In this document: one piece after another, positions 1 to 47,084 of the stretch
Numbering within the stretch: position 1 is the first letter of the stretch
How the letters are laid out: the number at the start of each line of letters is the position of its first letter
Origin: a virus
Length of the DNA: 47,084 nucleotides
Reading direction: 5' to 3' (one strand)
Virus record (IMG/VR): IMGVR_UViG_3300036770_002448
Span: 1-47,084 of that record
Notes under the pieces: generated by a model
What the model was told of the DNA's origin: nothing
Seen by the model: the letters and a program-made list of their open reading frames with translations, nothing else
Database searches by the model: none
Made by a program: the position numbers and the translations under genes

Positions 1-635
1 ACCCCGCCCGCAGCAAGAAGAAGGGCAGCGCCAAGACCGCCATCGCCGTGATCGGCGTGGACTACGCGCTGAACAAGTATCTGCTTGACGGGTTCAACCA
101 CAAGATGGACTTGCGCGAGCGCTGGGTCCGCACCGCGCAGATGTACCACCGCTGGAAGCGTGCCGCTGGCGTGCAGAACGTGAAGGTGGGCTACGAGTCG
201 TTCGGTGCGCAGGCCGACCTGGACTACTTCGCCGAGCAGATGCAGAAGCCCAACGAGGGCGGTCACTTCCACATCGAAGAGCTGTTGTGGCCCCGCGACA
301 GCGAGGGCAGCAAGACTGACCGCGTACAACGCCTCAGCCCGGATCTGCGCGGCCACCGCTTCTACGTTCCGTACGAGACGGACGACGAGAAGCTGACAGC
401 CACTCAGCGGCGCATGAAGCAGACCGGCTACGAGCACCGCATCGCCCGCCCCATCAAGCGCAAGGACGAGTCCAACCGCCTGTACGATCTGACCAAAGAG
501 TTCAGAATGCAGGTACACTTCTTCCCCTACGGCAGTGCGAAAGACTTGATCGACGCCGTGTCCCGTATCTACGACATGGAACCGCACGCCCCCTCGTTGA
601 GCGAGGTGGGCTACATCGAGCCGGAGTACGTCTAA
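1..635 (+). CDS. terL: Terminase large subunit, C-terminal part (partial)
   Basis: This is the packaging motor/nuclease subunit, cut by the left edge of the window; the frame is open from base 3 and ends at TAA 633-635. Visible residues begin PARSKKKG and run into AVIGVDYALNKYLLDG, which has the look of the RNase H-fold nuclease domain with its first catalytic Asp. The rest (DADLDYFAEQ-like helix, DLTKEF, DLIDAVSRIYD) fits the end of a phage terminase. TerL cuts concatemeric DNA and pumps it into the prohead through the portal encoded at 2129-4048. The ATPase half lies outside the window. A GTG at 48 could be miscalled as a start, but the nuclease domain clearly continues upstream of it. Confidence 0.8.
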   Translation, partial: PARSKKKGSAKTAIAVIGVDYALNKYLLDGFNHKMDLRERWVRTAQMYHRWKRAAGVQNVKVGYESFGAQADLDYFAEQMQKPNEGGHFHIEELLWPRDSEGSKTDRVQRLSPDLRGHRFYVPYETDDEKLTATQRRMKQTGYEHRIARPIKRKDESNRLYDLTKEFRMQVHFFPYGSAKDLIDAVSRIYDMEPHAPSLSEVGYIEPEYV

Positions 636-853
636 TGCCCACGCCCAACACCACTCAGCAAATCCGCAACCGAGTCTCCACCTCCACACTGAGCTGGCAG
701 CAGATGGTGGAGCGTGCCTGGGGCGCAGAGTTCTCAGCGCCGGACCGCAACATCTACCAGTTCGGCAACAATCGGGGCTTTGACAGCTCCGATCGGGGCA
801 CCACTGGCATCTACAACTCCAACCTGGGCGTGCCCAGCAGCACTCCGGTGTAA
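635..853 (+). CDS. Small hypothetical protein (72 aa)
   Basis: I do not recognise this protein. Its ATG overlaps the terminase stop (TAATG), so it is translationally coupled to terL. The N-terminal half is polar and helical (TTQQIRNRVSTSTLSWQQMVERAW). The C-terminal half is rich in Gly, Asn and Ser (QFGNNRGFDSSDRG) and probably disordered. Its place between terL and a fibre gene suggests a minor virion or assembly protein; this is inference from context only. Confidence 0.6.
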   Translation: MPTPNTTQQIRNRVSTSTLSWQQMVERAWGAEFSAPDRNIYQFGNNRGFDSSDRGTTGIYNSNLGVPSSTPV

Positions 854-858
854 CCGCT

Positions 859-1800
859 ATGTCAGCAAGTCTTGCAGCTCCCCCGAAGCTTCAGTTCTTC
901 GACTCCAACGGCAACCCCCTCGTTGGAGGAAAGATCTACACCTACGCGGCGGGCACCACCACGCCGCTCGCCGCCTACACCGACAGTACGGGAACCACGC
1001 CAGCGTCCAATCCCATCATCCTGGATTCGCGCGGAGAGTGCACTCTGTGGCTGGGCGCGGCTGACTATAAGATACGACTCACCACTCCGGCTGATGTGCA
1101 GCTCTGGGTGGTGGACAACGTGACCGCTGTGACGCTCAATCTCCAGAACGCTCAGGGGATTCTTCCCGTCGCGTCTGGCGGTACGGGCGAGTCCACGGCT
1201 GCAGATGCGTTCGACGCATTGAAGCAGCCTGCCAGTGCCGTGTACTCTGGCGTTGTGGAGCTGGCCACCTCCGCTGAGGTGATTGCGGGCACTGACACGC
1301 AGAGAGCCGTGACTCCTGCGGGATTCATGGCTGCGAACATCGTTGATGGTGGCTCGAACACCTTTTCTGGCACCACCTCCATACAGATATCAAGTCTCGT
1401 ACCGTCCACTGCAAAAAGAATCACCCTGGCACTGGATGGGGTGAGTACGAGTGGGACCTCTCCTGTCATTCTTCAAGTCGGTCTAGCCGGTCCGGCGTGG
1501 GTTACGTCTGGCTACACCTCTGTGGCGGACAATGGGTACGGAACTCCTGCCGCCTACACGACAGGTCTCGGCATTGAGAGAACCAGTGCCGGCTCTTCCT
1601 CGAGGAGAGGCGTGTTCACGCTTTTGAAGCAGAGCAGCAACTCATGGCTCGGCACTTACGTGGGCACGAACGGTACGGATATGTGCTTCGGTTCCGGAGA
1701 ATCTCCTGGAGCTCCAACTCCGGTGCTCTACCTCCGCCTCACAACTGTTGGGGGTACAGACACGTTTGATGCCGGTGCCGTGAGAGTGTACTGGGAGTAA
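859..1800 (+). CDS. Tail fibre / virion-anchoring adhesin-like protein
   Basis: The 313-aa protein opens with a motif common at the N-termini of podovirus fibres and spikes: LQFFDSNGNPLVGGKIYTY followed by AGTTTPLAAYTDSTG and ILDSRGECTLWLG. This forms a small beta domain usually used to dock on the virion. A middle section (ILPVASGGTGESTAADAFDALKQ) resembles repeats of phage tail fibres, and the C-terminus is a Ser/Thr/Gly-rich beta region ending VRVYWE. The likely role is a receptor-binding or fibre-adaptor protein on the virion surface. It sits unusually far upstream, between terL and the portal. The start is ATG 859; the ribosome binding site is weak. Confidence 0.65.
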   Translation: MSASLAAPPKLQFFDSNGNPLVGGKIYTYAAGTTTPLAAYTDSTGTTPASNPIILDSRGECTLWLGAADYKIRLTTPADVQLWVVDNVTAVTLNLQNAQGILPVASGGTGESTAADAFDALKQPASAVYSGVVELATSAEVIAGTDTQRAVTPAGFMAANIVDGGSNTFSGTTSIQISSLVPSTAKRITLALDGVSTSGTSPVILQVGLAGPAWVTSGYTSVADNGYGTPAAYTTGLGIERTSAGSSSRRGVFTLLKQSSNSWLGTYVGTNGTDMCFGSGESPGAPTPVLYLRLTTVGGTDTFDAGAVRVYWE

Positions 1801-1802
1801 AG

Positions 1803-2132
1803 ATGGAAACAGACATCGCAACCGTCGAAGCTACTCCGGATGTTGAGAACCAGCAGATGGAGCTCGTGGCGAAGCTGGCCGCGCAAACGCTGAGCAGGCA
1901 CTACCCCAATCACGTGTGGATGGTGGGCTGGGCTCCGGGGCGCGTGCTGGTGGTCAAGAACATGGCGATCGACGATGGGCGGTACGGATTCACCGTGGAC
2001 GCATTTCGTGCGGCGACGGTGAGCGAGCTGGAGCGCAACATAGTCCTCGCGGGCGGTGAGCTGCTGGAGCGCTGCGGCGTGCCCCGTGGTGCGTGGAACG
2101 GCGAGATTCTCAATCTGAAAGACAAGACATGA
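1803..2132 (+). CDS. Hypothetical protein (109 aa), portal-adjacent
   Basis: No family recognised. The N-terminus is acidic and helical (DIATVEATPDVENQQMELVAKL). A compact part follows (HYPNHVWMVGWAPGRVLVVKN, DGRYGFTVD, AATVSELERNIVLAGGELLERCG). Start ATG 1803 lies two bases after the preceding stop, with GGGAGTAAAG just upstream. Its stop overlaps the portal start as ATGA, so it is co-translated with the portal. A head-assembly or portal-associated role would be inference from position. Confidence 0.6.
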   Translation: METDIATVEATPDVENQQMELVAKLAAQTLSRHYPNHVWMVGWAPGRVLVVKNMAIDDGRYGFTVDAFRAATVSELERNIVLAGGELLERCGVPRGAWNGEILNLKDKT

Positions 2133-4048
2133 TGCCTGTCAACACTCCGCCCACTGCGCAGAGTGGGAACCCGGATGAGAATGCCGACGACAGGGACTGG
2201 CTGGCCCGTGCCCGCAGTGCCTTCCGTTCCAGCACCAGCTACATGGACGGGAACTGGCGCAAGTCGTGGGAGGACAGTATCCGTGCCTTCAACAACATGC
2301 ATCCGTCGGACAGCAAATACAATGCTCCGGCGTACGACAAGCGCAGTCGACTGTACCGACCCAAGATCCGGGCAGTGATTCGCAAGAACGAGGCTGCCGC
2401 TGCGGCCGCGTTCTTCAGCAACGTGGATGTCGTCAGTCTGTCTGCCAACGACCAGTCAGACAAGATGCAGCAGATGAGTGCCGAGATCATGAAGAACATT
2501 CTTCAGTATCGGCTGACCAAGACCATCCCCTGGTTCCAGATCGTGCTGGGTGGGCTGCAAGACGCGCAGACCACTGGCGTCGTGTGCGGGCATGTGCATT
2601 GGATGTACGACGAGGTCCACAACGTCGACAAGCCGCAAGTGGATCTCGTGCCCATCGAGAACGTGCGGTTCGACCCCAGCGCCAGCTGGATCAACGTGGT
2701 GGAGACGAGTCCGTACTTCATCCACATGATTCCCATGCTGGCCATGGATGTCCGTGCCAAGATGGAGAGCGGAGAGTGGAAGGAGCTTCCACTCAACCTC
2801 GCTACGGCCAGCAGCAACTTCGACAGCACGCGCATCGCCCGCAACGCCAACAAGGAAGATCCGCAGAGTGCCGACACTCGCGCCCTGGGAGACTACGAGA
2901 TCGCCTGGGTGCACCGGCACATCCATCGCAAGGACAGCGTAGACTACGAGTTCTACACCCTGGGCGAGTACGGTCTGCTCACGGACGCTACGCCGCTCGT
3001 CGACTCAGTGTTCCACGGTCGCCGCCCGTACGTCATCGGCTCGTGCATTCTCGAGACTCACAAGCCGATGCCGACCAGCGTGCCCATGCTGGCCCGTGGT
3101 CTGGCTGATGAAGTCAACGAGATCGCGAACCAGCGCATCGACAACGTCAAGTTCGCACTGAACAAGAAGTGGTTCGCCAAGCGGGGCGTGGACGTCGATT
3201 TGTCGGGCCTCGTGCGCAACGTGCCCGGTGGCGTCGTGCTGATGAACGACCCCATAAACGACGTACGAGAGATCTCGTGGCCGGACGTCACACAGAGCAG
3301 CTATATGGAGCAGCAGGGCCTGGACCTGTCCATGGACGAGCTGCTCGGCAACTTCAACCCAGCGGCCATCATGATGGCGGGTGGCTCGAACGCGCCCGCC
3401 CGCAACATGAGCATGCTGAACCAGAGCAACGGCACGCTCGTCGAGTATCTGATCCGCACCTACGTCGAGACGTTCGTGCAGCCGGTGCTGCGGCAGCTCA
3501 TCCTGCTCGAGCAGAAGTACGAGACTGACCGTGTCATCCTCGCCATTGCCACGAAGAACAGCTCTCTGTTTCAGCGGTTCGGCATGGACGAGATCACGGA
3601 CGAGCTTTTGAACCAGGAGATCACGCTCACCGTGAACGTGGGCATGGGCGCCACGGACCCAGGACAGAAGCTGCAGAAGTTCCTGATGGCGATGAATCTG
3701 TACTCGGAGATGGTGCGGAACCCCATCCCGGGCATCAACACCGTGGAGGTGGGCAAGGAGGTCTTCGGGCATCTTGGCTACCAAGACGGCAGCAGGTTCT
3801 TCACCTCTGACAACCCTGAGGTAGACAATCTGCAGCAGCAACTCCGTGCTGCGATGATGCAGATTCAGGAGCTGACGCTCAAGGTGCAAGACAAGACGCT
3901 GCAGGTTGAGGCTTCTCTCGAGAAGACCAGGATCAGCAATGCCGGCAAGAAGGACGTTGCTCTCATTCAAGAAGAGAACGAGAACAAGCGTGCCCTGGCC
4001 ACCCACTTCTCACAGATCATGGGCAATGGACAACCAAGAGCTTCTTGA
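2129..4048 (+). CDS. Portal protein
   Basis: A 639-aa protein placed between terL and scaffold/capsid genes, matching the large portals of podoviruses with P22-like tails. Twelve copies would form the DNA channel at one capsid vertex, the docking site for terminase and later the tail. Supporting features are the N-terminal helical part with FFSNVDVVSLSANDQSD, the stretch DLVPIENVRFDPSASW, the helix-rich stem (LARGLADEVNEIANQRIDN) and a long C-terminal coiled coil (NLQQQLRAAMMQIQELTLKV). Two ATGs stand in tandem at 2129 and 2132; 2129 overlaps the previous stop as ATGA and is preferred over an in-frame upstream start at 2093. The C-terminus overlaps the next gene by 23 nt. Confidence 0.8.
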   Translation: MMPVNTPPTAQSGNPDENADDRDWLARARSAFRSSTSYMDGNWRKSWEDSIRAFNNMHPSDSKYNAPAYDKRSRLYRPKIRAVIRKNEAAAAAAFFSNVDVVSLSANDQSDKMQQMSAEIMKNILQYRLTKTIPWFQIVLGGLQDAQTTGVVCGHVHWMYDEVHNVDKPQVDLVPIENVRFDPSASWINVVETSPYFIHMIPMLAMDVRAKMESGEWKELPLNLATASSNFDSTRIARNANKEDPQSADTRALGDYEIAWVHRHIHRKDSVDYEFYTLGEYGLLTDATPLVDSVFHGRRPYVIGSCILETHKPMPTSVPMLARGLADEVNEIANQRIDNVKFALNKKWFAKRGVDVDLSGLVRNVPGGVVLMNDPINDVREISWPDVTQSSYMEQQGLDLSMDELLGNFNPAAIMMAGGSNAPARNMSMLNQSNGTLVEYLIRTYVETFVQPVLRQLILLEQKYETDRVILAIATKNSSLFQRFGMDEITDELLNQEITLTVNVGMGATDPGQKLQKFLMAMNLYSEMVRNPIPGINTVEVGKEVFGHLGYQDGSRFFTSDNPEVDNLQQQLRAAMMQIQELTLKVQDKTLQVEASLEKTRISNAGKKDVALIQEENENKRALATHFSQIMGNGQPRAS

Positions 4049-4304
4049 GCGTGCGTCCTTCGGACGTCAAGTGGAGCTCTTTTGGGGCTCTGACATTGGC
4101 CAATACTTGCGCAACCGCGCGCAGGAGTGCTATAGTGCGGCCATCGAGGAGCTAAAGTCTGTTGACCCCACAGACTCTCGCGCCGTGATGAAGGCTCAGA
4201 ACGAAGTGCGCGTCGCACAGATGTTCGAGTCCTGGCTCACAGAGGCCGTAGTGGATGGGGTCAAGGCCTTAGAGCTTCTTGAAGGAGATTCTTCCGATGA
4301 ATGA
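4026..4304 (+). CDS. Small helical protein between portal and scaffold (92 aa)
   Basis: The protein starts MDNQELLERASFGRQVELFW and is almost entirely alpha-helical (DIGQYLRNRAQECYSAAIEELK, AVMKAQNEVRVAQMFESWL). Proteins of this size and pattern are common between portal and scaffold genes in podoviruses, but I know no function. ATG 4026 is chosen because upstream in-frame residues encode an unlikely Arg/Ser-rich stretch shadowing the portal. It overlaps the portal end and the scaffold start. Confidence 0.6.
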   Translation: MDNQELLERASFGRQVELFWGSDIGQYLRNRAQECYSAAIEELKSVDPTDSRAVMKAQNEVRVAQMFESWLTEAVVDGVKALELLEGDSSDE

Positions 4305-5250
4305 CGACACCGAGATCAGCGGCGAAGGTGCAGTGGGTACGGGCAACGACGCCCGCGTCGCGCAACTGAACGCCATCGCTGATCAAACGGACACGGCGCG
4401 GGCAGAAGAGCTTGCGTTCGTCAACGACGACGACACGACCGAGCCGTTCACCGTCGAGACCAATGGGCAACCCACGGAAGAAGAGGTGGCCGATGAGACC
4501 ACCTCGCAGACGTCGGAAAAGATCACACAAGAGACCCCCGCTGCCGAGAAGCGGTACAAGTTGCGTGTCAACGGGCGTGATCTCGAGCTGACCGAGTCGG
4601 AGCTTCTCGCCCGTGCACAGAAAATCGAGGCGGCTGACGAGTACCTCCGTCAAGCGGCCGAAACCAAGCGGCGTCTGGAGCAGATGGCCCAGCCGCAGCA
4701 AGACCCGAATGAGCTTCAGCGTCGTCAAGACGATGAGGATCTCGCGCTTGTCCGCGCGATACAAGTGGGCACAGAGCAGGAGGCCCTTGGCGCGTTGCGA
4801 AAGCTGCGCAGTCAAGTCAGTGCCAGTCCATCCCTCAGCCGGGACGACGTTTCGCGCACCATCGACGAACGCCTCTCTTTCAACACCGCAATCGACCGCT
4901 TCAGCACCGAGTACAACGACGTCTGGACCGATCCCGTCCTGAAGAAGCTGGCTCTCGACAGAGACGCTCAGCTGATCCAGGAAGGCGACGTCCGTCCGTA
5001 CTGGGACCGCTACAGCCAGATCGGTGAAGAAATCCGCTCCTGGAAGCAGTCGCTGGTTCCCGCCGCAAGGCAGGAAACTTCGCTTGCCGAAAAGGAGGAA
5101 AAGAAGGCTTCGGCACGCAAGGTTCCGACTTCGACCTCAGTCAAGTCCAAGCCTGCGCGTGTCGAGGATGACGAAACAGACGATTCACCGTCTGCCGTGA
5201 TCGCCGCAATGGCGCAGAAACGCGGCGGACCTCAGTGGATGAGAGGCTAA
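4297..5250 (+). CDS. Capsid scaffolding protein
   Basis: A 317-aa, highly charged, Gln/Glu-rich helical protein directly upstream of the major capsid gene, the usual place and composition of a scaffold. The first ~80 residues are acidic and low-complexity (DDTEISGEGAVGTG, TSQTSEKITQETPAAEK). The segment KRYKLRVNGRDLELTESELL resembles a motif found in scaffolds of such phages, followed by a coiled coil (ADEYLRQAAETKRRLEQMAQ). The C-terminus is Lys-rich with PTSTSVKSKP, fitting the basic capsid-binding tail. Start ATG 4297 has AAGGAGA 8-9 bases upstream; an in-frame TTG at 4279 lies ahead of that site and is less likely. It would template prohead assembly and then leave. Confidence 0.75.
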   Translation: MNDDTEISGEGAVGTGNDARVAQLNAIADQTDTARAEELAFVNDDDTTEPFTVETNGQPTEEEVADETTSQTSEKITQETPAAEKRYKLRVNGRDLELTESELLARAQKIEAADEYLRQAAETKRRLEQMAQPQQDPNELQRRQDDEDLALVRAIQVGTEQEALGALRKLRSQVSASPSLSRDDVSRTIDERLSFNTAIDRFSTEYNDVWTDPVLKKLALDRDAQLIQEGDVRPYWDRYSQIGEEIRSWKQSLVPAARQETSLAEKEEKKASARKVPTSTSVKSKPARVEDDETDDSPSAVIAAMAQKRGGPQWMRG

Positions 5251-5262
5251 GGAGTCGCTACA

Positions 5263-6234
5263 ATGGCTGGACAAGTCTGGGCAGTGAACTCTCTTGGCGG
5301 CTTCATGTACAGCCGCCAACTGAGCAACGTGCTGCGTATGGCGGTGCAACCGCTGGTCAAGTTCCGTCAGTTCGCTGACGTTCGTGACGCATCGCAGCAG
5401 GGCAAGAAGAAGGGTGACCTGTTCACCTGGGACGTCTTCTCGGATGTCGCCACCGCTGGCGGCAACCTCGTGGAGACGAACACGATGCCGGAAACCAACT
5501 TCACGATCACGCAGGGCACCCTGACGATCAGCGAAGCCGGCAACAGCGTTCCGTACTCGGGCAAGCTGGACAACCTGTCCAAGTTCCCCGTGATGGAGCT
5601 GATCCAGAAGGTGCTGAAGAACGACGCCGTCAAGGCGTTCGACCGGCTGGCGTGGTACCAGTTCGACCAGACCCCGCTGCGCGTGCTGCCGACCAACGGC
5701 ACGGACACGGCGGCGATCACGCTGTTCACCAACGGCACGGTCACGGGCACCAACACCATCGCGTTCAACAATGGGCACGCCAAGTCCATCGTCGACACGA
5801 TGAAGGAGCGCAACATCCCCGCCTACATCGGGGACGACTACTACGCCCTGGCGTGGCCGACGACCCTGCGCACGTTCAAGAACAACCTGGAGAGCATCCA
5901 CCAGTACACGGAGGCTGGCTTCAAGATGATCATGAACGGCGAGATCGGGCGCTACGAGAACGTCCGGTACGTCGAGCAGACCAACATCGTGAAGGGGCGC
6001 AGCACCGACGGTCTCACCGGGACCGCGTGGTCGCAGGGCAGGAGCGACTGGATCTTCTTCTTCGGCAACGACACCGTCGCCGAAGCGATCGCGGTGCCCG
6101 AGGAGATGCGTGGCAAGATCCCCAGCGACTACGGTCGCAGCAAGGGGGTGGCGTGGTACTACCTGGGTGGGTTCGGCATCGTCCACACCCTGGCGTCCAA
6201 CGCCCGCATCGTCAAGTGGGACAGCCAAGCCTGA
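5263..6234 (+). CDS. Major capsid protein (N4-gp56-like family)
   Basis: The 323-aa size, the place after the scaffold and the sequence fit the HK97-fold capsid family typified by N4 gp56. Recognisable stretches are GDLFTWDVFSDVATAGG, a beta region with TLTISEAGNSVPYSGKLDNL, the long spine-helix region VMELIQKVLKNDAVKAFDR, and the P-domain/C-terminal part with GEIGRYENVRYVEQTN. The protein forms the icosahedral shell. Start ATG 5263 is preceded by AAGGAG (bases 5250-5255). Codon use is strongly biased to C/G at third positions, as expected for the most highly expressed virion gene. Confidence 0.82.
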   Translation: MAGQVWAVNSLGGFMYSRQLSNVLRMAVQPLVKFRQFADVRDASQQGKKKGDLFTWDVFSDVATAGGNLVETNTMPETNFTITQGTLTISEAGNSVPYSGKLDNLSKFPVMELIQKVLKNDAVKAFDRLAWYQFDQTPLRVLPTNGTDTAAITLFTNGTVTGTNTIAFNNGHAKSIVDTMKERNIPAYIGDDYYALAWPTTLRTFKNNLESIHQYTEAGFKMIMNGEIGRYENVRYVEQTNIVKGRSTDGLTGTAWSQGRSDWIFFFGNDTVAEAIAVPEEMRGKIPSDYGRSKGVAWYYLGGFGIVHTLASNARIVKWDSQA

Positions 6235-6246
6235 GGAGCGCACATC

Positions 6247-6774
6247 ATGACGCAACGATCCGTTTCGTACGACCATCCGGCCAGCGTCGTGCGCATGTCG
6301 CACGGCTTCGGACAGAACACGGCCGGAGCCAGCACGAACTTCGGCAAGTTCGTGGCCTTCACCAACATGAAGGTCTACGCCATCCAGGCGGCTTCGCTCA
6401 CGGCGGGCACCAGCACGCAGACCGCCTGGAACGGCACCGGCACGCATGTCGCGATCAACGCGGACCAGTTCAGCCTGATCCACGTCTTCAATCGCAACGG
6501 CGCGGCGACGTCCACCGCCACGCACGGTCCGTTCGCTCTGTCGTTCGGCACCGGCACCGGCACCATGACGGCGGGTGTGTTCACGCGCATCCAGCTGTCG
6601 GGCACCGGGACGTCCGGCAATGTGCAGGCGGGCACCAACACTGCGGAGGGTGGCATCGACGTCTTCGCCGGTGACACGGTGCACATCCTGCGCGGCACCG
6701 ACGCCACGGCGATCAGCGCGTTCGCCATCGAGTATGGCCTCGCGTACGACGCCAACCTCACCACCCCCGCCTGA
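6247..6774 (+). CDS. Probable head decoration or minor capsid protein
   Basis: A 175-aa beta-rich, Thr/Gly/Ala-rich protein just downstream of the major capsid gene with a GAGGAG ribosome site. It contains no lysine-rich or enzymatic motif; regions such as MKVYAIQAASLTAGTSTQTAW and HILRGTDATAISAFAIEYG look like a jelly-roll or Ig-like fold. Position and composition suggest a capsid-decorating or head-completion protein. The family is not identified. Confidence 0.55.
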   Translation: MTQRSVSYDHPASVVRMSHGFGQNTAGASTNFGKFVAFTNMKVYAIQAASLTAGTSTQTAWNGTGTHVAINADQFSLIHVFNRNGAATSTATHGPFALSFGTGTGTMTAGVFTRIQLSGTGTSGNVQAGTNTAEGGIDVFAGDTVHILRGTDATAISAFAIEYGLAYDANLTTPA

Positions 6775-6788
6775 CCAGGAGAACTGAC

Positions 6789-6983
6789 ATGGCAATGGAA
6801 AAGGAAATGACGGGGTTCCAGACCTCGGGCTACATCGACAAGAAGGGCACCCCTTCCGGCGAGATGGCCAAGTTCAACGTCATGCCCCCGGGCTATGACA
6901 TCAGCAACCAGCCGATGGCCGACATCCGCGAGATGCCGATGGTCAAGCTGGTGGACGTCTCCTACCCGGGCGACGGCTACTGA
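6789..6983 (+). CDS. Small virion-associated protein (64 aa)
   Basis: Unrecognised. It starts MAMEKEMTGFQTSGYIDKKG with AGGAG seven to eight bases upstream. Its C-terminal half (MPPGYDISNQPMADIREMPM) is Met/Pro-rich and probably extended. Its place in the head operon suggests a minor structural or assembly protein. The following gap (6984-7059) carries a promoter-like element and a GC hairpin. Confidence 0.55.
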   Translation: MAMEKEMTGFQTSGYIDKKGTPSGEMAKFNVMPPGYDISNQPMADIREMPMVKLVDVSYPGDGY

Positions 6984-7011
6984 TCCACTGGCGCTACGGC
7001 GCTGAGTGTGC

Positions 7012-7038
7012 TACTATGCGGGGGCCTGCGGGGCCCCC
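7012..7038 (+). promoter_or_regulatory. Extended -10-like element and GC hairpin before the spike genes
   Basis: TGCTACTAT (7009-7017) matches an extended -10 (TG-N-TACTAT); the -35 is poor (TGGCGC at 17-bp spacing). Directly after it a perfect 7-bp stem GGGGGCC/GGCCCCC (7020-7026 and 7032-7038) closes a TGCGG loop. There is no U-tract, so a standard intrinsic terminator is unlikely. It may be a promoter, a processing site or a 5' stabiliser for the downstream mRNA. Confidence 0.35.
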
Positions 7039-7059
7039 GCACTTCCATGGAGAGATGAA

Positions 7060-7356
7060 ATGCTCTATCGATCGATGCAGGACAAGAACGAGGTGGTCTT
7101 GTCCGGCCGCCAAGAGGGGGGACAGCCCTGGACCGATGCGGCCAGTGCCCGTGCTCCCATGCCCCCGCTGGGCGAGTATCAGTACACGGAACCGCCCGAG
7201 TGCCCCATGCAGCAGCCCGGAACCGCCATGGAGATGGAGAACGGGTTCCGTCGCCTGCCGGACAACGAGCGCGACAACTACATGATGGAGATCTTCTCGG
7301 GCCCTTCCGAGGACTTCATGATCCCGCGCAACAACTACTCTCGTCGCAGCGTCTGA
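7060..7356 (+). CDS. Hypothetical virion protein, Pro/Met-rich (98 aa)
   Basis: Unrecognised. Start ATG 7060 (MLYRSMQDKNEVVLSG) has GGAGAGA just upstream; an earlier in-frame ATG at 7006 is rejected because it would translate the GC hairpin. The middle is rich in Pro and Met (APMPPLGEYQYTEPPECPMQ) and probably disordered, with a short helical C-terminus (LPDNERDNYMMEIFSGP). The neighbouring spike-base gene suggests a minor structural role. Confidence 0.5.
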   Translation: MLYRSMQDKNEVVLSGRQEGGQPWTDAASARAPMPPLGEYQYTEPPECPMQQPGTAMEMENGFRRLPDNERDNYMMEIFSGPSEDFMIPRNNYSRRSV

Positions 7357-7365
7357 GGTGGCACT

Positions 7366-7632
7366 ATGCTCGGTCCCAACCAGTCTTTGAACTCCGCCAA
7401 TACCGCCCCGGCGATGGAGGCGGTGGCCATCACGCCCAGCAACAGTGACGATCTCCCCAACGGTGTGGCTCGTGCTCTCTACATCGGTGGTGGCGGCGCT
7501 GTGGTGCTGGACACGTACACCCAGACGTCTTTGACGTTCTCGGGTCTGCAGGGCGGCACGATTCTGCCCGTGAACGTCAAGCGTGTGCGCAGTACTGGAA
7601 CCACCGCAACCAACCTGATCGCCCTGTACTGA
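7366..7632 (+). CDS. Spike base protein-like (RCAP_Rcc01079 type)
   Basis: The 88-aa beta-rich protein has the features of small phage/GTA spike-base proteins: an ITPSNSDDLPNGVARALYIGG opening, GAVVLDTYTQTSLTFSGLQGG in the middle, and ILPVNVKRVRSTGTTATNLI at the end. These proteins sit under the tail or head spike that carries the receptor-binding fibre. The position immediately before the LamG adhesin gene agrees. The gene starts at ATG 7366. Confidence 0.65.
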   Translation: MLGPNQSLNSANTAPAMEAVAITPSNSDDLPNGVARALYIGGGGAVVLDTYTQTSLTFSGLQGGTILPVNVKRVRSTGTTATNLIALY

Positions 7633-7637
7633 CGGAG

Positions 7638-7679
7638 CGGGTCAATGCACCTTTCTCAAATCAGCCTTGCATTGACCCG
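7638..7679 (+). repeat. Perfect 12-bp inverted repeat enclosing the adhesin start codon
   Basis: Arms CGGGTCAATGCA (7638-7649) and TGCATTGACCCG (7668-7679) are exact reverse complements, separated by 18 bases. The ATG of the adhesin gene (7645-7647) lies inside the first arm and the GGAG ribosome site (7634-7637) touches its base. In mRNA the stem would hide the start codon. Confidence 0.7.
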
Positions 7680-9639
7680 TCTCAGCGGTCAGTTTTCTCC
7701 TGCGTCCCTATTTGCCAACGGCGAACAAGGCGCCTGGTACGACCCCAGCGATCTGACGACGCTGTTCACCGACAGCGCAGGCACCACGCCCGTCACTGCC
7801 GTGGAGCAGTTTGTGGGGCTGATGCTGGATAAACGAGTGCCCGTAGCGCAGACCGGGTATTACAGCGGAGCGTTTGACGGATCTGGCGATTTTTTGAACT
7901 TAACCGGCTCCGCAAGTCTTGGGTTTGGTACCGGCGACTTCACTTTTGAGTGCTGGTTTTATGCCAATACGCTTCACACAGGCGCTTTAATTGATTTTCG
8001 TCCTAACGGCTTCAACGGTGCGTATCTTAATTGCGCTGTAATTAACACCGGACAAGTGGGAATTTATGTAAACAGCGTCAGTCAGATTACATCAACCGCA
8101 ACGTATACTGCAGGTTCTTGGAACCATATTGCCGTTACTCGGGCGGCGGGAAACACTCGCCTGTTTTTGAACGGCGTGCAAAGCGGTGTCACGTGGGCAG
8201 ATACTACAAACTATATTGTTGGGGCAAGCCGACCGTTAATTGGCGCAAATGGGCTATCTACGACAATTGATAATTTCAATGGTCGCATATCAAACCTTCG
8301 CCTAGTGAACGGTACGGCGCTCTACACCGGCACGTTTACACCACCAACCGCACCGCTCACCGCCATCAGCGGCACCAGCCTGCTGACATGCCAGAACTCT
8401 ACTTTCATCGACAACAGCGGCAACAACTTTACCATCACCGCCAACGGCGACGCTAAGACTGGCGCAGCCAATCCCTTCGGCAACCACGCCTTCCAAACCA
8501 ACTCCACAAAACGCCCGGAGTTGAGGGCGCGGTATAACTTGCTGACTTATTCGGAGGAGTTTGATAATGCGGCGTGGAGTATTCAAAACATTTCGGTAAC
8601 GGCAAATTCCACCACAGCACCAAATGGCACGACGACCGCAGATCTGCTAATACCAAACACAACAAACACTTCTTTTCATTCTTTGTTTGTTAGCCTAACT
8701 TGGCAGAACGTACCATTTACTTACAGTATTTCTGCAAAAGCCGGCGGCTATCAATATTTAGCCCTGCCAGTTCTTGATGGTGGCGCTTACAGAACATCTG
8801 TTTTTGACTTAAACGCCGGCACTGTTACGCAAACAGCAACGGGCGCAACAACAGCAATTTCTGCCTTGGGTAATGGCTGGTATAGGTGCTCAATTACGTG
8901 GACCCCTGTTGCTGGCGCTGGGTTTTTGTATTTGGCCGCAGTTAACACTGCTGCTTACACGTTTGGAACTACGTCGTTTGCTGGCGACGGCACCAGCGGC
9001 ATCTACATCTGGGGCGCAGACCTCCGCCCCGCCAGCCAAGCCACGGGCCTGATCGGCCCCACCTACCAGCGCGTGGTGGACGCGGCGACGTATGACACGG
9101 TGGGATATCTTCCGTACCTGTCTTTTGACGGCATTGACGATTCGATGTCTACGGGGAGTATTGACTTCACCGCTACCGACAAGATGACGGTTTGGGCGGG
9201 GGTTAGGAAGTTGAGTGATGCGGCTGGTGATATTTTGGTAGAGTCAAGCTCAAACGTAAACACAAATAACGGGTCGTTTTTTGTGCTTGCGCCAGCGTCT
9301 ACGGCCCCGGATTTTGGTTTTGCCTCAAAAGGAACAGTAATTCGAGACGCCGTGGGCACTGGATTTGCCGCGCCAATAACCAACGTCCTCACCGGCATTG
9401 GCGACATTTCTGGAGACGCAGCCACCCTTCGAGTCAACGGCACTCAGGCGGCAACAAATACCAATGACCAAGGCATTGGAAATTACGGCAATTACTCACT
9501 GTTCATCGGCGCACGCAACAACGCAAGCCTGTTTTTCAACGGCTGGCTAACCAGCCTCATCGTCCGTGGCGCACAGTCCACGCAAAGCCAAATTGAGGCG
9601 ACGGAAAGCTGGGTTAACGGAAAAACCGGAGCTTACTAA
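7645..9639 (+). CDS. LamG-type adhesin / tail spike protein
   Basis: A 664-aa receptor-binding candidate. The N-terminus (ANGEQGAWYDPSDLTTLFTD, AGTTPVTAVEQFVGLMLDK) is a common anchoring region of phage and prophage fibres. Residues ~70-235 look like a concanavalin A/LamG sandwich (GTGDFTFECWFYANT, GSWNHIAVTRAAGNTRLFLNG, GRISNLRLVNGTALYTG). A second carbohydrate-binding-like region follows (WYRCSITWTPVAGAGFLYLA) and then another sandwich (FDGIDDSMSTGS, LFIGARNNASLFFNGWLTSL). From about base 7850 the DNA is clearly richer in A+T than its neighbours, suggesting module acquisition. Start ATG 7645 has GGAG upstream and lies in an inverted repeat. Confidence 0.72.
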   Translation: MHLSQISLALTRLSGQFSPASLFANGEQGAWYDPSDLTTLFTDSAGTTPVTAVEQFVGLMLDKRVPVAQTGYYSGAFDGSGDFLNLTGSASLGFGTGDFTFECWFYANTLHTGALIDFRPNGFNGAYLNCAVINTGQVGIYVNSVSQITSTATYTAGSWNHIAVTRAAGNTRLFLNGVQSGVTWADTTNYIVGASRPLIGANGLSTTIDNFNGRISNLRLVNGTALYTGTFTPPTAPLTAISGTSLLTCQNSTFIDNSGNNFTITANGDAKTGAANPFGNHAFQTNSTKRPELRARYNLLTYSEEFDNAAWSIQNISVTANSTTAPNGTTTADLLIPNTTNTSFHSLFVSLTWQNVPFTYSISAKAGGYQYLALPVLDGGAYRTSVFDLNAGTVTQTATGATTAISALGNGWYRCSITWTPVAGAGFLYLAAVNTAAYTFGTTSFAGDGTSGIYIWGADLRPASQATGLIGPTYQRVVDAATYDTVGYLPYLSFDGIDDSMSTGSIDFTATDKMTVWAGVRKLSDAAGDILVESSSNVNTNNGSFFVLAPASTAPDFGFASKGTVIRDAVGTGFAAPITNVLTGIGDISGDAATLRVNGTQAATNTNDQGIGNYGNYSLFIGARNNASLFFNGWLTSLIVRGAQSTQSQIEATESWVNGKTGAY

Positions 9640-10091
9640 TGGACGTATACCGCAACCTCATCGTGCCAGCCGACCAAGCCCCCTTGGCCCGCCTCATCGC
9701 GGCCACGCTGGACCCCGTGAACTGCAGCGACATGTTTCAAACGGGCCTATCCCCCACGGGCGACGAGCCGGCCACGCACTACATCAGCAGCGGCGGCATC
9801 AGCGAGGGTTTCGCACAATTGGTGCCGTTCAGTGTGTGGTCGTGGCAGCAACCGAATCCCGATCAGCCAGAACAGTGGTGGGAAACGGAGTACATCCCCG
9901 GCCACCCGGCGAAGACCTTCGAACTGTGCATCCAAGCCGGCCTGGAGGTCACGCTGGAAGCAATCGAGGTGATGTACGCCAGCGCCGATGTGACCGCCGA
10001 AAACCCCTGGGCTGCGATGGCCCGGATGGATCTGCAACTCGTCAGGCCGCCAGTGCCCGAGCCTGAACCCGAGATCAACGGCCTGCTATGA
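9639..10091 (+). CDS. Hypothetical protein (150 aa) after the adhesin
   Basis: Similar proteins often follow fibres of the preceding kind; function unknown, possibly fibre assembly. The N-terminus is MDVYRNLIVPADQAPLARLI; the middle has HYISSGGISEGFAQLVPF and a Trp-rich patch; a helix LELCI-like/EVTLEAIEVMYASAD precedes a Pro/Glu tail (PPVPEPEPEINGLL). Its ATG overlaps the adhesin stop (TAATG), so the two are co-translated. GC content returns to the phage norm within this gene. Confidence 0.55.
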   Translation: MDVYRNLIVPADQAPLARLIAATLDPVNCSDMFQTGLSPTGDEPATHYISSGGISEGFAQLVPFSVWSWQQPNPDQPEQWWETEYIPGHPAKTFELCIQAGLEVTLEAIEVMYASADVTAENPWAAMARMDLQLVRPPVPEPEPEINGLL

Positions 10092-10351
10092 CTCCCAAAC
10101 CTGCTCGTGGCCTGATAGGATGGGTGCTGCGCCGCACGGGCTTCGCGGGCGTGGCCCTGGCCCCATGGGGGATCTTCGTGCTGCCGGAGCACCTGAACAA
10201 CGAGTCTTTGATCAAGCACGAGCAAGTTCACTGGGCGCAGTACAGGCGCATGGGCGTGGTAAGATACTACGTGACGTATCTGTATCAGGTGCTTCGGTAC
10301 GGCTATCGCAATGCTCCGATGGAGCGAGAAGCAAGAGGAGAGCAGGTTTGA
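10088..10351 (+). CDS. Small HExxH metallopeptidase-like protein (87 aa)
   Basis: Contains KHEQVHWAQYRRMG, an HExxH zinc-binding motif as in metallopeptidases, at residues ~42-46 after an N-terminal amphipathic/hydrophobic stretch (GWVLRRTGFAGVALAPWG). A downstream arginine-rich helix (YLYQVLRYGYRNAPMEREAR) has Glu residues that could act as third ligand. It is far shorter than usual peptidases, so enzymatic activity is uncertain. Start ATG 10088 overlaps the previous stop as ATGA. Confidence 0.5.
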   Translation: MTPKPARGLIGWVLRRTGFAGVALAPWGIFVLPEHLNNESLIKHEQVHWAQYRRMGVVRYYVTYLYQVLRYGYRNAPMEREARGEQV

Positions 10352-10713
10352 TTCTTGACAAGACCAAATCCTACGGCACGGTCATCGGCCATGCCGTCGC
10401 TCGCTACGAGCAGGACGGCAAGCTGTTCGACGTCACGGGCAATCTCATCGAGCAGGAGCCCCCGCCCGTCGCGACGATCGATCACGACATCATCGAGACG
10501 GATGGCGTGGACAATGCCAAGCGGTTTCTGCAGCATGTGCTCAGCGACAAGCCGCTGAGCAAGGCCGTGCTGTTCAAGATGTCGCAAGACAACAACCAGT
10601 CTTGGAACGACATCACCAAGGCGGCGGAGCTGATGCAGATCGAAAAGATCTCGTACAAGAACGCCACCATGTGGAAACTGCCGGAGAGCGCTCATCATGG
10701 TGTGGACGGCTGA
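10348..10713 (+). CDS. Hypothetical protein (121 aa), TTG start
   Basis: No family recognised. The start is inferred as TTG 10348, overlapping the previous stop (TTGA) with AAGAGGAGAG upstream; the frame is open further left but that part shadows the upstream gene. Residues include SYGTVIGHAVARYEQDGKLF and a helical C-terminus (VDNAKRFLQHVLSDKPLSKA, SWNDITKAAELMQIEKISY). It sits in the accessory block before a methyltransferase. Confidence 0.5.
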   Translation: MILDKTKSYGTVIGHAVARYEQDGKLFDVTGNLIEQEPPPVATIDHDIIETDGVDNAKRFLQHVLSDKPLSKAVLFKMSQDNNQSWNDITKAAELMQIEKISYKNATMWKLPESAHHGVDG

Positions 10714-11215
10714 CGCCCCGTACAAGCCGGAGTCCAAAAAGATCGTGTGGGAGGTTGCCCCCTACCTGCGCGGCAGAGGCCTGGACATCGGTGCAGGTGA
10801 CTTCAAGGTTCTGCCCCACGCGATCAGCGTGGACAATATGCACCACTCGAGGTTCGGCTTCTCAGTGCGCCCGGACGTCTTCTGCGACGCGGAGAAGCTG
10901 GACATGTTCGCCAGCCAGAGCATGGACTTCGTGTACTCCAGCCACACGCTGGAGCACATCGAGGACTACTTCTCTGCTCTGAAAGAGTGGTTCCGCGTCG
11001 TCAAGCAGGGCGGTTACATCATACTGTACCTGCCCGACGAGGACCAGTACCCCAAGGTGGGACAGCCGCACGCCAACCCCGACCACAAATGGGACGTCAA
11101 CTACAACAAGGTGGTTGACGCCATGAAGACCGTGGGCTCGTGGGATCTGGTGGACTTCCAGAAACGCAGCCAGGACGACGAGTACAGCTTGCTGTTCGTC
11201 TTCAAGAAGCTATGA
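10697..11215 (+). CDS. Class I SAM-dependent methyltransferase
   Basis: The 172-aa protein has a compact Rossmann methyltransferase: motif I GRGLDIGAGDFKVLP (SAM binding), an acidic strand end (AISVDNM), motif IV-like MDFVYSSHTLEHIEDYF and the post-motif KEWFRVVKQGGYIILYLPDE, close to the methyltransferase type-11 group. The substrate is unknown; group members act on small molecules, sugars or lipids. It is not a typical DNA methylase, as no DPPY/NPPY motif is seen. The association with the GT9 glycosyltransferase 440 bases downstream suggests sugar or LPS modification. The start overlaps the previous gene by 17 bases. Confidence 0.75.
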   Translation: MVWTADAPYKPESKKIVWEVAPYLRGRGLDIGAGDFKVLPHAISVDNMHHSRFGFSVRPDVFCDAEKLDMFASQSMDFVYSSHTLEHIEDYFSALKEWFRVVKQGGYIILYLPDEDQYPKVGQPHANPDHKWDVNYNKVVDAMKTVGSWDLVDFQKRSQDDEYSLLFVFKKL

Positions 11216-11379
11216 GCAAAGACAAGCCCGTGTGGGAAGTGCCCCGTCGCAAGGATCTTGGCCCGTCCAAGAAGCTGACGCCCGCGCAGAAATCAAAGGC
11301 GAAGGCGGCTGCCAAAGCGGCAGGGCGTCCGTACCCCAACCTCGTGGACAACATGAACGCCGCCAAGAAGAAAGGGTGA
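11212..11379 (+). CDS. Small basic protein (55 aa)
   Basis: Unrecognised Lys/Ala-rich protein (SKDKPVWEVPRRKDLG, KKLTPAQKSKAKAAAKAAGR). ATG 11212 overlaps the methyltransferase stop as ATGA. Composition suggests nucleic-acid binding or a virion-internal basic peptide; no more can be said. Confidence 0.5.
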   Translation: MSKDKPVWEVPRRKDLGPSKKLTPAQKSKAKAAAKAAGRPYPNLVDNMNAAKKKG

Positions 11380-11383
11380 CGCA

Positions 11384-11665
11384 GTGTCCAAAGATCCGAG
11401 ACTTGAGCGAGCCGGCGTCTCTGGGTTCAACCAGCCCAAGCGCACGCCCAGCCACCCCACGAAGTCTCATGTGGTCGTGGCCAAGTCTGGAGAGCAGGTG
11501 AAGACCATTCGCTTCGGACAGCAGGGAGTGAGTGGGTCACCGAAGAAAGAGGGCGAGTCCGAGGCGTACCGCAACCGTCGCGAGTCGTTCAAGTCTCGAC
11601 ACGCCAAGAACATCTCCAAGGGCAAGATGTCAGCCGCCTACTGGGCGAACAAGGTGAAGTGGTGA
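11384..11665 (+). CDS. Conserved small basic phage protein (93 aa)
   Basis: Starts GTG 11384. Sequence stretches RAGVSGFNQPKRTPSHPTKS, VKTIRFGQQGVSGSPKKEGE, RRESFKSRHAKNISKGKMSA and a YWANKVKW end match a small basic protein I recognise from many phage genomes in structural operons. No function is established to my knowledge. The high Lys/Arg/Ser content suggests packaged-DNA or capsid-interior contact (inference). Confidence 0.6.
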   Translation: MSKDPRLERAGVSGFNQPKRTPSHPTKSHVVVAKSGEQVKTIRFGQQGVSGSPKKEGESEAYRNRRESFKSRHAKNISKGKMSAAYWANKVKW

Positions 11666-12726
11666 GCAGCAAATTCACGCATCGTTTCAGCTATCAGAAC
11701 CCCAAGCCGCAGAAGACTGCGTGCGTGGTGCGGTACGGCGCGTTCGGAGACTTGATGCAGGCCAGCAGCGTCTGGGCTGGGCTGAAGAAGCAAGGATATC
11801 ACGTCACGGTGTTCACCAGCCCGCCCGGGTCTGACGTCATCACCAACGACCCCAACATCGACAACCTTGTCCTCTTCGACAAGGACCAGGTTCCCAATGG
11901 CAATCTGTCAGACTTCTGGAACTGGCAGAAGAAAAAGTTCGACAAGTGGGTCAACCTCAGCGAGTCGGTGGAGGGGACGCTGCTGGCCATGTCCGGCCGC
12001 ATGCCCGCGCTGTACCCCCCGCAAGTGCGTCACGCGCTGATGAACCGCAACTACGTCGAGTTCCAGCACGCTATCGCAGAGATCTCCTACGAGTTCAATG
12101 CTCGCTTCTACCCCACGCAGGAAGAGGTGCGGTGGGCCAAGCGTGAGCGTGATAAGCTCGGCACCGGCCCGGTGGTAGTGTGGTCGCTGGCCGGCAGCAG
12201 CGTGCACAAGACCTGGGCGGGGCTCGACCACGCTATGGCGAGCATTCTGATCGAGTTCCCCACGGCACGCATTGTTCTCACGGGCGGGCACGACTGCGTA
12301 ATCTTGGAAGCCGGGTGGGAGAACGAGCCCCGCGTTCTCAGGCGCTCCGGCGTCTGGACCATCCGCGAGACGCTGAGTTTTGCCCAGCGGGCTGACCTTG
12401 TCATCGGGCCAGAGACTGGAGTGCTGAACGCGATGGCTTGCGAGCCGATGGCCAAGCTGGTATTCCTTTCCCACAGCACGCACGAGAACCTGACGCGTGA
12501 CTGGACCAACACGACCCCCCTCTGGAGCCAGAACACGCGCTGCGCTGGCCGTGGCGACAACGCGGCCCCTGCGTGCCACATGCTGCACTACGGATGGTCC
12601 AACTGCACTCGCGATGACGAGACGGGCACTGCTCAGTGCCAGAAAGACATCCACGTTGTGGATGTGTGGGCTGCCGTGTACAATGCTCTGAAGGTGGTGG
12701 TCGATTCTCGTAGAGAGGCGGCATAG
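11659..12726 (+). CDS. Glycosyltransferase family 9 (heptosyltransferase-like)
   Basis: The 355-aa protein resembles GT9 enzymes, which transfer heptose from ADP-heptose to LPS inner core. Domain 1 begins VVRYGAFGDLMQASSVWAGL (the ADP-heptose:LPS heptosyltransferase opening) and includes VTVFTSPPGSDV. Domain 2 has VWSLAGSSVHKTWAGLDH, ARIVLTGGHD and the donor-site region RADLVIGPETGVLNAMACE. The C-terminus has six Cys within ~45 residues. Start is GTG 11659 or 11662, overlapping the preceding stop. It is embedded in the tail-gene operon, so it is expressed late. It could modify host LPS or another acceptor; its natural partner would be the nucleotide-heptose pathway at 29524-31838. Confidence 0.72.
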   Translation: MVSSKFTHRFSYQNPKPQKTACVVRYGAFGDLMQASSVWAGLKKQGYHVTVFTSPPGSDVITNDPNIDNLVLFDKDQVPNGNLSDFWNWQKKKFDKWVNLSESVEGTLLAMSGRMPALYPPQVRHALMNRNYVEFQHAIAEISYEFNARFYPTQEEVRWAKRERDKLGTGPVVVWSLAGSSVHKTWAGLDHAMASILIEFPTARIVLTGGHDCVILEAGWENEPRVLRRSGVWTIRETLSFAQRADLVIGPETGVLNAMACEPMAKLVFLSHSTHENLTRDWTNTTPLWSQNTRCAGRGDNAAPACHMLHYGWSNCTRDDETGTAQCQKDIHVVDVWAAVYNALKVVVDSRREAA

Positions 12727-12728
12727 TC

Positions 12729-13682
12729 ATGGCAACGAGCGGCACGTACAGCTTCGGAGTCACGCGGTATGACATAATCCGTCAAGCCATGCTCAACATT
12801 GGGAAGCTGGACCCCGCAGAGGTGCCGACTCCCGATGAGCTGAACGACTGCTCGTTCATGCTCAACATGATGTGCAAGCAGTGGATGGGCAAGACGGACT
12901 TTGCCCCGGGCCTCAAGGTCTGGACTCGGAAGCGCGGCTATCTGCTGCTCAGTAACGCCACGGGTGCCTATACCATCGGCCCCTCTGCGCAAGGGTGGAC
13001 CAACGCCCTCAAGATCACCTCCACGACCGCCGCTGCGTCTGCCGGTGCAGGATCCATCACGATCGCAGATGTGGGCACCATCCTCGCGTCGGACACGGTG
13101 GCGATCTACCTGGACTCTGGGGCGTTGTTCCTCACCTCCGCTTCCAGCGTCATGGGGTCCACGGTCAGCTTGGCAGCGAATCTGCCCAGCGGCGCGTCGA
13201 GCGGGAACACCGTGTTCGCCTACACGTTGGCGGCGCAGAACCCCAAGGACGTCGAGACCGCACTGCTGCGGAACAGCGACAAGTCCGACACGCCCCTGCG
13301 CATCATGACTGTGCAGAGCTACGACTATCTGCCCAACAAGGCGGACCCCAACTACAGCGGAGATCCCACAGCGATCTACTTCGAGCGTGGCCTGTCCAGC
13401 AGCACGGTCTATACCGATGTAGGCAGTGCGATCGACACCCGCAGCTACATCGTCATCACGTACCAGGAGCCCATCCAGGACATGACGAACAACAGTGACG
13501 AGCCGTACTACCCGCAAGAGTGGTATCTCGCGCTGTGCTGGGGTCTCAGCGAGCAGATCGCACCGATGTTCAGCGCTCGATGGACAGAGAAGATGGAGGC
13601 TCTGAAGATCAGTGCGATGGCAATCGCCAGACAGGGTGATCCAGAGCGCACGGAGCTGTTCTTCCAGCCCGGAGAAGAATGA
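12729..13682 (+). CDS. P22 gp4-like tail adaptor (head-to-tail connector)
   Basis: The N-terminus TRYDIIRQAMLNIGKLDPAEVPT and LNDCSFMLNMMCKQWM match the helical start of P22 gp4-type adaptors, which bind below the portal and close the channel. An Ala/Ser/Thr-rich beta insertion (~80-175) follows, then QNPKDVETALLRNSDKSDTP and VITYQEPIQDMTNNSDEPYY, and a C-terminal helical tail (FSARWTEKMEALKISAMAIA). Length is 317 aa, longer than gp4, with the extra part in the beta domain. GAGAGG stands 7-10 bases upstream of ATG 12729. The gp10-like partner follows immediately. Confidence 0.72.
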   Translation: MATSGTYSFGVTRYDIIRQAMLNIGKLDPAEVPTPDELNDCSFMLNMMCKQWMGKTDFAPGLKVWTRKRGYLLLSNATGAYTIGPSAQGWTNALKITSTTAAASAGAGSITIADVGTILASDTVAIYLDSGALFLTSASSVMGSTVSLAANLPSGASSGNTVFAYTLAAQNPKDVETALLRNSDKSDTPLRIMTVQSYDYLPNKADPNYSGDPTAIYFERGLSSSTVYTDVGSAIDTRSYIVITYQEPIQDMTNNSDEPYYPQEWYLALCWGLSEQIAPMFSARWTEKMEALKISAMAIARQGDPERTELFFQPGEE

Positions 13683-15961
13683 TGCAGAATATCCCACTTT
13701 TTGGAGTGGGCGTTCGCTCCATTTCTGACATCGTCACTCGTCAACGAAGGGTAAACTGTCTCTACGACATTCGTAAAGATCAAGACAGGACCAGCATAGT
13801 TCTTCTGGGAACTCCTGGCAGCTCTGTGTGGATAACCATTACAGATGCTCCGATTCGTGGATGGCACGTTGCCAATTCTCTCCTGTATGTCTGCGCTGCG
13901 AGTAATCTGTACGCTGTCACGGTGAGCGGCATTGCCACCCTAGTGGCATCCGGCATTTCTGAGAATGGTCCTGTCTCTATCGCAGACAACGGTGTTCAGT
14001 TACTGATTGTGACTGGTGGGCTGGGCTACGTGTATCAGCTACAGGCCAGCACGCTGTCTGTTATCACAGACCCCTTCTTTCCCGTCGGTGCCACATCCTG
14101 CGTGTTTCTGAATGGTAGATTCATTGTCAACAGTCCGGGAACACGCCAATTCTACGTGAGTGGAATCCTAGACGGCCTGAACTGGACGTACCTGGGCTCT
14201 TCCGCCATTGTGGGATCCAAGGAGAACTCTAGCGACCTACTGGTGCGCGTCAGCAACTTGAACGGGACGTTGGTGCTGTATGGGCAACAGTCCATAGAGT
14301 TCTGGCAAGACGTCGGCACCAGCCCACTACCCTACCAGCGCATCAACGGTGCCACGCAGTCTTGGGGCTTGGCGGCTCCGCTGTCCAATGTGGACGTTGG
14401 GAACACTGAGTTCTTTCTCGGCTATGCGCCGAACGGTGGCATCTCAGTCATTCGCTTAGATGGCTACAACCCTGAGCCCGTCAGCGATTCTGACCTTGAC
14501 ACTCTATTCTCTTCATTTTCTACCGTAGAAGATGCCGTTGCGCTCACGTACACCGCGTACGGACACCCCATCTACCAGATTACCTTCCCCACCGAAAACC
14601 GGTCTTTCGCGTACGATGTGAAGACTGGTATTTGGCACGAGGCGCAGACTGGCGTGGCCGAGCAGGGCAGACACTTCGCGCAGTACGGCATCACCTACGG
14701 GGGAAGAAACTACGTTTCCGACGTTTCCTCTAGAACGATCTACTTCCTGGACACGGAGGTCTACACTGACTATGGTGGTCTCATAAAGAGACAAGTGGCG
14801 ACCCGCCACATCCGCAACCAGGGCAATGAACTGGCTATCTCAGAGCTGTTTTTAGACTTTGAGACTGGAGTCGGGGTGGCGCCCCCGGGTTCTCCAGTTG
14901 GTCAGATCGCGTACACAACGCCCGGGACGTACACGTTCACTGTGCCGGACGGAGTGACCAGTATCTGTGCCGTGCTGGTGGGTGGTGGCGGATCTAGTGC
15001 AGACAACACTTCTGGTCCTGTGGCTGGAAATCCCGGTGGGGATTCTGAGATTTCTGGCGTCATAACTGCCGGAGGGGGTGGTGGCGCTGCGGCCTTTTCT
15101 GGGTCTTTCAGTATCAGTGGCGCCGGAGGCACTGGAACTGCTCTAGTTCCGGGTGTTATCGGCGGCGGAAATGGGGGAACTCCTCAGAATGCTAGTGCCA
15201 GTCAGAGTATTGGTGGCGGTGGTGCAGGTGGTTACTCTGGCAATGGTGGCAGTTCTGGCGGCACTGGTGCTGGTGGAGGCGGGGGCGGTGGAACCTCATG
15301 GTCTGATTCTTCAATTCCTGTCAGTAGTGTCGCCGGGGGAGGTGGTGGCGTGGGTCTGCTAGGTCAGGGCTCTAGCGGGCAAGCCGGCACGGCCACGCAA
15401 GCTACAGCAGGCGGCGGTGGCGGGTCTGGTGGCGCTGCGGGCGTTTCTACGGGTACGCCCCCCTACGATGGCAACAATGGCGGACTGTACGGTGGTGGCG
15501 GTGGCGGCAATCAGTACAACAGTGCCGGTGGTGGCGGCGGCGGCGGTTTGCGCTACATCAACAACTACGCCGTCACCCCGGGTTCCACACTTACAGTGAT
15601 CGTTGGTGCTGGTGGCGCAGCCCCTGGTGGAAAAGGTGGTGCGGGCGCGAACGGCGCTGTGCGCATCATCTGGGGACCGGGTAGGAGCTTCCCATCAACG
15701 CTTACTGCCGACTTGCCCACCCAAGACGCGTCCACCGTGGAAGAGAATCCTAAGGTGTCTTTGCGCATCTCTAGGGATGGTGGACGCACATTTGGAAATG
15801 AGCGTTGGGTGCCTCTGGGCAGGGTGGGCCAGTACGACGCGCGCGTCATTCTTCGCAGGCTGGGTTCTGCGAGAGATTTTGTCGTGCAAATTACGATGAC
15901 AGATCCGGTGAAGTTTGTGCTGGCGTCTGGGAGCGTGTCGCTGGAGAGCGGGGATGCTTAG
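13679..15961 (+). CDS. P22 gp10-like tail hub with glycine-rich insertion
   Basis: Residues 1-400 and 689-760 match the P22 gp10 packaged-DNA stabilisation family: an N-terminal beta-propeller (RRVNCLYDIRKDQDRTS, FLNGRFIVNSPGTRQFYVSG, YGQQSIEFWQDVGTSPLPYQ) and a C-terminal NPKVSLRISRDGGRTFGNER plus RLGSARDFVVQITMTDPVK. The conserved junction is interrupted after LFLDFETGVG by ~288 residues (14879-15742). The insertion opens YTTPGTYTFTVPDGVTSI and continues as Gly-rich repeats, a pattern of phage and bacterial glycine-rich adhesin domains. The protein forms the tail hub under the adaptor and the insert probably projects outward. Tandem ATGs at 13679/13682 follow GGAGAAG. Confidence 0.75.
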   Translation: MMQNIPLFGVGVRSISDIVTRQRRVNCLYDIRKDQDRTSIVLLGTPGSSVWITITDAPIRGWHVANSLLYVCAASNLYAVTVSGIATLVASGISENGPVSIADNGVQLLIVTGGLGYVYQLQASTLSVITDPFFPVGATSCVFLNGRFIVNSPGTRQFYVSGILDGLNWTYLGSSAIVGSKENSSDLLVRVSNLNGTLVLYGQQSIEFWQDVGTSPLPYQRINGATQSWGLAAPLSNVDVGNTEFFLGYAPNGGISVIRLDGYNPEPVSDSDLDTLFSSFSTVEDAVALTYTAYGHPIYQITFPTENRSFAYDVKTGIWHEAQTGVAEQGRHFAQYGITYGGRNYVSDVSSRTIYFLDTEVYTDYGGLIKRQVATRHIRNQGNELAISELFLDFETGVGVAPPGSPVGQIAYTTPGTYTFTVPDGVTSICAVLVGGGGSSADNTSGPVAGNPGGDSEISGVITAGGGGGAAAFSGSFSISGAGGTGTALVPGVIGGGNGGTPQNASASQSIGGGGAGGYSGNGGSSGGTGAGGGGGGGTSWSDSSIPVSSVAGGGGGVGLLGQGSSGQAGTATQATAGGGGGSGGAAGVSTGTPPYDGNNGGLYGGGGGGNQYNSAGGGGGGGLRYINNYAVTPGSTLTVIVGAGGAAPGGKGGAGANGAVRIIWGPGRSFPSTLTADLPTQDASTVEENPKVSLRISRDGGRTFGNERWVPLGRVGQYDARVILRRLGSARDFVVQITMTDPVKFVLASGSVSLESGDA

Positions 15962-16922
15962 TCCGGTCCCCTCGCTGAACCCCATTTCTTCTCAGAACGG
16001 GAAGGCCACGGCTGCGTGGCTAGCCTGGTTTGATCAGGTTCGTCTGCTGTCTACAGACATCGAGCGTGCTCTTCTGAACGTCTTGACCAGAGTTCAGAAC
16101 TCCACTGGCTCTACGATCACCAAGGGCACCGTCGTCGGCTTTGCCGGCGTGGGAGCTGACGGAGTGCTGTCTGTGGCCCCCTACCTTGCGGATGGGTCAA
16201 CACCTTCTCTCTACATTCTGGGAATCCTAGACGAGACGATACCCGACAGCGACTCCACTGGCCTGTGCTCTGTGTGGGGTCAGGTCTCTGGCATCGACAC
16301 CACTGCGTTCAGTGTGGGAGACATTTTGTACGCCAGCCCGACGGTGGCGGGCGGGCTGACGGCGACCAAACCAACTGCGCCTGACAACGTGATCCCTATG
16401 GCTGCCGTGCTGACTGTAGACAGTGTCACGGGATCTATTTTCGTGCGGCCAACCATTGAGCAGCAGAAGTACTACGGCGAGTTCACGCGCACAACCAACC
16501 TAACGGCGGCGCTGACGAACACCGCATACGCCATCGCGCTGGACACGACAGAGATTGCCGAAGGCGTGACGCTGGCGGGCTCGCCGCTGACGCGGCTGAC
16601 CGTGCCGCAGTCGGGTCTGTACCAGATCACGGTGCGGTATCAGCTCACCTCGACAAACTCGTCGCCCAAAAACGCCCGCGTCTGGTTTCGCCGAAACGGG
16701 ACGACGGATTACGCCAACAGCACATCCATCGTATCGGTGGACAGCAACGGTGGTTTTGCGACAATCACGGCATCAGAGTTTTTCTCTCTGCAGGCCAACG
16801 ACTACGTGGAACTCATGTGGGCCGTCTCAGACACCGCACTGTCGCTCACTGCTGCTGCTGCCACGGCCTACGCGCCCGCTGCGGCTTCCGTGATCGTCAC
16901 CGTCACCCAGATTCAGCAATAG
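15954..16922 (+). CDS. Tail / fibre-associated protein (322 aa)
   Basis: No firm family. Start ATG 15954 (MLSPVPSLNPISSQ) overlaps the gp10-like stop and has GGAGAG upstream. The N-terminal helix (KATAAWLAWFDQVRLLSTDI) is like proteins that dock under the hub. The middle (TKGTVVGFAGVGADGVLSVA, DSTGLCSVWGQVSGIDT, FSVGDILYASPTVAGGLTAT) is a beta module seen in tail proteins. The last ~130 residues (LTRLTVPQSGLYQITVRYQL, NDYVELMWAVSDTALSL) resemble a C1q/TNF-like or related beta-sandwich head, suggesting surface binding. It is the last gene of the tail block. Confidence 0.55.
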   Translation: MLSPVPSLNPISSQNGKATAAWLAWFDQVRLLSTDIERALLNVLTRVQNSTGSTITKGTVVGFAGVGADGVLSVAPYLADGSTPSLYILGILDETIPDSDSTGLCSVWGQVSGIDTTAFSVGDILYASPTVAGGLTATKPTAPDNVIPMAAVLTVDSVTGSIFVRPTIEQQKYYGEFTRTTNLTAALTNTAYAIALDTTEIAEGVTLAGSPLTRLTVPQSGLYQITVRYQLTSTNSSPKNARVWFRRNGTTDYANSTSIVSVDSNGGFATITASEFFSLQANDYVELMWAVSDTALSLTAAAATAYAPAAASVIVTVTQIQQ

Positions 16923-16999
16923 GGTGCCCCGCAGTGTGCGCAGGTGCGGTAAACTGGGGTCAGCGACGGTACCAACTGGCGGATTGGGTGAGGTGAATC

Positions 17000-18823
17000 A
17001 TGGCACAGCAATGGCTTTCCGCGAGTGATCCGTTTTTCGCGCAGTACCCTGGCGGCTACGATGAGAGCGGCTATGTTGCGGGGCCGTATGACTCGCAGAT
17101 CGCGGGGCTGCAGAGCCCGCAGAACTGGGAGATGGTTGCGCCGCAGCTCGGGTGGACTGGGCCGACCAAAGCCGGCTACATCGGCCTTGACGGCAACGCC
17201 ATGGAGGACTACTCGCCCGAGTTCCTGAACTGGATTCAGTCGAAGCGGGCCGAGGGCTACGATTTCGTCACCGACGCGAGCAAGATCAACAACCGCAATC
17301 AGGTCATCGGGTTTCGCCTACCTTCAGGCGATGTGATCAATCAGACGCCCGTCAAAGCCGGTGGCTTCGGCGATTTCTTCAAAGAGTTCGTTCTGCCGTC
17401 CGTAGGCGCGTACTTTGGCGCCGGGGCGCTGGGCAACGCGCTGTCGCCTGTGACCAATGCGCTGACGGGCGTATCTGGCCCCGGAGCGATTGCGGCAGGC
17501 GGGGCGCTAGAGGGTCTGGGCTCTGTAAGCGGCAACATCGTCGGCGCGTCGGGGGCGCCGATTGCGCCTGCTGTGAGCGCGCCGCTGATTCAAGACATGG
17601 CGGGCAACGTCCTGAACGCCGTTACTGGTGATGTCGTTGTTCCTGCCGCCGCGTCAGGTGCGGTAGCTGCGCCCATCACGATGGCTGAAGTGGCGAAAAT
17701 TCCCAGCAATGTCTTTGCGGGCGGTGGAGAAGCTGCCGCTGGTGCAGTGGAGACAGGCGTTGACGCGGTGGCTGGACAAACTGCCGAGGCAGCGACTTCT
17801 CCCTACAGCCTGTCTTCCAGTACGAACAGCGGCACCACGGGCATCACTCCAGGCGCGGGAGGCACCACGGGCATCACCCCAGTGACCACCACTCCTCTGG
17901 GGGCTGCTGCGGGCACGGCCATTGATCTTGCGCCTGCGCTCGGCACTACTCTGGGCGCCACCGCGTCGGCTCTTGGCGTCGGTGCTTCTCTCGGTGCCAC
18001 GACCTCCGCGTTGTCAGGAGCAGGCCCCTCTGCATCCAGTCTTCTCACCCCGCAAGTCATCGGCGGGGCTGCCAATCTTATCGGCGGCACTGTTTCCGCA
18101 GGTGCTGCCAAAGATGCGGCGGCCATGCAGTCTTCTGCGGCAGCTGAAGCTGCGAAAATCCAAGCGGACGCAGCGAAGGAAGTCGCGCGTCTGCAGATAG
18201 AGGCGGCTGATCGAGCCTACGAGCGTGCGGCTGCAGAGCGTAAGCCGCTGCAAGACATCGGATTGGCCGCGCTGCGTCGAATCGAGGCAGGAGTAGCTCC
18301 TGGGGGAGAGTTTGTTCGTCCCTTCGAGATGGGTGACATCCTCGGAAGCGAACGCTACAAGACTCTTCTAGAGTCTGGCAGGGGAGCTCTGGAGCAGAGT
18401 GCCTTCAGCCGCGGGATGGGACTTTCTACCCCCACTGCCATGAACGTCATGGAGTTTGGCCAGAAGCTCGGTGTGTCTGAGTTTGACAGAACTCGCGCGC
18501 AGCTTCAGGCTGAACGAGAGGCGGTGCTCAAGCCTCTGCAGTCTCTTTCTGGAATCGGAATCACAGAGAGCAGAGCTCTGGGGGATATCGCCTCTGAGAC
18601 CGCACTGCTGGCCGGACAAGCTGGTGCTGGCGCTGCGGGGGCCACGGGCACCACGGCGGCAAACGCACTACTCTCCGCCGCAGGATCTGCTGCGGCGGGC
18701 AGGGTCCAGGCTGGCAACATTATCGGGCAGACAATCTCTGGCGTCGGAAATCAGGCTCTGCAGATGGAGTATCTCCGTCGGTTGTTTGGCGGATCCAACG
18801 TTCCTATTCCCATGGGGGACTGA
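17000..18823 (+). CDS. Ejection / internal virion protein (607 aa)
   Basis: A long Ala/Gly-rich protein with a folded N-terminus (LSASDPFFAQYPGGYDESGY), a low-complexity hydrophobic middle rich in GA repeats, and a charged coiled coil near residues 370-430 (AAKIQADAAKEVARLQIEAA). The C-terminal part (ERYKTLLESGRGALEQSAF, LQSLSGIGITESRALGDIAS, LGGxxRLF-like end) resembles podovirus proteins placed with ejection proteins. It likely leaves the virion during DNA entry. A 77-bp gap precedes ATG 17000, with GGTGAGGTGA as ribosome site. Confidence 0.55.
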   Translation: MAQQWLSASDPFFAQYPGGYDESGYVAGPYDSQIAGLQSPQNWEMVAPQLGWTGPTKAGYIGLDGNAMEDYSPEFLNWIQSKRAEGYDFVTDASKINNRNQVIGFRLPSGDVINQTPVKAGGFGDFFKEFVLPSVGAYFGAGALGNALSPVTNALTGVSGPGAIAAGGALEGLGSVSGNIVGASGAPIAPAVSAPLIQDMAGNVLNAVTGDVVVPAAASGAVAAPITMAEVAKIPSNVFAGGGEAAAGAVETGVDAVAGQTAEAATSPYSLSSSTNSGTTGITPGAGGTTGITPVTTTPLGAAAGTAIDLAPALGTTLGATASALGVGASLGATTSALSGAGPSASSLLTPQVIGGAANLIGGTVSAGAAKDAAAMQSSAAAEAAKIQADAAKEVARLQIEAADRAYERAAAERKPLQDIGLAALRRIEAGVAPGGEFVRPFEMGDILGSERYKTLLESGRGALEQSAFSRGMGLSTPTAMNVMEFGQKLGVSEFDRTRAQLQAEREAVLKPLQSLSGIGITESRALGDIASETALLAGQAGAGAAGATGTTAANALLSAAGSAAAGRVQAGNIIGQTISGVGNQALQMEYLRRLFGGSNVPIPMGD

Positions 18824-18825
18824 TC

Positions 18826-21027
18826 GTGGCAACCTTGGTGCAGCCGCCCTCTGTCAACTTCAACCTGTCAGGCGGGACAGACCTGCCGTTGCGGGTTCGT
18901 CCCTTTCCACTGATCGACGTCGCGGGGGCTGAAGCGTCTGCAGCAGAGATGGGAACGAAGATCTCCTCTGCGAGAGAGCAGATTCGGGCTCGCGCAGACG
19001 CGGAGAATGACCGTAAGATTCTCAGTGCGGGCGTGAAGTCTGGGGAGATAGACCTATTCACCCCCGCTGGTGTCCGCAAGGCCCTAGAGACGTTGCGTGG
19101 CCGCGTAAGTCTTGACACGTTCACCAAGCTGAACGATCGTGCAGCCGAGCTTCGAACCGTGGAGGTGAATCTGCAGAGGAGTCTGCAGCAGATGGACGAA
19201 GCTGCCCGCAAGCAGTACACTGCGGGACTAGAAGCGTCCATGCCTTTTCTTGATGCGCTCATGCGCTCCTACGCCCAGGATGTGGAGACGAGCGGCGAGG
19301 CTGCGGCACAAGAGAAGTTCACCCAGAACCGCGACAAGGTTCTGCAGCAAATGCGCGGAAAAGCTGTCGCACCCAACGTCCCCATGTTCAGTGAAGAGGT
19401 CATCAGTTCTTTGGCTGACGCGACCCCTGAGGTCTTGCCGGGCATCATCTCCGCCAGCAAGTACCAGACTGACATTGCCAACAACGTCTCCAGGATGGCT
19501 GCGGCGCAGCGTCCTGCCACGGGCACAGAGAACTTCATCGACGCAGACGGCAACGTCGTCACCAGCATTCCTGGCGTTGGCGTGTTCAATGCGCAGACGC
19601 GTGAGCCCTGGACCGGAGACCCGTCTACTCTGCGTCCGCTGCCCACGACCCGGGGCGCGGCCGGGGCCGGGGGAGTCCCTGGCGCTGGCATGGAAACGCT
19701 CCGTGGGTCTGACGGAAACACTTACCTCGCCAACAGTCGCGCGGGCACTGTTTCTGTTCTGAACAGGGCAACTGGCCAGTACGAACCACTGCCCGGTGGC
19801 GTCCCGCAGGGCGTGACTCTGTACAAGATGGGCAGTGCGGCGGAAGCTCAAGCCGCTGCTCGTGCTGGGCGCGTTGTGCTGACAGACGAAGAGTCTCAGC
19901 GCATCAGCCGCATCAGCCGGATGGTGAAGCTGAATGTGCCCCCGTTTGGGCAAGGAGAAGCTGGCACCAACGCGCGGAATGCGTTCTACAAGGGTCTGCT
20001 GGCAGACATCGACGCCCAGGGTCAGGGAGACACGGAAGCTGCCATCCGCATGGCGATGGCCCGCTCCTCCACCAAGACCCGCGAGAACATGATCCAGCGG
20101 GACACCATCCTGCGCTCTGAAGAGGGCGAAGCCGTCGCGCTGCTGGGCAAAATCCAGGAAGAGCTCAAGAAGATTAGTGGGCCAGCTTCTCCGTACGTGC
20201 GAGAGAAGTGGAACGCGGTGGAGACGCGACTTCTGGGCAACCCCACGTTCGCGCAACTGAATCTCTACATGACTCAGTTCGTGGACACGGTGGGTCGTCT
20301 GTCGTCCAACGCGACGGGCGCGGCAGGCACTCCCGTCGCGTATCTGAACTTCGCCAAGACGGTGCTTGACAAGGACTTCAACCTCGAGCAAGTCAAGGCG
20401 TTCACCCCCGCGTTCCAGGAACTGGTCAAGGCTCGGCGTACCGGCGTGCAGGAAGCGTTCAACTACTTGAACGAGCTGGGCTCAGCCGTGACCAACGTGC
20501 CTGGGGCGGGCGCTGGGGGCGCTGGGGGCGCTGGGGGCGGTGTACCCCCTACCGGCCCCGCAACGGCGCGTCCTGGGCCCACTGGAGAGCCCGCAGCGGG
20601 TGCCGGTGCAGCCCGCCCGCCCGCAACTGCTCGCCCGCCAGCCACCACGCCGCCGATGGGGGCTGGAAACCTGCCGATAGGCGAGGGTCAGCAGCCTGTC
20701 GACGCCCGAATCTCTATCCTACGGCCTGAGTACGACAAGGCTGTGGAGAGGTGGCGGGCATCCAGTACTCCAGAAGAACGCGCTCGCAACGCTGGAGACG
20801 TCCGTGCGGTGCGCAATGAACTGGCCCGCCTGGGCGTGCAAGTGCCGGATCTTCCCGCGTTCACGCCGGAGCCTCCCGGCACGGGTGCAGTCGCCCCTGC
20901 CACTGCGCTGACGCCTGATCAGATCGCCCGCGTTCGCAGAGCGTTCGGCAACTACGAGCCGCAGAAGTACGACTACCGCATCTCTCCAGAGGGTCGCGTC
21001 CAGCGTAAACCGAAGGTGCAGCGATGA
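18826..21027 (+). CDS. Ejection / internal virion protein (733 aa)
   Basis: Starts at GTG 18826, two bases after the previous stop. The first ~230 residues are helical (SAREQIRARADAENDRKIL, AAELRTVEVNLQRSLQQMDE), followed by a Gly/Pro segment and a second helical domain (~375-545). A flexible Gly/Ala/Pro linker (GAGAGGAGGAGG then PPATARPPATTPP, ~555-620) leads to a small C-terminal helical domain (LRPEYDKAVERWRASSTPEE). The linker shows direct GCTGGGGGC repeats at 20513-20540. Architecture and position indicate one of the large proteins injected with the DNA; no enzymatic motif is visible. Confidence 0.55.
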   Translation: MATLVQPPSVNFNLSGGTDLPLRVRPFPLIDVAGAEASAAEMGTKISSAREQIRARADAENDRKILSAGVKSGEIDLFTPAGVRKALETLRGRVSLDTFTKLNDRAAELRTVEVNLQRSLQQMDEAARKQYTAGLEASMPFLDALMRSYAQDVETSGEAAAQEKFTQNRDKVLQQMRGKAVAPNVPMFSEEVISSLADATPEVLPGIISASKYQTDIANNVSRMAAAQRPATGTENFIDADGNVVTSIPGVGVFNAQTREPWTGDPSTLRPLPTTRGAAGAGGVPGAGMETLRGSDGNTYLANSRAGTVSVLNRATGQYEPLPGGVPQGVTLYKMGSAAEAQAAARAGRVVLTDEESQRISRISRMVKLNVPPFGQGEAGTNARNAFYKGLLADIDAQGQGDTEAAIRMAMARSSTKTRENMIQRDTILRSEEGEAVALLGKIQEELKKISGPASPYVREKWNAVETRLLGNPTFAQLNLYMTQFVDTVGRLSSNATGAAGTPVAYLNFAKTVLDKDFNLEQVKAFTPAFQELVKARRTGVQEAFNYLNELGSAVTNVPGAGAGGAGGAGGGVPPTGPATARPGPTGEPAAGAGAARPPATARPPATTPPMGAGNLPIGEGQQPVDARISILRPEYDKAVERWRASSTPEERARNAGDVRAVRNELARLGVQVPDLPAFTPEPPGTGAVAPATALTPDQIARVRRAFGNYEPQKYDYRISPEGRVQRKPKVQR

Positions 21028-22712
21028 ACGAGACTCAAGTAGACGAAGAAGGCTGGGAGACTGCACCGGACGATGGGTGGGAGAGCGCCCGCGTTCGCCA
21101 GCCCAGCATCTACGCTCCGCGTGAGCAGTGGGCTGAGTACCGTGCTGCGCAGCAGCGCGGGGACGCCCTGCCCGGTCCCACTGGCCAGAAAGAGCGCACG
21201 TTCGCAGCCGGTAGCACTCCGGGTGAGATCGTGTTTGGTCTGCTGGAGGCCCCGCTGACGATGGTGTCCGGCGCTGCGGGTGCCGTGGCGGGTGGTCTGG
21301 CGGGCCTGGGCCGTGGCGCGTACGAGCTGGCGATGGGCCGGGGCCGTGATGTGGCGTTGCAGCGTGCGGCAAAGCAAGTCGAGGATGTGCAGGGGGCGAT
21401 GACGTACCAACCCCGCACCGACGTCGGGACTGCCATCCCGCAGATCTTGTCCGCCCCCATGACTGCTGCCCAGACCGTCGGTCGCGCCGCTGGCGAAGCT
21501 GTCGGCGGCCCCGCAGGGGGTGAGCTGGGCGCTGCTGTGCCCGATATCGCTGCTACCGTCGTCGGTGGTGCGAGCGCCCTCCGTGGCCGCGCCCCCACGG
21601 GAGCTCCCCAGTTCTCGCAAGAGCAGCAGGCCATAAAGAACGCGCAAGCCGCAGGCTTCCGTGGCCTGCCCAGCGAGATTCGTGGTGGTCCCGTCAACAT
21701 CGGCATGGAGTCTGTCGCAAAGCAGGCTCCTCTCGTCAAACGTCTCGCTGCGTTCAACGAGGAGCGTGCGAGCCAGCTCGCTCGGCAGGAAATTGGCCTG
21801 CCCCCCACGGGCAGGCTGGACGAGCAGTCTCTCAAGCAGGTGCGCGACAGGGCGGGCGCGGTGTACGATCAAGTACGGTCGCTCCCTGAGACGATCGACG
21901 TTCGGAGGGTCAATCCCAACTGGGTGAACGATGTGGTGGACTTGGACGCCAAGTTCCGCAGCATCAAGAATGTGCTGCCCGACATCTACAGGAATCCCAG
22001 CCTGGAGCGCCTGCGGGGGTCTATGGCCCGCGTGCGCACTCTCACGCCAGAGGAGACGGTGGACATCATCCGCACGCTGCGTGACGAGTCTTCCCGCACG
22101 CTGAAGCGCACCGACGTCTCCTCCAAGGAGGTGGATGCCGCCTACGCCATCAAGGAAGCGGCCAACATGTTCGAGAACCTGCTGGATACGCATCTGCAAG
22201 CGACGGGTCGTGGAGCACTGATGAATCGCTACCGCGCCGCCCGCGAGACGCTGGCCAAGACCTACACCATCGAAGACGCCACCAATCTGACCACTGGCAA
22301 GGTGGATCCGCAGGCCATCCGTCGTGCGCGGGACAAGGGAGAGAAGCTCACTGGCAATCTGCTCAAGATTGCTGACGCTGCTGCAGCCCTCCCGTCCGTG
22401 GTGCGCAAGACGGAGGGGATAATCACTCCAGAGGGCATGGTGCTGAGCGACTACGCGATGGGCCTGGGCATCCCCGCAGCCATCTTCAGCAATCAGCCTG
22501 CTGTAGCGGCGGGTCTGGCGGCGGGGGCCGCTGCGCGACCTGCCGTGCGTGCCGCTGCGGGGAGCGAGTGGTATCAGCGCCAATTCGCGCAGCCACGAGC
22601 TGAGACTCCCAGGCCCCCTCTGAGCAGATCGGCCCCGGGCGCTGCTGCGATTGGCGTGGCCGCGCAGCCGAATCAGGCCCCGTTCCTGATGTCTGAGGAG
22701 GAGCAGCAGTGA
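21024..22712 (+). CDS. Ejection protein with membrane-active segments (562 aa)
   Basis: ATG 21024 overlaps the preceding stop (ATGA). The N-terminus is acidic with a repeated short motif (EEGWETAPDDGWESA). Hydrophobic Gly/Ala-rich stretches at ~69-100 (LLEAPLTMVSGAAGAVAGGL), ~150-185 (GAAVPDIAATVVGGASAL) and ~475-515 (GLGIPAAIFSNQPAVAAGL) could enter membranes. The intervening region (~195-450) is helical and charged. This is the pattern of podovirus ejection proteins that build a trans-envelope conduit. No lytic transglycosylase motif was seen. Confidence 0.55.
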   Translation: MNETQVDEEGWETAPDDGWESARVRQPSIYAPREQWAEYRAAQQRGDALPGPTGQKERTFAAGSTPGEIVFGLLEAPLTMVSGAAGAVAGGLAGLGRGAYELAMGRGRDVALQRAAKQVEDVQGAMTYQPRTDVGTAIPQILSAPMTAAQTVGRAAGEAVGGPAGGELGAAVPDIAATVVGGASALRGRAPTGAPQFSQEQQAIKNAQAAGFRGLPSEIRGGPVNIGMESVAKQAPLVKRLAAFNEERASQLARQEIGLPPTGRLDEQSLKQVRDRAGAVYDQVRSLPETIDVRRVNPNWVNDVVDLDAKFRSIKNVLPDIYRNPSLERLRGSMARVRTLTPEETVDIIRTLRDESSRTLKRTDVSSKEVDAAYAIKEAANMFENLLDTHLQATGRGALMNRYRAARETLAKTYTIEDATNLTTGKVDPQAIRRARDKGEKLTGNLLKIADAAAALPSVVRKTEGIITPEGMVLSDYAMGLGIPAAIFSNQPAVAAGLAAGAAARPAVRAAAGSEWYQRQFAQPRAETPRPPLSRSAPGAAAIGVAAQPNQAPFLMSEEEQQ

Positions 22713-23881
22713 AGGTGCTGGTACTGGACGAGAAGGCGCGTGCTTTGCATCTGGTTCTGAAGGCCAGCGCAGCGGGTCACGACGTCCGCTGGTACGCGCC
22801 TGACAGCGACACGGGCAAAGGCTTCCGCGGATTTGAGCGCGTAGACAACTGGGTGGGCTCAGCAGGGTGGGCCGACATCATCTTCAACGCTGGGTGCGAG
22901 AAGCAGGAGCCCAAGCTGCGACAGATGATGGAGAGGAAGTACCCCATCTGGAACACTCCCTGCGAGATAGAGTTCGACGACTACGAGGATCTTGCCCCGC
23001 CCACGCAGAAGCATGACTCTGTCGCCTCTGCCATGACCGCACTGTACGCCAAGCCGGAACGCTACGTTCTCAAAGGTGAGGACGTTGACACCTACGAGTC
23101 CCACTCTGCCGCGGACATGGTGGCGCACTTGCGCGACATGATCTTCTTCGACGGTGATCTTCTGCTGCAGGAGTACGTCGACGGTCTGCAAGTCACGGTG
23201 GTGCGCAGCTTCACGGCGGATGGGTGGGTGGGCCCCATCTACGAAGGGCTGACGGAGACGGGATTCGGCCACATGGTGGGAGAGTCCAAGGTGTTTGACG
23301 ACAGCCTGGGCAAGCTCACCAGCGTTCTTCAAGAGCGCAACTTCTGCGGCACGGTGATGGCGAAGTGCTGCGTCTCAGACGACGGCAAGCTGTTCGTCTT
23401 CAAGGTGAAGTGCGGGTGGCCCAAGTCGCTCGTCACCTACGCCCCCAGCGAGGACATGATGGCCTGGGTCGCTGCCGCGCTGAAAGGTGACGCCCCCTCC
23501 GCCAACTACAAGACCGACATCTCGTACTACGTCAAGCTGGAGACGGAAGACATTGGCTTTCCGGTCTACGGCATCTCTCGCGGCGTGCTGGCACATGCGC
23601 ACCCTCTGGAGGTATCGCTGCGACGCGTTCCTGACATGAGCGCAGAGAATACGATCGTAGAGCGTGATCTCTGGGTCACGACTGGCGAGTACGTAACTGT
23701 CGTCGACGGGTACGGAAGCTCTGCCCGCCAAGCGATGAAGCGAGCGATGAGTACCGTAGAGAAGATCTACACGGCTGGCATCGAGCCGGACATCGAGGAG
23801 GAGTACTTCGAAAACTTGAAAGAGAACGTTGCGTTCGCACAATCGCAAGGTTACTTGAAGGATTTCGTGTATGGCGGCTGA
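22709..23881 (+). CDS. PurD-like ATP-grasp ligase
   Basis: The 390-aa protein looks like glycinamide ribonucleotide synthetase (GARS): an N-terminal Rossmann-type part (MKVLVLDEKARALHLVLKAS), the ATP-grasp core (AKPERYVLKGEDVDTYESHS, FDGDLLLQEYVDGLQVTVVR), a metal-site region (GKLFVFKVKCGWPKSLVTYA) and a C-domain ending AVEKIYTAGIEPDIEEE-like. In PurD this site ligates glycine to phosphoribosylamine. Here the usual acidic/Asn metal ligands of the core are altered (FKVKCGWPK), so substrate or activity may differ. ATG 22709 overlaps the previous stop. Its place among ejection genes is odd for a metabolic enzyme; it may act on a phage-specific acceptor or be a virion component. Confidence 0.6.
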   Translation: MKVLVLDEKARALHLVLKASAAGHDVRWYAPDSDTGKGFRGFERVDNWVGSAGWADIIFNAGCEKQEPKLRQMMERKYPIWNTPCEIEFDDYEDLAPPTQKHDSVASAMTALYAKPERYVLKGEDVDTYESHSAADMVAHLRDMIFFDGDLLLQEYVDGLQVTVVRSFTADGWVGPIYEGLTETGFGHMVGESKVFDDSLGKLTSVLQERNFCGTVMAKCCVSDDGKLFVFKVKCGWPKSLVTYAPSEDMMAWVAAALKGDAPSANYKTDISYYVKLETEDIGFPVYGISRGVLAHAHPLEVSLRRVPDMSAENTIVERDLWVTTGEYVTVVDGYGSSARQAMKRAMSTVEKIYTAGIEPDIEEEYFENLKENVAFAQSQGYLKDFVYGG

Positions 23882-26800
23882 AGAGTTCGGCTATTCCGAG
23901 GATGAGCAGCCCGCATGGTCGGCGGGGATGGCGTCGCCTGCGCCTGCCGCCCCCATCACTGGGGAGGGTGGAGCCGCGTTCGGCGTGTATCCCCAGGCCC
24001 GCAGCCGCCGTCCCGCCCCGCGAGTCAATCCGCTTGAGCTGAACAACCAGGGGCTCCCGCCCTCTGTTGTACGTCGGCAACCGGAGGTGCAGGCCCCGCC
24101 CGCAGAGATGCGTGCGTACGAGCCCACGATGCGGGAAAGTCTTGCCGCCCGCACGCAGACTGCTCTGCAGGGTGCGGGGGTGGACAAGGCACGCGCACGG
24201 CGCATCTCACAGACGCTGGTGGGTGGCCCCCAGAGCAACCTACCCCTCGGCATCGGTGTGGTGGACATTCCTCTGCTGCCCAGCGTCCCATTTCTGATGG
24301 AGGAGGGGTACAGGGGTACAGAAAGGTCAATGCAAGCGGCCGAGCGGGGGGACTACGGCGCTGCCGCGCTGGAGTACCTGGGTGCTGCGGCTGCAATGGC
24401 TCCTGGCGCTGCAGTCACTGCCCGTGCGGTGCCCCCCGTGGCGCGGGCGTTGAATGAGTCGATGGGGGCCCGTGCAGTCACTGGCGCGATGGCCCGGAGC
24501 CAACGGGGGACGTTTCTGCCAGAGCAGCGGTTCACCCCCCGCGAGAAGGCCAAGATCGCCACGGCGCAGGATCTTGAGGCCAAGGGATCAGACCCACGCG
24601 AGGTGTGGAAGCAGACGGGCCTCGTGCGAGATTTCGACGGTAGCTGGATGGTCGAGATCAGCGACGACAAGATGCGCTTCAAGGGTCTGGAGGCAGTTGA
24701 AAAGGCCCGTGAGCCCATCGTCAAGCGTATAGACGATCTTGTGCTGGCCCGTGCGCTGCGCACCAGCATGGACAACGGGGCGACGTTGGACGAGGCCAAG
24801 GCTGCGCTCAAAACAGACCGTCGCACCGAGCCGTCGGCCAACGTGGTCCGTATGGCGCAGGATCGTGACGTCGAGCAGATCGACATGATGCTGGAGAACG
24901 CCAACAGCTCTCTGCTCGCCCCCATTCGTGGACTGAAGTACAAAGACGTCATCGAGCATCCTGAGCTGCTGGCCCGCGTGCCCGAGCTGGCTGATATGCA
25001 AGTGGACTTCGTCACGCGCAGCCAGCTCAGCCCTGGAACTGAGCGGGTGGCTGCCAGTCTGAACACCAGCACGGACCCGATGACCGTCGAGCTCGCTGTA
25101 GACTTGGCGAGAAATCCTGAGAAGATCGGCACTGCTCGCGGTGTCATGACGCACGAAACGCAGCACGCCATAGGAGAGATGGCAGGAAAATCAGCCGGCA
25201 CATCAGAAGCGAATATCCAGGCTGGCAGAGCAGCGCAGGGTCTTCCCCCGTTGTCTCCTGAAGAATTGCGGGGCGCGTATTTCAGAGAAACTGGCGAGTA
25301 TCTGGCGAACACCTCGCGCGCTCGTATGGACATGACACCTGAGCAGCGGGCAGCAGTCTTCCCCATGAGCCCTGAGGGGGGCGTCAAAATTCCGCCGGAA
25401 GAAGTGCAGTCGTTCGAGCAGTTGACGGGCGGGGCGACGCAGTATCGCGGCTTGAACTACGGGCGCATGGGGCGGCAGCGCGGGGCGGTCATGTTCAGTA
25501 TGGGCGGGGAGCAGGGTCGCCCCCTGCGCGACGTATTGGCTGAGCAGCCCACTACGCTCCGCGTGCTGGAGGCACTCCCCGGCAAGCGCACCACGCTCAC
25601 CGTGGACGAGATACAGCAGCAGATGCGCCGCCCCGAGGTGACGAAGCAAGAGAAGGATGTGCTGGAGCGCGTACTCGCTGACCTTGGTGCCGGTGGGACG
25701 CGGCTGTACCACGGGGGAACTTACACGCCTGGGCAGCCCATCCGTGGGGTGCTCTACGCTGCCGAAGATCCTGGTATGGCGCGGTCGTACGTCGCCATGT
25801 CTGAGGAAAGGGTTGGACCCGGTGCCGCGCTGCAAGAGATCAACGTGTCCACAAAGTCTCCTGCGCCCGAGAGCGTGGTGAGAGAAGCCGCGAACAGGAA
25901 TGGTATCCCCTTCGACGACTATCCTCCAGCGTCTGCATTCGACGCAGAGATTCACGGTGAAGAGGTGGTCAACGCTCTGGTGAGAGATCTGCAGTCTCGT
26001 GGCTACGACCATGCTGTTCTGGACGACATCCCGTATGGCGGTCCAGACCCCAGCATCAAGAGCACGCGGGCACACGTTCTGTTCCCCAACGCCAAGGTTG
26101 GATCCAGCACCGTCTCGGCAGAAGACCTCGTCAAGCGCGTGCAGGCCGAGACGGGCAACTTCCGTCTTACGCCGGCAGACTCCGGAGAATGGAGCAGCTA
26201 CGGTCTGGAGAGTATAGGACGAGACGACTCTGGCAGGCCGTGGGTGGGTGTGGGTCCAAACGCCTTCAACGTTCGCACCACGATCTATCGCTCACCCATG
26301 GAGACTGGGGCTTCCAGCCATTTCTACAACGAGCCCAACTACTTCGCCCACTCACGCTCGTTTGATGACTCCCAGGGTGTTCCCCATGTGGTAGAGATTC
26401 AATCTGATCTCGTACAGAAGGCTGCGAAAGAGCTCAGTCCAGAAGAGCGTGCTCGTCTGGAAGAGGCTGTGGTGTCTTTGGAGGGTCAGACACAGTTCTA
26501 CAACGACGTTGTCCGTGAGATGGAGCCGAGACTGGCCTACGCTCGATCAACAGAACGCGCACCCGTGTTACTGGGCAGAATTGCAGAGCGACAAGCAGAA
26601 ATAGAATCTCTGAATCCAGATGCCATCCTGCTTCTAGAGGACGAGATTGTCCGTCGGCTGTCTGAAGAGTCATTCAATAGTATCCCCACCGGGCTATCTC
26701 CTGGTGATCTCATACGCGGGATTGCTGATGGATCCATCCCGTTACAAAGAGACACTGACTACACGAGAGCGTTCGATGCCGTAATTAGGGAGACCAACAG

Positions 26801-27479
26801 GCTTGATCTGTTGACCATCGAAAATCGCGCCAAGTTGGATGAACAAGTGACGAATCGTGAGCTGCAGCCCATGTTCAAAAATTGGGAGCGCCGCGTCATC
26901 CGCGAGGAGCTGTCCCGCGCCGCCAGTCAAGGGAAGCCCGTGGTACGGTTCGCTGACGCTGACACCGTGGCCGATGTAGAGGGGTGGGAGCGTAAGCAAA
27001 TCATCAATCCAGGTACGGCGTTCGACTCCAGCTTCAGCGGTCTTATTCTAGTCGGTACACGATCAGGCAGAGCTGCTGATCTAGAGTACACGGGCAATGT
27101 CCGAGTGGATGGCAGTGGAAATGTGACTGCAGAAGCTTTCCCACGAGATGTGACGGGGCAGAAAATTGGAGAAGCGACATGGGTCGCAACGGCTCCTCCA
27201 AGTCTTAGCCCCGCTGTACGCGAGCAGTTCTTCAAGAAGAGCAAAGAGTTCGAGTCCGAAAAGCACCAAGGCATCTACGACCGCTACAGCAAAGAAGTCG
27301 CCAACTATCTCAAGAGTCTGGACGCCAAGCGAGTCGTGGACGAAATGGGACATGGCTGGTGGGAAGTGCCCGTCAGGCCCCAGCAACGGCGTACGCAGAT
27401 CTTTAGCATGGGTGGGGGCATGGCGGGGGCGGGCGCGGCAGCCTACAATGCAACAACTCCGGCGATGGAAGAGCAGTGA
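23871..27479 (+). CDS. Polyvalent ejected protein with metallopeptidase and ADP-ribosyltransferase-like parts
   Basis: A 1202-aa multidomain protein. Residues ~1-215 are disordered or hydrophobic. Residues ~241-270 (DPREVWKQTGLVRDFDGSWM) resemble the LPD23 domain of large polyvalent proteins. HETQHAIGEMAG at 428-439 is an HExxH zinc site with a downstream Glu-rich helix (YFRETGEYLANTSRAR). Residues ~609-745 (TRLYHGGTYTPGQPIRGVLY, AEDPGMARSYVAM, HAVLDDIPYGG) look like the ADP-ribosyltransferase module of polyvalent proteins. Then come FAHSRSFDD and VVEIQSDLVQKA, and a C-terminal YDRYSKEVANYLKSL / GHGWWEVPV module common in phage ejection proteins. Such proteins are thought to be injected to act in the host. 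The start overlaps the PurD-like gene by 11 bases. Confidence 0.68.
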   Translation: MAAEEFGYSEDEQPAWSAGMASPAPAAPITGEGGAAFGVYPQARSRRPAPRVNPLELNNQGLPPSVVRRQPEVQAPPAEMRAYEPTMRESLAARTQTALQGAGVDKARARRISQTLVGGPQSNLPLGIGVVDIPLLPSVPFLMEEGYRGTERSMQAAERGDYGAAALEYLGAAAAMAPGAAVTARAVPPVARALNESMGARAVTGAMARSQRGTFLPEQRFTPREKAKIATAQDLEAKGSDPREVWKQTGLVRDFDGSWMVEISDDKMRFKGLEAVEKAREPIVKRIDDLVLARALRTSMDNGATLDEAKAALKTDRRTEPSANVVRMAQDRDVEQIDMMLENANSSLLAPIRGLKYKDVIEHPELLARVPELADMQVDFVTRSQLSPGTERVAASLNTSTDPMTVELAVDLARNPEKIGTARGVMTHETQHAIGEMAGKSAGTSEANIQAGRAAQGLPPLSPEELRGAYFRETGEYLANTSRARMDMTPEQRAAVFPMSPEGGVKIPPEEVQSFEQLTGGATQYRGLNYGRMGRQRGAVMFSMGGEQGRPLRDVLAEQPTTLRVLEALPGKRTTLTVDEIQQQMRRPEVTKQEKDVLERVLADLGAGGTRLYHGGTYTPGQPIRGVLYAAEDPGMARSYVAMSEERVGPGAALQEINVSTKSPAPESVVREAANRNGIPFDDYPPASAFDAEIHGEEVVNALVRDLQSRGYDHAVLDDIPYGGPDPSIKSTRAHVLFPNAKVGSSTVSAEDLVKRVQAETGNFRLTPADSGEWSSYGLESIGRDDSGRPWVGVGPNAFNVRTTIYRSPMETGASSHFYNEPNYFAHSRSFDDSQGVPHVVEIQSDLVQKAAKELSPEERARLEEAVVSLEGQTQFYNDVVREMEPRLAYARSTERAPVLLGRIAERQAEIESLNPDAILLLEDEIVRRLSEESFNSIPTGLSPGDLIRGIADGSIPLQRDTDYTRAFDAVIRETNRLDLLTIENRAKLDEQVTNRELQPMFKNWERRVIREELSRAASQGKPVVRFADADTVADVEGWERKQIINPGTAFDSSFSGLILVGTRSGRAADLEYTGNVRVDGSGNVTAEAFPRDVTGQKIGEATWVATAPPSLSPAVREQFFKKSKEFESEKHQGIYDRYSKEVANYLKSLDAKRVVDEMGHGWWEVPVRPQQRRTQIFSMGGGMAGAGAAAYNATTPAMEEQ

Positions 27480-27703
27480 GTATGGACACACAGACGATGT
27501 TCAACGTCGCAGTCACCCTGGCAGGGTTCCTGGGCGGATGGATTCTCAACAACATCTGGCAGTCCATACGCCTGCTAGACAAGGATGTGCGGCAGATGCC
27601 CCATATCTACGTCAGCAAGGAAGATTACAAGTCTGACATCGCAGAGATCAAGACGATGTTGGGCAGAATCTTCGACAAACTGGACGAGAAGGCTGACAAA
27701 TGA
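27476..27703 (+). CDS. Small membrane protein with coiled coil (75 aa), lysis region
   Basis: One transmembrane segment (FNVAVTLAGFLGGWILNNIW) is followed by a charged helix (VSKEDYKSDIAEIKTMLGRI, FDKLDEKADK), like small accessory membrane proteins placed before phage holins (XhlA-like layout). GTG 27476 overlaps the preceding stop as GTGA; ATG 27482 is the alternative. Possible role: lysis timing or holin partner (inference). Confidence 0.6.
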   Translation: MSMDTQTMFNVAVTLAGFLGGWILNNIWQSIRLLDKDVRQMPHIYVSKEDYKSDIAEIKTMLGRIFDKLDEKADK

Positions 27704-28101
27704 ACCCTCTTTTCCTTGGCCCCATCCTCGAAGTCGGCAAGACGCTACTGGACCGTTTCGTCCCCGACCCCGAAAAGCGCCGCGCTGCAGAGGCAGAGTT
27801 CCTCAAGCAGGCGATGGACGGAGAGCTGAAGCAGGTCATCGCGCAGCTCGAGATCAACGCCAAGGAAGCGACGCACCCTTCCACCTGGGTGGCCGGGTGG
27901 CGTCCGTACTTCGGCTGGGTGGGGGGCACGGCATTCGCCTACGTGGGGATCATCAAGCCGCTGCTCACGTGGTGGGCGTCCATCAAGGGGTGGCCGGTGC
28001 CGCCGGAGATCGACACAGAGTTCCTCTGGGTCGTCATCAGCGGCATGCTGGGCATCGGAGGGTTGCGCACCTTCGAGAAGACGAAGGGGGTCACCAAGTG
28101 A
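27700..28101 (+). CDS. Holin (3-TM superfamily)
   Basis: The 133-aa protein has the signature of 3-TM holins: an N-terminal amphipathic start (FLGPILEVGKTLLDRFVPDP), a charged helix (EKRRAAEAEFLKQAMDGELK), then STWVAGWRPYFGWVGGTAFAY with membrane helices through IIKPLLTWW and TEFLWVVISGMLGIGGL. It accumulates in the inner membrane and opens it so the endolysin reaches the wall. ATG 27700 overlaps the previous stop; the endolysin follows with a GTGA overlap, making a coupled lysis cassette. Confidence 0.8.
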   Translation: MNPLFLGPILEVGKTLLDRFVPDPEKRRAAEAEFLKQAMDGELKQVIAQLEINAKEATHPSTWVAGWRPYFGWVGGTAFAYVGIIKPLLTWWASIKGWPVPPEIDTEFLWVVISGMLGIGGLRTFEKTKGVTK

Positions 28102-28466
28102 GCTTCCTCAACTGGGCGGCGTACCCCAACTTCAGCCCCTCGGAGTTCCGCTGCAAGCACTGCGGTCGCGAGGAGATGAAGGCATCGTTCATGGAGAAGC
28201 TGCAGCAGGTCCGCAACGAGTTCGGCCCCATCAACATCTCGTCTGGCTGGCGCTGCCCGGACCACCCCGTCGAGAAAGCCAAAGCTCATCCAGGCATGCA
28301 TTCCACGGGTATGGCGGCTGACGTTGCCGTGAGTGGTGAGAACGCAGTGCGGCTGTTGAAGATTGCGCTGGCCCACGGGTTCACGGGCATCGGCGTGCAG
28401 CAGAAGGGCGAGAAACGATTCATCCATCTGGATCTTCGCAACGTGCCGACGATCTGGTCATACTGA
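28098..28466 (+). CDS. Endolysin, M15-type L-alanyl/D-alanyl peptidase
   Basis: A 122-aa enzyme of the peptidase M15 family. Visible motifs are FSPSEFRCKHCGREEM, NISSGWRCPDHPVEKAKAHP, the zinc motif HSTGMAADVAV (His and Asp ligands), and the final GIGVQQKGEKRFIHLDLR with the third His and catalytic-site Asp. It would cut peptidoglycan peptide stems in the periplasm after holin opening. There is no signal peptide, consistent with holin dependence. The start is GTG 28098 (GTGA overlap); longer in-frame extensions upstream only shadow the holin. Confidence 0.82.
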   Translation: MSFLNWAAYPNFSPSEFRCKHCGREEMKASFMEKLQQVRNEFGPINISSGWRCPDHPVEKAKAHPGMHSTGMAADVAVSGENAVRLLKIALAHGFTGIGVQQKGEKRFIHLDLRNVPTIWSY

Positions 28467-28475
28467 GGTCTCATC

Positions 28476-28901
28476 ATGGCTGCACCAATTCTCATGGGTC
28501 TGGCGCACGCGGGGGCAAGCTTCGCCGGGACGCTGGCGGGGGCCAAGCTCGCAGAGATGGCCGAGAAGCGACGGAAGAAGGCCGCCGCCCCGCCTCCTCC
28601 GCCCCCTCCTCCACCAGCGGCCAAGAAGGCTGAAGCTCCCGCCCCTGCTCCCGCCCCTGCTCCCGCCCCTGCTCCCGCCCCTGCTCCCGCCCCTGCTCCC
28701 AAGAGCGCCACTCGCAAGGCGTTCGAGAAAGAGTTCGCCGCCGCCCGCGAGCGTGGGGACGTTGTGTTCACCTTCCGCGGCAAAGAGTACAGCACTCGCC
28801 AAGCGGGCGAGAAGGGTCCATCACACCGCGAGAAGATGATGGACCGCGCTGCGTACCGTCAGATGGTGGAAAACATCGAGCGCAGCCGCAAGAAAGACTA
28901 G
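28476..28901 (+). CDS. Pro/Ala-stalk protein after the endolysin; spanin-like candidate
   Basis: The 141-aa protein has a mildly hydrophobic N-terminus (MAAPILMGLAHAGASFAGTL), a basic patch (EKRRKKAA), a run of nine prolines, then an Ala-Pro stalk encoded by 12-bp tandem repeats, and a basic helical C-terminus (REKMMDRAAYRQMVENIERS). A membrane-anchored Pro stalk spanning the periplasm recalls TonB or spanins, and its place after holin and endolysin is where spanins sit. No lipobox or clear strong TM helix is visible, so this is only a candidate. Its TAG stop shares CTAG with the opposing gene. Confidence 0.5.
   Translation: MAAPILMGLAHAGASFAGTLAGAKLAEMAEKRRKKAAAPPPPPPPPPAAKKAEAPAPAPAPAPAPAPAPAPAPAPKSATRKAFEKEFAAARERGDVVFTFRGKEYSTRQAGEKGPSHREKMMDRAAYRQMVENIERSRKKD
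28635..28700 (+). repeat. 12-bp tandem repeat, 5.5 copies
   Basis: The unit GCTCCCGCCCCT repeats exactly five times from 28635 to 28694, plus a half unit to 28700. It encodes the Ala-Pro stalk of the surrounding gene. Perfect identity suggests recent expansion or slippage, so stalk length may vary between relatives. Confidence 0.9.
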
Positions 28902-29509
28902 CGGTATACCAGAAATCCCAGACGCTCGCCGTCTGGGTCGGACACGAAGTTGGGGTGCGCCGTGCTCTGCCCCCACCACACTGGAATGAGCGTGGTGGCC
29001 GCATGCTTCTCGTAGTCTGGGCTGGCGCGTAGGTGCACTTCGATCACGCGGCCCCCGATGGTCTCATAGTTCACTGCGCCGTACTTCTCGGACAGTGACC
29101 TGAACAGCTTGGGCACTTCCCCCGCCGTGGGGAGAGGCAGCTTGTCCCAGCGCAGGAATCGCTGCGGCCCGCTGGAGAAGCCCTTGTAGACGCAGACTAC
29201 CCGCCCACCCCTTAGATCGATGGATAGGTGGTCGCCAGTGAAGAGCTCCATCCAGAACGTGCCGGGCTGCAGATGATCCGTGTCTACCGTTGGGAACTCA
29301 ACGATGCTGGCCCCCCGCCCCATCCCCAGCATGTTGGTGATCGGCTTGACCATATACCGGCCTGGGTGGGGTAGGTCAACCCCCGCGGGACCGCAGACAT
29401 GGCCAAAGTAGCGGGACAAGATTAGCTTATCATACACCCACAAATCCTCAACCTCCACGTTGGGCCACGCTGCATGGTCGTAGGCGGCGGGGGTGGCTTG
29501 TGTGGGCAT
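28898..29509 (-). CDS. ATP-grasp-like protein (203 aa), last gene of the heptose operon
   Basis: No named family is certain. The pattern VYDKLILSRYFGHVCGPAGV, GRYMVKPITNMLGMGRGASI, GTFWMELFTGDHLSIDL and GGRVIEVHLRASPDYEK resembles an ATP-grasp core: a Lys-containing strand with a Gly-rich loop, then a Glu/Asp pair and a terminal E-x-H/N strand. I recall similar proteins from aquatic phages. It lacks the N-terminal Rossmann part. It could be a ligase acting on a modified sugar or base. Start ATG 29509 has GAGAGG upstream. Its stop overlaps that of the rightward gene at CTAG. It lies 14 bp after gmhB. Confidence 0.45.
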   Translation of the reverse strand: MPTQATPAAYDHAAWPNVEVEDLWVYDKLILSRYFGHVCGPAGVDLPHPGRYMVKPITNMLGMGRGASIVEFPTVDTDHLQPGTFWMELFTGDHLSIDLRGGRVVCVYKGFSSGPQRFLRWDKLPLPTAGEVPKLFRSLSEKYGAVNYETIGGRVIEVHLRASPDYEKHAATTLIPVWWGQSTAHPNFVSDPDGERLGFLVYR

Positions 29510-29523
29510 AGGGCTACGGCCTC

Positions 29524-30033
29524 TCAAATGGGCGCAGGACGCGTTAGCGCCACATAGGCAGGGGGGTAGTGGCTTGGCTGGTAAAAATTGCGCCAGGAGC
29601 CGTCCTTTGGCACGCGGATGCGGCGCCCCACGCACTCCACCATGTCGGATTCCTTGTCTCCAAACATGATGCACTTGTCCAGGTCCAGATCAAGCTCTGC
29701 GGCGGCGCGGTAGAACAAACCGCAGCGCGGCTTGCGGCACGGGCACTTCATCTCCGGCGTGTGCGGGCAGAAGTAAGTCTTGTCGATGTTGACACCGTGC
29801 ACGGCCAGCAGCTCAGACAGTCTGTGCTGAACTTGGGCATACTGGTGCCGAGTCATCAGCCAGCGCCCGATACCGCTCTGGTTGGTGACGATGACCAGCT
29901 TGTACTCCTTGGCCATCAGATCTTTCAGCGCCTCTACGACGCCGTCCAGCAACACCACATCATCGGGGTTGCTGATGTACCCCACATCTTTGATGAGCGT
30001 ACCGTCTCGGTCAAGAAACGCTGCTACGTTCAC
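29524..30033 (-). CDS. gmhB: D-glycero-D-manno-heptose-1,7-bisphosphate 7-phosphatase
   Basis: HAD-superfamily phosphatase of 169 aa. Motif I is FLDRDGTLIK (nucleophile D8, acid/base D10), motif II VTNQSGIGR, a Lys/Arg-containing CRKPRCG, and the acidic motif FGDKESDM. A zinc-binding loop C89-P-H91...C97-P-C99 is diagnostic of the GmhB/histidinol-phosphatase group and distinguishes it from generic HADs. It removes the 7-phosphate from heptose-1,7-bisphosphate, the step between HldA and HldC. GTG 30033 is preceded by GAGGAG and overlaps hldC by 23 bp. Confidence 0.82.
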   Translation of the reverse strand: MNVAAFLDRDGTLIKDVGYISNPDDVVLLDGVVEALKDLMAKEYKLVIVTNQSGIGRWLMTRHQYAQVQHRLSELLAVHGVNIDKTYFCPHTPEMKCPCRKPRCGLFYRAAAELDLDLDKCIMFGDKESDMVECVGRRIRVPKDGSWRNFYQPSHYPPAYVALTRPAPI

Positions 30034-30433
30034 GGATACTCCTCACGATGTCGGTTGTACTGATATCCGGCAGGCGTGGCAACAGCGTGATGATTATACC
30101 TCGCTTGGTCAGCCACTGGCCCTCTTCAGAGTTCAGCACATCGCATGAAGTGTCCTTGACGTACAAGTCAGGGAACCTGCCGGATTCCTCCCACTTGCGC
30201 ACGGGGTTGGGCCCGTCAAACGGCACGACGCGGGACACGCAGCGCAGGGCGGACAGTATCTTCACCCGATGCTGCAGGGGCACGATGGGGCGGGTGCTGC
30301 CCTTCAGCGCCCGCACGCTCTCGTCGCTGTTGATGAACACCACGACGCTGCCGAACGTGGCAGCCTGCTCCAGAAACGTCACATGCCCCGCGTGCAGCAG
30401 ATCGAAGCACCCATTCGTCCACACGGTCTTCAC
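30011..30433 (-). CDS. hldC: D-glycero-beta-D-manno-heptose 1-phosphate nucleotidyltransferase
   Basis: A 140-aa cytidylyltransferase-fold protein matching the C-terminal (RfaE domain II) half of HldE. TVWTNGCFDLLHAGHVTFLE contains the HxGH nucleotide-binding motif at residues 14-17; INSDESVRALKGSTRPIVPL, RPIVPLQHRVKILSAL and the late ISTTDIVRSIRER (ISTT-like motif) agree. It would make ADP-heptose from heptose-1-phosphate and ATP; the nucleotide specificity cannot be proven here. In E. coli it is fused to the kinase; here the two are separate genes with gmhA between, as HldA/HldC in other proteobacteria. GTG 30433 overlaps the gmhA stop (GTGA) after GGAGAAG. Confidence 0.8.
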   Translation of the reverse strand: MKTVWTNGCFDLLHAGHVTFLEQAATFGSVVVFINSDESVRALKGSTRPIVPLQHRVKILSALRCVSRVVPFDGPNPVRKWEESGRFPDLYVKDTSCDVLNSEEGQWLTKRGIIITLLPRLPDISTTDIVRSIRERSSVS

Positions 30434-30999
30434 TTGTCTTCTCCGATCAGTGTCTCGTCCAGCATCTCGCAGATGGCGTGCGCGACGATCATGTGGCACT
30501 CTTGAATCCTGGCGGTCTCCTCGCCCCCCACGGCCACGGTGATGTGAGAGTACGCCCCCAGCGGGGATGGCTTGCTGCCCGTGAACGAGTAGACCGTGCC
30601 CCGCACTTCTTCACGCGCCCAGCGGGCGGCGCTCACCACGTTGGCGCTGCGCCCGCTCGTGCTGATGCACCACAGAATATCTTCCGGCTGCATCAGTGCT
30701 TGCACCTGCCGTGAGAAGACATGGTTGAAATCGTAGTCATTGCCCACGGCAGTGAGGATGGAGGTATCCACCGTGAGCGCGATGGCGGGGTATCCAACAC
30801 GCTCACGCTGGTAGCGCCCCACCAGCTCCGCGGCGATGTGCTGGCAGTCTGCTGCGCTGCCGCCATTCCCGCACAGCAGCACCTTCCCGCCGTTCAGCAG
30901 GCAGGCGGAGATGCCATTCACCATCTCTTCGATTCGTGGCTTCATGCTGCGGATCGTACCCAGCGCCTTCACATGACGGTCGAGTATGCCTTCAAGCAT
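30430..30999 (-). CDS. gmhA: Sedoheptulose-7-phosphate isomerase
   Basis: A 189-aa SIS-domain isomerase, close to the ~192 aa of E. coli GmhA. CGNGGSAADCQHIAAELVGR holds the substrate loop and zinc ligands H54 and E58. WCISTSGRSANVV is the second phosphosugar loop, and RIQECHMIVAHAICEM supplies Q166 and H174 with the family's spacing. It converts the host pentose-phosphate intermediate sedoheptulose-7-phosphate into D-glycero-D-manno-heptose-7-phosphate, the first committed step. Start ATG 30999 has AAGGAG nine bases upstream. It overlaps hldA by 31 bp. Confidence 0.88.
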   Translation of the reverse strand: MLEGILDRHVKALGTIRSMKPRIEEMVNGISACLLNGGKVLLCGNGGSAADCQHIAAELVGRYQRERVGYPAIALTVDTSILTAVGNDYDFNHVFSRQVQALMQPEDILWCISTSGRSANVVSAARWAREEVRGTVYSFTGSKPSPLGAYSHITVAVGGEETARIQECHMIVAHAICEMLDETLIGEDK

Positions 31000-31838
31000 T
31001 GGTCCAGCTCCTTGCGGGTAATGATAGCAGTGCCCAGCTTGGACACTGCGATAGCTCCGGCCGCGCTGCCCCACTGGGCGGCGGTGGAGAACGTTTCTCC
31101 CTCGCTCAGCGCGACGGCCATCGCGGCGAGGTAGCTGTCGCCCGCGCCGGTAGGGTCAACGCACTGGACTGGGATGGGTTTGATCTGCTCGTCCTCCAGC
31201 CCGAAGCCAGAGAACTTGGTAGACCCAGCGGCCCCCGCAGTCTGAATGATGTACTCCACATCCAGCTGGCGAGCCAGATGGCGCGGATTGCCGGTGACGG
31301 CCGTCACCTCGCTGTAGTTGCCCTTGATGACGTCTGCGTGGGCGTAGCGTTCCCAGTTGGTGCCCTTGGGGTCGACGATGGTGATTTTGTTGCGGGCGTG
31401 GGCAAGCATGTCCTTCACGTTGCGCAGAGCACCCTTGCCATAGTCGCTGAAGACGATAACGTCGAAGGCGTTGAACATGTCAAGGAACCGCTCCCCCACC
31501 AGATCGCTCTCGGCTTCTGTGAGGAAGTAGTCGTCATCGATGCGGGCCCGCATCACCCCGTCGACGAACACGCGCGTCTTAATGGTGGTCTGCGACACGG
31601 GGATGATGCTGGCAATCATCCCAGGTGGCAGATGGGATCCAGAGGCCAGACAGGTGAGCAGCGTCACGTCTCCCCCCATAGCCTGGACATTGGCCGCGAC
31701 GTTGGCCGCGCCACCGGGGTTCTTCCTCTGGGACAAGAGGTCGTAGATGACGATTGGTGCTTCTGGGCTGATGCGGCTAACCTCGCAGTTGAGCGAGATG
31801 TCGCGCATGCTGTCACCAACTACGAGTATCTTTCTCAT
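30969..31838 (-). CDS. hldA: D-glycero-beta-D-manno-heptose-7-phosphate kinase
   Basis: A 289-aa PfkB/ribokinase-family enzyme matching the RfaE domain I kinase. KILVVGDSMRDISLNCEVSR and SPEAPIVIYDLL are typical HldE openings, NPGGAANVAANVQAMGG is the substrate Gly-Gly region, and DPTGAGDSYLAAM carries the catalytic Asp (234) and anion hole. It phosphorylates heptose-7-phosphate at C1. The N-terminal extension is a little shorter than in bacterial HldE. Start ATG 31838 has AAGGAGAT upstream. Confidence 0.85.
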   Translation of the reverse strand: MRKILVVGDSMRDISLNCEVSRISPEAPIVIYDLLSQRKNPGGAANVAANVQAMGGDVTLLTCLASGSHLPPGMIASIIPVSQTTIKTRVFVDGVMRARIDDDYFLTEAESDLVGERFLDMFNAFDVIVFSDYGKGALRNVKDMLAHARNKITIVDPKGTNWERYAHADVIKGNYSEVTAVTGNPRHLARQLDVEYIIQTAGAAGSTKFSGFGLEDEQIKPIPVQCVDPTGAGDSYLAAMAVALSEGETFSTAAQWGSAAGAIAVSKLGTAIITRKELDQCLKAYSTVM

Positions 31839-32031
31839 ACACCAAATCTCCTTTGCTGTCCAGCCGCTGCACAGCCAGATGGTTTGCGATCGTGGGGTGG
31901 GCCAGCTTGGCAGCCTCGATCGCGTCTTTCCTGGAGCGTGCGTGCACCACTCCAATCTTTGATTCTCGAATGTGTACGCTCCCCTGTGGCGGCACATGTC
32001 GATACAGATAGAACACTTGATAGGGTTTCAT
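31813..32031 (-). CDS. Small hypothetical protein (72 aa) leading the heptose genes
   Basis: Unrecognised. MKPYQVFYLYRHVPPQG is followed by a segment with VVHARSRKDAIEAAKLAHP, a mixed alpha/beta pattern used in several small phage proteins that end with a domain of residues such as TIANHLAVQRLDSKG. It overlaps hldA by 26 bp, so it is coupled to it. The ribosome site is weak. It could be a leader that couples or regulates translation of the operon, but this is speculation. Confidence 0.5.
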   Translation of the reverse strand: MKPYQVFYLYRHVPPQGSVHIRESKIGVVHARSRKDAIEAAKLAHPTIANHLAVQRLDSKGDLVYEKDTRSW

Positions 32032-32066
32032 GAGACTATTTGCGTTGCTGCACCCTGCCAGTATGC

Positions 32067-32109
32067 CGGGGCGCGGGGTCTCTGCAATAGGGGCAAACCC
32101 CGCACCCCG
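32067..32109 (-). promoter_or_regulatory. Hairpin in the leader of the heptose operon
   Basis: Arms 32067-32079 and 32097-32109 pair over 13 positions with one mismatch that becomes a G-U pair only in the leftward transcript. The loop is 17 nt. No U-tract follows, so it is not a standard terminator. It fills most of the 32032-32118 gap and may process, stabilise or attenuate the downstream transcript. Confidence 0.45.
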
Positions 32110-32118
32110 ACAAGGGTA

Positions 32119-32559
32119 CTACCCCTGGTTCACGTACCCCTGGGGCTTGGCGCAGTCGTGAATGTCGTAGGCCTCCCCTGCCGACAAGGTGCGTACGGTC
32201 ACGCCACAGTGACGGCACTTGTAGTGATTGGTGTTGTCACCAAAGAAGCCCTCCAACTGCCAGTCCTCGTTGAAGTCCACGCGCAGGTCTGGTACTGGGG
32301 TATTCTGCACCACGGGGTCGGCCCGCGTGTCGTACTTGCGGGCAACCTCGATGTACTTCTCCAGGAAGTGCTTGGCCTTCTCCAGATCCTGCAGCCTCCG
32401 TGCATGCGTGTCGTGCTTGTCCTTCCACCGCATCACGTACTTGGTGATCTGGTATTGGAAAGGATCCCACTGGTAGTGCACGGCCAGATCCCAGTGCTGC
32501 ATGTTTTTGCCGATGGCGCGATAGTGGTCTCCCGCCACTTGCTTGTCGTTGGCGCTCAT
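32119..32559 (-). CDS. DUF3310 protein with C-terminal zinc motif
   Basis: The N-terminal ~75 residues match the DUF3310 pattern of small phage proteins: QVAGDHYRAIGKNMQHWDLA, DPFQYQITKYVMRWKDKHD and LQDLEKAKHFLEKYIEVARK. The C-terminal part has HYKCRHCGVTV and DIHDCAK, a likely Cys/His zinc site not part of the core domain. DUF3310 proteins occur in nucleotide-metabolism regions of phages; no function is established to my knowledge. ATG 32559 overlaps the previous stop (ATGA). Confidence 0.68.
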   Translation of the reverse strand: MSANDKQVAGDHYRAIGKNMQHWDLAVHYQWDPFQYQITKYVMRWKDKHDTHARRLQDLEKAKHFLEKYIEVARKYDTRADPVVQNTPVPDLRVDFNEDWQLEGFFGDNTNHYKCRHCGVTVRTLSAGEAYDIHDCAKPQGYVNQG

Positions 32560-32942
32560 TCGATGATCCTCCAGTCTTCTGACAGCATATCAGTCTGAGA
32601 TGCGAGCCACGGCACGCGGGCCCCCGGGGTGTTCTGCGCGTTGTCGGGATACGACATGAAGATGTACGGCAGCGTCATCTTGCTGTGCGCGTCGGGCACT
32701 TGCAGCTCCAGCCACAGACCCTTGCCGTTCCACCCCACCCGTTGGACCTTCAGGCCCTTCTTCAGCGCGTCGATAGCCAGCCCAAAGGTCATCCCATTGC
32801 ACGGGCGGTAGGCGGCTTCGAACGCTTTCTTGGGAGACCATGACGCATATCCATCCTCGTAGCGCACGAAGTAGCCCTGTCCCTTACCCTCCACGTTGGC
32901 TGGTTCTGCGCTGATGATCTTGGTTCCTATGTACTTCTTCAT
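32556..32942 (-). CDS. DUF2829 / Tad2-like protein (candidate anti-Thoeris)
   Basis: Residues 51-128 match DUF2829: MTFGLAIDALKKGLKVQRVG, WNGKGLWLEL, TLPYIFMSY and VPWLASQTDMLSEDW. Thoeris anti-defence protein 2 (Tad2) belongs to this domain family and works by sequestering the cyclic ADP-ribose-type signal of the Thoeris defence system. Residues 1-50 (KKYIGTKIISAEPANV, YEDGYASWSPKKAFEAAYRP) form an additional N-terminal domain often seen with this family. Whether this member binds such a signal cannot be read from the sequence. ATG 32942 overlaps the previous stop, with GGAGGAGG upstream. Confidence 0.7.
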   Translation of the reverse strand: MKKYIGTKIISAEPANVEGKGQGYFVRYEDGYASWSPKKAFEAAYRPCNGMTFGLAIDALKKGLKVQRVGWNGKGLWLELQVPDAHSKMTLPYIFMSYPDNAQNTPGARVPWLASQTDMLSEDWRIIE

Positions 32943-33319
32943 TCCCCCTCCTCCGCAAGACGGCTGCGCAGCTCGTAGCCCATCAGCGGCCAGATCTTGG
33001 TCACGGCGTTGGCCCGGGCGACCTTGCGGCCGATCTCTGGGTCGAAGTTCTCCGGGCTGGCACATGCCGACTCGCCCGTGACGGTGAAGCCGTTGCGCAG
33101 GGTCAACACGCAGAAGGTGAGCAGATGAAGAGGAGAGTCACCAACGACACCCGCGTCGTCGATGCTTTCGCCGTGCTCATCGATGCCGTTTCCGAGAACT
33201 CCTTGCGCGGCCGTGAAGTAGTGCTCGCCGACGATGTTCGCCTCGATGTCGGCCGGCGTGATGCGCGGGGCGGTCAGGCCCTTGGCCTGGATCTCTTGTT
33301 CGATGATGTCGTCAGTCAT
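32939..33319 (-). CDS. N4 gp49 / Sf6 gp66 family protein
   Basis: The 126-aa protein contains the family signature: IVGEHYFTAAQGV, then LLTFCVLTLRNGFTVTGESA, FDPEIGRKVARANAVTKIWP and the end LMGYELRSRLAEE. The family is widespread in phage accessory regions with no established biochemical role. Start ATG 33319 has AAGGAGGA upstream and overlaps the stop of the thymidylate synthase homologue (ATGA). Confidence 0.72.
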   Translation of the reverse strand: MTDDIIEQEIQAKGLTAPRITPADIEANIVGEHYFTAAQGVLGNGIDEHGESIDDAGVVGDSPLHLLTFCVLTLRNGFTVTGESACASPENFDPEIGRKVARANAVTKIWPLMGYELRSRLAEEGE

Positions 33320-34275
33320 TCCTTGGTCCTCCTTTGGCACCATTGAGCAAAGGCCGCACCCCAATCGCTGTTCGGGATGCTCAGCCAGTTCACCTTCCCC
33401 CCGTACTTACGGGCAAGATAGGCATCGCGTAGCTGCACCGCAACGTCACGCATGAAGTGCGTGCGCATGCTGGTGAGCCCGTCAACCAGGGCCACGCAGT
33501 CGTCGAGAAGGTACTCGTACTTCTCGTTGCCCTGCAGGATCGGGTGGGGGGATACCCCAGTCTCGTAGAGGTCTTGCGGCTCCGTGGGCGGGTTGTCCAG
33601 GAAGTCTCGCACCATCGGGTTGCTTGAGTAGGCGTGCCAGTTGTTGCTGAACTGCCTATACACCCCCACGGGCGCACCGACGGCGTGGGCAATCACCTCC
33701 TGCAGAATGCTGAAGTGCACCACGTTCGCACCGTAGCAGCCCCACAAGATGTCGTTGCTGCGGCAGCACACCGTCATGTTGAGCCGCCCGCCACGTAGGT
33801 CGAAGTAGATGTGCGTGTTGCACGGCCTGTCGCGCCACTCACCCGTCAGATCACTCTCAGGATCCCACATGCCGATCACGGCCTGCCGCGTGTCGGGGTT
33901 GCGGCGCAGCACATTGATGACCTCGTCCACCTGATCAATTGGCCAGTTGTTCCTCCATCGCCACCCATACGCCCCGTGCATGCGACCATCGGGCTCTGCG
34001 TAATTGGAGATGTTGGAGCTGAACTGCTTCAGCCATCCAACGTCTTGCTCTCCCGCCAGCATCCACAACGACTCCATGAGATGGAACACATGGTTCGCAT
34101 CTCGGCGGGCGTTGAACAGCACGCGCTGGCGGGGGTTGAGGTACGTGGTGAGCACCGGGCCGGGGGCCACCAGCACCTCTCCGTTCCGGCTGGTTGAGTG
34201 CTCCCCCGCGCTGCGGAGGTAGAACCACGCGTCTACGAACGCATGGTTCACGTTCTTTGCAGTGATGGAAAACAT
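33316..34275 (-). CDS. Thymidylate synthase homologue, probable dUMP/dNMP hydroxymethylase
   Basis: A 319-aa thymidylate-synthase-fold protein. PCNTHIYFDLRGGRLNMTV holds the catalytic Cys152; CCRSNDILWG has the phosphate-binding Arg and conserved Asp; YGANVVHFSILQEVIAHAVG has N184 where thymidylate synthase has the Asn that reads uracil, while T4 dCMP hydroxymethylase has Asp. This favours dUMP as substrate. The WGCYGAN block differs from the classic GLGVPFN, as in phage hydroxymethylase-type members. With the hypermodification genes just upstream, the likely product is hydroxymethyl-dUMP; ordinary dTMP synthesis is the alternative. ATG 34275 follows AGGAG and overlaps the MazG-like stop (TAATG). 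Confidence 0.78.
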   Translation of the reverse strand: MFSITAKNVNHAFVDAWFYLRSAGEHSTSRNGEVLVAPGPVLTTYLNPRQRVLFNARRDANHVFHLMESLWMLAGEQDVGWLKQFSSNISNYAEPDGRMHGAYGWRWRNNWPIDQVDEVINVLRRNPDTRQAVIGMWDPESDLTGEWRDRPCNTHIYFDLRGGRLNMTVCCRSNDILWGCYGANVVHFSILQEVIAHAVGAPVGVYRQFSNNWHAYSSNPMVRDFLDNPPTEPQDLYETGVSPHPILQGNEKYEYLLDDCVALVDGLTSMRTHFMRDVAVQLRDAYLARKYGGKVNWLSIPNSDWGAAFAQWCQRRTKE

Positions 34276-34658
34276 TACTTCGTTTCTCCTGTGATGAACA
34301 GCTCTCGGATCTTGGGCTCGGGCTTCCAGTAGCCAGGACCCTTCTGCACCTTGCCGTTGATGATGATGGCCCTGCCGTCCGGCCCCAGCTTGGACATGTT
34401 GCTGTCCATGATGATGGACAGCACTTTCTCGATGGGGATGCCGTGCCGGTAGGCCTCGCTGGTGCAGTAGACGATGATGTCTCCCAGCCAGTCTGCCAGA
34501 TCCGCAATGTCCAGGATTGCGTCTGCCTCTTGCATCTCCTCGTAGAGGATCTCCTTGAAGCGGCGGATGCGCTGGCGAGACTCAATCGCTGCTTCCGTGG
34601 GTTGCGGCAGGCCGAAGGCCGTCTGAAACTCACGAACGCGCTGAAAGAAATGGGTCAT
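34275..34658 (-). CDS. MazG-like nucleotide pyrophosphohydrolase (PRA-PH fold)
   Basis: The 127-aa all-alpha protein begins FFQRVREFQTAFGLPQP and has the metal-site pattern RRFKEILYEEMQEADAI (ExxE-type) followed by IADLADWLGDIIVYC (ExxD-type partner) and EKVLSIIMDSNMSKLGPDG, characteristic of all-alpha NTP pyrophosphatases. It hydrolyses a (d)NTP to the monophosphate. Next to a nucleotide hydroxymethylase, its plausible use is to remove a canonical dNTP or feed the monophosphate pool. GAGGAA precedes ATG 34658; it overlaps the next upstream gene by 29 bp. Confidence 0.75.
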   Translation of the reverse strand: MTHFFQRVREFQTAFGLPQPTEAAIESRQRIRRFKEILYEEMQEADAILDIADLADWLGDIIVYCTSEAYRHGIPIEKVLSIIMDSNMSKLGPDGRAIIINGKVQKGPGYWKPEPKIRELFITGETK

Positions 34659-35457
34659 ACTTGTTCCTCACATGTCCGTTGCTGTACTTCACTTTGCACC
34701 ACTTGCTGAACTCACACAAGCAGTTCTGGAAGTCCTGGTTGCTGATTCTGGGAATCTCCGGGTTGATGAATGGCTCGGTCACCTCTCTGCACTGGTCGAG
34801 CATCATCCAGTAGTTGGTGGCAGTCACGCCGTAGGGGGCGCGGAAGAAGAACCAGCTCAACCCCCGTAGACTGCCAGGGCCGGGGGCAGACCATGTCCAC
34901 CAGTCCGGGGCGTACTGCAGGGGATGGCCTTCTGTGTTCTTCATGTCCGCGATGATCTGGGCGGACAGAAAGCTGCCCAGCCCATCGATCTGCGACAGCC
35001 AGAAGTGCGCATCCTCCAGGCTCTTGAAGCTGGCTGATTGTAGCTGGGCCTTCTCCACGCGCTGCAGCACAAGGAGGATGTAGTCCAGCTTTACCATCTT
35101 CCTACCACAAGTGCTGATGGTGTACGCACTGGTGAACACCTTGGCCCCCGTGGCGGCTCGCTGCTTCAGCATCTCCACGGCACGCTCTGGCGTCCCTGCC
35201 AGGGTGATCTCTGCCAGACTGTCCGGCCAGTTGATCATCCTCGCGAGCACGAAACGCCACACCGGATCCGTAAAGTAGTTCCAGTTGGCGCGGATCCAGC
35301 GCGTGACGCGGTCATCCTCACGGTGCACGTTGCAGAAGCGCACGGTGTTGAAGATCTGATCACTGCTCCACGGGGGCGGCTGTCCAGACTCCTTGCGGAG
35401 CTTGATGGCGTGCCGCTCATTGATCCAGTAGCCGAGCTGATCTGACAGCCAGTCCAT
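34630..35457 (-). CDS. DNA base hypermodification protein (HMUDK helical / aGPT-PPlase-like)
   Basis: The 275-aa helical protein has the motif set of phage base-hypermodification proteins annotated as 5-hmdU kinase helical domain or alpha-glutamyl/putrescinyl thymine pyrophosphorylase clades: GYWINERHAIKLRKESGQPP, PWSSDQIFNTVRFCNV, REDDRVTRWIRANW, and a helix-hairpin-helix-like LSQIDGLGSFLSAQIIADM. Such enzymes act on hydroxymethyl-pyrimidines already in DNA, either activating or replacing the hydroxyl. No P-loop kinase domain is attached here. It sits between a TET-associated-type glycosyltransferase and a nucleotide hydroxymethylase. Start ATG 35457, preceded by GAAGAAGG, overlaps the glycosyltransferase by 41 bp. 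Confidence 0.68.
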   Translation of the reverse strand: MDWLSDQLGYWINERHAIKLRKESGQPPPWSSDQIFNTVRFCNVHREDDRVTRWIRANWNYFTDPVWRFVLARMINWPDSLAEITLAGTPERAVEMLKQRAATGAKVFTSAYTISTCGRKMVKLDYILLVLQRVEKAQLQSASFKSLEDAHFWLSQIDGLGSFLSAQIIADMKNTEGHPLQYAPDWWTWSAPGPGSLRGLSWFFFRAPYGVTATNYWMMLDQCREVTEPFINPEIPRISNQDFQNCLCEFSKWCKVKYSNGHVRNKYDPFLSARS

Positions 35458-36208
35458 GCTGCAACGCCTTCTTCCATTGGATGATGACATCGGTGCGCGT
35501 GGCACCGCCCCAGGCCGTCTTCGTGGTTTTCTCCACAGTCTTGACGAACTGCGGATAACGGCTCTGCAGCTTTTCAGCCGCTGCACGGTGCATCTCCAAC
35601 GTGCGGTACGTGGAAGCACCGCCAGCCGTACCGCTCCCCCGTTGGTTCTGGACGTACGAGTTGAGGATGCAGTTGGTGTACCCCCGCGTGAGCAGATGCA
35701 GCGTGGCTTCAAAGTCGTCCATCACTGTACTGTTGCGGAAGTCTACCCCCTCCTTGAAGAAGATACTGCGCTGGTAGCCGATGACGCGTGGGGCCCGTGT
35801 GCAGCTCAGCAAGCTATCAGTGTTCCTGTTGGCCCCCTCTCGCGTGGCGATGCCAACGTGTGCGTAGCCGCACAGAAGGACCTCCACCCCCTCCAGCATA
35901 CCCCGTATTTCTCCCGTGTTCGGCTCACGAAAGCGCGTGGGATCGTCCGTACGGCGCACCGCGAAGGTAAGATCATCATCCATCATGAGCACACGCTCTT
36001 CTGGCGCTTGCTCCATGATCCACTGCCGCGTGGCAGCGATGCCGGAGACGTCCTCCGGAGGTGTGATGATGCTGCTGTGTACTCCGTGATAATCTGCCAG
36101 CTCGTTTTGCGGAATAACGAGCGTTATGGGGTACGGCGACTCTTCTCGCAACTCGTTCAGTGTGTACTGAAGTCGTGGACGCCGCATTGTTGGGATGAAT
36201 ATGTGCAT
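35417..36208 (-). CDS. TET-associated-type glycosyltransferase (TAGT), DNA base modification
   Basis: A 263-aa GT-A-fold protein. The N-terminus MHIFIPTMRRPRLQYTLNEL, VTLVIP-like PITLVIPQNELADYHG, and DVSGIAATRQWIMEQ lead to MMDDDLTF, whose DDD at 77-79 is the metal/donor-binding motif. This order (IP-T-x-R, GIxxTRxWI, MDDD) matches phage glycosyltransferases described next to TET/JBP enzymes and other base-modification genes, which put sugar on hydroxymethyl-bases in DNA. The donor sugar is unknown; the phage's own nucleotide-heptose is a candidate. ATG 36208 follows AGGAG and a strong hairpin. Confidence 0.7.
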   Translation of the reverse strand: MHIFIPTMRRPRLQYTLNELREESPYPITLVIPQNELADYHGVHSSIITPPEDVSGIAATRQWIMEQAPEERVLMMDDDLTFAVRRTDDPTRFREPNTGEIRGMLEGVEVLLCGYAHVGIATREGANRNTDSLLSCTRAPRVIGYQRSIFFKEGVDFRNSTVMDDFEATLHLLTRGYTNCILNSYVQNQRGSGTAGGASTYRTLEMHRAAAEKLQSRYPQFVKTVEKTTKTAWGGATRTDVIIQWKKALQHGLAVRSARLLDQ

Positions 36209-36219
36209 CGAAGACTCCT

Positions 36220-36240
36220 GCGGCCCCACGTTGGGGCCGC
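36220..36240 (-). promoter_or_regulatory. Perfect 9-bp-stem hairpin before the hypermodification genes
   Basis: GCGGCCCCA and TGGGGCCGC pair around a CGT loop, immediately upstream of the AGGAG site of the glycosyltransferase gene. In the leftward transcript no U-run follows. It could be a processing or stability element, or a weak terminator after the 36269-37231 gene. Confidence 0.5.
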
Positions 36241-36268
36241 ATTGAAGTTGAGGGGATGGGGGCGGTGC

Positions 36269-37231
36269 TCAGTCGATGGTCTCTTCCACGACCTCGGCGT
36301 CCACCGGGTTGGCCTCCGGGGCGGGGGCCTCGGCCCGACGGGTCTTGCGCGGCTTCGTCTCCTTGGCCGGCTTCTCGGCCTTGGGTGCACGCTCCTTCTT
36401 CACCACCGCCTTGGGGTCGTACCCCTCGATGGAGATGAAGCCGTGCGCCGAGTCGTACGCCATGTCGGGGGAGGTGCCGCCGGCGTCGAGGAACTCCTTC
36501 TGGGTCATGCCCGTGCGGTACAGGGCGAACCGCTTCTCGGCCGCGCAGCCGGGACGCTTGGGGTTGTGGTCGACCAGCACGGTGATCTTGGCGTCCGGCG
36601 ACACGCCACGCAGACCACGCGGCGTGTTCGCTGCTCGGGTGGCGGTGGCGGCTCCGGTGGAGGCTTCGGTGGCTTGGGTCACTTCAGCAGCGGCTTGCGC
36701 CTCCATCTCGGGGGTGGCGCCTTCCTTCTTCTTGCGAGCCATGATGGCTGTTCCTTCCTCTATCCACGTGGGCGCGGGGCGGCGCGTCCACTTACTTTGC
36801 TCTACCTTCCGCCCCAGGTAGTATCTGCGATAGGCAATGATGCTATTGCCCGGAACCTTGAACTCGTCTGGCATAGCCTGCGGGGGCTCCGACCAGATGG
36901 GTGGCATTCCTGCCGTTTCTCCTATGCCAGCGGCGCGGTACAGCACATCTAGGCTCGCATGTACCCTGCCGCTGTATCTGTACGAGTACTCCTCCAGAAG
37001 TGCCTTGCCATGCTCGGCCAGCCACCTGAAGTTGTGAATTCCATCTCCTGCCCACAGAACGCTGGGGTGGCGGGGATGCGTGGGCCGGTACAGCTCTGGC
37101 TTCCACACTCCCCAGCGATCGCAAACTGTGCTGAGTATCTGCGCAGTTTCTAGGATCATCTTCACAACATGCTTGTCGTGAAGAGACTGCGCAGCTACCA
37201 CGGGATCATCATCAACGAAAAATACGTTCAC
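36269..37231 (-). CDS. Pyrimidine-dimer-glycosylase-like protein fused to a phage Lys/Ala-rich domain
   Basis: The N-terminal ~160 residues (VDDDPVVAAQSLHDKHVVKM, ILETAQILSTV, YRPTHPRHPSVLWAG, IIAYRRYYLGRKVEQSKW) match phage proteins related to pyrimidine dimer DNA glycosylase (endonuclease V-like), a repair enzyme for UV damage. The C-terminal ~157 residues from MARKKKEGATPEMEAQAA carry ITVLVDHNPKRPGCAAEKRF, ALYRTGMTQKEFLDAGG and a Pro/Lys/Glu tail, seen elsewhere as a stand-alone phage protein. An internal ATG (36742) with GGAAGGA upstream could start that second protein separately. GTG 37231 is the main start; a sigma70-like promoter lies just upstream. Confidence 0.6.
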   Translation of the reverse strand: MNVFFVDDDPVVAAQSLHDKHVVKMILETAQILSTVCDRWGVWKPELYRPTHPRHPSVLWAGDGIHNFRWLAEHGKALLEEYSYRYSGRVHASLDVLYRAAGIGETAGMPPIWSEPPQAMPDEFKVPGNSIIAYRRYYLGRKVEQSKWTRRPAPTWIEEGTAIMARKKKEGATPEMEAQAAAEVTQATEASTGAATATRAANTPRGLRGVSPDAKITVLVDHNPKRPGCAAEKRFALYRTGMTQKEFLDAGGTSPDMAYDSAHGFISIEGYDPKAVVKKERAPKAEKPAKETKPRKTRRAEAPAPEANPVDAEVVEETID

Positions 37232-37251
37232 GTGCTTTCTTTCTATGTACC

Positions 37252-37279
37252 ATTATGCTAGAGACTCCGTCATTTGCAA
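37252..37279 (-). promoter_or_regulatory. Sigma70-like promoter for the leftward modification operon
   Basis: On the leftward strand TTGCAA (37279-37274) and CATAAT (37257-37252) are 16 bp apart, a 4/6 and 5/6 match to the -35 and -10 consensus. The region is A+T-rich in an otherwise GC-rich genome and lies in the 89-bp gap between helicase and 36269-37231. It would drive the glycosylase-like, hypermodification and perhaps heptose genes. Confidence 0.55.
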
Positions 37280-37320
37280 ATTGTATTTTGCAATGAAAGA
37301 TTCTGCCTAATAGGTTTAGC

Positions 37321-38715
37321 CTATCGACCCTTCATCTCTCGCAGGATGGATAGAAACGCACTCTGGCTGGAATCTTTGGCGTTGAGCACAGAAAGTACAC
37401 GTTCGTCAACTGTGTCTTTCGCGATGATGCGGTACACGATCACATGCTTGGACGTCTGGCCCTGCCGCCACACTCGGTCAATGGTCTGGCTGTAGTCCTG
37501 CAGATTCCATGTGAGACCAAACATGATGACGTTGCGGCACTTGTTCTGTAATCCGTCAATGCCCAGGCTGATGCTGGAGAACTGCCCCATGCCAATCTGC
37601 ACCAGACCGCTGGAGAACAGGGTGATGTTCTCAGAGTCCTGCTTGGCACTGCCCCCCGTCAGCAGCACCGCCCGTGGGAAGGCTTTGCGCAGCTTCTCTA
37701 GGTCTGGCTTGAACTCGTACACGACGAGCGCACTCTCACCGCTGAGCTGCTCCAGCAAGTCCTTCAGAGCATCGATCTTGGCGTCGTGTATGTCTTCCCA
37801 CTCACGCTCTTCCGAGTTGGTGAACAGGCACCCATTGGCAATCTGCCGGCACTTGCTGGTCGCCACGGCGGCATTGTTGGCGACCACAAGCTGAGAATCC
37901 AGCGTCGCCAGCATGTGCTGCTCCATGCTGTCGTACTGGCTGCGGGCGTTGGGGGGTAGGTCGACCAGTATGTCGTTGAACGTGAGCTCTGGCATTTCCA
38001 GGTTGCCCTCTCGCTCCAGCACCAGCGTGAGAGGCTCTATCTTCCTGGCTATCTCTTCTGCCGCCCACGGGTGGGGGGCAAGATCGTAGCCCATGTAGTC
38101 CGTAGGGTAGAAGTATTTCGTCTTGTAGTGCGTCACGTACCTGCCCAGCGACGACCCCTCGTCCAGAATGTATACCTGCCCGAACAAATCCATCAACCCA
38201 TTGGGGGTGAACGTGCCGGTGAGGATGTACCGGCGCTTGAAGTTCTTTATGAATTTGCGCAGGCGCTTGAAGCGCTCAGTGCTGGTGTTCTTGAACTTTG
38301 TGCTCTCATCCACAACAAGGACGTCGAAGTGCTCCTTGAGCCACTCCTCCCACTCAGGCGTGCACAGCCACTCCAGCCCTTCGGGGTTGATGCAGTAGAT
38401 GTCTGCCGAGAGGTCTCGTAGGTTCTGCACGCGGTTCTTGCCGTGCAGTACATTCACTTTGAAGTCTGCAAACTGTGCCCAGCTATTCTTCTGCTTGGGC
38501 CAGACGTTGTAGACGACGCGCAGCGGTGCAATCACCAGCGTGCGCTTGATGAGCCGCTTATCCTTTAGGATCTTGATTATCGCGTAGGTTATCGTCGTCT
38601 TGCCGAGACCCGGTCTCAGAAGGAATCCTGCGCACGCCTGAGATATCCCCATGCGCACGGCCTGCTCTTGATAAGAGCGCGGCTTCCAAGAAGCCAATTG
38701 CTGCGTTGACATCAT
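37321..38715 (-). CDS. SNF2-like superfamily 2 helicase
   Basis: The 464-aa protein has the full helicase motif set: Q-like PRSYQEQAVRMGI, Walker A RPGLGKTT at 35-42, TLVIAPLRVVYNVWPKQ (Ia), Walker B VVDEST at ~135-140, motif III ILTGTFTPNG, and C-lobe motifs with IDGLQNKCRNVIMFGL and QTIDRVWRQGQTSKHV. This is the SNF2 type common in phage replication regions, acting as a dsDNA translocase in replication or recombination. ATG 38715 has GGAG seven bases upstream; an in-frame TTG at 38718 is rejected. The first 158 nt overlap the VRR-NUC gene. Confidence 0.82.
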   Translation of the reverse strand: MMSTQQLASWKPRSYQEQAVRMGISQACAGFLLRPGLGKTTITYAIIKILKDKRLIKRTLVIAPLRVVYNVWPKQKNSWAQFADFKVNVLHGKNRVQNLRDLSADIYCINPEGLEWLCTPEWEEWLKEHFDVLVVDESTKFKNTSTERFKRLRKFIKNFKRRYILTGTFTPNGLMDLFGQVYILDEGSSLGRYVTHYKTKYFYPTDYMGYDLAPHPWAAEEIARKIEPLTLVLEREGNLEMPELTFNDILVDLPPNARSQYDSMEQHMLATLDSQLVVANNAAVATSKCRQIANGCLFTNSEEREWEDIHDAKIDALKDLLEQLSGESALVVYEFKPDLEKLRKAFPRAVLLTGGSAKQDSENITLFSSGLVQIGMGQFSSISLGIDGLQNKCRNVIMFGLTWNLQDYSQTIDRVWRQGQTSKHVIVYRIIAKDTVDERVLSVLNAKDSSQSAFLSILREMKGR

Positions 38716-38953
38716 CAAACACTCCTGCAGGGAACCCCTGCTCGTGGAGTTCCGCGATGCGCACCAGTTGTAGAGGTCTGGGCTTTTCTCCCGAACGTTT
38801 GAACTCTACAAATGCCACGCACCCACGGAACAAGAATAGATCATCTGGATACCCCGCTGTTCCAAACGGGGTGAGCTTCAGCACAGTCATGCCCCGAGCC
38901 CGCGCCCAGGTCTTCACTCTCCCTTCTATGTAAGATTCACGAACGGGGGGCAT
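38558..38953 (-). CDS. VRR-NUC domain nuclease
   Basis: The 131-aa PD-(D/E)XK-type protein has the VRR-NUC pattern: YIEGRVKTWARARGMTVLKL, GTAGYPDDLFLFRG (catalytic Asp) and VAFVEFKRSGEKPRPLQL (E-x-K). Such nucleases cut branched or flap DNA and often lie beside SNF2 helicases in phages. Residues after ~92 (LSRAGRAHGDISGVRRIPSE and on) are charged, atypical and encoded within the helicase overlap, so they may be an overprinted tail. Start ATG 38953. Confidence 0.75.
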   Translation of the reverse strand: MPPVRESYIEGRVKTWARARGMTVLKLTPFGTAGYPDDLFLFRGCVAFVEFKRSGEKPRPLQLVRIAELHEQGFPAGVFDDVNAAIGFLEAALLSRAGRAHGDISGVRRIPSETGSRQDDDNLRDNQDPKG

Positions 38954-38959
38954 GCTGCT

Positions 38960-39673
38960 CTAATTGCCGAATTGGCAAGGGCCCCCGCTGGACTTGGAGT
39001 AGTCGCACCAGCGGCAGTGGATGCCCGGGCGCGGGGCGCACATTTCGTCACGCTGCATCGTGGTGATGCGGTGCGTCCACATCTCTTTGAGCTTGTTGTA
39101 GCCGTTCTCTCCCACCAGGGTGATGCGCTGCGGGGGTGCCGTGTCTTCCAGATAGTAGGTGGTGACGAGCACTTCGTCTGCCAGCCACGCCCGCATGCCG
39201 AACATCGCGTAGAGCTTGCGCTGGTCGGCATGCGTTTCCTTGGGCTTGCCGCTCTTCCACTCGCCGATGTGCAGCACCCCCTTGTCCGTGTAGTGCGGCT
39301 TGGTGAAGCGCACCGCATCCAGCACAGCGACGCATGCCGCGTACTTGCTCTGCGGAGAGCACAGATACCATTCGGTATCGAACGCCAGCTTCTTCTCCGT
39401 GTACCGATCCCCATTGGGGTGGTCGCGGTACGCGTCTAGAATGGGGATGTACTTGGGGTGGATGTCGGGGTGCAACACGCTGGCGTCCGCCCCCTTGATA
39501 TACTTCTCCACCGTGTCGTGCATCTCCAGCCCACGGGCGGCGGCGGGGCCGGGGGGCTTGCGCGGCAGGCGCAGGCGGGACTGGAAGTTCCACTTCGCCG
39601 GGCATTGGTTGTAGGACTCCCACTGGCTGAAACTCCAGCGGAACACGGGCTTCACATTCAGATCTTCACTCAT
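38960..39673 (-). CDS. PD-(D/E)XK nuclease, Cas4/RecB-like
   Basis: The 237-aa protein has the Cas4-like order: first Cys region SFSQWESYNQCPAKW, RGLEMHDTVEKYI (His of motif), catalytic FDTEWYL, VAVLDAVRF (Asp) and GVLHIGEWKSGKPK (E-x-K), then a QRKLYAMFGMRAW motif and a terminal Cys cluster (CRWCDYSKSSGGPC). The four Cys could hold an iron-sulfur cluster. It is likely a 5'-3' exonuclease of replication or recombination. ATG 39673 overlaps the polymerase stop by 8 nt. Confidence 0.78.
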   Translation of the reverse strand: MSEDLNVKPVFRWSFSQWESYNQCPAKWNFQSRLRLPRKPPGPAAARGLEMHDTVEKYIKGADASVLHPDIHPKYIPILDAYRDHPNGDRYTEKKLAFDTEWYLCSPQSKYAACVAVLDAVRFTKPHYTDKGVLHIGEWKSGKPKETHADQRKLYAMFGMRAWLADEVLVTTYYLEDTAPPQRITLVGENGYNKLKEMWTHRITTMQRDEMCAPRPGIHCRWCDYSKSSGGPCQFGN

Positions 39674-41474
39674 CTTTGTACCCCTCGATGTCTGCCCAGT
39701 TGGGCCCCATGTACCCCTCGGACAAGAAGGGTACGTCAAACCTGTCTGCGTTCATGGCCAGCCGCAGACGGCGCATGGCCCCCGTATGCGTCTCAGCCGG
39801 TGCAGAGATGTTCACTTCATCGTGAACAGCCGCCAGCAGGAACTCGTCTGCGTGGCGCTCTCTGTTCCAGTCGATGAGAGCTTGCTTGGTCTGATCCGCG
39901 GCGCTGCCCTGGATCAGATAGTTCAGCAGCTTGTAACTGAGATCCCGCTGGGGGTGAGGTTCACGGTAATAGACTCGCCCACCCCAAGTTCGTATGTACT
40001 GACCACGCCGCCCACGGTTGCGGAGATCACCACTGAGCTCTCGGATCTCCGGCAGAGCTGCATAGTAGGCGTCTCGCACGCGCTTGCCCTCTTCTTCAGG
40101 TACTCCCAGGGCAAGACTAAGGTTTGGAATTCCTCTGCCATACATGATTCCAAAGCCTGTGATCTTCACGTACTTGCGGGGCATGTCAATGTCCAGCAAG
40201 GCCTTGATGATCTTCTGCACGGCAACGTGCGGATCCGTCGTTGGGTCTATGCGGAACGCATCGTACAGCCGCCCTTCGGCAAAGTGGGCCATGATGCGCA
40301 TTTCCTGTGCGCTGAAGTCACGCTTCAGCCACACATGCCGCTCCTCAGGCAGCAGATACCGCCGCATGATCATGGGCGCGGGCAGCCCCTCAGGTATCAC
40401 AAGGGACTCGAACTCGTTGGGCGGGTTCTGGAGGTTGGGGTCGCGGCAGCTCATCCGCCCCGTGCGCGTGCCAGAGATGTCGCCATCTGCGCCCCGGTCG
40501 CCACGCACTTGGTTCCACTGCGGGTGCAGCCGCCCCTCTTCTCGCTGGGCTTGTCGTAGCCACGGTTCGGCAAATGTCCCAAGGCACGTAGACAGCACGC
40601 CCCGGTAGGCAAGGTAGGCCAGCAGCGCGGGGTCTTTGACGCGTCCTACAAGGTTTTTGCGGCTCGTAGACCGGCGCCCGGTAGGCGTAAGTACCCAGGT
40701 AGTAACCTGCCCAGCACGCTCAAGCGCATTGGCCAGCTCTTCGTCGCTGTCAATGTTGAAGTCGCCAAGTACGCTGTGGATGTACGCCTCCGCCCTGTTC
40801 TTGGCATCCGTGTACAACTTGATGTCTGCGGCCAAGCGCTCCATGTCCAGGCGGACGCCACGGCGCGTGCTCTCGGCCAGTATGGGCATCAGCCACTGTT
40901 CGCGCCTGTACGGCTCAAGCATCCCTATCTCCAGGATGCGGGGGTACAGCTTGTCGAAGAGGGCGCGTGTTCTGTCAGTGTCACCAATGGCGTAGCGGCC
41001 CACGAGCTCGCCAGGGGCTTCGCAGATGTAAGCGCCCCAGTCGCTCTTCTTGGCACCGGGCACGTTGGACAGCACCCACATCATCACATCATCACGCTCT
41101 TCTGGGGGCATGCCCAGCACGCGCTCGGCGCTGGGCTTGAGGCTGAAGTTGTCAGCGTACGGGTCTGTGAGGAATAGAAGGTAGCGCGTGTCGTGCACCT
41201 TCAGAGGATCTTTCTGCACGTAGAAGAACTCTTGAGCGAGGATGGCAGCTTCGAACTGCGCGTTGTGCGCGAGGTAGCCTTCCTTGTCTTCGTGCAGTGA
41301 GGACAGCAGCGCGTGCCGTCCGTATTCGTAGGAGCAGTTGTTGCCCGTGGGATGCCCCCAGGCGTAGTAGACAGACTCTTGGTTCTCCTTCTTGATTGCA
41401 ACGCCTACAGACTTGGGAGCCCGGTAGCTTGGGCTTCCAGAGATTGCTTTTGTTTCAAAGTCAATCGTGAGCAC
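39666..41474 (-). CDS. Family A DNA polymerase with 3'-5' exonuclease
   Basis: The 602-aa replicative polymerase. The proofreading domain is intact: DFE at 5-7, HNAQFE around 70-75, and Y161xxxD165. The polymerase has motif A RDFSAQEMRIM (D386), motif B R433xxxK437xxxF441xxxY445 (FGIMYG) and motif C VHDEVN (D552, E553). A Phe at 441, rather than Tyr, predicts normal discrimination against ddNTPs. There is no 5' nuclease domain, as in T7-like polymerases. The start is GTG 41474 with GAGGAG upstream, just downstream of a terminator-like hairpin. Confidence 0.88.
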   Translation of the reverse strand: MLTIDFETKAISGSPSYRAPKSVGVAIKKENQESVYYAWGHPTGNNCSYEYGRHALLSSLHEDKEGYLAHNAQFEAAILAQEFFYVQKDPLKVHDTRYLLFLTDPYADNFSLKPSAERVLGMPPEERDDVMMWVLSNVPGAKKSDWGAYICEAPGELVGRYAIGDTDRTRALFDKLYPRILEIGMLEPYRREQWLMPILAESTRRGVRLDMERLAADIKLYTDAKNRAEAYIHSVLGDFNIDSDEELANALERAGQVTTWVLTPTGRRSTSRKNLVGRVKDPALLAYLAYRGVLSTCLGTFAEPWLRQAQREEGRLHPQWNQVRGDRGADGDISGTRTGRMSCRDPNLQNPPNEFESLVIPEGLPAPMIMRRYLLPEERHVWLKRDFSAQEMRIMAHFAEGRLYDAFRIDPTTDPHVAVQKIIKALLDIDMPRKYVKITGFGIMYGRGIPNLSLALGVPEEEGKRVRDAYYAALPEIRELSGDLRNRGRRGQYIRTWGGRVYYREPHPQRDLSYKLLNYLIQGSAADQTKQALIDWNRERHADEFLLAAVHDEVNISAPAETHTGAMRRLRLAMNADRFDVPFLSEGYMGPNWADIEGYKDE

Positions 41475-41488
41475 TAGAACTCCTCATG

Positions 41489-41544
41489 AAAAAGCCCCCG
41501 CCCGCGAAGTAGCAACTGCGGTTCTCGGAGATTGCGGGCGGGGG
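41489..41544 (-). terminator. Intrinsic-terminator-like hairpin upstream of the polymerase gene
   Basis: Arms 41495-41505 and 41534-41544 form a perfect 11-bp GC stem around 28 nt; on the leftward strand the stem is followed by C and five T (41493-41489). It would end or attenuate leftward transcripts 15 bases before the polymerase start codon. Confidence 0.6.
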
Positions 41545-41600
41545 TGGAGCATGCCTCAAAGCGGGGCCACAGGGAGGAGAGCCCCTAGGCTACCTCCAAA

Positions 41601-42368
41601 TCAGTACTTCTTCTTGGCTGCCGTCTTGGGGGCGGCGGCAGCGGCGGCTTCCAGCTCGTCGGGATCCTCGGTGTCTTCGTACGGCTCCAGGGCCAGCAGG
41701 CGGGCGCTCTCCAGCCGCCGCTTGATGGCGTTGAGGTGGTCCAGCCCGGGCACCACGCGCATGGGGCGGAAGTTCACCTTGAACTGCGTCTTCGCGTCCG
41801 GCGTGACGGAGATCTCCGCCACGGCGGCGTAGGTCGGCACGTTGGCGCTGGCCGTCAGCGTGTTCACGAACGCGCTGTAGTTCTTCACGCTGGTGACGGG
41901 TAGGTCCAGCACCGCCAGCTCCGCGGTGAGCAGTGCGTCGTGCCCCTGGTCCATGGCCACGCCAGGCAGAAGAACGAGTCTGCGGGACTGCTTGCACGCC
42001 TTGCCTCGGCCACCACCGGGGTCGCTGCCCCATTCGGCCTTGGGGCACTCGGCGCAGTTGGCATTCTGCGGCTTGCGGACGTTGGCGTGCGGCACCAGAC
42101 CATCATCGCTCATGCCGAGTGCGAAGCAGCTCGGATTCACGATGTTGTTGGGGTCGTAGCGGCCGGCGTACCAGACGTTGCGGAAGCTCGCGGCCAGGAT
42201 CACCGCCTCCATCTTGTTGCCGGCGACGGGCTGGCCGGCGTAGGTCATCACACCACTCTTGAGGCCGATGCGGCCCACGGCGGGGCGCTCGACAGCGGCG
42301 GCGGCTTTGGCTTCCTGGGCCAGCGAGGCCAGGACATCTTCTGGCAGGGCCAGTGCGGTAGAGGTCAT
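41601..42368 (-). CDS. Candidate ssDNA-binding protein with Cys cluster
   Basis: The 255-aa protein lies beside the polymerase, where podophages often encode a single-stranded DNA-binding protein. It has a beta-rich middle (VEAVILAASFRNVWYAGRYD) and a Cys/His region: NPSCFALGM, ANCAECPKAEWGS, GKACKQSRRLVLLPG, probably a zinc site. The C-terminal tail is acidic then Ala/Lys-rich (EPYEDTEDPDELEAAAAAAP, KTAAKKKY). No defined family is recognised; the SSB role is inference from context. Downstream of it lies the terminator-like hairpin. Confidence 0.5.
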   Translation of the reverse strand: MTSTALALPEDVLASLAQEAKAAAAVERPAVGRIGLKSGVMTYAGQPVAGNKMEAVILAASFRNVWYAGRYDPNNIVNPSCFALGMSDDGLVPHANVRKPQNANCAECPKAEWGSDPGGGRGKACKQSRRLVLLPGVAMDQGHDALLTAELAVLDLPVTSVKNYSAFVNTLTASANVPTYAAVAEISVTPDAKTQFKVNFRPMRVVPGLDHLNAIKRRLESARLLALEPYEDTEDPDELEAAAAAAPKTAAKKKY

Positions 42369-42369
42369 T

Positions 42370-42753
42370 TCAGACTCCAGACTTGCTCAACTTGTACACC
42401 GGGAACTTGGTAATCCCCGGAACTTCTTCGCCAGCGTCCCAGCGTTCCTTGCACGCTGAGGCACCAACACGCTTCTGCAACAGGGAGAAATCCCCGCTGC
42501 TGAGGATGTGCTTGTAGAACGCGTCCCAGTCCTGCACGGCGGGCACGTACTCAGGCACGGTGGGGATGGTCAGGCGGGCGTACCTGCCACCGATGGCTGT
42601 GAGTTGCTGCTCACGCATCTCCTTTATCAACTCGGCCTCTGCAGCCGATTCTTGGGTCTTCAGATCCCTGGCAACCTTATCGGCTTCCAGGCGTTGCTGT
42701 CGCGTCAGCCAATAGTGGTCGGCCAACGCGGCAAGTTCACTTGCGCTCTTCAT
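42370..42753 (-). CDS. Conserved podophage protein (127 aa), replication region
   Basis: The protein has a helical N-terminal half (ELAALADHYWLTRQQRLEAD, EAELIKEMREQQLTAIGG) and a C-terminal YARLTIPTVPEYVPAVQDWD, FYKHILSSGDFSLLQKRV and EVPGITKFPVYKL. This combination, including the P-x-V-x-D-W-D element, is familiar from podovirus replication regions, but no function is known to me. Start ATG 42753 is chosen over upstream in-frame residues that shadow the next gene. Confidence 0.6.
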   Translation of the reverse strand: MKSASELAALADHYWLTRQQRLEADKVARDLKTQESAAEAELIKEMREQQLTAIGGRYARLTIPTVPEYVPAVQDWDAFYKHILSSGDFSLLQKRVGASACKERWDAGEEVPGITKFPVYKLSKSGV

Positions 42754-42973
42754 GGATGTCTCGTGCAATCTCACTGAGAAATGGCGCGGCCTCTGGCGGG
42801 GCGGCGGACGTAAGCACCAGCAGGCCGTCGAGGAGTGGGCCCAGGTCAGGGCCCACAACGCGGTAATTCGCATCCATTACGTGGATGGAGAAGAAGTTGA
42901 TGCACTTGTCGGCATCAACATCGTACTCCACGCGGAGGTTTACCCCCGCGTGCTCGTAGATGTGGCTCTTCAC
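42737..42973 (-). CDS. Small hypothetical protein (78 aa)
   Basis: Unrecognised. GTG 42973 overlaps the DUF932 stop as GTGA. It begins KSHIYEHAGVNLRVEYDVD and has a beta-hairpin look (NFFSIHVMDANYRVVGPD) followed by a helical end (FLSEIARDIHEERK). It overlaps the next gene by 17 bp. Confidence 0.5.
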   Translation of the reverse strand: MKSHIYEHAGVNLRVEYDVDADKCINFFSIHVMDANYRVVGPDLGPLLDGLLVLTSAAPPEAAPFLSEIARDIHEERK

Positions 42974-43809
42974 GCCAGCTCTTTGGCCAGCTTGGTGGCA
43001 GCGTCCCACAGCCCGCCGTTGATGGCGGCTACCGCCGTCACACGCTCCACGGGGCGCACGGCGCTCTTGCGGGCGTAGCCCAGGCTCTTGGTCTCCCAGC
43101 CGCCGTAGAGCAGATTTTCCTGCAGGCGGTTGAGCGTGTTCCACAACGTGGGCGCTTCGTCCTCGGGGCGGCGTGCGGTCAGCAGCTCGTGGGTGGCGAA
43201 CGGTGCCAGCGTGGACGGGTAGCGCAGCCGCTGCCCGTCCTGCGCGAGCCTGTACTGCTGCTCGTACGTCAGCGTGATGCTCTTGAACGCGTCGATGTTC
43301 TCCAGCATGGCGGGGAACTTCTCGGTAAGCGTACGCTCACCGGCATCCAGTACCTCGGCGCTGGTCTGGCTGCTGATGGTGTGCTTCACCGTGAAGCCGC
43401 TGATGTGCGTGCCCACCATCATGCCGTTGCTGCAGACGAAGCGGAAGAACCCGGCCTTCAGCGTGTAGGCGGCGGTGCCGTCGTGGGCGTTGATGAGAAT
43501 CACCTCTGCCACCCCCTCTCGCGAGACCTGCGAGGCATCGAAGTCCTCCAGCTTGCGCATGCGGAGCATATGCTTGGTGTAGGGATCTTTGCCACCGTCC
43601 CTGCTGCGCTGCTGGCTGGCTTCGTACACGCCCCAGCCGTTTTCCAGCAGACGCTGCAGCGGCTCGATGGTGGGGACGTAGCGGTAGCGCGGGCTGAGCG
43701 CGCTGTGTGGCTCGGTGGCGAAGACAGCGGGGCAGACCTGCCGGATGCCTTCGAGGGTGAGAGGCTGGCCCGTGCGCAGGACGCGGGGGCTCTTGAGAAT
43801 TGCTCGCAT
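42970..43809 (-). CDS. DUF932 / DUF945-type phage protein
   Basis: A 279-aa protein of the DUF932 type, frequent in phage and plasmid early regions. Recognisable parts are SPRYRYVPTIEPLQRLLENG, GVYEASQQRSR, KHMLRMRKLEDFD, EVILINAHDGTAAYTLKAGF, FRFVCSNGMMVGTHISGF and TVKHT. The biochemical role is unknown to me. Start ATG 43809 has AGGAG seven to eight bases upstream. An extended -10 promoter lies 53 bases further up. Confidence 0.7.
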   Translation of the reverse strand: MRAILKSPRVLRTGQPLTLEGIRQVCPAVFATEPHSALSPRYRYVPTIEPLQRLLENGWGVYEASQQRSRDGGKDPYTKHMLRMRKLEDFDASQVSREGVAEVILINAHDGTAAYTLKAGFFRFVCSNGMMVGTHISGFTVKHTISSQTSAEVLDAGERTLTEKFPAMLENIDAFKSITLTYEQQYRLAQDGQRLRYPSTLAPFATHELLTARRPEDEAPTLWNTLNRLQENLLYGGWETKSLGYARKSAVRPVERVTAVAAINGGLWDAATKLAKELA

Positions 43810-43839
43810 GTGAACTCCTGTTGACGATGTAACTAGACC

Positions 43840-43870
43840 GCCCCGGCGGGGCAGTGCGCCCACTATACCA
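43840..43870 (-). promoter_or_regulatory. Extended -10 promoter and small hairpin before DUF932 gene
   Basis: On the leftward strand TGG-TATAGT (43870-43862) matches an extended -10 element. No good -35 lies at standard distance. The predicted leader contains GCCCC-GGC-GGGGC (43840-43852), a 5-bp stem, before AGGAG and ATG 43809. The element lies inside the 3' end of the zinc-ribbon gene. Confidence 0.45.
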
Positions 43871-44042
43871 CGGGGCTTTGTCCAAAAGCCGGGGGTTTAC
43901 CCTTACTGCTACGTACGACCTTCTCTTCTGAAGTGAACTTGTGACCGTTCTCGCAGTAGTACCGGCGACGACGCTCTCGCAGCTTGGTGAACCACGAGTA
44001 CTTGACTCTCGTTGGTGCGTTGCACTCTGGGCAATTCAGCAC
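43863..44042 (-). CDS. Zinc-ribbon protein (59 aa)
   Basis: LNCPECNAPTRVKYSWF and RRRRYYCENGHKF give a C-x2-C ... C-x3-H-type zinc site, like small Ogr/Delta-type or other DNA-binding zinc fingers. A charged tail (SEEKVVRSSKGKPP) follows. GTG 44042 overlaps the previous stop (TAGTG), with GGAG six bases upstream; a TTG at 44054 would extend it. It could be a transcription regulator (inference). Confidence 0.55.
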   Translation of the reverse strand: MLNCPECNAPTRVKYSWFTKLRERRRRYYCENGHKFTSEEKVVRSSKGKPPAFGQSPVV

Positions 44043-44275
44043 TATTTTCTCCAAACATCCGGGATGGGGATGAACTCTGGCTTGACTCTACGATCTTTCA
44101 GCCGCTCGCGTGACTGAGTCTCTTTCGGCATTCTAAGATTTTGGTCAGAGAACTCCTGGCTCACGAGTATCTTGAAGCACACTCCGCACATCCGGCGTCT
44201 CCATATAGACCCGCGATGATGCCGGGTTTCCAGAACCTTGGACCTTGTCGTCTTTTGGCAGTGAAAGCAGTGCAC
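44042..44275 (-). CDS. NrdR-like zinc-ribbon protein without ATP-cone
   Basis: A 77-aa protein whose N-terminus HCFHCQKTTRSKVLETRHHR, GSIWRRRMCGVCFKILVSQEF matches the NrdR zinc-ribbon layout: C-x2-C, a V-x-D/E-x-R element, RRR and a second C-x2-C. NrdR represses ribonucleotide reductase genes and needs an ATP-cone domain, which is absent here. It might act on host or phage promoters or mimic NrdR. GTG 44275 has GAGAGG upstream and overlaps the preceding gene by 131 nt. Confidence 0.58.
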   Translation of the reverse strand: MHCFHCQKTTRSKVLETRHHRGSIWRRRMCGVCFKILVSQEFSDQNLRMPKETQSRERLKDRRVKPEFIPIPDVWRK

Positions 44276-44492
44276 GGTTTTCCTCTCGGTACTTCATCAT
44301 AGACAGCGCCTGAGCGTACGCCACCTCAGACACCCAGTCTCGATCCAGTCCAGACACGTTGCGCTGCAGTATACCCAGCATGGCGAGCCCAGCGAAGTGA
44401 TCGATGAGATCCATACCGACATCAGACACGAAGCCGATGGGGTGGTTGTCTTTCACGTACAGGCCGTGAACGGGGTAGGCGGGCTTGCTCAT
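44145..44492 (-). CDS. Conserved phage protein with overprinted tail (115 aa)
   Basis: The first ~72 residues (SKPAYPVHGLYVKDNHPIGF, GMDLIDHFAGLAMLGILQRN, VAYAQALSMMKYREENR) match a small phage protein family of unknown function. The remaining ~43 residues overlap the NrdR-like gene and look atypical (KVQGSGNPASSRVYMETPDV). Start ATG 44492. Confidence 0.5.
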   Translation of the reverse strand: MSKPAYPVHGLYVKDNHPIGFVSDVGMDLIDHFAGLAMLGILQRNVSGLDRDWVSEVAYAQALSMMKYREENRALLSLPKDDKVQGSGNPASSRVYMETPDVRSVLQDTREPGVL

Positions 44493-44578
44493 CTCTTGTC
44501 CCACGGCCAGAAAAGTAAAATTCCCACAGCCGTCAGCACTCCGACGATGATGGCTTCCATCATTGTCTCAGGGTTCAT
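44489..44578 (-). CDS. 29-aa single-TM peptide
   Basis: A tiny gene MNPETMMEAIIVGVLTAVGI ending LLFWPWDKR, one predicted membrane helix. ATG 44578 overlaps the previous stop as ATGA with GGGGAG upstream, and its own stop overlaps the next start. It is short, but the coupled overlaps on both sides support it. Confidence 0.5.
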   Translation of the reverse strand: MNPETMMEAIIVGVLTAVGILLFWPWDKR

Positions 44579-44760
44579 GACATGCTCCCCAGCAGAAAGC
44601 CGATGACTGCGGACACTACGATCGCCGCTGCAGACCAGTACAGCACGGACGCCATCCGCCACGGTCTCTCTGGAGTGGGAGGCCTGTCGTGCAGCGGGTA
44701 GCCCACGACGAATGTGCACTCAGCCAGAGTGCGAGGAGTCTGTAAATGACTTAGCTTCAT
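44575..44760 (-). CDS. Small membrane protein (61 aa)
   Basis: A polar N-terminus (KLSHLQTPRTLAECTFVVGY, PLHDRPPTPERPWR) is followed by one transmembrane helix (ASVLYWSAAAIVVSAVIGFL). Unknown function. ATG 44760 overlaps the previous stop (ATGA). It forms a pair with the downstream 29-aa membrane peptide. Confidence 0.5.
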   Translation of the reverse strand: MKLSHLQTPRTLAECTFVVGYPLHDRPPTPERPWRMASVLYWSAAAIVVSAVIGFLLGSMS

Positions 44761-45026
44761 TTCTTCGTTCTTTCCACGGGTATGAATGTTTCAGAATATC
44801 CGACGCGGACGTAGATCGCTCCGCTGCCGTAGCCACCGGCTTCGCCAAGCCAGTCGCGCCTACCGTACCCATCAGCACGGCACACATGAGTGAATACGGG
44901 GTTTTCTACTGTGTTGACGAGAAGTTCCACATCAAACTCTGTGTTGGGGTCGTCTCCTGGGCGGGGCCAGTACAGGGGACGGAAGTCTTGCCAGCAGCGT
45001 GTTCCTGGCACGATACGAAATTTCAT
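44757..45026 (-). CDS. Hypothetical protein (89 aa)
   Basis: Unrecognised; Tyr/Trp/Gly-rich (RCWQDFRPLYWPRPGDDP, DGYGRRDWLGEAGGYGSGAI). It probably folds as a small beta domain (FDVELLVNTVENPVF, IYVRVGYSETFIPVE). ATG 45026 overlaps the previous stop (ATGA). Confidence 0.5.
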   Translation of the reverse strand: MKFRIVPGTRCWQDFRPLYWPRPGDDPNTEFDVELLVNTVENPVFTHVCRADGYGRRDWLGEAGGYGSGAIYVRVGYSETFIPVERTKK

Positions 45027-45226
45027 GACGGCTTCCTCTTTCCAGACTCAAAATCCTCACGACGGTCTGCACTGTTGTGCGTAGCGATCATGAGCTCGTG
45101 ATCTAGGTGTGGCAGGCACCAGCAGTCGGCGTGCAGGGCGTGGTCGTGCATGTCGTTCACAGGCACGATGTGCGTCACAGGCGTGCCGTGCAGCGACACG
45201 CCTAGGATTGTCAACCATTGGCTCAT
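45023..45226 (-). CDS. Conserved small phage protein (67 aa)
   Basis: Matches a recurring phage protein with HIVPVNDMHDHALHADCWCL and a C-terminal ATHNSADRREDFESGKRKPS. Function unknown; the Cys/His content suggests metal binding. ATG 45226 overlaps the DUF551 stop (ATGA). The frame extends upstream, but only as a shadow of DUF551. Confidence 0.58.
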   Translation of the reverse strand: MSQWLTILGVSLHGTPVTHIVPVNDMHDHALHADCWCLPHLDHELMIATHNSADRREDFESGKRKPS

Positions 45227-45516
45227 GCGGGTGGGGCCGGCAGCGGCATCCAGTGAGTGATTGTGCCCTCGCCCACGAAGACGCTGCTGTAATCGCCCCA
45301 GTTGCTTATCTTCTCGTACCACCCCTGCGGGACGTAGAACTCGTCGGTTGCCTCGTCGTACTCGCTCTGTTGGTCGTCTGTGTCTGCAACGATAGTCTTC
45401 GCAGGTATCCACTCGGCGCGTATGATCCTACCGTTGCCGAGAGCATTCTTGTAGAAGGCGAGAACTCCGCGGCTTACGGGCGGCATCTGCTGGCTTACTG
45501 GGATCCAGTGGGTCAT
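45223..45516 (-). CDS. DUF551 protein (97 aa)
   Basis: Starts MTHWIPVSQQMPPVSRGVLA and ends ITHWMPLPAPPA, the two conserved ends of DUF551, a small phage domain of unknown function. The middle (RAEWIPAKTIVADTDDQQSE, FYVPQGWYEKISNWGDYSS) is acidic. The DNA around its start is part of a 37-bp direct repeat. ATG 45516 overlaps the previous stop. Confidence 0.68.
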   Translation of the reverse strand: MTHWIPVSQQMPPVSRGVLAFYKNALGNGRIIRAEWIPAKTIVADTDDQQSEYDEATDEFYVPQGWYEKISNWGDYSSVFVGEGTITHWMPLPAPPA

Positions 45517-45770
45517 GTCTTGCTCCTTGCTCTGATCGCTGCGGCGCAGGTTTTTGCCTCCCACAGACAAGCGCCATCGTCTTCGTTTTTCTCTTGCACA
45601 GCGTCGCACACCTTCGCGCACGCCTCACGCTCTGCTGCGGCGACGAGGGCGGCGAAGTGGTATCGCGCGTAATCCTCACCCGCGTTTAACGCTGCGTGCA
45701 CTGCTCTTTTCCAGAGGGTATCAATCTTGTTTCGGGTCATGTCTTGCTCCTTGCTCTGATCGCTGCGGCG
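45510..45770 (-). repeat. 37-bp direct repeats at two gene junctions
   Basis: An identical 37-bp block occurs at 45510-45546 and 45734-45770. Each copy covers the last codons of one gene (encoding IRARSK plus T and stop) and the first ATG of the next, so the copies are placed equivalently at the 45516 and 45740 junctions. Confidence 0.8.
45513..45740 (-). CDS. Small phage protein with IRARSKT tag (75 aa)
   Basis: Helical protein: DTLWKRAVHAALNAGEDYAR, AALVAAAEREACAKVCDAVQ, then CAAAIRARSKT. The AEREACA...AAAIRARS ending is frequent in small phage proteins and repeats in the next upstream gene. Function unknown. ATG 45740 overlaps the neighbouring stop (ATGA). Confidence 0.58.
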   Translation of the reverse strand: MTRNKIDTLWKRAVHAALNAGEDYARYHFAALVAAAEREACAKVCDAVQEKNEDDGACLWEAKTCAAAIRARSKT

Positions 45771-46252
45771 ATGTGCAGCGGGTAGTTACTGGCGTCAGCT
45801 ACACAAGTGTTTACAGCCACCTCCGCACACGCTTCGCGCTCTGCCTCAACCTCGATCTTGATCTCGCGCTCGTAGCTTGCCTTTTGCAGGGCGAGGGTGT
45901 GTTCGTACTGTTTGCGCTCCATCAGCGCCTCAGCCTCCAGCCGCTCGGCAATCTGCGTGCCGAGATGGTCCAGCAGATCTTCTATCGTGTCGCCGTGGAT
46001 GGCGTAGCCCAGGCTCCACATCCAATGAGCGAGTTTCTCGCGTTCTGCTGCGGCGCCGGCCTCAAACCCTTCTTGATGCGACATGAACTTAGATGGGTCA
46101 ATGTTGGAGAGTGTGTGTACGGCGACGAGGGAGGCAAAGCGTTCAAGGCGACCATGAAACGCTGGTGTTGGGATGCGGTACTCGCCCGCGTCTTCACCAT
46201 AGGCAACAAAGCCAACTTCCCGCGCCATGCGGATGATGTCGTCTTGGGTCAT
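45737..46252 (-). CDS. Phage protein with coiled coil and IRARSKT tag (171 aa)
   Basis: The N-terminus MTQDDIIRMAREVGFVAYGE (MAREVGF element) is common in small accessory phage proteins. A long helical middle follows (IAERLEAEALMERKQYEHTL, ALQKASYEREIKIEVEAERE). The end AEREACAEVAVNT ... HIAAAIRARSKT is a paralogue of the downstream protein's end. Function unknown. ATG 46252 overlaps the previous stop. Confidence 0.6.
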   Translation of the reverse strand: MTQDDIIRMAREVGFVAYGEDAGEYRIPTPAFHGRLERFASLVAVHTLSNIDPSKFMSHQEGFEAGAAAEREKLAHWMWSLGYAIHGDTIEDLLDHLGTQIAERLEAEALMERKQYEHTLALQKASYEREIKIEVEAEREACAEVAVNTCVADASNYPLHIAAAIRARSKT

Positions 46253-46770
46253 TTCTGTCCCTCTGCTTTGGCGATGGCGGCGCGGATTAGTTCTGCGTCC
46301 TTGCAGTGGCTTATTGCCAGCGCACCCATGTCGATGTGATCCCGGGCAGTGTGCAACGCCTCCAGCAGTTCTTTCAGAACACCGTTGTCGAAGTGATGGC
46401 GCTCATGAAGTAGTGCGTTCTCGGCGTACAACCGGCGCAGTTCGGCGGCGGCTTCCGCACAAATTGGCATTCCATAGTTACCAACGCCGTCTTGTCCCAG
46501 TCTTTCAAGACGATGCAACAGGGCTTCGGGTTGGTCAGCCATAGTTCTTCTCCTCTCCGGCCACGATGCGGGCCGCTCGGTCCATTCGATGATGTCTTGA
46601 AAACGCGACTTCTGTGCGGCGCTGCTTGCCGCTGTTTGCGCTGAATAGTTGGCAACACAGCCACAGCTCCACCACTCCCCATTCCACCATCGTAGAACAG
46701 CGGGTTCTCGGCATATGCTTGCCGGCCACCAGCCGATGCTAGGCGGCGGTCCTTTGTGCCATGTGGTCAT
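46249..46770 (-). CDS. Two-part phage accessory protein with AIAKAEG tag (173 aa)
   Basis: Residues 1-75 (PPPSIGWWPASICREPAVLR, WWNGEWWS, IIEWTERPASWPERRRT) resemble a small Trp-rich phage protein that usually stands alone and ends with SWPxRxRT. Residues 76-173 start MADQPEALLHRLERLG and are helical, ending AAIAKAEGQK. This may be a natural fusion, or the second ATG (46545) may start a separate product. ATG 46770 overlaps the previous stop. Confidence 0.52.
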   Translation of the reverse strand: MTTWHKGPPPSIGWWPASICREPAVLRWWNGEWWSCGCVANYSAQTAASSAAQKSRFQDIIEWTERPASWPERRRTMADQPEALLHRLERLGQDGVGNYGMPICAEAAAELRRLYAENALLHERHHFDNGVLKELLEALHTARDHIDMGALAISHCKDAELIRAAIAKAEGQK

Positions 46771-47063
46771 TTCGGTTCTCCTTCTGCTTTGGCGATAGCG
46801 GCGCGTCTTGCATCAACGATTGCCTTTACACGCGCTGGGTAGTCGGCGCTATGGGGCGTGAACTCCCACTCACCATAGTAAGCGCACTCGTCGGCGCATG
46901 TGTTGTAGCATTCCGTGTGATAACGGTTCCGATAAGGCCTTCCGTCATAGATGCCTGTCTGTTGCACATGTTCTTCACCGACCAAGATTGGGCCCCCGCA
47001 GTAGATGCAACGATGCTCTTTACGCGCTTTCGGGTGCGTCGGAGTTGAGTGGTGGTCGCTCAT
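46767..47063 (-). CDS. Zinc-binding phage protein with AIAKAEG tag (98 aa)
   Basis: KARKEHRCIYCGGPILVGEE and YRNRYHTECYNTCADECAYY form a Cys/His zinc motif of a small phage protein family (C-x2-C ... H-x2-C). The end RAAIAKAEGEPK repeats the tag of the neighbouring gene. Function unknown. ATG 47063 overlaps the preceding stop. Confidence 0.62.
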   Translation of the reverse strand: MSDHHSTPTHPKARKEHRCIYCGGPILVGEEHVQQTGIYDGRPYRNRYHTECYNTCADECAYYGEWEFTPHSADYPARVKAIVDARRAAIAKAEGEPK

Positions 47064-47084
47064 GTTTTCTCCGCTTTGGCGATG
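47060..47084 (-). CDS. C-terminal fragment of another tagged gene (partial)
   Basis: Only the last codons are inside the window: IAKAEKT followed by TGA at 47062-47060. The AIAKAE pattern and its position overlapping the next ATG (ATGA) match the other tagged genes, so the array continues to the right of the window. Confidence 0.55.

Follow-up and report, generated by a model that had tools for sequence, protein, structure and literature searches.

An exchangeable writer slot in a probable 5-hydroxymethyluracil hypermodification cassette, and a neighbouring heptose operon, in a viral genome

The TAGT glycosyltransferase of phages T2 and T6 transfers glucose (PMC13216743). In RB69-type phages, genes of the sugar isomerase, kinase and NTP-transferase type lie near DNA arabinosyltransferases (PMC6024577 and PMC13390438). 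The DNA considered here, called the window, is the IMG/VR viral record IMGVR_UViG_3300036770_002448 (positions 1-47,084; 47,084 nucleotides). A hypermodification cassette of TAGT, HMUDK_hel, MazG and a thymidylate-synthase-like gene runs head to tail on the minus strand (36208-33316), and the heptose genes HldA-GmhA-HldC-GmhB (31838-29524, minus strand) lie downstream of it. The original prediction had placed both modules near each other on one strand, and the gene identities and order were confirmed with Pfam, PHROG and NCBIfam. A megablast search with 14 kb of the window gave no match to named phages.

The writer of the cassette is TAGT (35417-36208, minus strand), a GT-A type glycosyltransferase assigned by Pfam (PF20691) and phrog_842. 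Its PF20691 score was 63.7 bits against a curated Pfam cut-off of 27.5, and it keeps the DDD motif and all columns that are invariant in 34 other TAGTs. HMUDK_hel (34630-35583, minus strand; PF18723, 2.4e-38) is the helical partner domain of 5-hmdU DNA kinases, scored 132.6 bits against a cut-off of 25, and has relatives elsewhere, among others in Pseudomonas phage M6. It is followed by a MazG-like nucleotide pyrophosphohydrolase (34275-34658, minus strand; phrog_671, 2.4e-21) and the thymidylate-synthase-like protein (33316-34275, minus strand; PF00303 1.2e-22, phrog_5131 2e-95). The latter contains a GAN motif, which we take to be of the dUMP type, and is probably a dUMP hydroxymethylase. 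The pairing of HMUDK_hel with a hydroxymethylase of this kind (PF18723, PF00303, PHROG) marks a 5-hmU cassette, and the earlier description of a cassette with a glycosyltransferase was borne out by the TAGT score and by the HMUDK_hel and thymidylate-synthase-like genes alongside. Judged from the sequence, the cassette is probably of the 5-hydroxymethyluracil hypermodification type and puts a sugar on phage DNA.

The slot occupied by TAGT was compared across related loci. A SNF2-type helicase (37321-38712, minus strand) anchors a conserved replication module, and a protein with an N-terminal Pyr_excise-like domain (36269-37231, minus strand; PF03013 1.8e-5, phrog_624) flanks the slot upstream. 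HMUDK_hel was found directly downstream of SNF2 in 66 of the 80 SNF2-anchored loci, and a thymidylate synthase then follows in most. All 66 loci carry one writer between SNF2 and HMUDK_hel: TAGT in 50, a P-loop 5-hmdU-kinase-like protein in 10 (with PF18748 scores below the cut-off of that family), a GT4-like protein in 4 and an unrelated GT-B-like protein in 2. In the window, TAGT stands where kinase cassettes have the P-loop 5-hmdU DNA kinase. This indicates that the writer at this slot is interchangeable, a result that is new and firmer than any answer on the use of the heptose. Because the writers are interchangeable, the data suggest that the helical domain of HMUDK_hel is a general 5-hmU adaptor and is not specific to kinases. 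The pairing of HMUDK_hel with interchangeable kinase, GT-A, GT4-like and GT-B-like writers would aid prediction of the 5-hmU derivative of a phage. The GT-B-like protein replaces TAGT in three contigs, which are all such loci found in IMG/VR, and all three keep the heptose operon. Its AlphaFold model was poor (pLDDT 54.8), and the Foldseek list, mostly GT-B enzymes (best 4wyi, 7e-4; T4 alpha-GT at rank 34), was too weak for the donor to be named. PDB sequence searches with this protein, TAGT and the GT9-like protein described below gave no meaningful match.

The heptose operon encodes HldA, a PfkB-type heptose-7-phosphate kinase (30969-31838; PF00294, TIGR02198 1.1e-52), GmhA, a sedoheptulose-7-phosphate isomerase (30430-31011; NF010546 3.2e-58), HldC, a heptose-1-phosphate nucleotidyltransferase (30011-30436; TIGR02199 7.7e-33), and GmhB, a heptose-1,7-bisphosphate phosphatase (29524-30033; NF006506 1.3e-42), all on the minus strand. 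Their best solved relatives were, respectively, the heptose-7-P kinase 4e84 (2e-31), the phosphoheptose isomerase 5i01 (3e-44), the putative cytidylyltransferase 5x9q (8e-19) and the heptose-1,7-bisphosphate phosphatase 3l8e (6e-25). All four proteins fall below the curated NCBIfam equivalog cut-offs (GmhA, 196.7 against 276 bits) and are therefore divergent. Homologues of all four ADP-heptose biosynthesis proteins are thus present, and the HldD epimerase, which leads to L,D-heptose, had no match among the window ORFs scanned against Pfam and NCBIfam. The product of the operon is probably ADP-D-glycero-beta-D-manno-heptose.

Between the two modules lie four small genes and a strong hairpin. 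The genes encode a member of the N4 gp49/Sf6 gene 66 family (32939-33322; PF13876 1.4e-32), a Tad2-like domain protein (32556-32945; PF11195 1.6e-21), a DUF3310-like protein (32119-32559; phrog_5839 1.6e-18) and a 72-aa ORF (31813-32031) that is kept in relatives (48% identity in three contigs), all on the minus strand. A spacer of three small genes and a hairpin had been described; the hairpin stands, and the gene count is corrected to four ORFs between the thymidylate synthase and HldA. The G+C-rich hairpin interval (32028-32122, minus strand) has a folding energy of -48.8 kcal/mol (z -4.8), which none of 200 shuffles equalled. It is absent from the terminators listed by the region scan, and a comparably strong hairpin of different sequence occurred in one of three relatives examined. 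The hairpin could uncouple the two modules. The promoter proposed to be shared by them (37252-37280) is present as a site, but the region holds 3 promoter-like sites against 3.4 expected; this is the chance level, and it was dropped as evidence of co-expression.

Downstream of the operon, the gene at 28898-29506 (minus strand) had been called ATP-grasp-like and suggested as able to add a further group. The protein had no Pfam or NCBIfam match at E 0.1, and thus no match to an ATP-grasp profile. It belongs to phrog_3577, a family of unassigned function, has relatives in 50 records of Synechococcus phages, and was found in none of the 182 compared loci. The proposed role is supported neither by the profile searches nor by the compared loci. 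A PurD/GARS-like ATP-grasp protein (22709-23881, plus strand), whose relatives match PF01071, accompanies the structural lineage.

The original prediction regarded the operon as making a donor for an unknown acceptor, and mentioned LPS remodelling by the GT9 enzyme only as a competing or complementary use. The donor operon is confirmed, but an unknown acceptor takes no account of the phage's own GT9-like transferase, encoded at 11662-12726 (plus strand) and recognised by predicted structure comparison. This protein had no Pfam match at E 0.1, and hence none to GT9, no PDB sequence match and no match among named phages; the predicted fold nonetheless fits. The model (pLDDT 79, pTM 0.82) was nearest to GT9 heptosyltransferases in VIA-align: a Veillonella GT9 protein (Z 24.3), WaaF (22.9), WaaC (19.9) and TibC (19.2). 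Among other folds, a plant chloroplast NDH-complex subunit reached Z 18.7-18.9, and the next class, UDP-GlcNAc 2-epimerases, 14.7. On this model, the protein is probably an ADP-heptose heptosyltransferase. A SAM methyltransferase gene (10697-11215, plus strand; PF08241) lies nearby, and several relatives encode its product and the GT9-like protein as a single fusion.

Because the virus has its own heptosyltransferase-like enzyme, we consider a destination other than DNA the likelier one for the heptose. The explanation that we favour, and to which we give about an even chance, is that two adjacent modules serve different ends: the phage GT9-fold transferase moves heptose to a non-DNA acceptor, and the host supplies the sugar on 5-hmU. 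From the gene identities, the synteny and the GT9 fold observed here, we infer donor, acceptor and timing as follows. The thymidylate-synthase-like protein would make 5-hydroxymethyl-dUMP, which would then be incorporated into DNA. With the help of HMUDK_hel, TAGT would modify 5-hmU in DNA with a sugar that the host supplies, probably from UDP-glucose. The four-gene operon would convert sedoheptulose-7-phosphate into activated heptose, and the GT9-fold transferase, encoded with the methyltransferase inside the virion-gene block, would add the heptose to the LPS core of the host or to a component of the virion. If LPS or a virion protein is the acceptor, the phage makes the heptose donor itself and encodes a heptosyltransferase within its block of capsid and tail genes.

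The leading alternative is heptosylation of DNA, in which TAGT or its GT-B-like substitute moves heptose from ADP-heptose to 5-hmU and HMUDK_hel handles the base for both enzymes. We consider it unlikely. The cassette and operon occur on the same strand and in the same order in nine other viral contigs besides the window, so the two modules do co-occur in related phages, as the original prediction expected. The operon is also present at all three loci with the GT-B-like replacement, and the RB69-type clusters (PMC6024577 and PMC13390438) offer a precedent. In the GT9 lineage, among 14 contigs that are near-complete or have both halves visible, gmhA was present in 8 of the 10 whose slot holds TAGT or the GT-B-like protein and in none of the other 4, which favours a link between operon and slot. 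The claim that TAGT itself transfers heptose is not supported, however. gmhA is missing from 28 of the 34 TAGT-bearing contigs, a sister phage included; examples are the 54-kb contig G016, which has GT9, and two complete genomes, MW202897.1 and that of Brevibacterium phage LuckyBarnes. The TAGTs beside the operon fall at two positions in the TAGT tree with no conserved-site change of their own, the T2/T6 enzyme transfers glucose (PMC13216743), the hairpin lies between the modules, and the GT9-fold protein is a competing user. No report of heptosylated DNA was found in the open-licence PMC literature searched, and the original prediction knew of none; were DNA the acceptor, the modified base would be one absent from that literature.

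The distribution of GT9 bears on the same question. In a sample of 50 contigs, GT9 was present in 11 of the 12 with gmhA; the remaining one (G007), a fragment of 17.8 kb, shows no structural genes, and every gmhA contig with structural genes in view has the GT9-fold protein. TAGT contigs without GT9 never carried gmhA (0/26). A further 25 GT9-anchored contigs, many of them fragments, also had no gmhA (0/25), and therefore GT9 does not need the operon. Heptose genes also adjoin the terminase in the GT9 (structural) lineage. Because most terminase-adjacent GmhAs form a clade apart from the cassette-adjacent ones (SH-aLRT 100), the lineage probably gained heptose genes more than once, in two places. 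Three contigs with the operon beside the terminase (G043-G045) were considered as cases of heptose without TAGT and dropped after PolA and thymidylate synthase searches; the PolA search gave no match, so these contigs probably do not include the replication half, and the absence of TAGT from them is uninformative. When independent pairs were drawn from the SNF2 and GT9 trees, they gave 1-3 contrasts, too few to settle where the heptose goes.

A simpler use, to which we give a small chance, is that the operon only enlarges the ADP-heptose pool of the host and the phage has no transferase dedicated to it; WaaC/WaaF of the host would use the pool to repair or remodel LPS, or it would serve superinfection exclusion. 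Heptose genes do occur in other kinds of phage, for example in Caulobacter phage Cr30 beside GT2 and UDP-glucose 4-epimerase genes, and many IMG/VR contigs have them with no cassette or GT9 match in the fetched stretch. But this phage encodes its own GT9-fold protein, and ten contigs, including the window, keep the heptose genes as the 3'-terminal part of the replication operon. Dual use, with heptose going to both DNA and the acceptor of GT9, is highly improbable: the operon occurs most often in contigs that have both GT9 and a slot glycosyltransferase (those 8 of 10), but a donor common to unrelated enzymes would be required.

Returning to the favoured reading, the parts of the locus can be set against known systems. 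The predicted fold of the GT9-like protein resembles WaaC, WaaF and the protein heptosyltransferase TibC; unlike them, it has no sequence-family match, is partnered with or fused to a methyltransferase, and lies among virion genes. The Gram-negative ADP-heptose pathway, gmhA-hldE(hldA/hldC)-gmhB, is matched in all four activities with one gene each, but the phage operon is compact and every protein is under its curated equivalog cut-off. RB69-type clusters likewise place phage sugar isomerase, kinase and nucleotidyltransferase-type genes near DNA glycosyltransferases; there (PMC6024577 and PMC13390438), base and sugar are cytosine and arabinose, whereas the window has heptose-type profiles and GT9. 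TAGT belongs to the same family as the T2/T6 enzyme (beta-glucosyl-HMC-alpha-glucosyltransferase) by PF20691 score, phrog_842 and kept invariant residues. It differs in its neighbours, a dUMP-type thymidylate synthase and HMUDK_hel; neither an alpha-GT nor a beta-GT was recognised, and the window TAGT probably acts directly on 5-hmU. In the 5-hmdU DNA kinase cassettes of phages M6 and ViI type, HMUDK_hel and a thymidylate-synthase-like gene are also adjacent, and a kinase fills the slot at 10 of the 66 related loci; in the window, that slot is filled by a glycosyltransferase.

The window is an entire IMG/VR virus record, linear and 47,084 bases long, for which the set of genes, their arrangement, their families and their predicted folds are established. 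The replication module, whose gene names were read from the sequence by inspection, lies on the minus strand in the order SSB-like, PolA, PD-(D/E)XK, VRR and SNF2. It is followed on the same strand by a PF03013-like protein, TAGT (PF20691, 35417-36208), HMUDK_hel (34630-35583), a MazG-like protein and a TS-like protein. Downstream of the TS-like gene, four small ORFs together with a strong hairpin precede the heptose operon (HldA, GmhA, HldC and GmhB, 29524-31838) and a phrog_3577 protein (28898-29506). The last has relatives in Synechococcus phages (50 records), and none was found in the 182 loci compared. The interval from the cassette to the heptose operon includes a gene (32556-32945) with a Tad2-like (Thoeris anti-defence) domain. 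The virion genes occupy the plus strand; interspersed with them are genes for a SAM methyltransferase at 10697-11215, a GT9-fold protein at 11662-12726 and a PurD-like protein at 22709-23881.

The firmest new result is an interchangeable writer slot between SNF2 and HMUDK_hel. SNF2 was used as an anchor irrespective of sugar genes, and the best 80 of its 243 IMG/VR relatives were examined. HMUDK_hel was directly downstream of SNF2 in 66 of these 80 loci, elsewhere in one, and absent from the stretch examined in 13. Each of the 66 loci (34630-37231 in the window) held exactly one writer between the two genes: TAGT (50), a P-loop 5-hmdU-kinase-like protein (10), a GT4-like protein (4) or GTB, an unrelated GT-B-like protein (2). 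A third GTB contig came from a separate search outside these 66 loci. An FkbM-type methyltransferase accompanied 1 of the 50 TAGT slots and 2 of the 4 GT4-like slots. The P-loop kinase matched the 5-hmdU DNA kinase family PF18748 at 5.7e-5 and 4.7e-4, under the family cut-off. GTB had no match in a Pfam search, and its predicted model, of poor quality, points to a GT-B fold. The sharing of a single slot by glycosyltransferases and a 5-hmU-type kinase family, with HMUDK_hel always alongside, is an argument for 5-hmU as the substrate of the window's TAGT. A GAN motif is retained in the TS-like protein; we take its Asn to mark specificity for dUMP, not dCMP. One locus encodes a 579-aa fusion of TAGT with a radical SAM/SPASM domain (L008:3324-5060), adjoining HMUDK_hel and TS.

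The original prediction was that TAGT transfers the operon's heptose to phage DNA, with the two modules occurring together in related phages. The joint occurrence was borne out: nine other contigs (G001-G007, G012 and G042) share the arrangement TAGT or GTB, HMUDK_hel, TS, DUF3310, HldA, GmhA, HldC, GmhB, among them pairs with identical SNF2 proteins (G002/G003 and G004/G005). A tenth operon contig, L118, ends before the cassette. TAGT, however, is not the partner that predicts gmhA, which speaks against it as the user of the heptose. In a panel of 50 contigs, mostly of at least 30 kb, gmhA was present in 12, TAGT in 34 and GT9 in 13, frequencies biased by the choice of G043-G045 for GmhA and of G042 for GTB. 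TAGT was found in 6/12 gmhA-positive and 28/38 gmhA-negative contigs; the corresponding values for GT9 were 11/12 and 2/38. The sole gmhA-positive contig without GT9 (G007, 17.8 kb) has no structural gene in view, and the two gmhA-negative contigs with GT9 are G008, with a GmhB-like gene only, and G016. None of the panel's 26 TAGT-positive, GT9-negative contigs had gmhA. The related phage G016 (54 kb) carries TAGT, HMUDK_hel, TS and GT9 with no gmhA or hldA match, so that its DNA and LPS chemistry could serve as a natural control. Two complete named genomes, MW202897.1 and that of Brevibacterium phage LuckyBarnes, contain TAGT, and gmhA was not found in either; the host genus of LuckyBarnes is Gram-positive.

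With GT9 as the anchor, neither gmhA nor TAGT occurred in any of 25 further contigs; one (G051) had HMUDK_hel, with a P-loop kinase in the slot. Because gmhA was found in none of the 25, this structural lineage is characterised by GT9, the methyltransferase and, in most cases, the PurD-like protein, whether heptose genes are present or not. The PurD/GARS-like ATP-grasp protein goes with this lineage, and its relatives match PF01071. Among 14 lineage contigs that were near-complete or showed both halves, gmhA was present in 8/10 whose slot held TAGT or GTB (G001-G006, G012 and G042; not G008 or G016) and in 0/4 of the others (G051, G060, G062 and G064), which favours an operon-slot link within the lineage. 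The trees provide only 1 to 3 independent contrasts, too few for a statistical test of the operon-slot or the operon-GT9 association.

Heptose genes also adjoin the terminase in the GT9 lineage. Six of the terminase-adjacent GmhAs form a separate clade (SH-aLRT 100) in a tree whose other branches are mostly weak. This position and clade point to a probable repeated gain of heptose genes by the lineage, at two places. Such genes weigh against heptose ending on phage DNA, although G043-G045 probably lack the replication half, since a PolA search found no match in them. The GT9 fold weighs the same way. An AlphaFold model built from ten relatives (pLDDT 79, pTM 0.82) was closest to a Veillonella GT9 (Z 24.3), E. 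coli WaaF (22.9), WaaC (19.9) and TibC (19.2), and the matched WaaC and TibC structures contain ADP-heptose-type ligands. Below this class were a plant chloroplast NDH-complex subunit (Z 18.7-18.9) and UDP-GlcNAc 2-epimerases (14.7). The methyltransferase and GT9-like protein form one fused ORF in four related loci (L184:1871-3451, L201:3179-4729, L195:1178-2734 and L128:9764-11353), and a TylF-type O-methyltransferase is immediately upstream in G043 and G045.

We consider heptosylated DNA unlikely. Three contigs carry GTB instead of TAGT and all keep the operon, which, with the arabinose precedent of RB69 described in passages of PMC6024577 and PMC13390438, is its best argument. If the donor had changed, the TAGT sequence might be expected to show it, yet donor choice can be subtle. 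Of the columns with at least 80% conservation across 34 other TAGTs, those of G001-G005 kept all but two (changed from I to V and from P to T or K), and no trace of donor change was seen in this comparison. The changes of the window's TAGT group also occur in L002, an 18-kb fragment without gmhA, and the TAGTs beside the operon sit at two tree positions. The activity of T2/T6 TAGT is glucosylation, according to passages of PMC13216743. These unmarked TAGTs and T2/T6 glucosylation, together with the GT9 fold and terminase-adjacent heptose genes, tip the balance to GT9.

Most likely, the cassette puts a host sugar on 5-hmU, and the GT9-methyltransferase pair uses the operon's ADP-heptose elsewhere. 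The TS-like enzyme would produce 5-hm-dUMP, and TAGT and HMUDK_hel would place the host sugar on 5-hmU. GmhA, HldA, GmhB and HldC, the order of the ADP-heptose pathway, would convert sedoheptulose-7-phosphate to ADP-D,D-heptose, from which, late in infection, the pair may transfer heptose to the LPS core or to a component of the virion.

A search of open-licence papers found no report of heptosylated DNA. The isolated Caulobacter phage Cr30 (KF301602.1; L304) has genes annotated as phosphoheptose isomerase and as D,D-heptose 7-phosphate kinase, adjoining a GT2 and a UDP-glucose 4-epimerase. Overall, the window's arrangement is a previously undescribed form of the known phage hypermodification cassettes, one that carries an accessory nucleotide-sugar operon.

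Follow-up and report, generated by a model that had tools for sequence, protein, structure and literature searches.

The DNA analysed here, a 47,084-nt stretch of viral sequence from a metagenomic contig that we call the window, carries on its minus strand a compact operon of four ORFs in the order HldA-GmhA-HldC-GmhB (29524-31838), the product of which is expected from established pathway knowledge to be ADP-D-glycero-beta-D-manno-heptose. We consider it probable, at roughly 0.8, that the heptose made by the phage would serve as donor for some phage-encoded glycosyltransferase, and we give slightly less than even odds to a GT9-like protein encoded at 11659-12726 as its main user.

The heptose operon

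The four genes and the small ORF ahead of them are:

30969..31838, minus strand: HldA-like D-glycero-beta-D-manno-heptose 7-phosphate kinase of the PfkB family, 289 aa, ATG start (NCBIfam TIGR02198, 1.1e-52)
30430..31002, minus strand: GmhA-like sedoheptulose-7-phosphate isomerase (SIS), 190 aa, kept in relatives (NCBIfam TIGR00441, 1.1e-50)
30011..30433, minus strand: HldC-like heptose 1-phosphate nucleotidyltransferase, 140 aa, GTG start (NCBIfam TIGR02199, 7.7e-33; phrog_7878, 9e-22)
29524..30033, minus strand: GmhB-like heptose 1,7-bisphosphate 7-phosphatase (HAD), 169 aa, GTG start (NCBIfam PRK08942, 1.3e-42)
31813..32031, minus strand: small ORF ahead of hldA, with 42-48% identity to its counterparts in the L003, L006 and L022 operons

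The first-pass annotation of this DNA had described four adjacent, overlapping leftward genes, and all of the ORFs were found at the minus-strand positions it gave, with overlaps of 34 nt between HldA and GmhA, 4 nt between GmhA and HldC (the GTG start of HldC overlapping the gmhA stop as GTGA) and 23 nt between HldC and GmhB. The kinase and the nucleotidyltransferase are split with gmhA between them, as had also been claimed. The same annotation held that the genes make up a complete HldA/GmhA/HldC/GmhB route with visible catalytic and zinc residues and proposed HMM searches against the heptose families; all four proteins matched heptose-pathway models, and the assignment is supported by these family searches, by solved-structure matches and by conserved motifs. 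For GmhB, PRK08942, the beta-type model, outscored the alpha-anomer model NF050049 (1e-26). The top PDB matches were D-beta-D-heptose 7-phosphate kinase for HldA (4e84, 2.3e-31), phosphoheptose isomerase for GmhA (5i01, 2.9e-44), a putative cytidylyltransferase that we take to be an HldC for HldC (5x9q, 1e-18), and E. coli GmhB for GmhB (3l8e, 5.9e-25). Alignment to the solved enzymes revealed that catalytic residues are kept in each of the four, with the motifs DPTGAGD in HldA, CGNGGSAADCQH and TARIQECH in GmhA, NGCFDLLHAGH in HldC, and DRDGT and CPH...CPC in GmhB, in which the zinc Cys/His residues also align. All four scored below the curated NCBIfam equivalog cut-offs and are therefore divergent members of their families. 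At the DNA level, no near match to the module was found in the phage collection.

In the predicted pathway, GmhA would isomerise sedoheptulose 7-phosphate, HldA would phosphorylate O-1 of heptose 7-phosphate, GmhB would take off the 7-phosphate, and HldC would add AMP to yield ADP-D-glycero-beta-D-manno-heptose; the four activities, and ADP as the nucleotide, are predictions from sequence. The reported absence of HldD was upheld: neither the window nor any of seven related records has a match to an HldD-type epimerase (PF01370), and positive controls matched in 14 of 14 genomes.

A neighbouring DNA-hypermodification module

Upstream of the heptose genes, in the same leftward gene run, lie a TAGT, HMUDK_hel, a MazG-like protein and a thymidylate-synthase (TS) homolog, together with a small protein:

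32119..32559, minus strand: DUF3310-like small protein, found at this position in most related modules (phrog_5839, 1.6e-18); the DUF3310 label is our own reading together with the RHph_TM26 annotation
33316..34275, minus strand: TS homolog, probable dUMP hydroxymethylase (PF00303, 1.2e-22; phrog_5131, 2e-95)
34275..34658, minus strand: MazG-like nucleotide pyrophosphohydrolase (phrog_671, 2.4e-21)
34630..35457, minus strand: HMUDK_hel / aGPT-Pplase1, a 5-hmdU-hypermodification-associated helical protein (PF18723, 2.4e-38)
35417..36208, minus strand: TAGT, of the DNA hydroxymethylpyrimidine glycosyltransferase family (PF20691, 2.9e-17; phrog_842, 6.7e-45)

The TAGT passes the Pfam cut-off for PF20691, and phrog_842 is annotated as 'beta-glucosyl-HMC-alpha-glucosyltransferase'; its model has a GT-A fold (pLDDT 95) with an invariant DDD (DxD). 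The TS homolog, for which the best PDB match was a CMP 5-hydroxymethylase (1.1e-17), retains the catalytic Cys and has Asn rather than Asp at the position of E. coli N177, the residue that decides between dUMP (Asn) and dCMP (Asp) (PMC8670742). Because of this Asn, 5-hydroxymethyl-dUMP is its likely product, with hydroxymethylation and methylation both fitting the sequence. HMUDK_hel is 31% identical to ORF055 of Pseudomonas phage M6, and a fold search with its model (pLDDT 94) gave no significant match and at most weak, DNA-glycosylase-like ones. The window thus contains the 5-hmdU module pair of HMUDK_hel (PF18723) and a TS-family enzyme, and in the slot upstream of HMUDK_hel, which we examined, there is a TAGT and not a P-loop 5-hmdU DNA kinase. 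This module context (TAGT, HMUDK_hel and TS) and the GT9-like protein described below go beyond what the earlier annotation had covered.

Gene order in related phages

Relatives were collected by IMG/VR scans with GmhA, TAGT, HldC, HldA and HMUDK_hel and with local profiles. The order GT-HMUDK_hel-TS-DUF3310-HldA-GmhA-HldC-GmhB was common to the window and eight other viral contigs, seven from the IMG/VR scans (L003, L004, L005, L006, L022, L023 and L106) and the eighth, of 63 kb (G080), from an unrelated query; a search for the same gene order in other phages had been suggested in the first-pass annotation, and it does recur. These nine contigs include two near-duplicate pairs and so represent seven distinct operons. 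Identities of the heptose proteins to those of the window were as low as 32-37% (32% for HldA of L106), from which we concluded that the arrangement is old, and that the pathway has been maintained, since the four genes keep an unchanged order in eight other contigs despite this divergence.

Compact four-gene operons were found in 8 of the 122 distinct HldA/HldC-bearing loci. HMUDK_hel and TS adjoin six of these eight versus none of the other 114 loci (Fisher p = 7e-9, with no correction for relatedness or query bias); the two without them are L024, where the contig ends inside hldA, and L131. Within the scanned HMUDK_hel loci, TS was always present (76/76) and heptose genes were absent from 68 of the 76. 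The slot upstream of HMUDK_hel held a TAGT in 52 of 71 distinct loci and a P-loop kinase in 11, the latter never with a TAGT or heptose genes; one of these kinases matched PF18748 ('5-hmdU DNA kinase') under the cut-off, and the copy in phage Sonora matched it at 2e-15. Further loci carried other putative glycosyltransferases in the slot. The L005 type occurs at two loci with heptose genes, L005 and G080, and at one without, L254, and the slot glycosyltransferases of L005 and L380, both at loci with heptose genes, are 51% alike. The L005 protein had no Pfam, PHROG, NCBIfam or credible PDB match and, on our reading of the sequence, may be of GT-B character. This pattern suggests that HMUDK_hel stays in place while the chemistry carried out on hydroxymethyluracil DNA is exchanged around it.

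The window TAGT shares 67% identity with its L106 counterpart but 41-44% with the TAGTs of phages whose replication genes are closer, from which we concluded that the TAGT was exchanged while the heptose operon stayed. In a tree of TAGTs, the heptose-linked proteins fell into two clades among non-heptose TAGTs and did not form a single clade. Relatives of HMUDK_hel in bacterial genomes, followed as a guide to the host, were scattered, mostly in metagenome bins, with no heptose genes nearby, and pointed to no particular host.

A GT9-like protein in the virion cassette

Two genes on the opposite strand belong to the virion cassette:

10697..11215, plus strand: SAM methyltransferase (PF08241, 1.3e-11), which in relatives forms a single protein with the GT9-like domain
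11659..12726, plus strand: GT9-like (heptosyltransferase-family) glycosyltransferase, with motifs GAFGD and GPETG

GT9 (PF01075, heptosyltransferase in Pfam) is the family of the LPS ADP-heptosyltransferases. The window protein was overlooked by the first PF01075 search and was reached through a weak GT9 match in a relative; the L104 homolog scores over the PF01075 cut-off, two of six aligned members match, and the window copy has no match, nor did its profile find a credible one in the PDB. Compared with the G007 fusion, it is 63.5% identical to the GT9-like portion and the methyltransferase is 61% identical to the N-terminal portion, and GT9-like homologs in G001, G002, G004, G005 and G006 have 78-80% identity. 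With 275 relatives, the protein is part of the core of a large lineage's virion cassette.

A GT9-like protein is present in every heptose-bearing record that is long enough (the window, G001, G002, G004-G007, G066, G069, G071 and G072), as well as in G080 and G087, both of which were found through this protein. Of the TAGT/HMUDK phages that lack heptose genes, almost none has it, the two exceptions being G014 and G033. In G066, G069, G071 and G072 the heptose genes lie near terminase, portal or MCP genes, and neither HMUDK_hel nor thymidylate synthase was found. Similarly, the capsid type of the window (MCP 65-74%) occurs in L104, L108, L109, L116 and L131, where heptose genes lie close to those for terminase, portal or MCP and where the records tested had neither HMUDK_hel nor TS. 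Heptose would therefore be used in such relatives without the hmU DNA module, and a strict link between heptose and this module is ruled out by relatives that carry heptose genes near portal or MCP genes and no TS.

Possible uses of the heptose

We infer both the consumer and the acceptor of the heptose from gene content. The GT9-like protein would transfer D,D-heptose to a protein of the virion or to some other late product. This is supported by its co-occurrence with the heptose genes, also where the hmU module is absent, by its rarity in TAGT/HMUDK phages that lack them, and by the LPS ADP-heptosyltransferases being GT9 enzymes; against it count the lack of a PF01075 or credible PDB match for the window copy, its position on the opposite strand some 17 kb away from the heptose genes, and the place of the TAGT in the heptose gene run itself. 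The co-occurrence may also reflect lineage only, because GmhA is absent from 19 of the 21 contigs above 24 kb that carry the GT9-like/methyltransferase cassette. Transfer to DNA, through the TAGT or a glycosyltransferase swapped into its slot, is quite possible even if the odds are somewhat against it. The TS homolog would supply 5-hydroxymethyl-dUMP for incorporation by a polymerase, HMUDK_hel would present the base, and the TAGT would use the phage ADP-heptose to heptosylate its hydroxymethyl group, which would protect the genome against restriction. The gene order shared by the window and eight contigs, the unfailing pairing of HMUDK_hel with TS beside a slot that is mostly TAGT, and the Asn at position 177 of the TS homolog all argue for this, as do the glucosylation of glycosylated 5hmC by TAGT in T2/T6 and the frequency of solitary TAGTs (PMC13216743) and the clustering of sugar genes with DNA arabinosyltransferases in RB69/NP-type phages (PMC13390438). 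However, most loci with this module (68/76) lack heptose genes, the heptose-linked TAGTs are split over two clades, related phages have heptose genes but no TS or HMUDK_hel, UDP-glucose is the known TAGT donor, and the order may have been kept by descent, the replication genes of these phages being related. That the genome contains heptosyl-hydroxymethyluracil, made by a wholly virus-encoded route from a pentose-phosphate intermediate with the TAGT or another slot glycosyltransferase as the transferase, we likewise regard as possible, with the odds somewhat against it. Use by the GT9-like protein and use on DNA via the TAGT could both be true.

The remaining explanations appear less probable. 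ADP-heptose normally feeds LPS core synthesis and the GT9-like protein is of the LPS heptosyltransferase family, so the phage might raise or alter inner-core heptose and thereby change adsorption or exclude competing phages; this is improbable given that HldD is absent from all 8 records, that the GT9-like gene lies within a structural cassette by the MCP and head genes, that the heptose genes lie within a replication and nucleotide-metabolism gene run, and that, among those ORFs that were annotated, we noticed neither an integrase nor a lysogeny gene. It is very unlikely that the substrate of the four proteins is a different sugar phosphate and their product some other nucleotide sugar, as might be proposed from the versatility of the PfkB, SIS, nucleotidyltransferase and HAD families and from scores below the equivalog cut-offs, since the full set is present and each member is independently best matched by the heptose pathway in family or structure libraries. 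Least credible is a decoy or signalling role, in which ADP-heptose would serve as an animal signal or would trigger or inhibit host defence: it draws on the known biology of ADP-heptose and nothing else, adjacent and co-occurring glycosyltransferases account for the pathway, and the window gives no sign of an animal-associated host. None of the results bears on the innate-immune signal in animals that the first-pass annotation had mentioned.

Comparison with known systems

The operon has four reactions, by homologous enzymes, in common with the Gram-negative ADP-L-glycero-beta-D-manno-heptose pathway (GmhA, HldE or HldA plus HldC, GmhB and HldD), and differs from it in being a compact phage operon with kinase and nucleotidyltransferase separated by gmhA, no HldD in 8 records and divergent scores. 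Pseudomonas phage M6, the DNA of which carries a hypermodified thymidine, has the HMUDK/aGPT-Pplase module with HMUDK_hel and the TS homolog adjacent and in unchanged order; unlike M6-type phages and the 11 IMG/VR loci with a P-loop 5-hmdU kinase, the group of the window has a glycosyltransferase in the slot. Pyle et al. 2024 (Cell Rep 43:114631) reportedly found that phage glycosyltransferases hypermodify 5hmC with diverse glycans, heptose included, in a system said to combine methyltransferase/TET-derived 5hmC with the E. coli metabolite pool as sugar source, whereas in the window the donor pathway is itself encoded, along with a TS-type module. In Caulobacter phage Cr30, too, a glycosyltransferase lies next to a phosphoheptose isomerase and a protein annotated as a heptose kinase, but this kinase is of the GHMP family and no HldC or TAGT module was seen in the stretch examined.

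Phage-encoded nucleotide-sugar pathways for glycosylation are known already, for example in RB69/NP-type T4-like phages, where a predicted isomerase, kinase, NTP-transferase and epimerase are clustered with DNA arabinosyltransferases (PMC13390438). That arabinose cluster resembles the present one in having nucleotide-sugar genes near glycosyltransferases and a TS-family enzyme; here, in contrast, the genes specify seven-carbon sugar enzymes, a uracil-type TS in place of a 5-hydroxy-dCMP synthase, and a TAGT/HMUDK_hel module, with DNA as a possible target of the sugar. In T2/T6, TAGT adds a second glucose, to glycosylated 5hmC, and a solitary TAGT of unknown function is found in 288 of 753 phage genomes (PMC13216743). 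The window has a homologous transferase beside a TS-family hydroxymethylase, but neither an alpha-GT nor a beta-GT was found to accompany it, the acceptor is probably 5-hmU, and heptose donor genes are carried where the T2/T6-like enzymes use host UDP-glucose. In the openly accessible literature on heptose and phage DNA, we found no phage ADP-heptose operon by an hmU/TAGT module.

Implications

The nine contigs with the shared operon provide a concrete test set. If the heptose is placed on DNA, the virus would have a novel DNA base along with its own donor pathway for it, and this would offer a reason for the many solitary TAGTs of unknown function; if it is placed on the virion by the GT9-like protein, a widespread phage lineage would glycosylate its particle with an LPS-type sugar. 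With either use, the phage would be freed from the host heptose supply.

Genes adjoining the heptose and modification genes

Three leftward genes lie beside or among the heptose operon (HldA, GmhA, HldC, GmhB) and the modification gene run upstream of it:

36269-37231 (minus strand): gene adjoining TAGT; the N-terminal domain of its product is similar to pyrimidine-dimer DNA glycosylases (PF03013, 1.8e-5)
32556-32942 (minus strand): Tad2-like (Thoeris anti-defence 2-like) protein (PF11195, 1.6e-21), within the modification gene run
28898-29506 (minus strand): gene immediately 3' of gmhB, with a match to phrog_3577

The Tad2-like protein had no counterpart among the related heptose-operon loci, and the gene downstream of gmhB was likewise absent from related heptose operons. 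The product of the latter is also similar to unnamed Synechococcus myophage proteins, and its counterpart in S-T4 adjoins baseplate genes.

Variation among related loci

The position upstream of HMUDK_hel and the number of heptose genes both varied among the relatives:

L005 5880-6800 and L380 10621-11502: conserved, unclassified putative glycosyltransferase, in this position instead of TAGT
L187 12320-14210: TAGT-HMUDK_hel-MazG-TS-DUF3310 module, with a GmhB-like gene as the sole heptose gene left

The two putative glycosyltransferases were 51% identical to each other, and that of L005 had no match in Pfam, PHROG, or NCBIfam and no credible match in the PDB. In L187, a 224-aa ORF without a match to known families precedes the GmhB-like gene. 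A putative methyltransferase, FkbM-like by our reading, adjoins TAGT in L189, L226, and L240.

Other phages (L131, L145, L109, L116, L108, L104, and L381) carry heptose genes in different orders adjoining terminase, portal, or MCP genes, with neither the thymidylate synthase homolog (TS) nor HMUDK_hel found in the members tested. Caulobacter phage Cr30 (L259) encodes a phosphoheptose isomerase, a GHMP-type kinase annotated as a heptose kinase, and a third protein that carries a glycosyltransferase family 2 annotation and matched Glycos_transf_1. This gene set resembles the GDP-heptose route.

Because sugar-nucleotide epimerase-type SDR genes adjoin the HMUDK_hel module in L223, L228, L246, and L247, these loci suggest that further sugar donors are phage-made.

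Follow-up and report, generated by a model that had tools for sequence, protein, structure and literature searches.

Which modification of its DNA might be encoded by a small gene cassette in an uncultured phage, IMG/VR virus record IMGVR_UViG_3300036770_002448, analysed here over its whole 47,084 nucleotides (the window), and which sugar, if any, would be used for it? Four intact ORFs on the minus strand from 36208 to 33316, overlapping by 41, 29 and 1 bases, code in turn for a glycosyltransferase of the TAGT family, HMUDK_hel, a MazG-like protein and a homologue of thymidylate synthase (Table 1). This bears out the cassette that an earlier sequence-only reading had placed at 33316–36208; the boundary set there proved too narrow, as the tightly packed run of mostly overlapping ORFs, with no gap exceeding 87 bases, continues through the gmhB homologue to 29524. 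Its interpretation as a hypermodification cassette stood in part, having missed a four-gene ADP-heptose operon downstream and overlooked that HMUDK_hel here lacks a 5-hmdU DNA kinase and has a glycosyltransferase in the kinase-type place. Since the gene order of the cassette is kept in relatives at roughly 40–65% protein identity, the arrangement is not a matter of chance. Megablast of positions 28000–42400 against a phage collection gave no match, and the collection therefore holds no close cultured relative; a scan of genome contigs for a host matched five MAG contigs and indicated no clear host.

Table 1. Features of the gene run and of the ORF that follows it
Feature	Coordinates	Strand	Matches and remarks
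TAGT glycosyltransferase (GT-A type), 263 aa	35417..36208	-	PF20691; conserved MxDDD and EDF/DDF motifs
HMUDK_hel protein, 275 aa; predicted 5-hmdU-presenting partner	34630..35457	-	PF18723; DNA-glycosylase-like fold predicted
MazG-like nucleotide pyrophosphohydrolase, 127 aa	34275..34658	-	phrog_671 E 2.4e-21; Pfam PRA-PH E 0.03
Thymidylate-synthase homologue, predicted dUMP hydroxymethylase, 319 aa	33316..34275	-	PF00303, phrog_5131
ORF	32939..33319	-	in same gene run; 4-base overlaps at both ends
ORF	32556..32942	-	in same gene run; 4-base overlaps at both ends
DUF3310-like ORF	32119..32559	-	PHROG 5839 E 1.6e-18; Pfam DUF3310 weak, E 0.047
Small ORF, 72 aa	31813..32031	-	by eye like an 82-115 aa ORF in the same place in L013-L018 (cluster 32)
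D-glycero-D-manno-heptose 7-phosphate kinase (HldE kinase half), 289 aa	30969..31838	-	TIGR02198 E 1.1e-52; 31% to E. coli HldE
GmhA sedoheptulose 7-phosphate isomerase, 189 aa	30430..30999	-	PF13580 E 2.3e-24; TIGR00441 E 1.1e-50; 41% to E. coli GmhA
Heptose 1-phosphate adenylyltransferase (HldE nucleotidyltransferase half), 140 aa	30011..30433	-	HAGH motif; TIGR02199 E 7.7e-33; 37% to E. coli HldE
GmhB heptose 1,7-bisphosphate 7-phosphatase, 169 aa	29524..30033	-	TIGR00213 E 2.1e-38; TIGR01656 above cut-off; 37% to E. coli GmhB
ORF, phrog_3577	28898..29509	-	phrog_3577 E 4.9e-32; starts 14 bases after GmhB

The synthase homologue matched PF00303 with 80.8 bits (E 1.2e-22; cut-off 24.3) and phrog_5131 at E 2e-95. 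Equivalents of the E. coli catalytic residues C146, R166, D169, H207 and Y209 are present, and are kept in 96 of 96 synthases. At the position of E. coli N177, which reads uracil or cytosine, the Asn claimed by the sequence-only reading is real; M6 and ThyA likewise have Asn, MilA has Asp, and in the Mineola dCMP hydroxymethylase a Tyr aligns here with an Asp adjacent. Asn was found in 95 of the 96 synthases of HMUDK_hel loci, while the synthase that accompanies HMUDK_hel and TAGT in L007 is cytosine-like, of the Asp type. The window enzyme shares a PCN motif with M6-type phage hydroxymethylases (PCH in ThyA), and its nearest synthases (40–42%) are those of Bordetella phage FP1, Rhodoferax phage P26218 and the Pseudomonas phages M6/YuA. 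It is thus an Asn-type (uracil) enzyme, predicted to act as dUMP hydroxymethylase, which lends indirect support to the nucleotide-level hydroxymethylation proposed earlier. The MazG-like call was likewise supported by its PHROG match, though the protein falls under the Pfam cut-off (Table 1).

Two further profile calls of the earlier reading were confirmed, HMUDK_hel scoring 132.6 bits against PF18723 (E 2.4e-38; cut-off 25) and the TAGT 63.7 bits against PF20691 (E 2.9e-17; cut-off 27.5). When the AF2 model of HMUDK_hel (pLDDT 94.4) was compared with known folds, nearly all of the best 50 rows were DNA glycosylases or the queuine enzyme, which we take to be related to DNA glycosylases, at weak Z scores of 5.6–8.9 (values below about 13 being weak for a helical protein); Foldseek returned nothing at E <0.001 for this protein (best E 0.17). 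Its alignment has 29 invariant columns over 8 rows, and 19 invariant and about 31 near-invariant columns over 58 rows. The 5-hmdU DNA kinase profile (PF18748) had no match in the record, and none in the seven glycosyltransferase-type records searched; M6, L090 and L074 were positive in the same kind of search, M6 and L090 over the cut-off. A weak P-loop match at 45026–45427 (E 0.0078) was considered as a kinase and rejected, as it reads as no kinase. The amino acid:DNA transferase profile (PF18724) gave no match in the record in a search whose controls were silent; P26218 gp14 matches it by hmmscan (5.7e-48). The place held in relatives by a 5-hmdU-kinase-type P-loop gene is occupied in the window by the TAGT.

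In the TAGT, D77–D79, presumably the metal-binding acidic motif of GT-A enzymes, and D165, which we assume to be the catalytic acidic residue, are invariant in an 8-row alignment. No other glycosyltransferase was detected among the 30 window proteins scanned with Pfam. TET/JBP (PF12851) had no match in the record, and the 14 control genomes of that search were equally silent. TAGT, HMUDK_hel and an Asn-type synthase recur together, both in LuckyBarnes, a cultured Brevibacterium phage, and across dozens of contigs from IMG/VR; of the view that glycosylation of a uracil-derived base would be unusual, the glycosylation is indirectly supported, but the rarity is not.

A collection of 99 IMG/VR loci with HMUDK_hel was left after removal of 13 repeats of the same contig, the window included, and the synthase is present in 98 of them. 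The variable gene near HMUDK_hel was a TAGT in 75 loci, a second glycosyltransferase family in 13 and a 5-hmdU-DNA-kinase-type P-loop gene in 5; the remaining loci had the second glycosyltransferase plus the P-loop gene (3) or a GT4-like gene (2, both sub-threshold GT4 matches), or were truncated (1, L002), so that a glycosyltransferase is the partner in 90 loci that lack a P-loop partner, and stands beside one in another 3, all of these being biased frequencies because the loci were picked by similarity to the HMUDK_hel, TAGT or heptose proteins of the window or to the GT-B family. None of 14 records with another HMUDK_hel partner matched the TAGT profile. The second family (GT-B; L015, L023 and L096), absent from the window, models best on the T4 DNA glucosyltransferases, with Z scores of 20.1 and 18.5 against the beta- and alpha-enzymes, respectively (L015 model: Z 20.1 over 291 residues to 1j39); both T4 enzymes act on hydroxymethylated DNA. 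Because the neighbouring transferase varies across loci, HMUDK_hel seems to be a partner that presents 5-hmdU to a transferase open to exchange, a pattern that explains its occurrence without the kinase.

Judged by homology, the four heptose proteins would provide the whole pathway to ADP-D-glycero-beta-D-manno-heptose. All four fall below the NCBIfam equivalog cut-offs (TIGR02198, TIGR00441, TIGR02199, TIGR00213), though these are their best NCBIfam matches. In bacteria, the product of this pathway feeds LPS. The four activities of the E. coli enzymes GmhA, HldE and GmhB are matched in the window at 31–41% identity, with HldE split into two genes; the profiles of the HldD epimerase and of GT9 heptosyltransferases had no match in the record. 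The heptose genes lie downstream of the synthase in a DNA-metabolism run, and occupy the same place in every heptose-positive family relative that reaches that far; L120 has all four, on a contig that ends before the cassette. Four of four relatives of the window GmhA carry the cassette. Among 44 whole-searched records with TAGT and HMUDK_hel, GmhA was found in 9, all already known as carriers, and L002 and two others were likewise without it. Location of the heptose genes elsewhere in heptose-negative relatives was rejected, as they were found in none of 35 whole records (many of them fragments). Lower-identity HldN relatives (L122–L194), which were left out of the cassette counts, had no cassette in the sequence examined.

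When 71 of the 98 HMUDK_hel sequences were placed in a tree, the heptose operon fell in one clade of 8 rows with support of 99, within which the heptose genes were retained across an exchange of TAGT for GT-B. A tree of the TAGTs, in which long branches were reported and which was built on 57 of 86 sequences once near-copies had been taken out, places the enzymes of heptose-positive phages in two lineages nested among heptose-negative TAGTs; if heptose is the donor sugar, donor preference would have been relaxed or have changed twice. L024, inside the heptose clade, has only a GmhB-like gene left, beside an L013-type TAGT. One-to-one co-evolution of glycosyltransferase type and heptose operon was rejected by the trees, both TAGT lineages and GT-B occurring with heptose.

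The reading we prefer, at a probability of roughly 0.5, is that the cassette serves to make DNA containing glycosylated 5-hydroxymethyluracil, for which the phage itself would supply the likely donor, ADP-heptose. The synthase homologue would convert dUMP to 5-hmdUMP, the MazG-like protein may remove competing dTTP or dUTP, and the polymerase would incorporate 5-hmdU for part or all of the thymine. HMUDK_hel, with its putative DNA-glycosylase-like fold, would recognise and present 5-hmdU in DNA, and the TAGT, as its exchangeable partner in the kinase-type place, would glycosylate the hydroxymethyl group. GmhA, the HldE-type kinase, GmhB and the HldE-type adenylyltransferase would lead from sedoheptulose 7-phosphate to ADP-D-glycero-beta-D-manno-heptose, so that the product would be heptosyl-oxymethyl-dU and the DNA shielded from nucleases. 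Glycosylation of 5-hmdU in DNA is probable; heptose as the sugar donated is about an even bet, a complete activated-heptose pathway beside glycosylation genes suggesting, without proving, heptose-coated DNA. More tentative, a little short of even odds, is the extension to the clade, with heptose on 5-hydroxymethyluracil in its DNA via the phage pathway and HMUDK_hel as a general 5-hmdU-presenting subunit with an evolving partner (kinase, GT-A, T4-like GT-B, GT4-like). Weighed against the preferred reading were the two nested TAGT lineages, the reduced L024, the use of glucose by T6-type TAGTs, the sub-cut-off heptose proteins, the weak fold matches of HMUDK_hel and the Asp-type synthase of L007.

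The 5-hmdU could instead be glycosylated from an ordinary donor, glucose or another host UDP-sugar, with the heptose operon serving separately, for example in a change of host LPS or of a virion glycan. We consider this possible, if somewhat doubtful: heptose genes are missing from most TAGT plus HMUDK_hel loci, the TAGT lineages do not follow the presence of heptose genes, L024 lacks three of the four genes, and larger viruses with HldK and HldN homologues had no cassette in the sequence examined, but the window offers the operon neither a GT9-type match in the record nor another glycosyltransferase among the Pfam-scanned proteins, and the genes follow directly on the synthase in a position kept among heptose-positive relatives. 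HMUDK_hel might also be a transferase in its own right, or else a decayed remnant, with a modification other than glycosyl-5-hmdU, e.g. plain 5-hmdU with the TAGT acting elsewhere. Its conservation whatever its partner, seen in the invariant columns, and the prevalence of glycosyltransferase partners render this unlikely, even though its own activity here is putative and its Pfam name comes from a kinase that is absent. Least credible of all is ordinary nucleotide metabolism, with a plain thymidylate synthase, a housekeeping MazG, unrelated sugar genes and canonical DNA; the checked thymidylate synthase residues are indeed all kept, except those varying in the family, yet the enzyme is closest to phage hydroxymethylases such as that of M6, down to the PCN motif, and goes together with TAGT and HMUDK_hel in almost all relatives.

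Among known systems, the thymidine-hypermodifying phages Pseudomonas M6/YuA, Bordetella FP1 and Pseudanabaena Pam3 resemble the window in having a uracil-type hydroxymethylase and HMUDK_hel adjacent or nearly so. The neighbour of HMUDK_hel in these phages is a 5-hmdU DNA kinase or NTPase gene (in M6, gp054 is the kinase and gp055 the adjoining HMUDK_hel). In the window it is a glycosyltransferase, and the kinase profile has no match; M6, FP1 and Pam3, unlike the window, gave no TAGT profile match. A sugar on a uracil-derived DNA base occurs in eukaryotic base J, and we know of no heptose in base J or in the hypermodified uracil of Bacillus phage SP-15. SP-15 likewise has a sugar on a uracil-derived base, as proposed here (excerpts of PMC5977210); both differ from the window cassette in base chemistry or enzymes. 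T-even glucosylation (alpha-GT, beta-GT, T6 TAGT) shares with the window the TAGT family and a hydroxymethylated pyrimidine that then receives a sugar (excerpts of PMC13216743 and PMC13390438). T6-type TAGTs use glucose (PMC13216743). The T-even TAGT adds a second glucose onto alpha-glucosylated hmC, whereas the window TAGT is accompanied by neither alpha-GT nor beta-GT, and the synthase near it is of uracil type. LuckyBarnes has synthase, HMUDK_hel and TAGT (two TAGTs) in one run like the window; unlike the window, it has no gene annotated for heptose synthesis within the 12.8 kb examined. Its synthase has Asn at the uracil-reading position despite the name dCMP hydroxymethylase given by its authors (excerpts of PMC6588365). 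The Mosigviruses (RB69/NP), with arabinosyl-hydroxy-dC, also have phage sugar-activation genes beside a DNA glycosyltransferase, but use cytosine, arabinose and another sugar pathway (excerpts of PMC13390438).

TAGTs without either T4 enzyme were counted in 288 of 753 phage genomes and called potential novel transferases (excerpts of PMC13216743). For such TAGTs, the locus points to 5-hmdU in DNA as a substrate that can be tested and to HMUDK_hel as a partner, and one clade adds a candidate donor. If true, DNA-bound heptose would add a new sugar to those found on DNA and give the LPS pathway a new role, and the exchangeable-partner pattern would provide a route to further modifications in uncultured phages.

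The 47,084-base sequence is a single IMG/VR virus record, and its SU10-type portal gene suggests a podovirus-like phage. The sequence-only reading had described a DNA-modification cassette of four genes, coding for a TAGT glycosyltransferase, an HMUDK_hel protein, a MazG-like protein and a thymidylate synthase homologue; this was confirmed by profile matches for the genes and by overlaps of 41, 29 and 1 bases between neighbours. Its interpretation pointed in the right direction and was incomplete, since a heptose-activation operon located downstream was not included. The ORF just upstream of TAGT matches PF03013 (pyrimidine dimer DNA glycosylase; 25.5 bits versus a cut-off of 23) and is kept in many relatives.

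Features in and just upstream of the gene run in the window
Feature	Position	Strand	Observation
Pyr_excise ORF	36269-37231	minus	N-terminal Pyr_excise match, long low-complexity tail
TAGT	36208-35417	minus	profile match
HMUDK_hel	35457-34630	minus	profile match
MazG-like	34658-34275	minus	profile match
thymidylate synthase homologue	34275-33316	minus	profile match
heptose operon	31838-29524	minus	
phrog_3577 ORF	28898-29509	minus	14 bases after GmhB, final gene of the run

Beyond the synthase gene, the run continues with four ORFs: the first three overlap and are unassigned or DUF3310-like, and the fourth is small. Next come, in this order and again overlapping, homologues of a kinase of the HldE type, of GmhA, of an adenylyltransferase of the HldE type and of GmhB. 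Aligned over most of their lengths, the kinase and the adenylyltransferase show 31% and 37% identity to the respective halves of E. coli HldE, and GmhA and GmhB show 41% and 37% identity to their E. coli counterparts; GNGGS, DRDGT, TGAGD and HAGH motifs are retained. The four proteins do not reach the NCBIfam equivalog cut-offs, which is unsurprising for phage members this distant, so their heptose-enzyme specificity is a prediction. Profile searches of the record yielded no match to an HldD epimerase or a GT9 heptosyltransferase, and Pfam scans of 30 window proteins detected no glycosyltransferase other than TAGT.

The synthase homologue retains the catalytic residues and has Asn at the position of E. 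coli N177, which reads uracil versus cytosine. The CMP hydroxymethylase MilA has Asp at the equivalent position, and in a T4-type dCMP hydroxymethylase a Tyr is aligned there, with Asp adjoining. The closest phage relatives (about 40–42%) are from Bordetella phage FP1, Rhodoferax phage P26218 and Pseudomonas phages M6/YuA. Asn was found in 95 of 96 synthases encoded beside HMUDK_hel, the sole exception (L007) having Asp. The Asn-type synthase, its M6-type relatives and this conservation make 5-hydroxymethyluracil the likely base; M6 DNA is reported to contain 5-(2-aminoethyl)deoxyuridine (PMC6449724).

From an alignment search with HMUDK_hel, the best 80 loci of at least 568 relatives were taken; together with loci from other searches, minus repeats of a contig, this gave 99 HMUDK_hel loci, 98 of them with a synthase. 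The partner, defined as a gene found within 7 kb of HMUDK_hel, was TAGT at 75 loci, GTB49 (a second glycosyltransferase family, not present in the window) at 13, a P-loop gene at five, and GTB49 plus a P-loop gene at three. No partner was recognised at three loci, two of which (L048 and L066) contain a GT4-like gene with weak Pfam matches, while the third (L002) is truncated. The partner changes at least ten times on the HMUDK_hel tree, and TAGT was absent from all 14 records with another partner. Among four P-loop genes scanned with Pfam, those of L090 and L088 scored above the cut-off of the 5-hmdU DNA kinase profile HMUDK_HMUD1 (PF18748), and those of L074 and L081 below. This profile matched the M6, L090 and L074 records, and neither the window nor any of seven glycosyltransferase-type records. 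The equivalent pair of M6 (NC_007809) consists of gp054 (kinase) and gp055 (HMUDK_hel). Both gp054 and P26218 gp15 are annotated as terminase small subunit, likely a misannotation; their best Pfam match was HMUDK_HMUD1 (7.7e-18, above the cut-off, and 2.5e-5, below it, respectively). Three GTB49 proteins scanned had no Pfam match. A model of one of them (pLDDT 91.4) has a GT-B fold. Its nine best structural matches are all entries of T4 glucosyltransferases, the beta enzyme (Z 20.1) and the alpha enzyme, the alpha enzyme being bound in two of them to DNA that contains an HMU base. Read most simply, HMUDK_hel would both bind and present 5-hmdU, with interchangeable enzymes then phosphorylating or glycosylating this base. 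The HMUDK_hel model (pLDDT 94.4) resembles DNA glycosylases and the enzyme of queuine salvage; with Z scores no higher than 8.9 and a best Foldseek E of 0.17, this predicted fold would suit base flipping, short of proof.

Some other loci show further arrangements. L009–L012 lack HMUDK_hel and contain two TAGT-like genes within 2 kb, the second matched via a radical-SAM/SPASM protein, and then an APS-kinase-like gene, possibly another modification cluster. A 579 aa fusion of TAGT to a radical SAM/SPASM domain (L008:3324-5063) adjoins HMUDK_hel and an Asn-type synthase. Downstream of the synthase in L031, L032 and L037–L039 is a conserved ORF (cluster 54), 2-oxoglutarate/Fe(II) oxygenase-like by eye. 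In the HMUDK_hel cassette of L066, an FkbM-type methyltransferase gene (7623-8294; PF05050, 7.2e-10), whose product could methylate the sugar, directly precedes the GT4-like gene.

The window GmhA retrieved four viral relatives, each of which carries the whole cassette. When 44 records were searched in full, GmhA and the adenylyltransferase were both present in the same 9. Heptose-positive phages make up a single clade of the HMUDK_hel tree (8 rows, support 99), including L024, which has a GmhB-like gene only. Since the partner within this clade is either TAGT (window, L013, L017, L022) or a T4-like GT-B protein (L015, L023, L096), the heptose operon outlasted the swap of one glycosyltransferase fold for another; this fits a shared donor, and is readable the other way too. 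The heptose-positive TAGTs do not group together: one lineage joins the window and L022, another L013 and L017, and both are nested among TAGTs of heptose-negative phages, which leaves a link between TAGT type and donor hypothetical. Larger viruses (L122–L194), many with an HldK-HldN pair, had no cassette in the DNA examined, and we read these pairs as a different viral use of heptose; in L132 the neighbouring genes look FkbM/GT-like by eye. Together with the lack of another matching glycosyltransferase, the position of the heptose genes, their overlaps and their conserved order make heptose on DNA our best single guess, with a probability of about one half, the donor being predicted.

Searches of an open-access library listed no relevant report on heptose or ADP-heptose in phage DNA modification. 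T6-type TAGTs are described as placing a second glucose on alpha-glucosyl-hmC, and the same paper treats solitary TAGTs as an open question (PMC13216743). A parallel for a phage-made donor is provided by Mosigviruses, in which a sugar-gene cluster is reported to adjoin a putative DNA arabinosyltransferase (PMC13390438). Phage SP-15 is reported to carry sugars on a base derived from uracil (PMC5977210). The cultured phage LuckyBarnes encodes a synthase, two TAGTs and HMUDK_hel. Judged from its genes, this phage combines a predicted uracil-type hydroxymethylase, HMUDK_hel and a glycosyltransferase with a putative heptose-activation operon.
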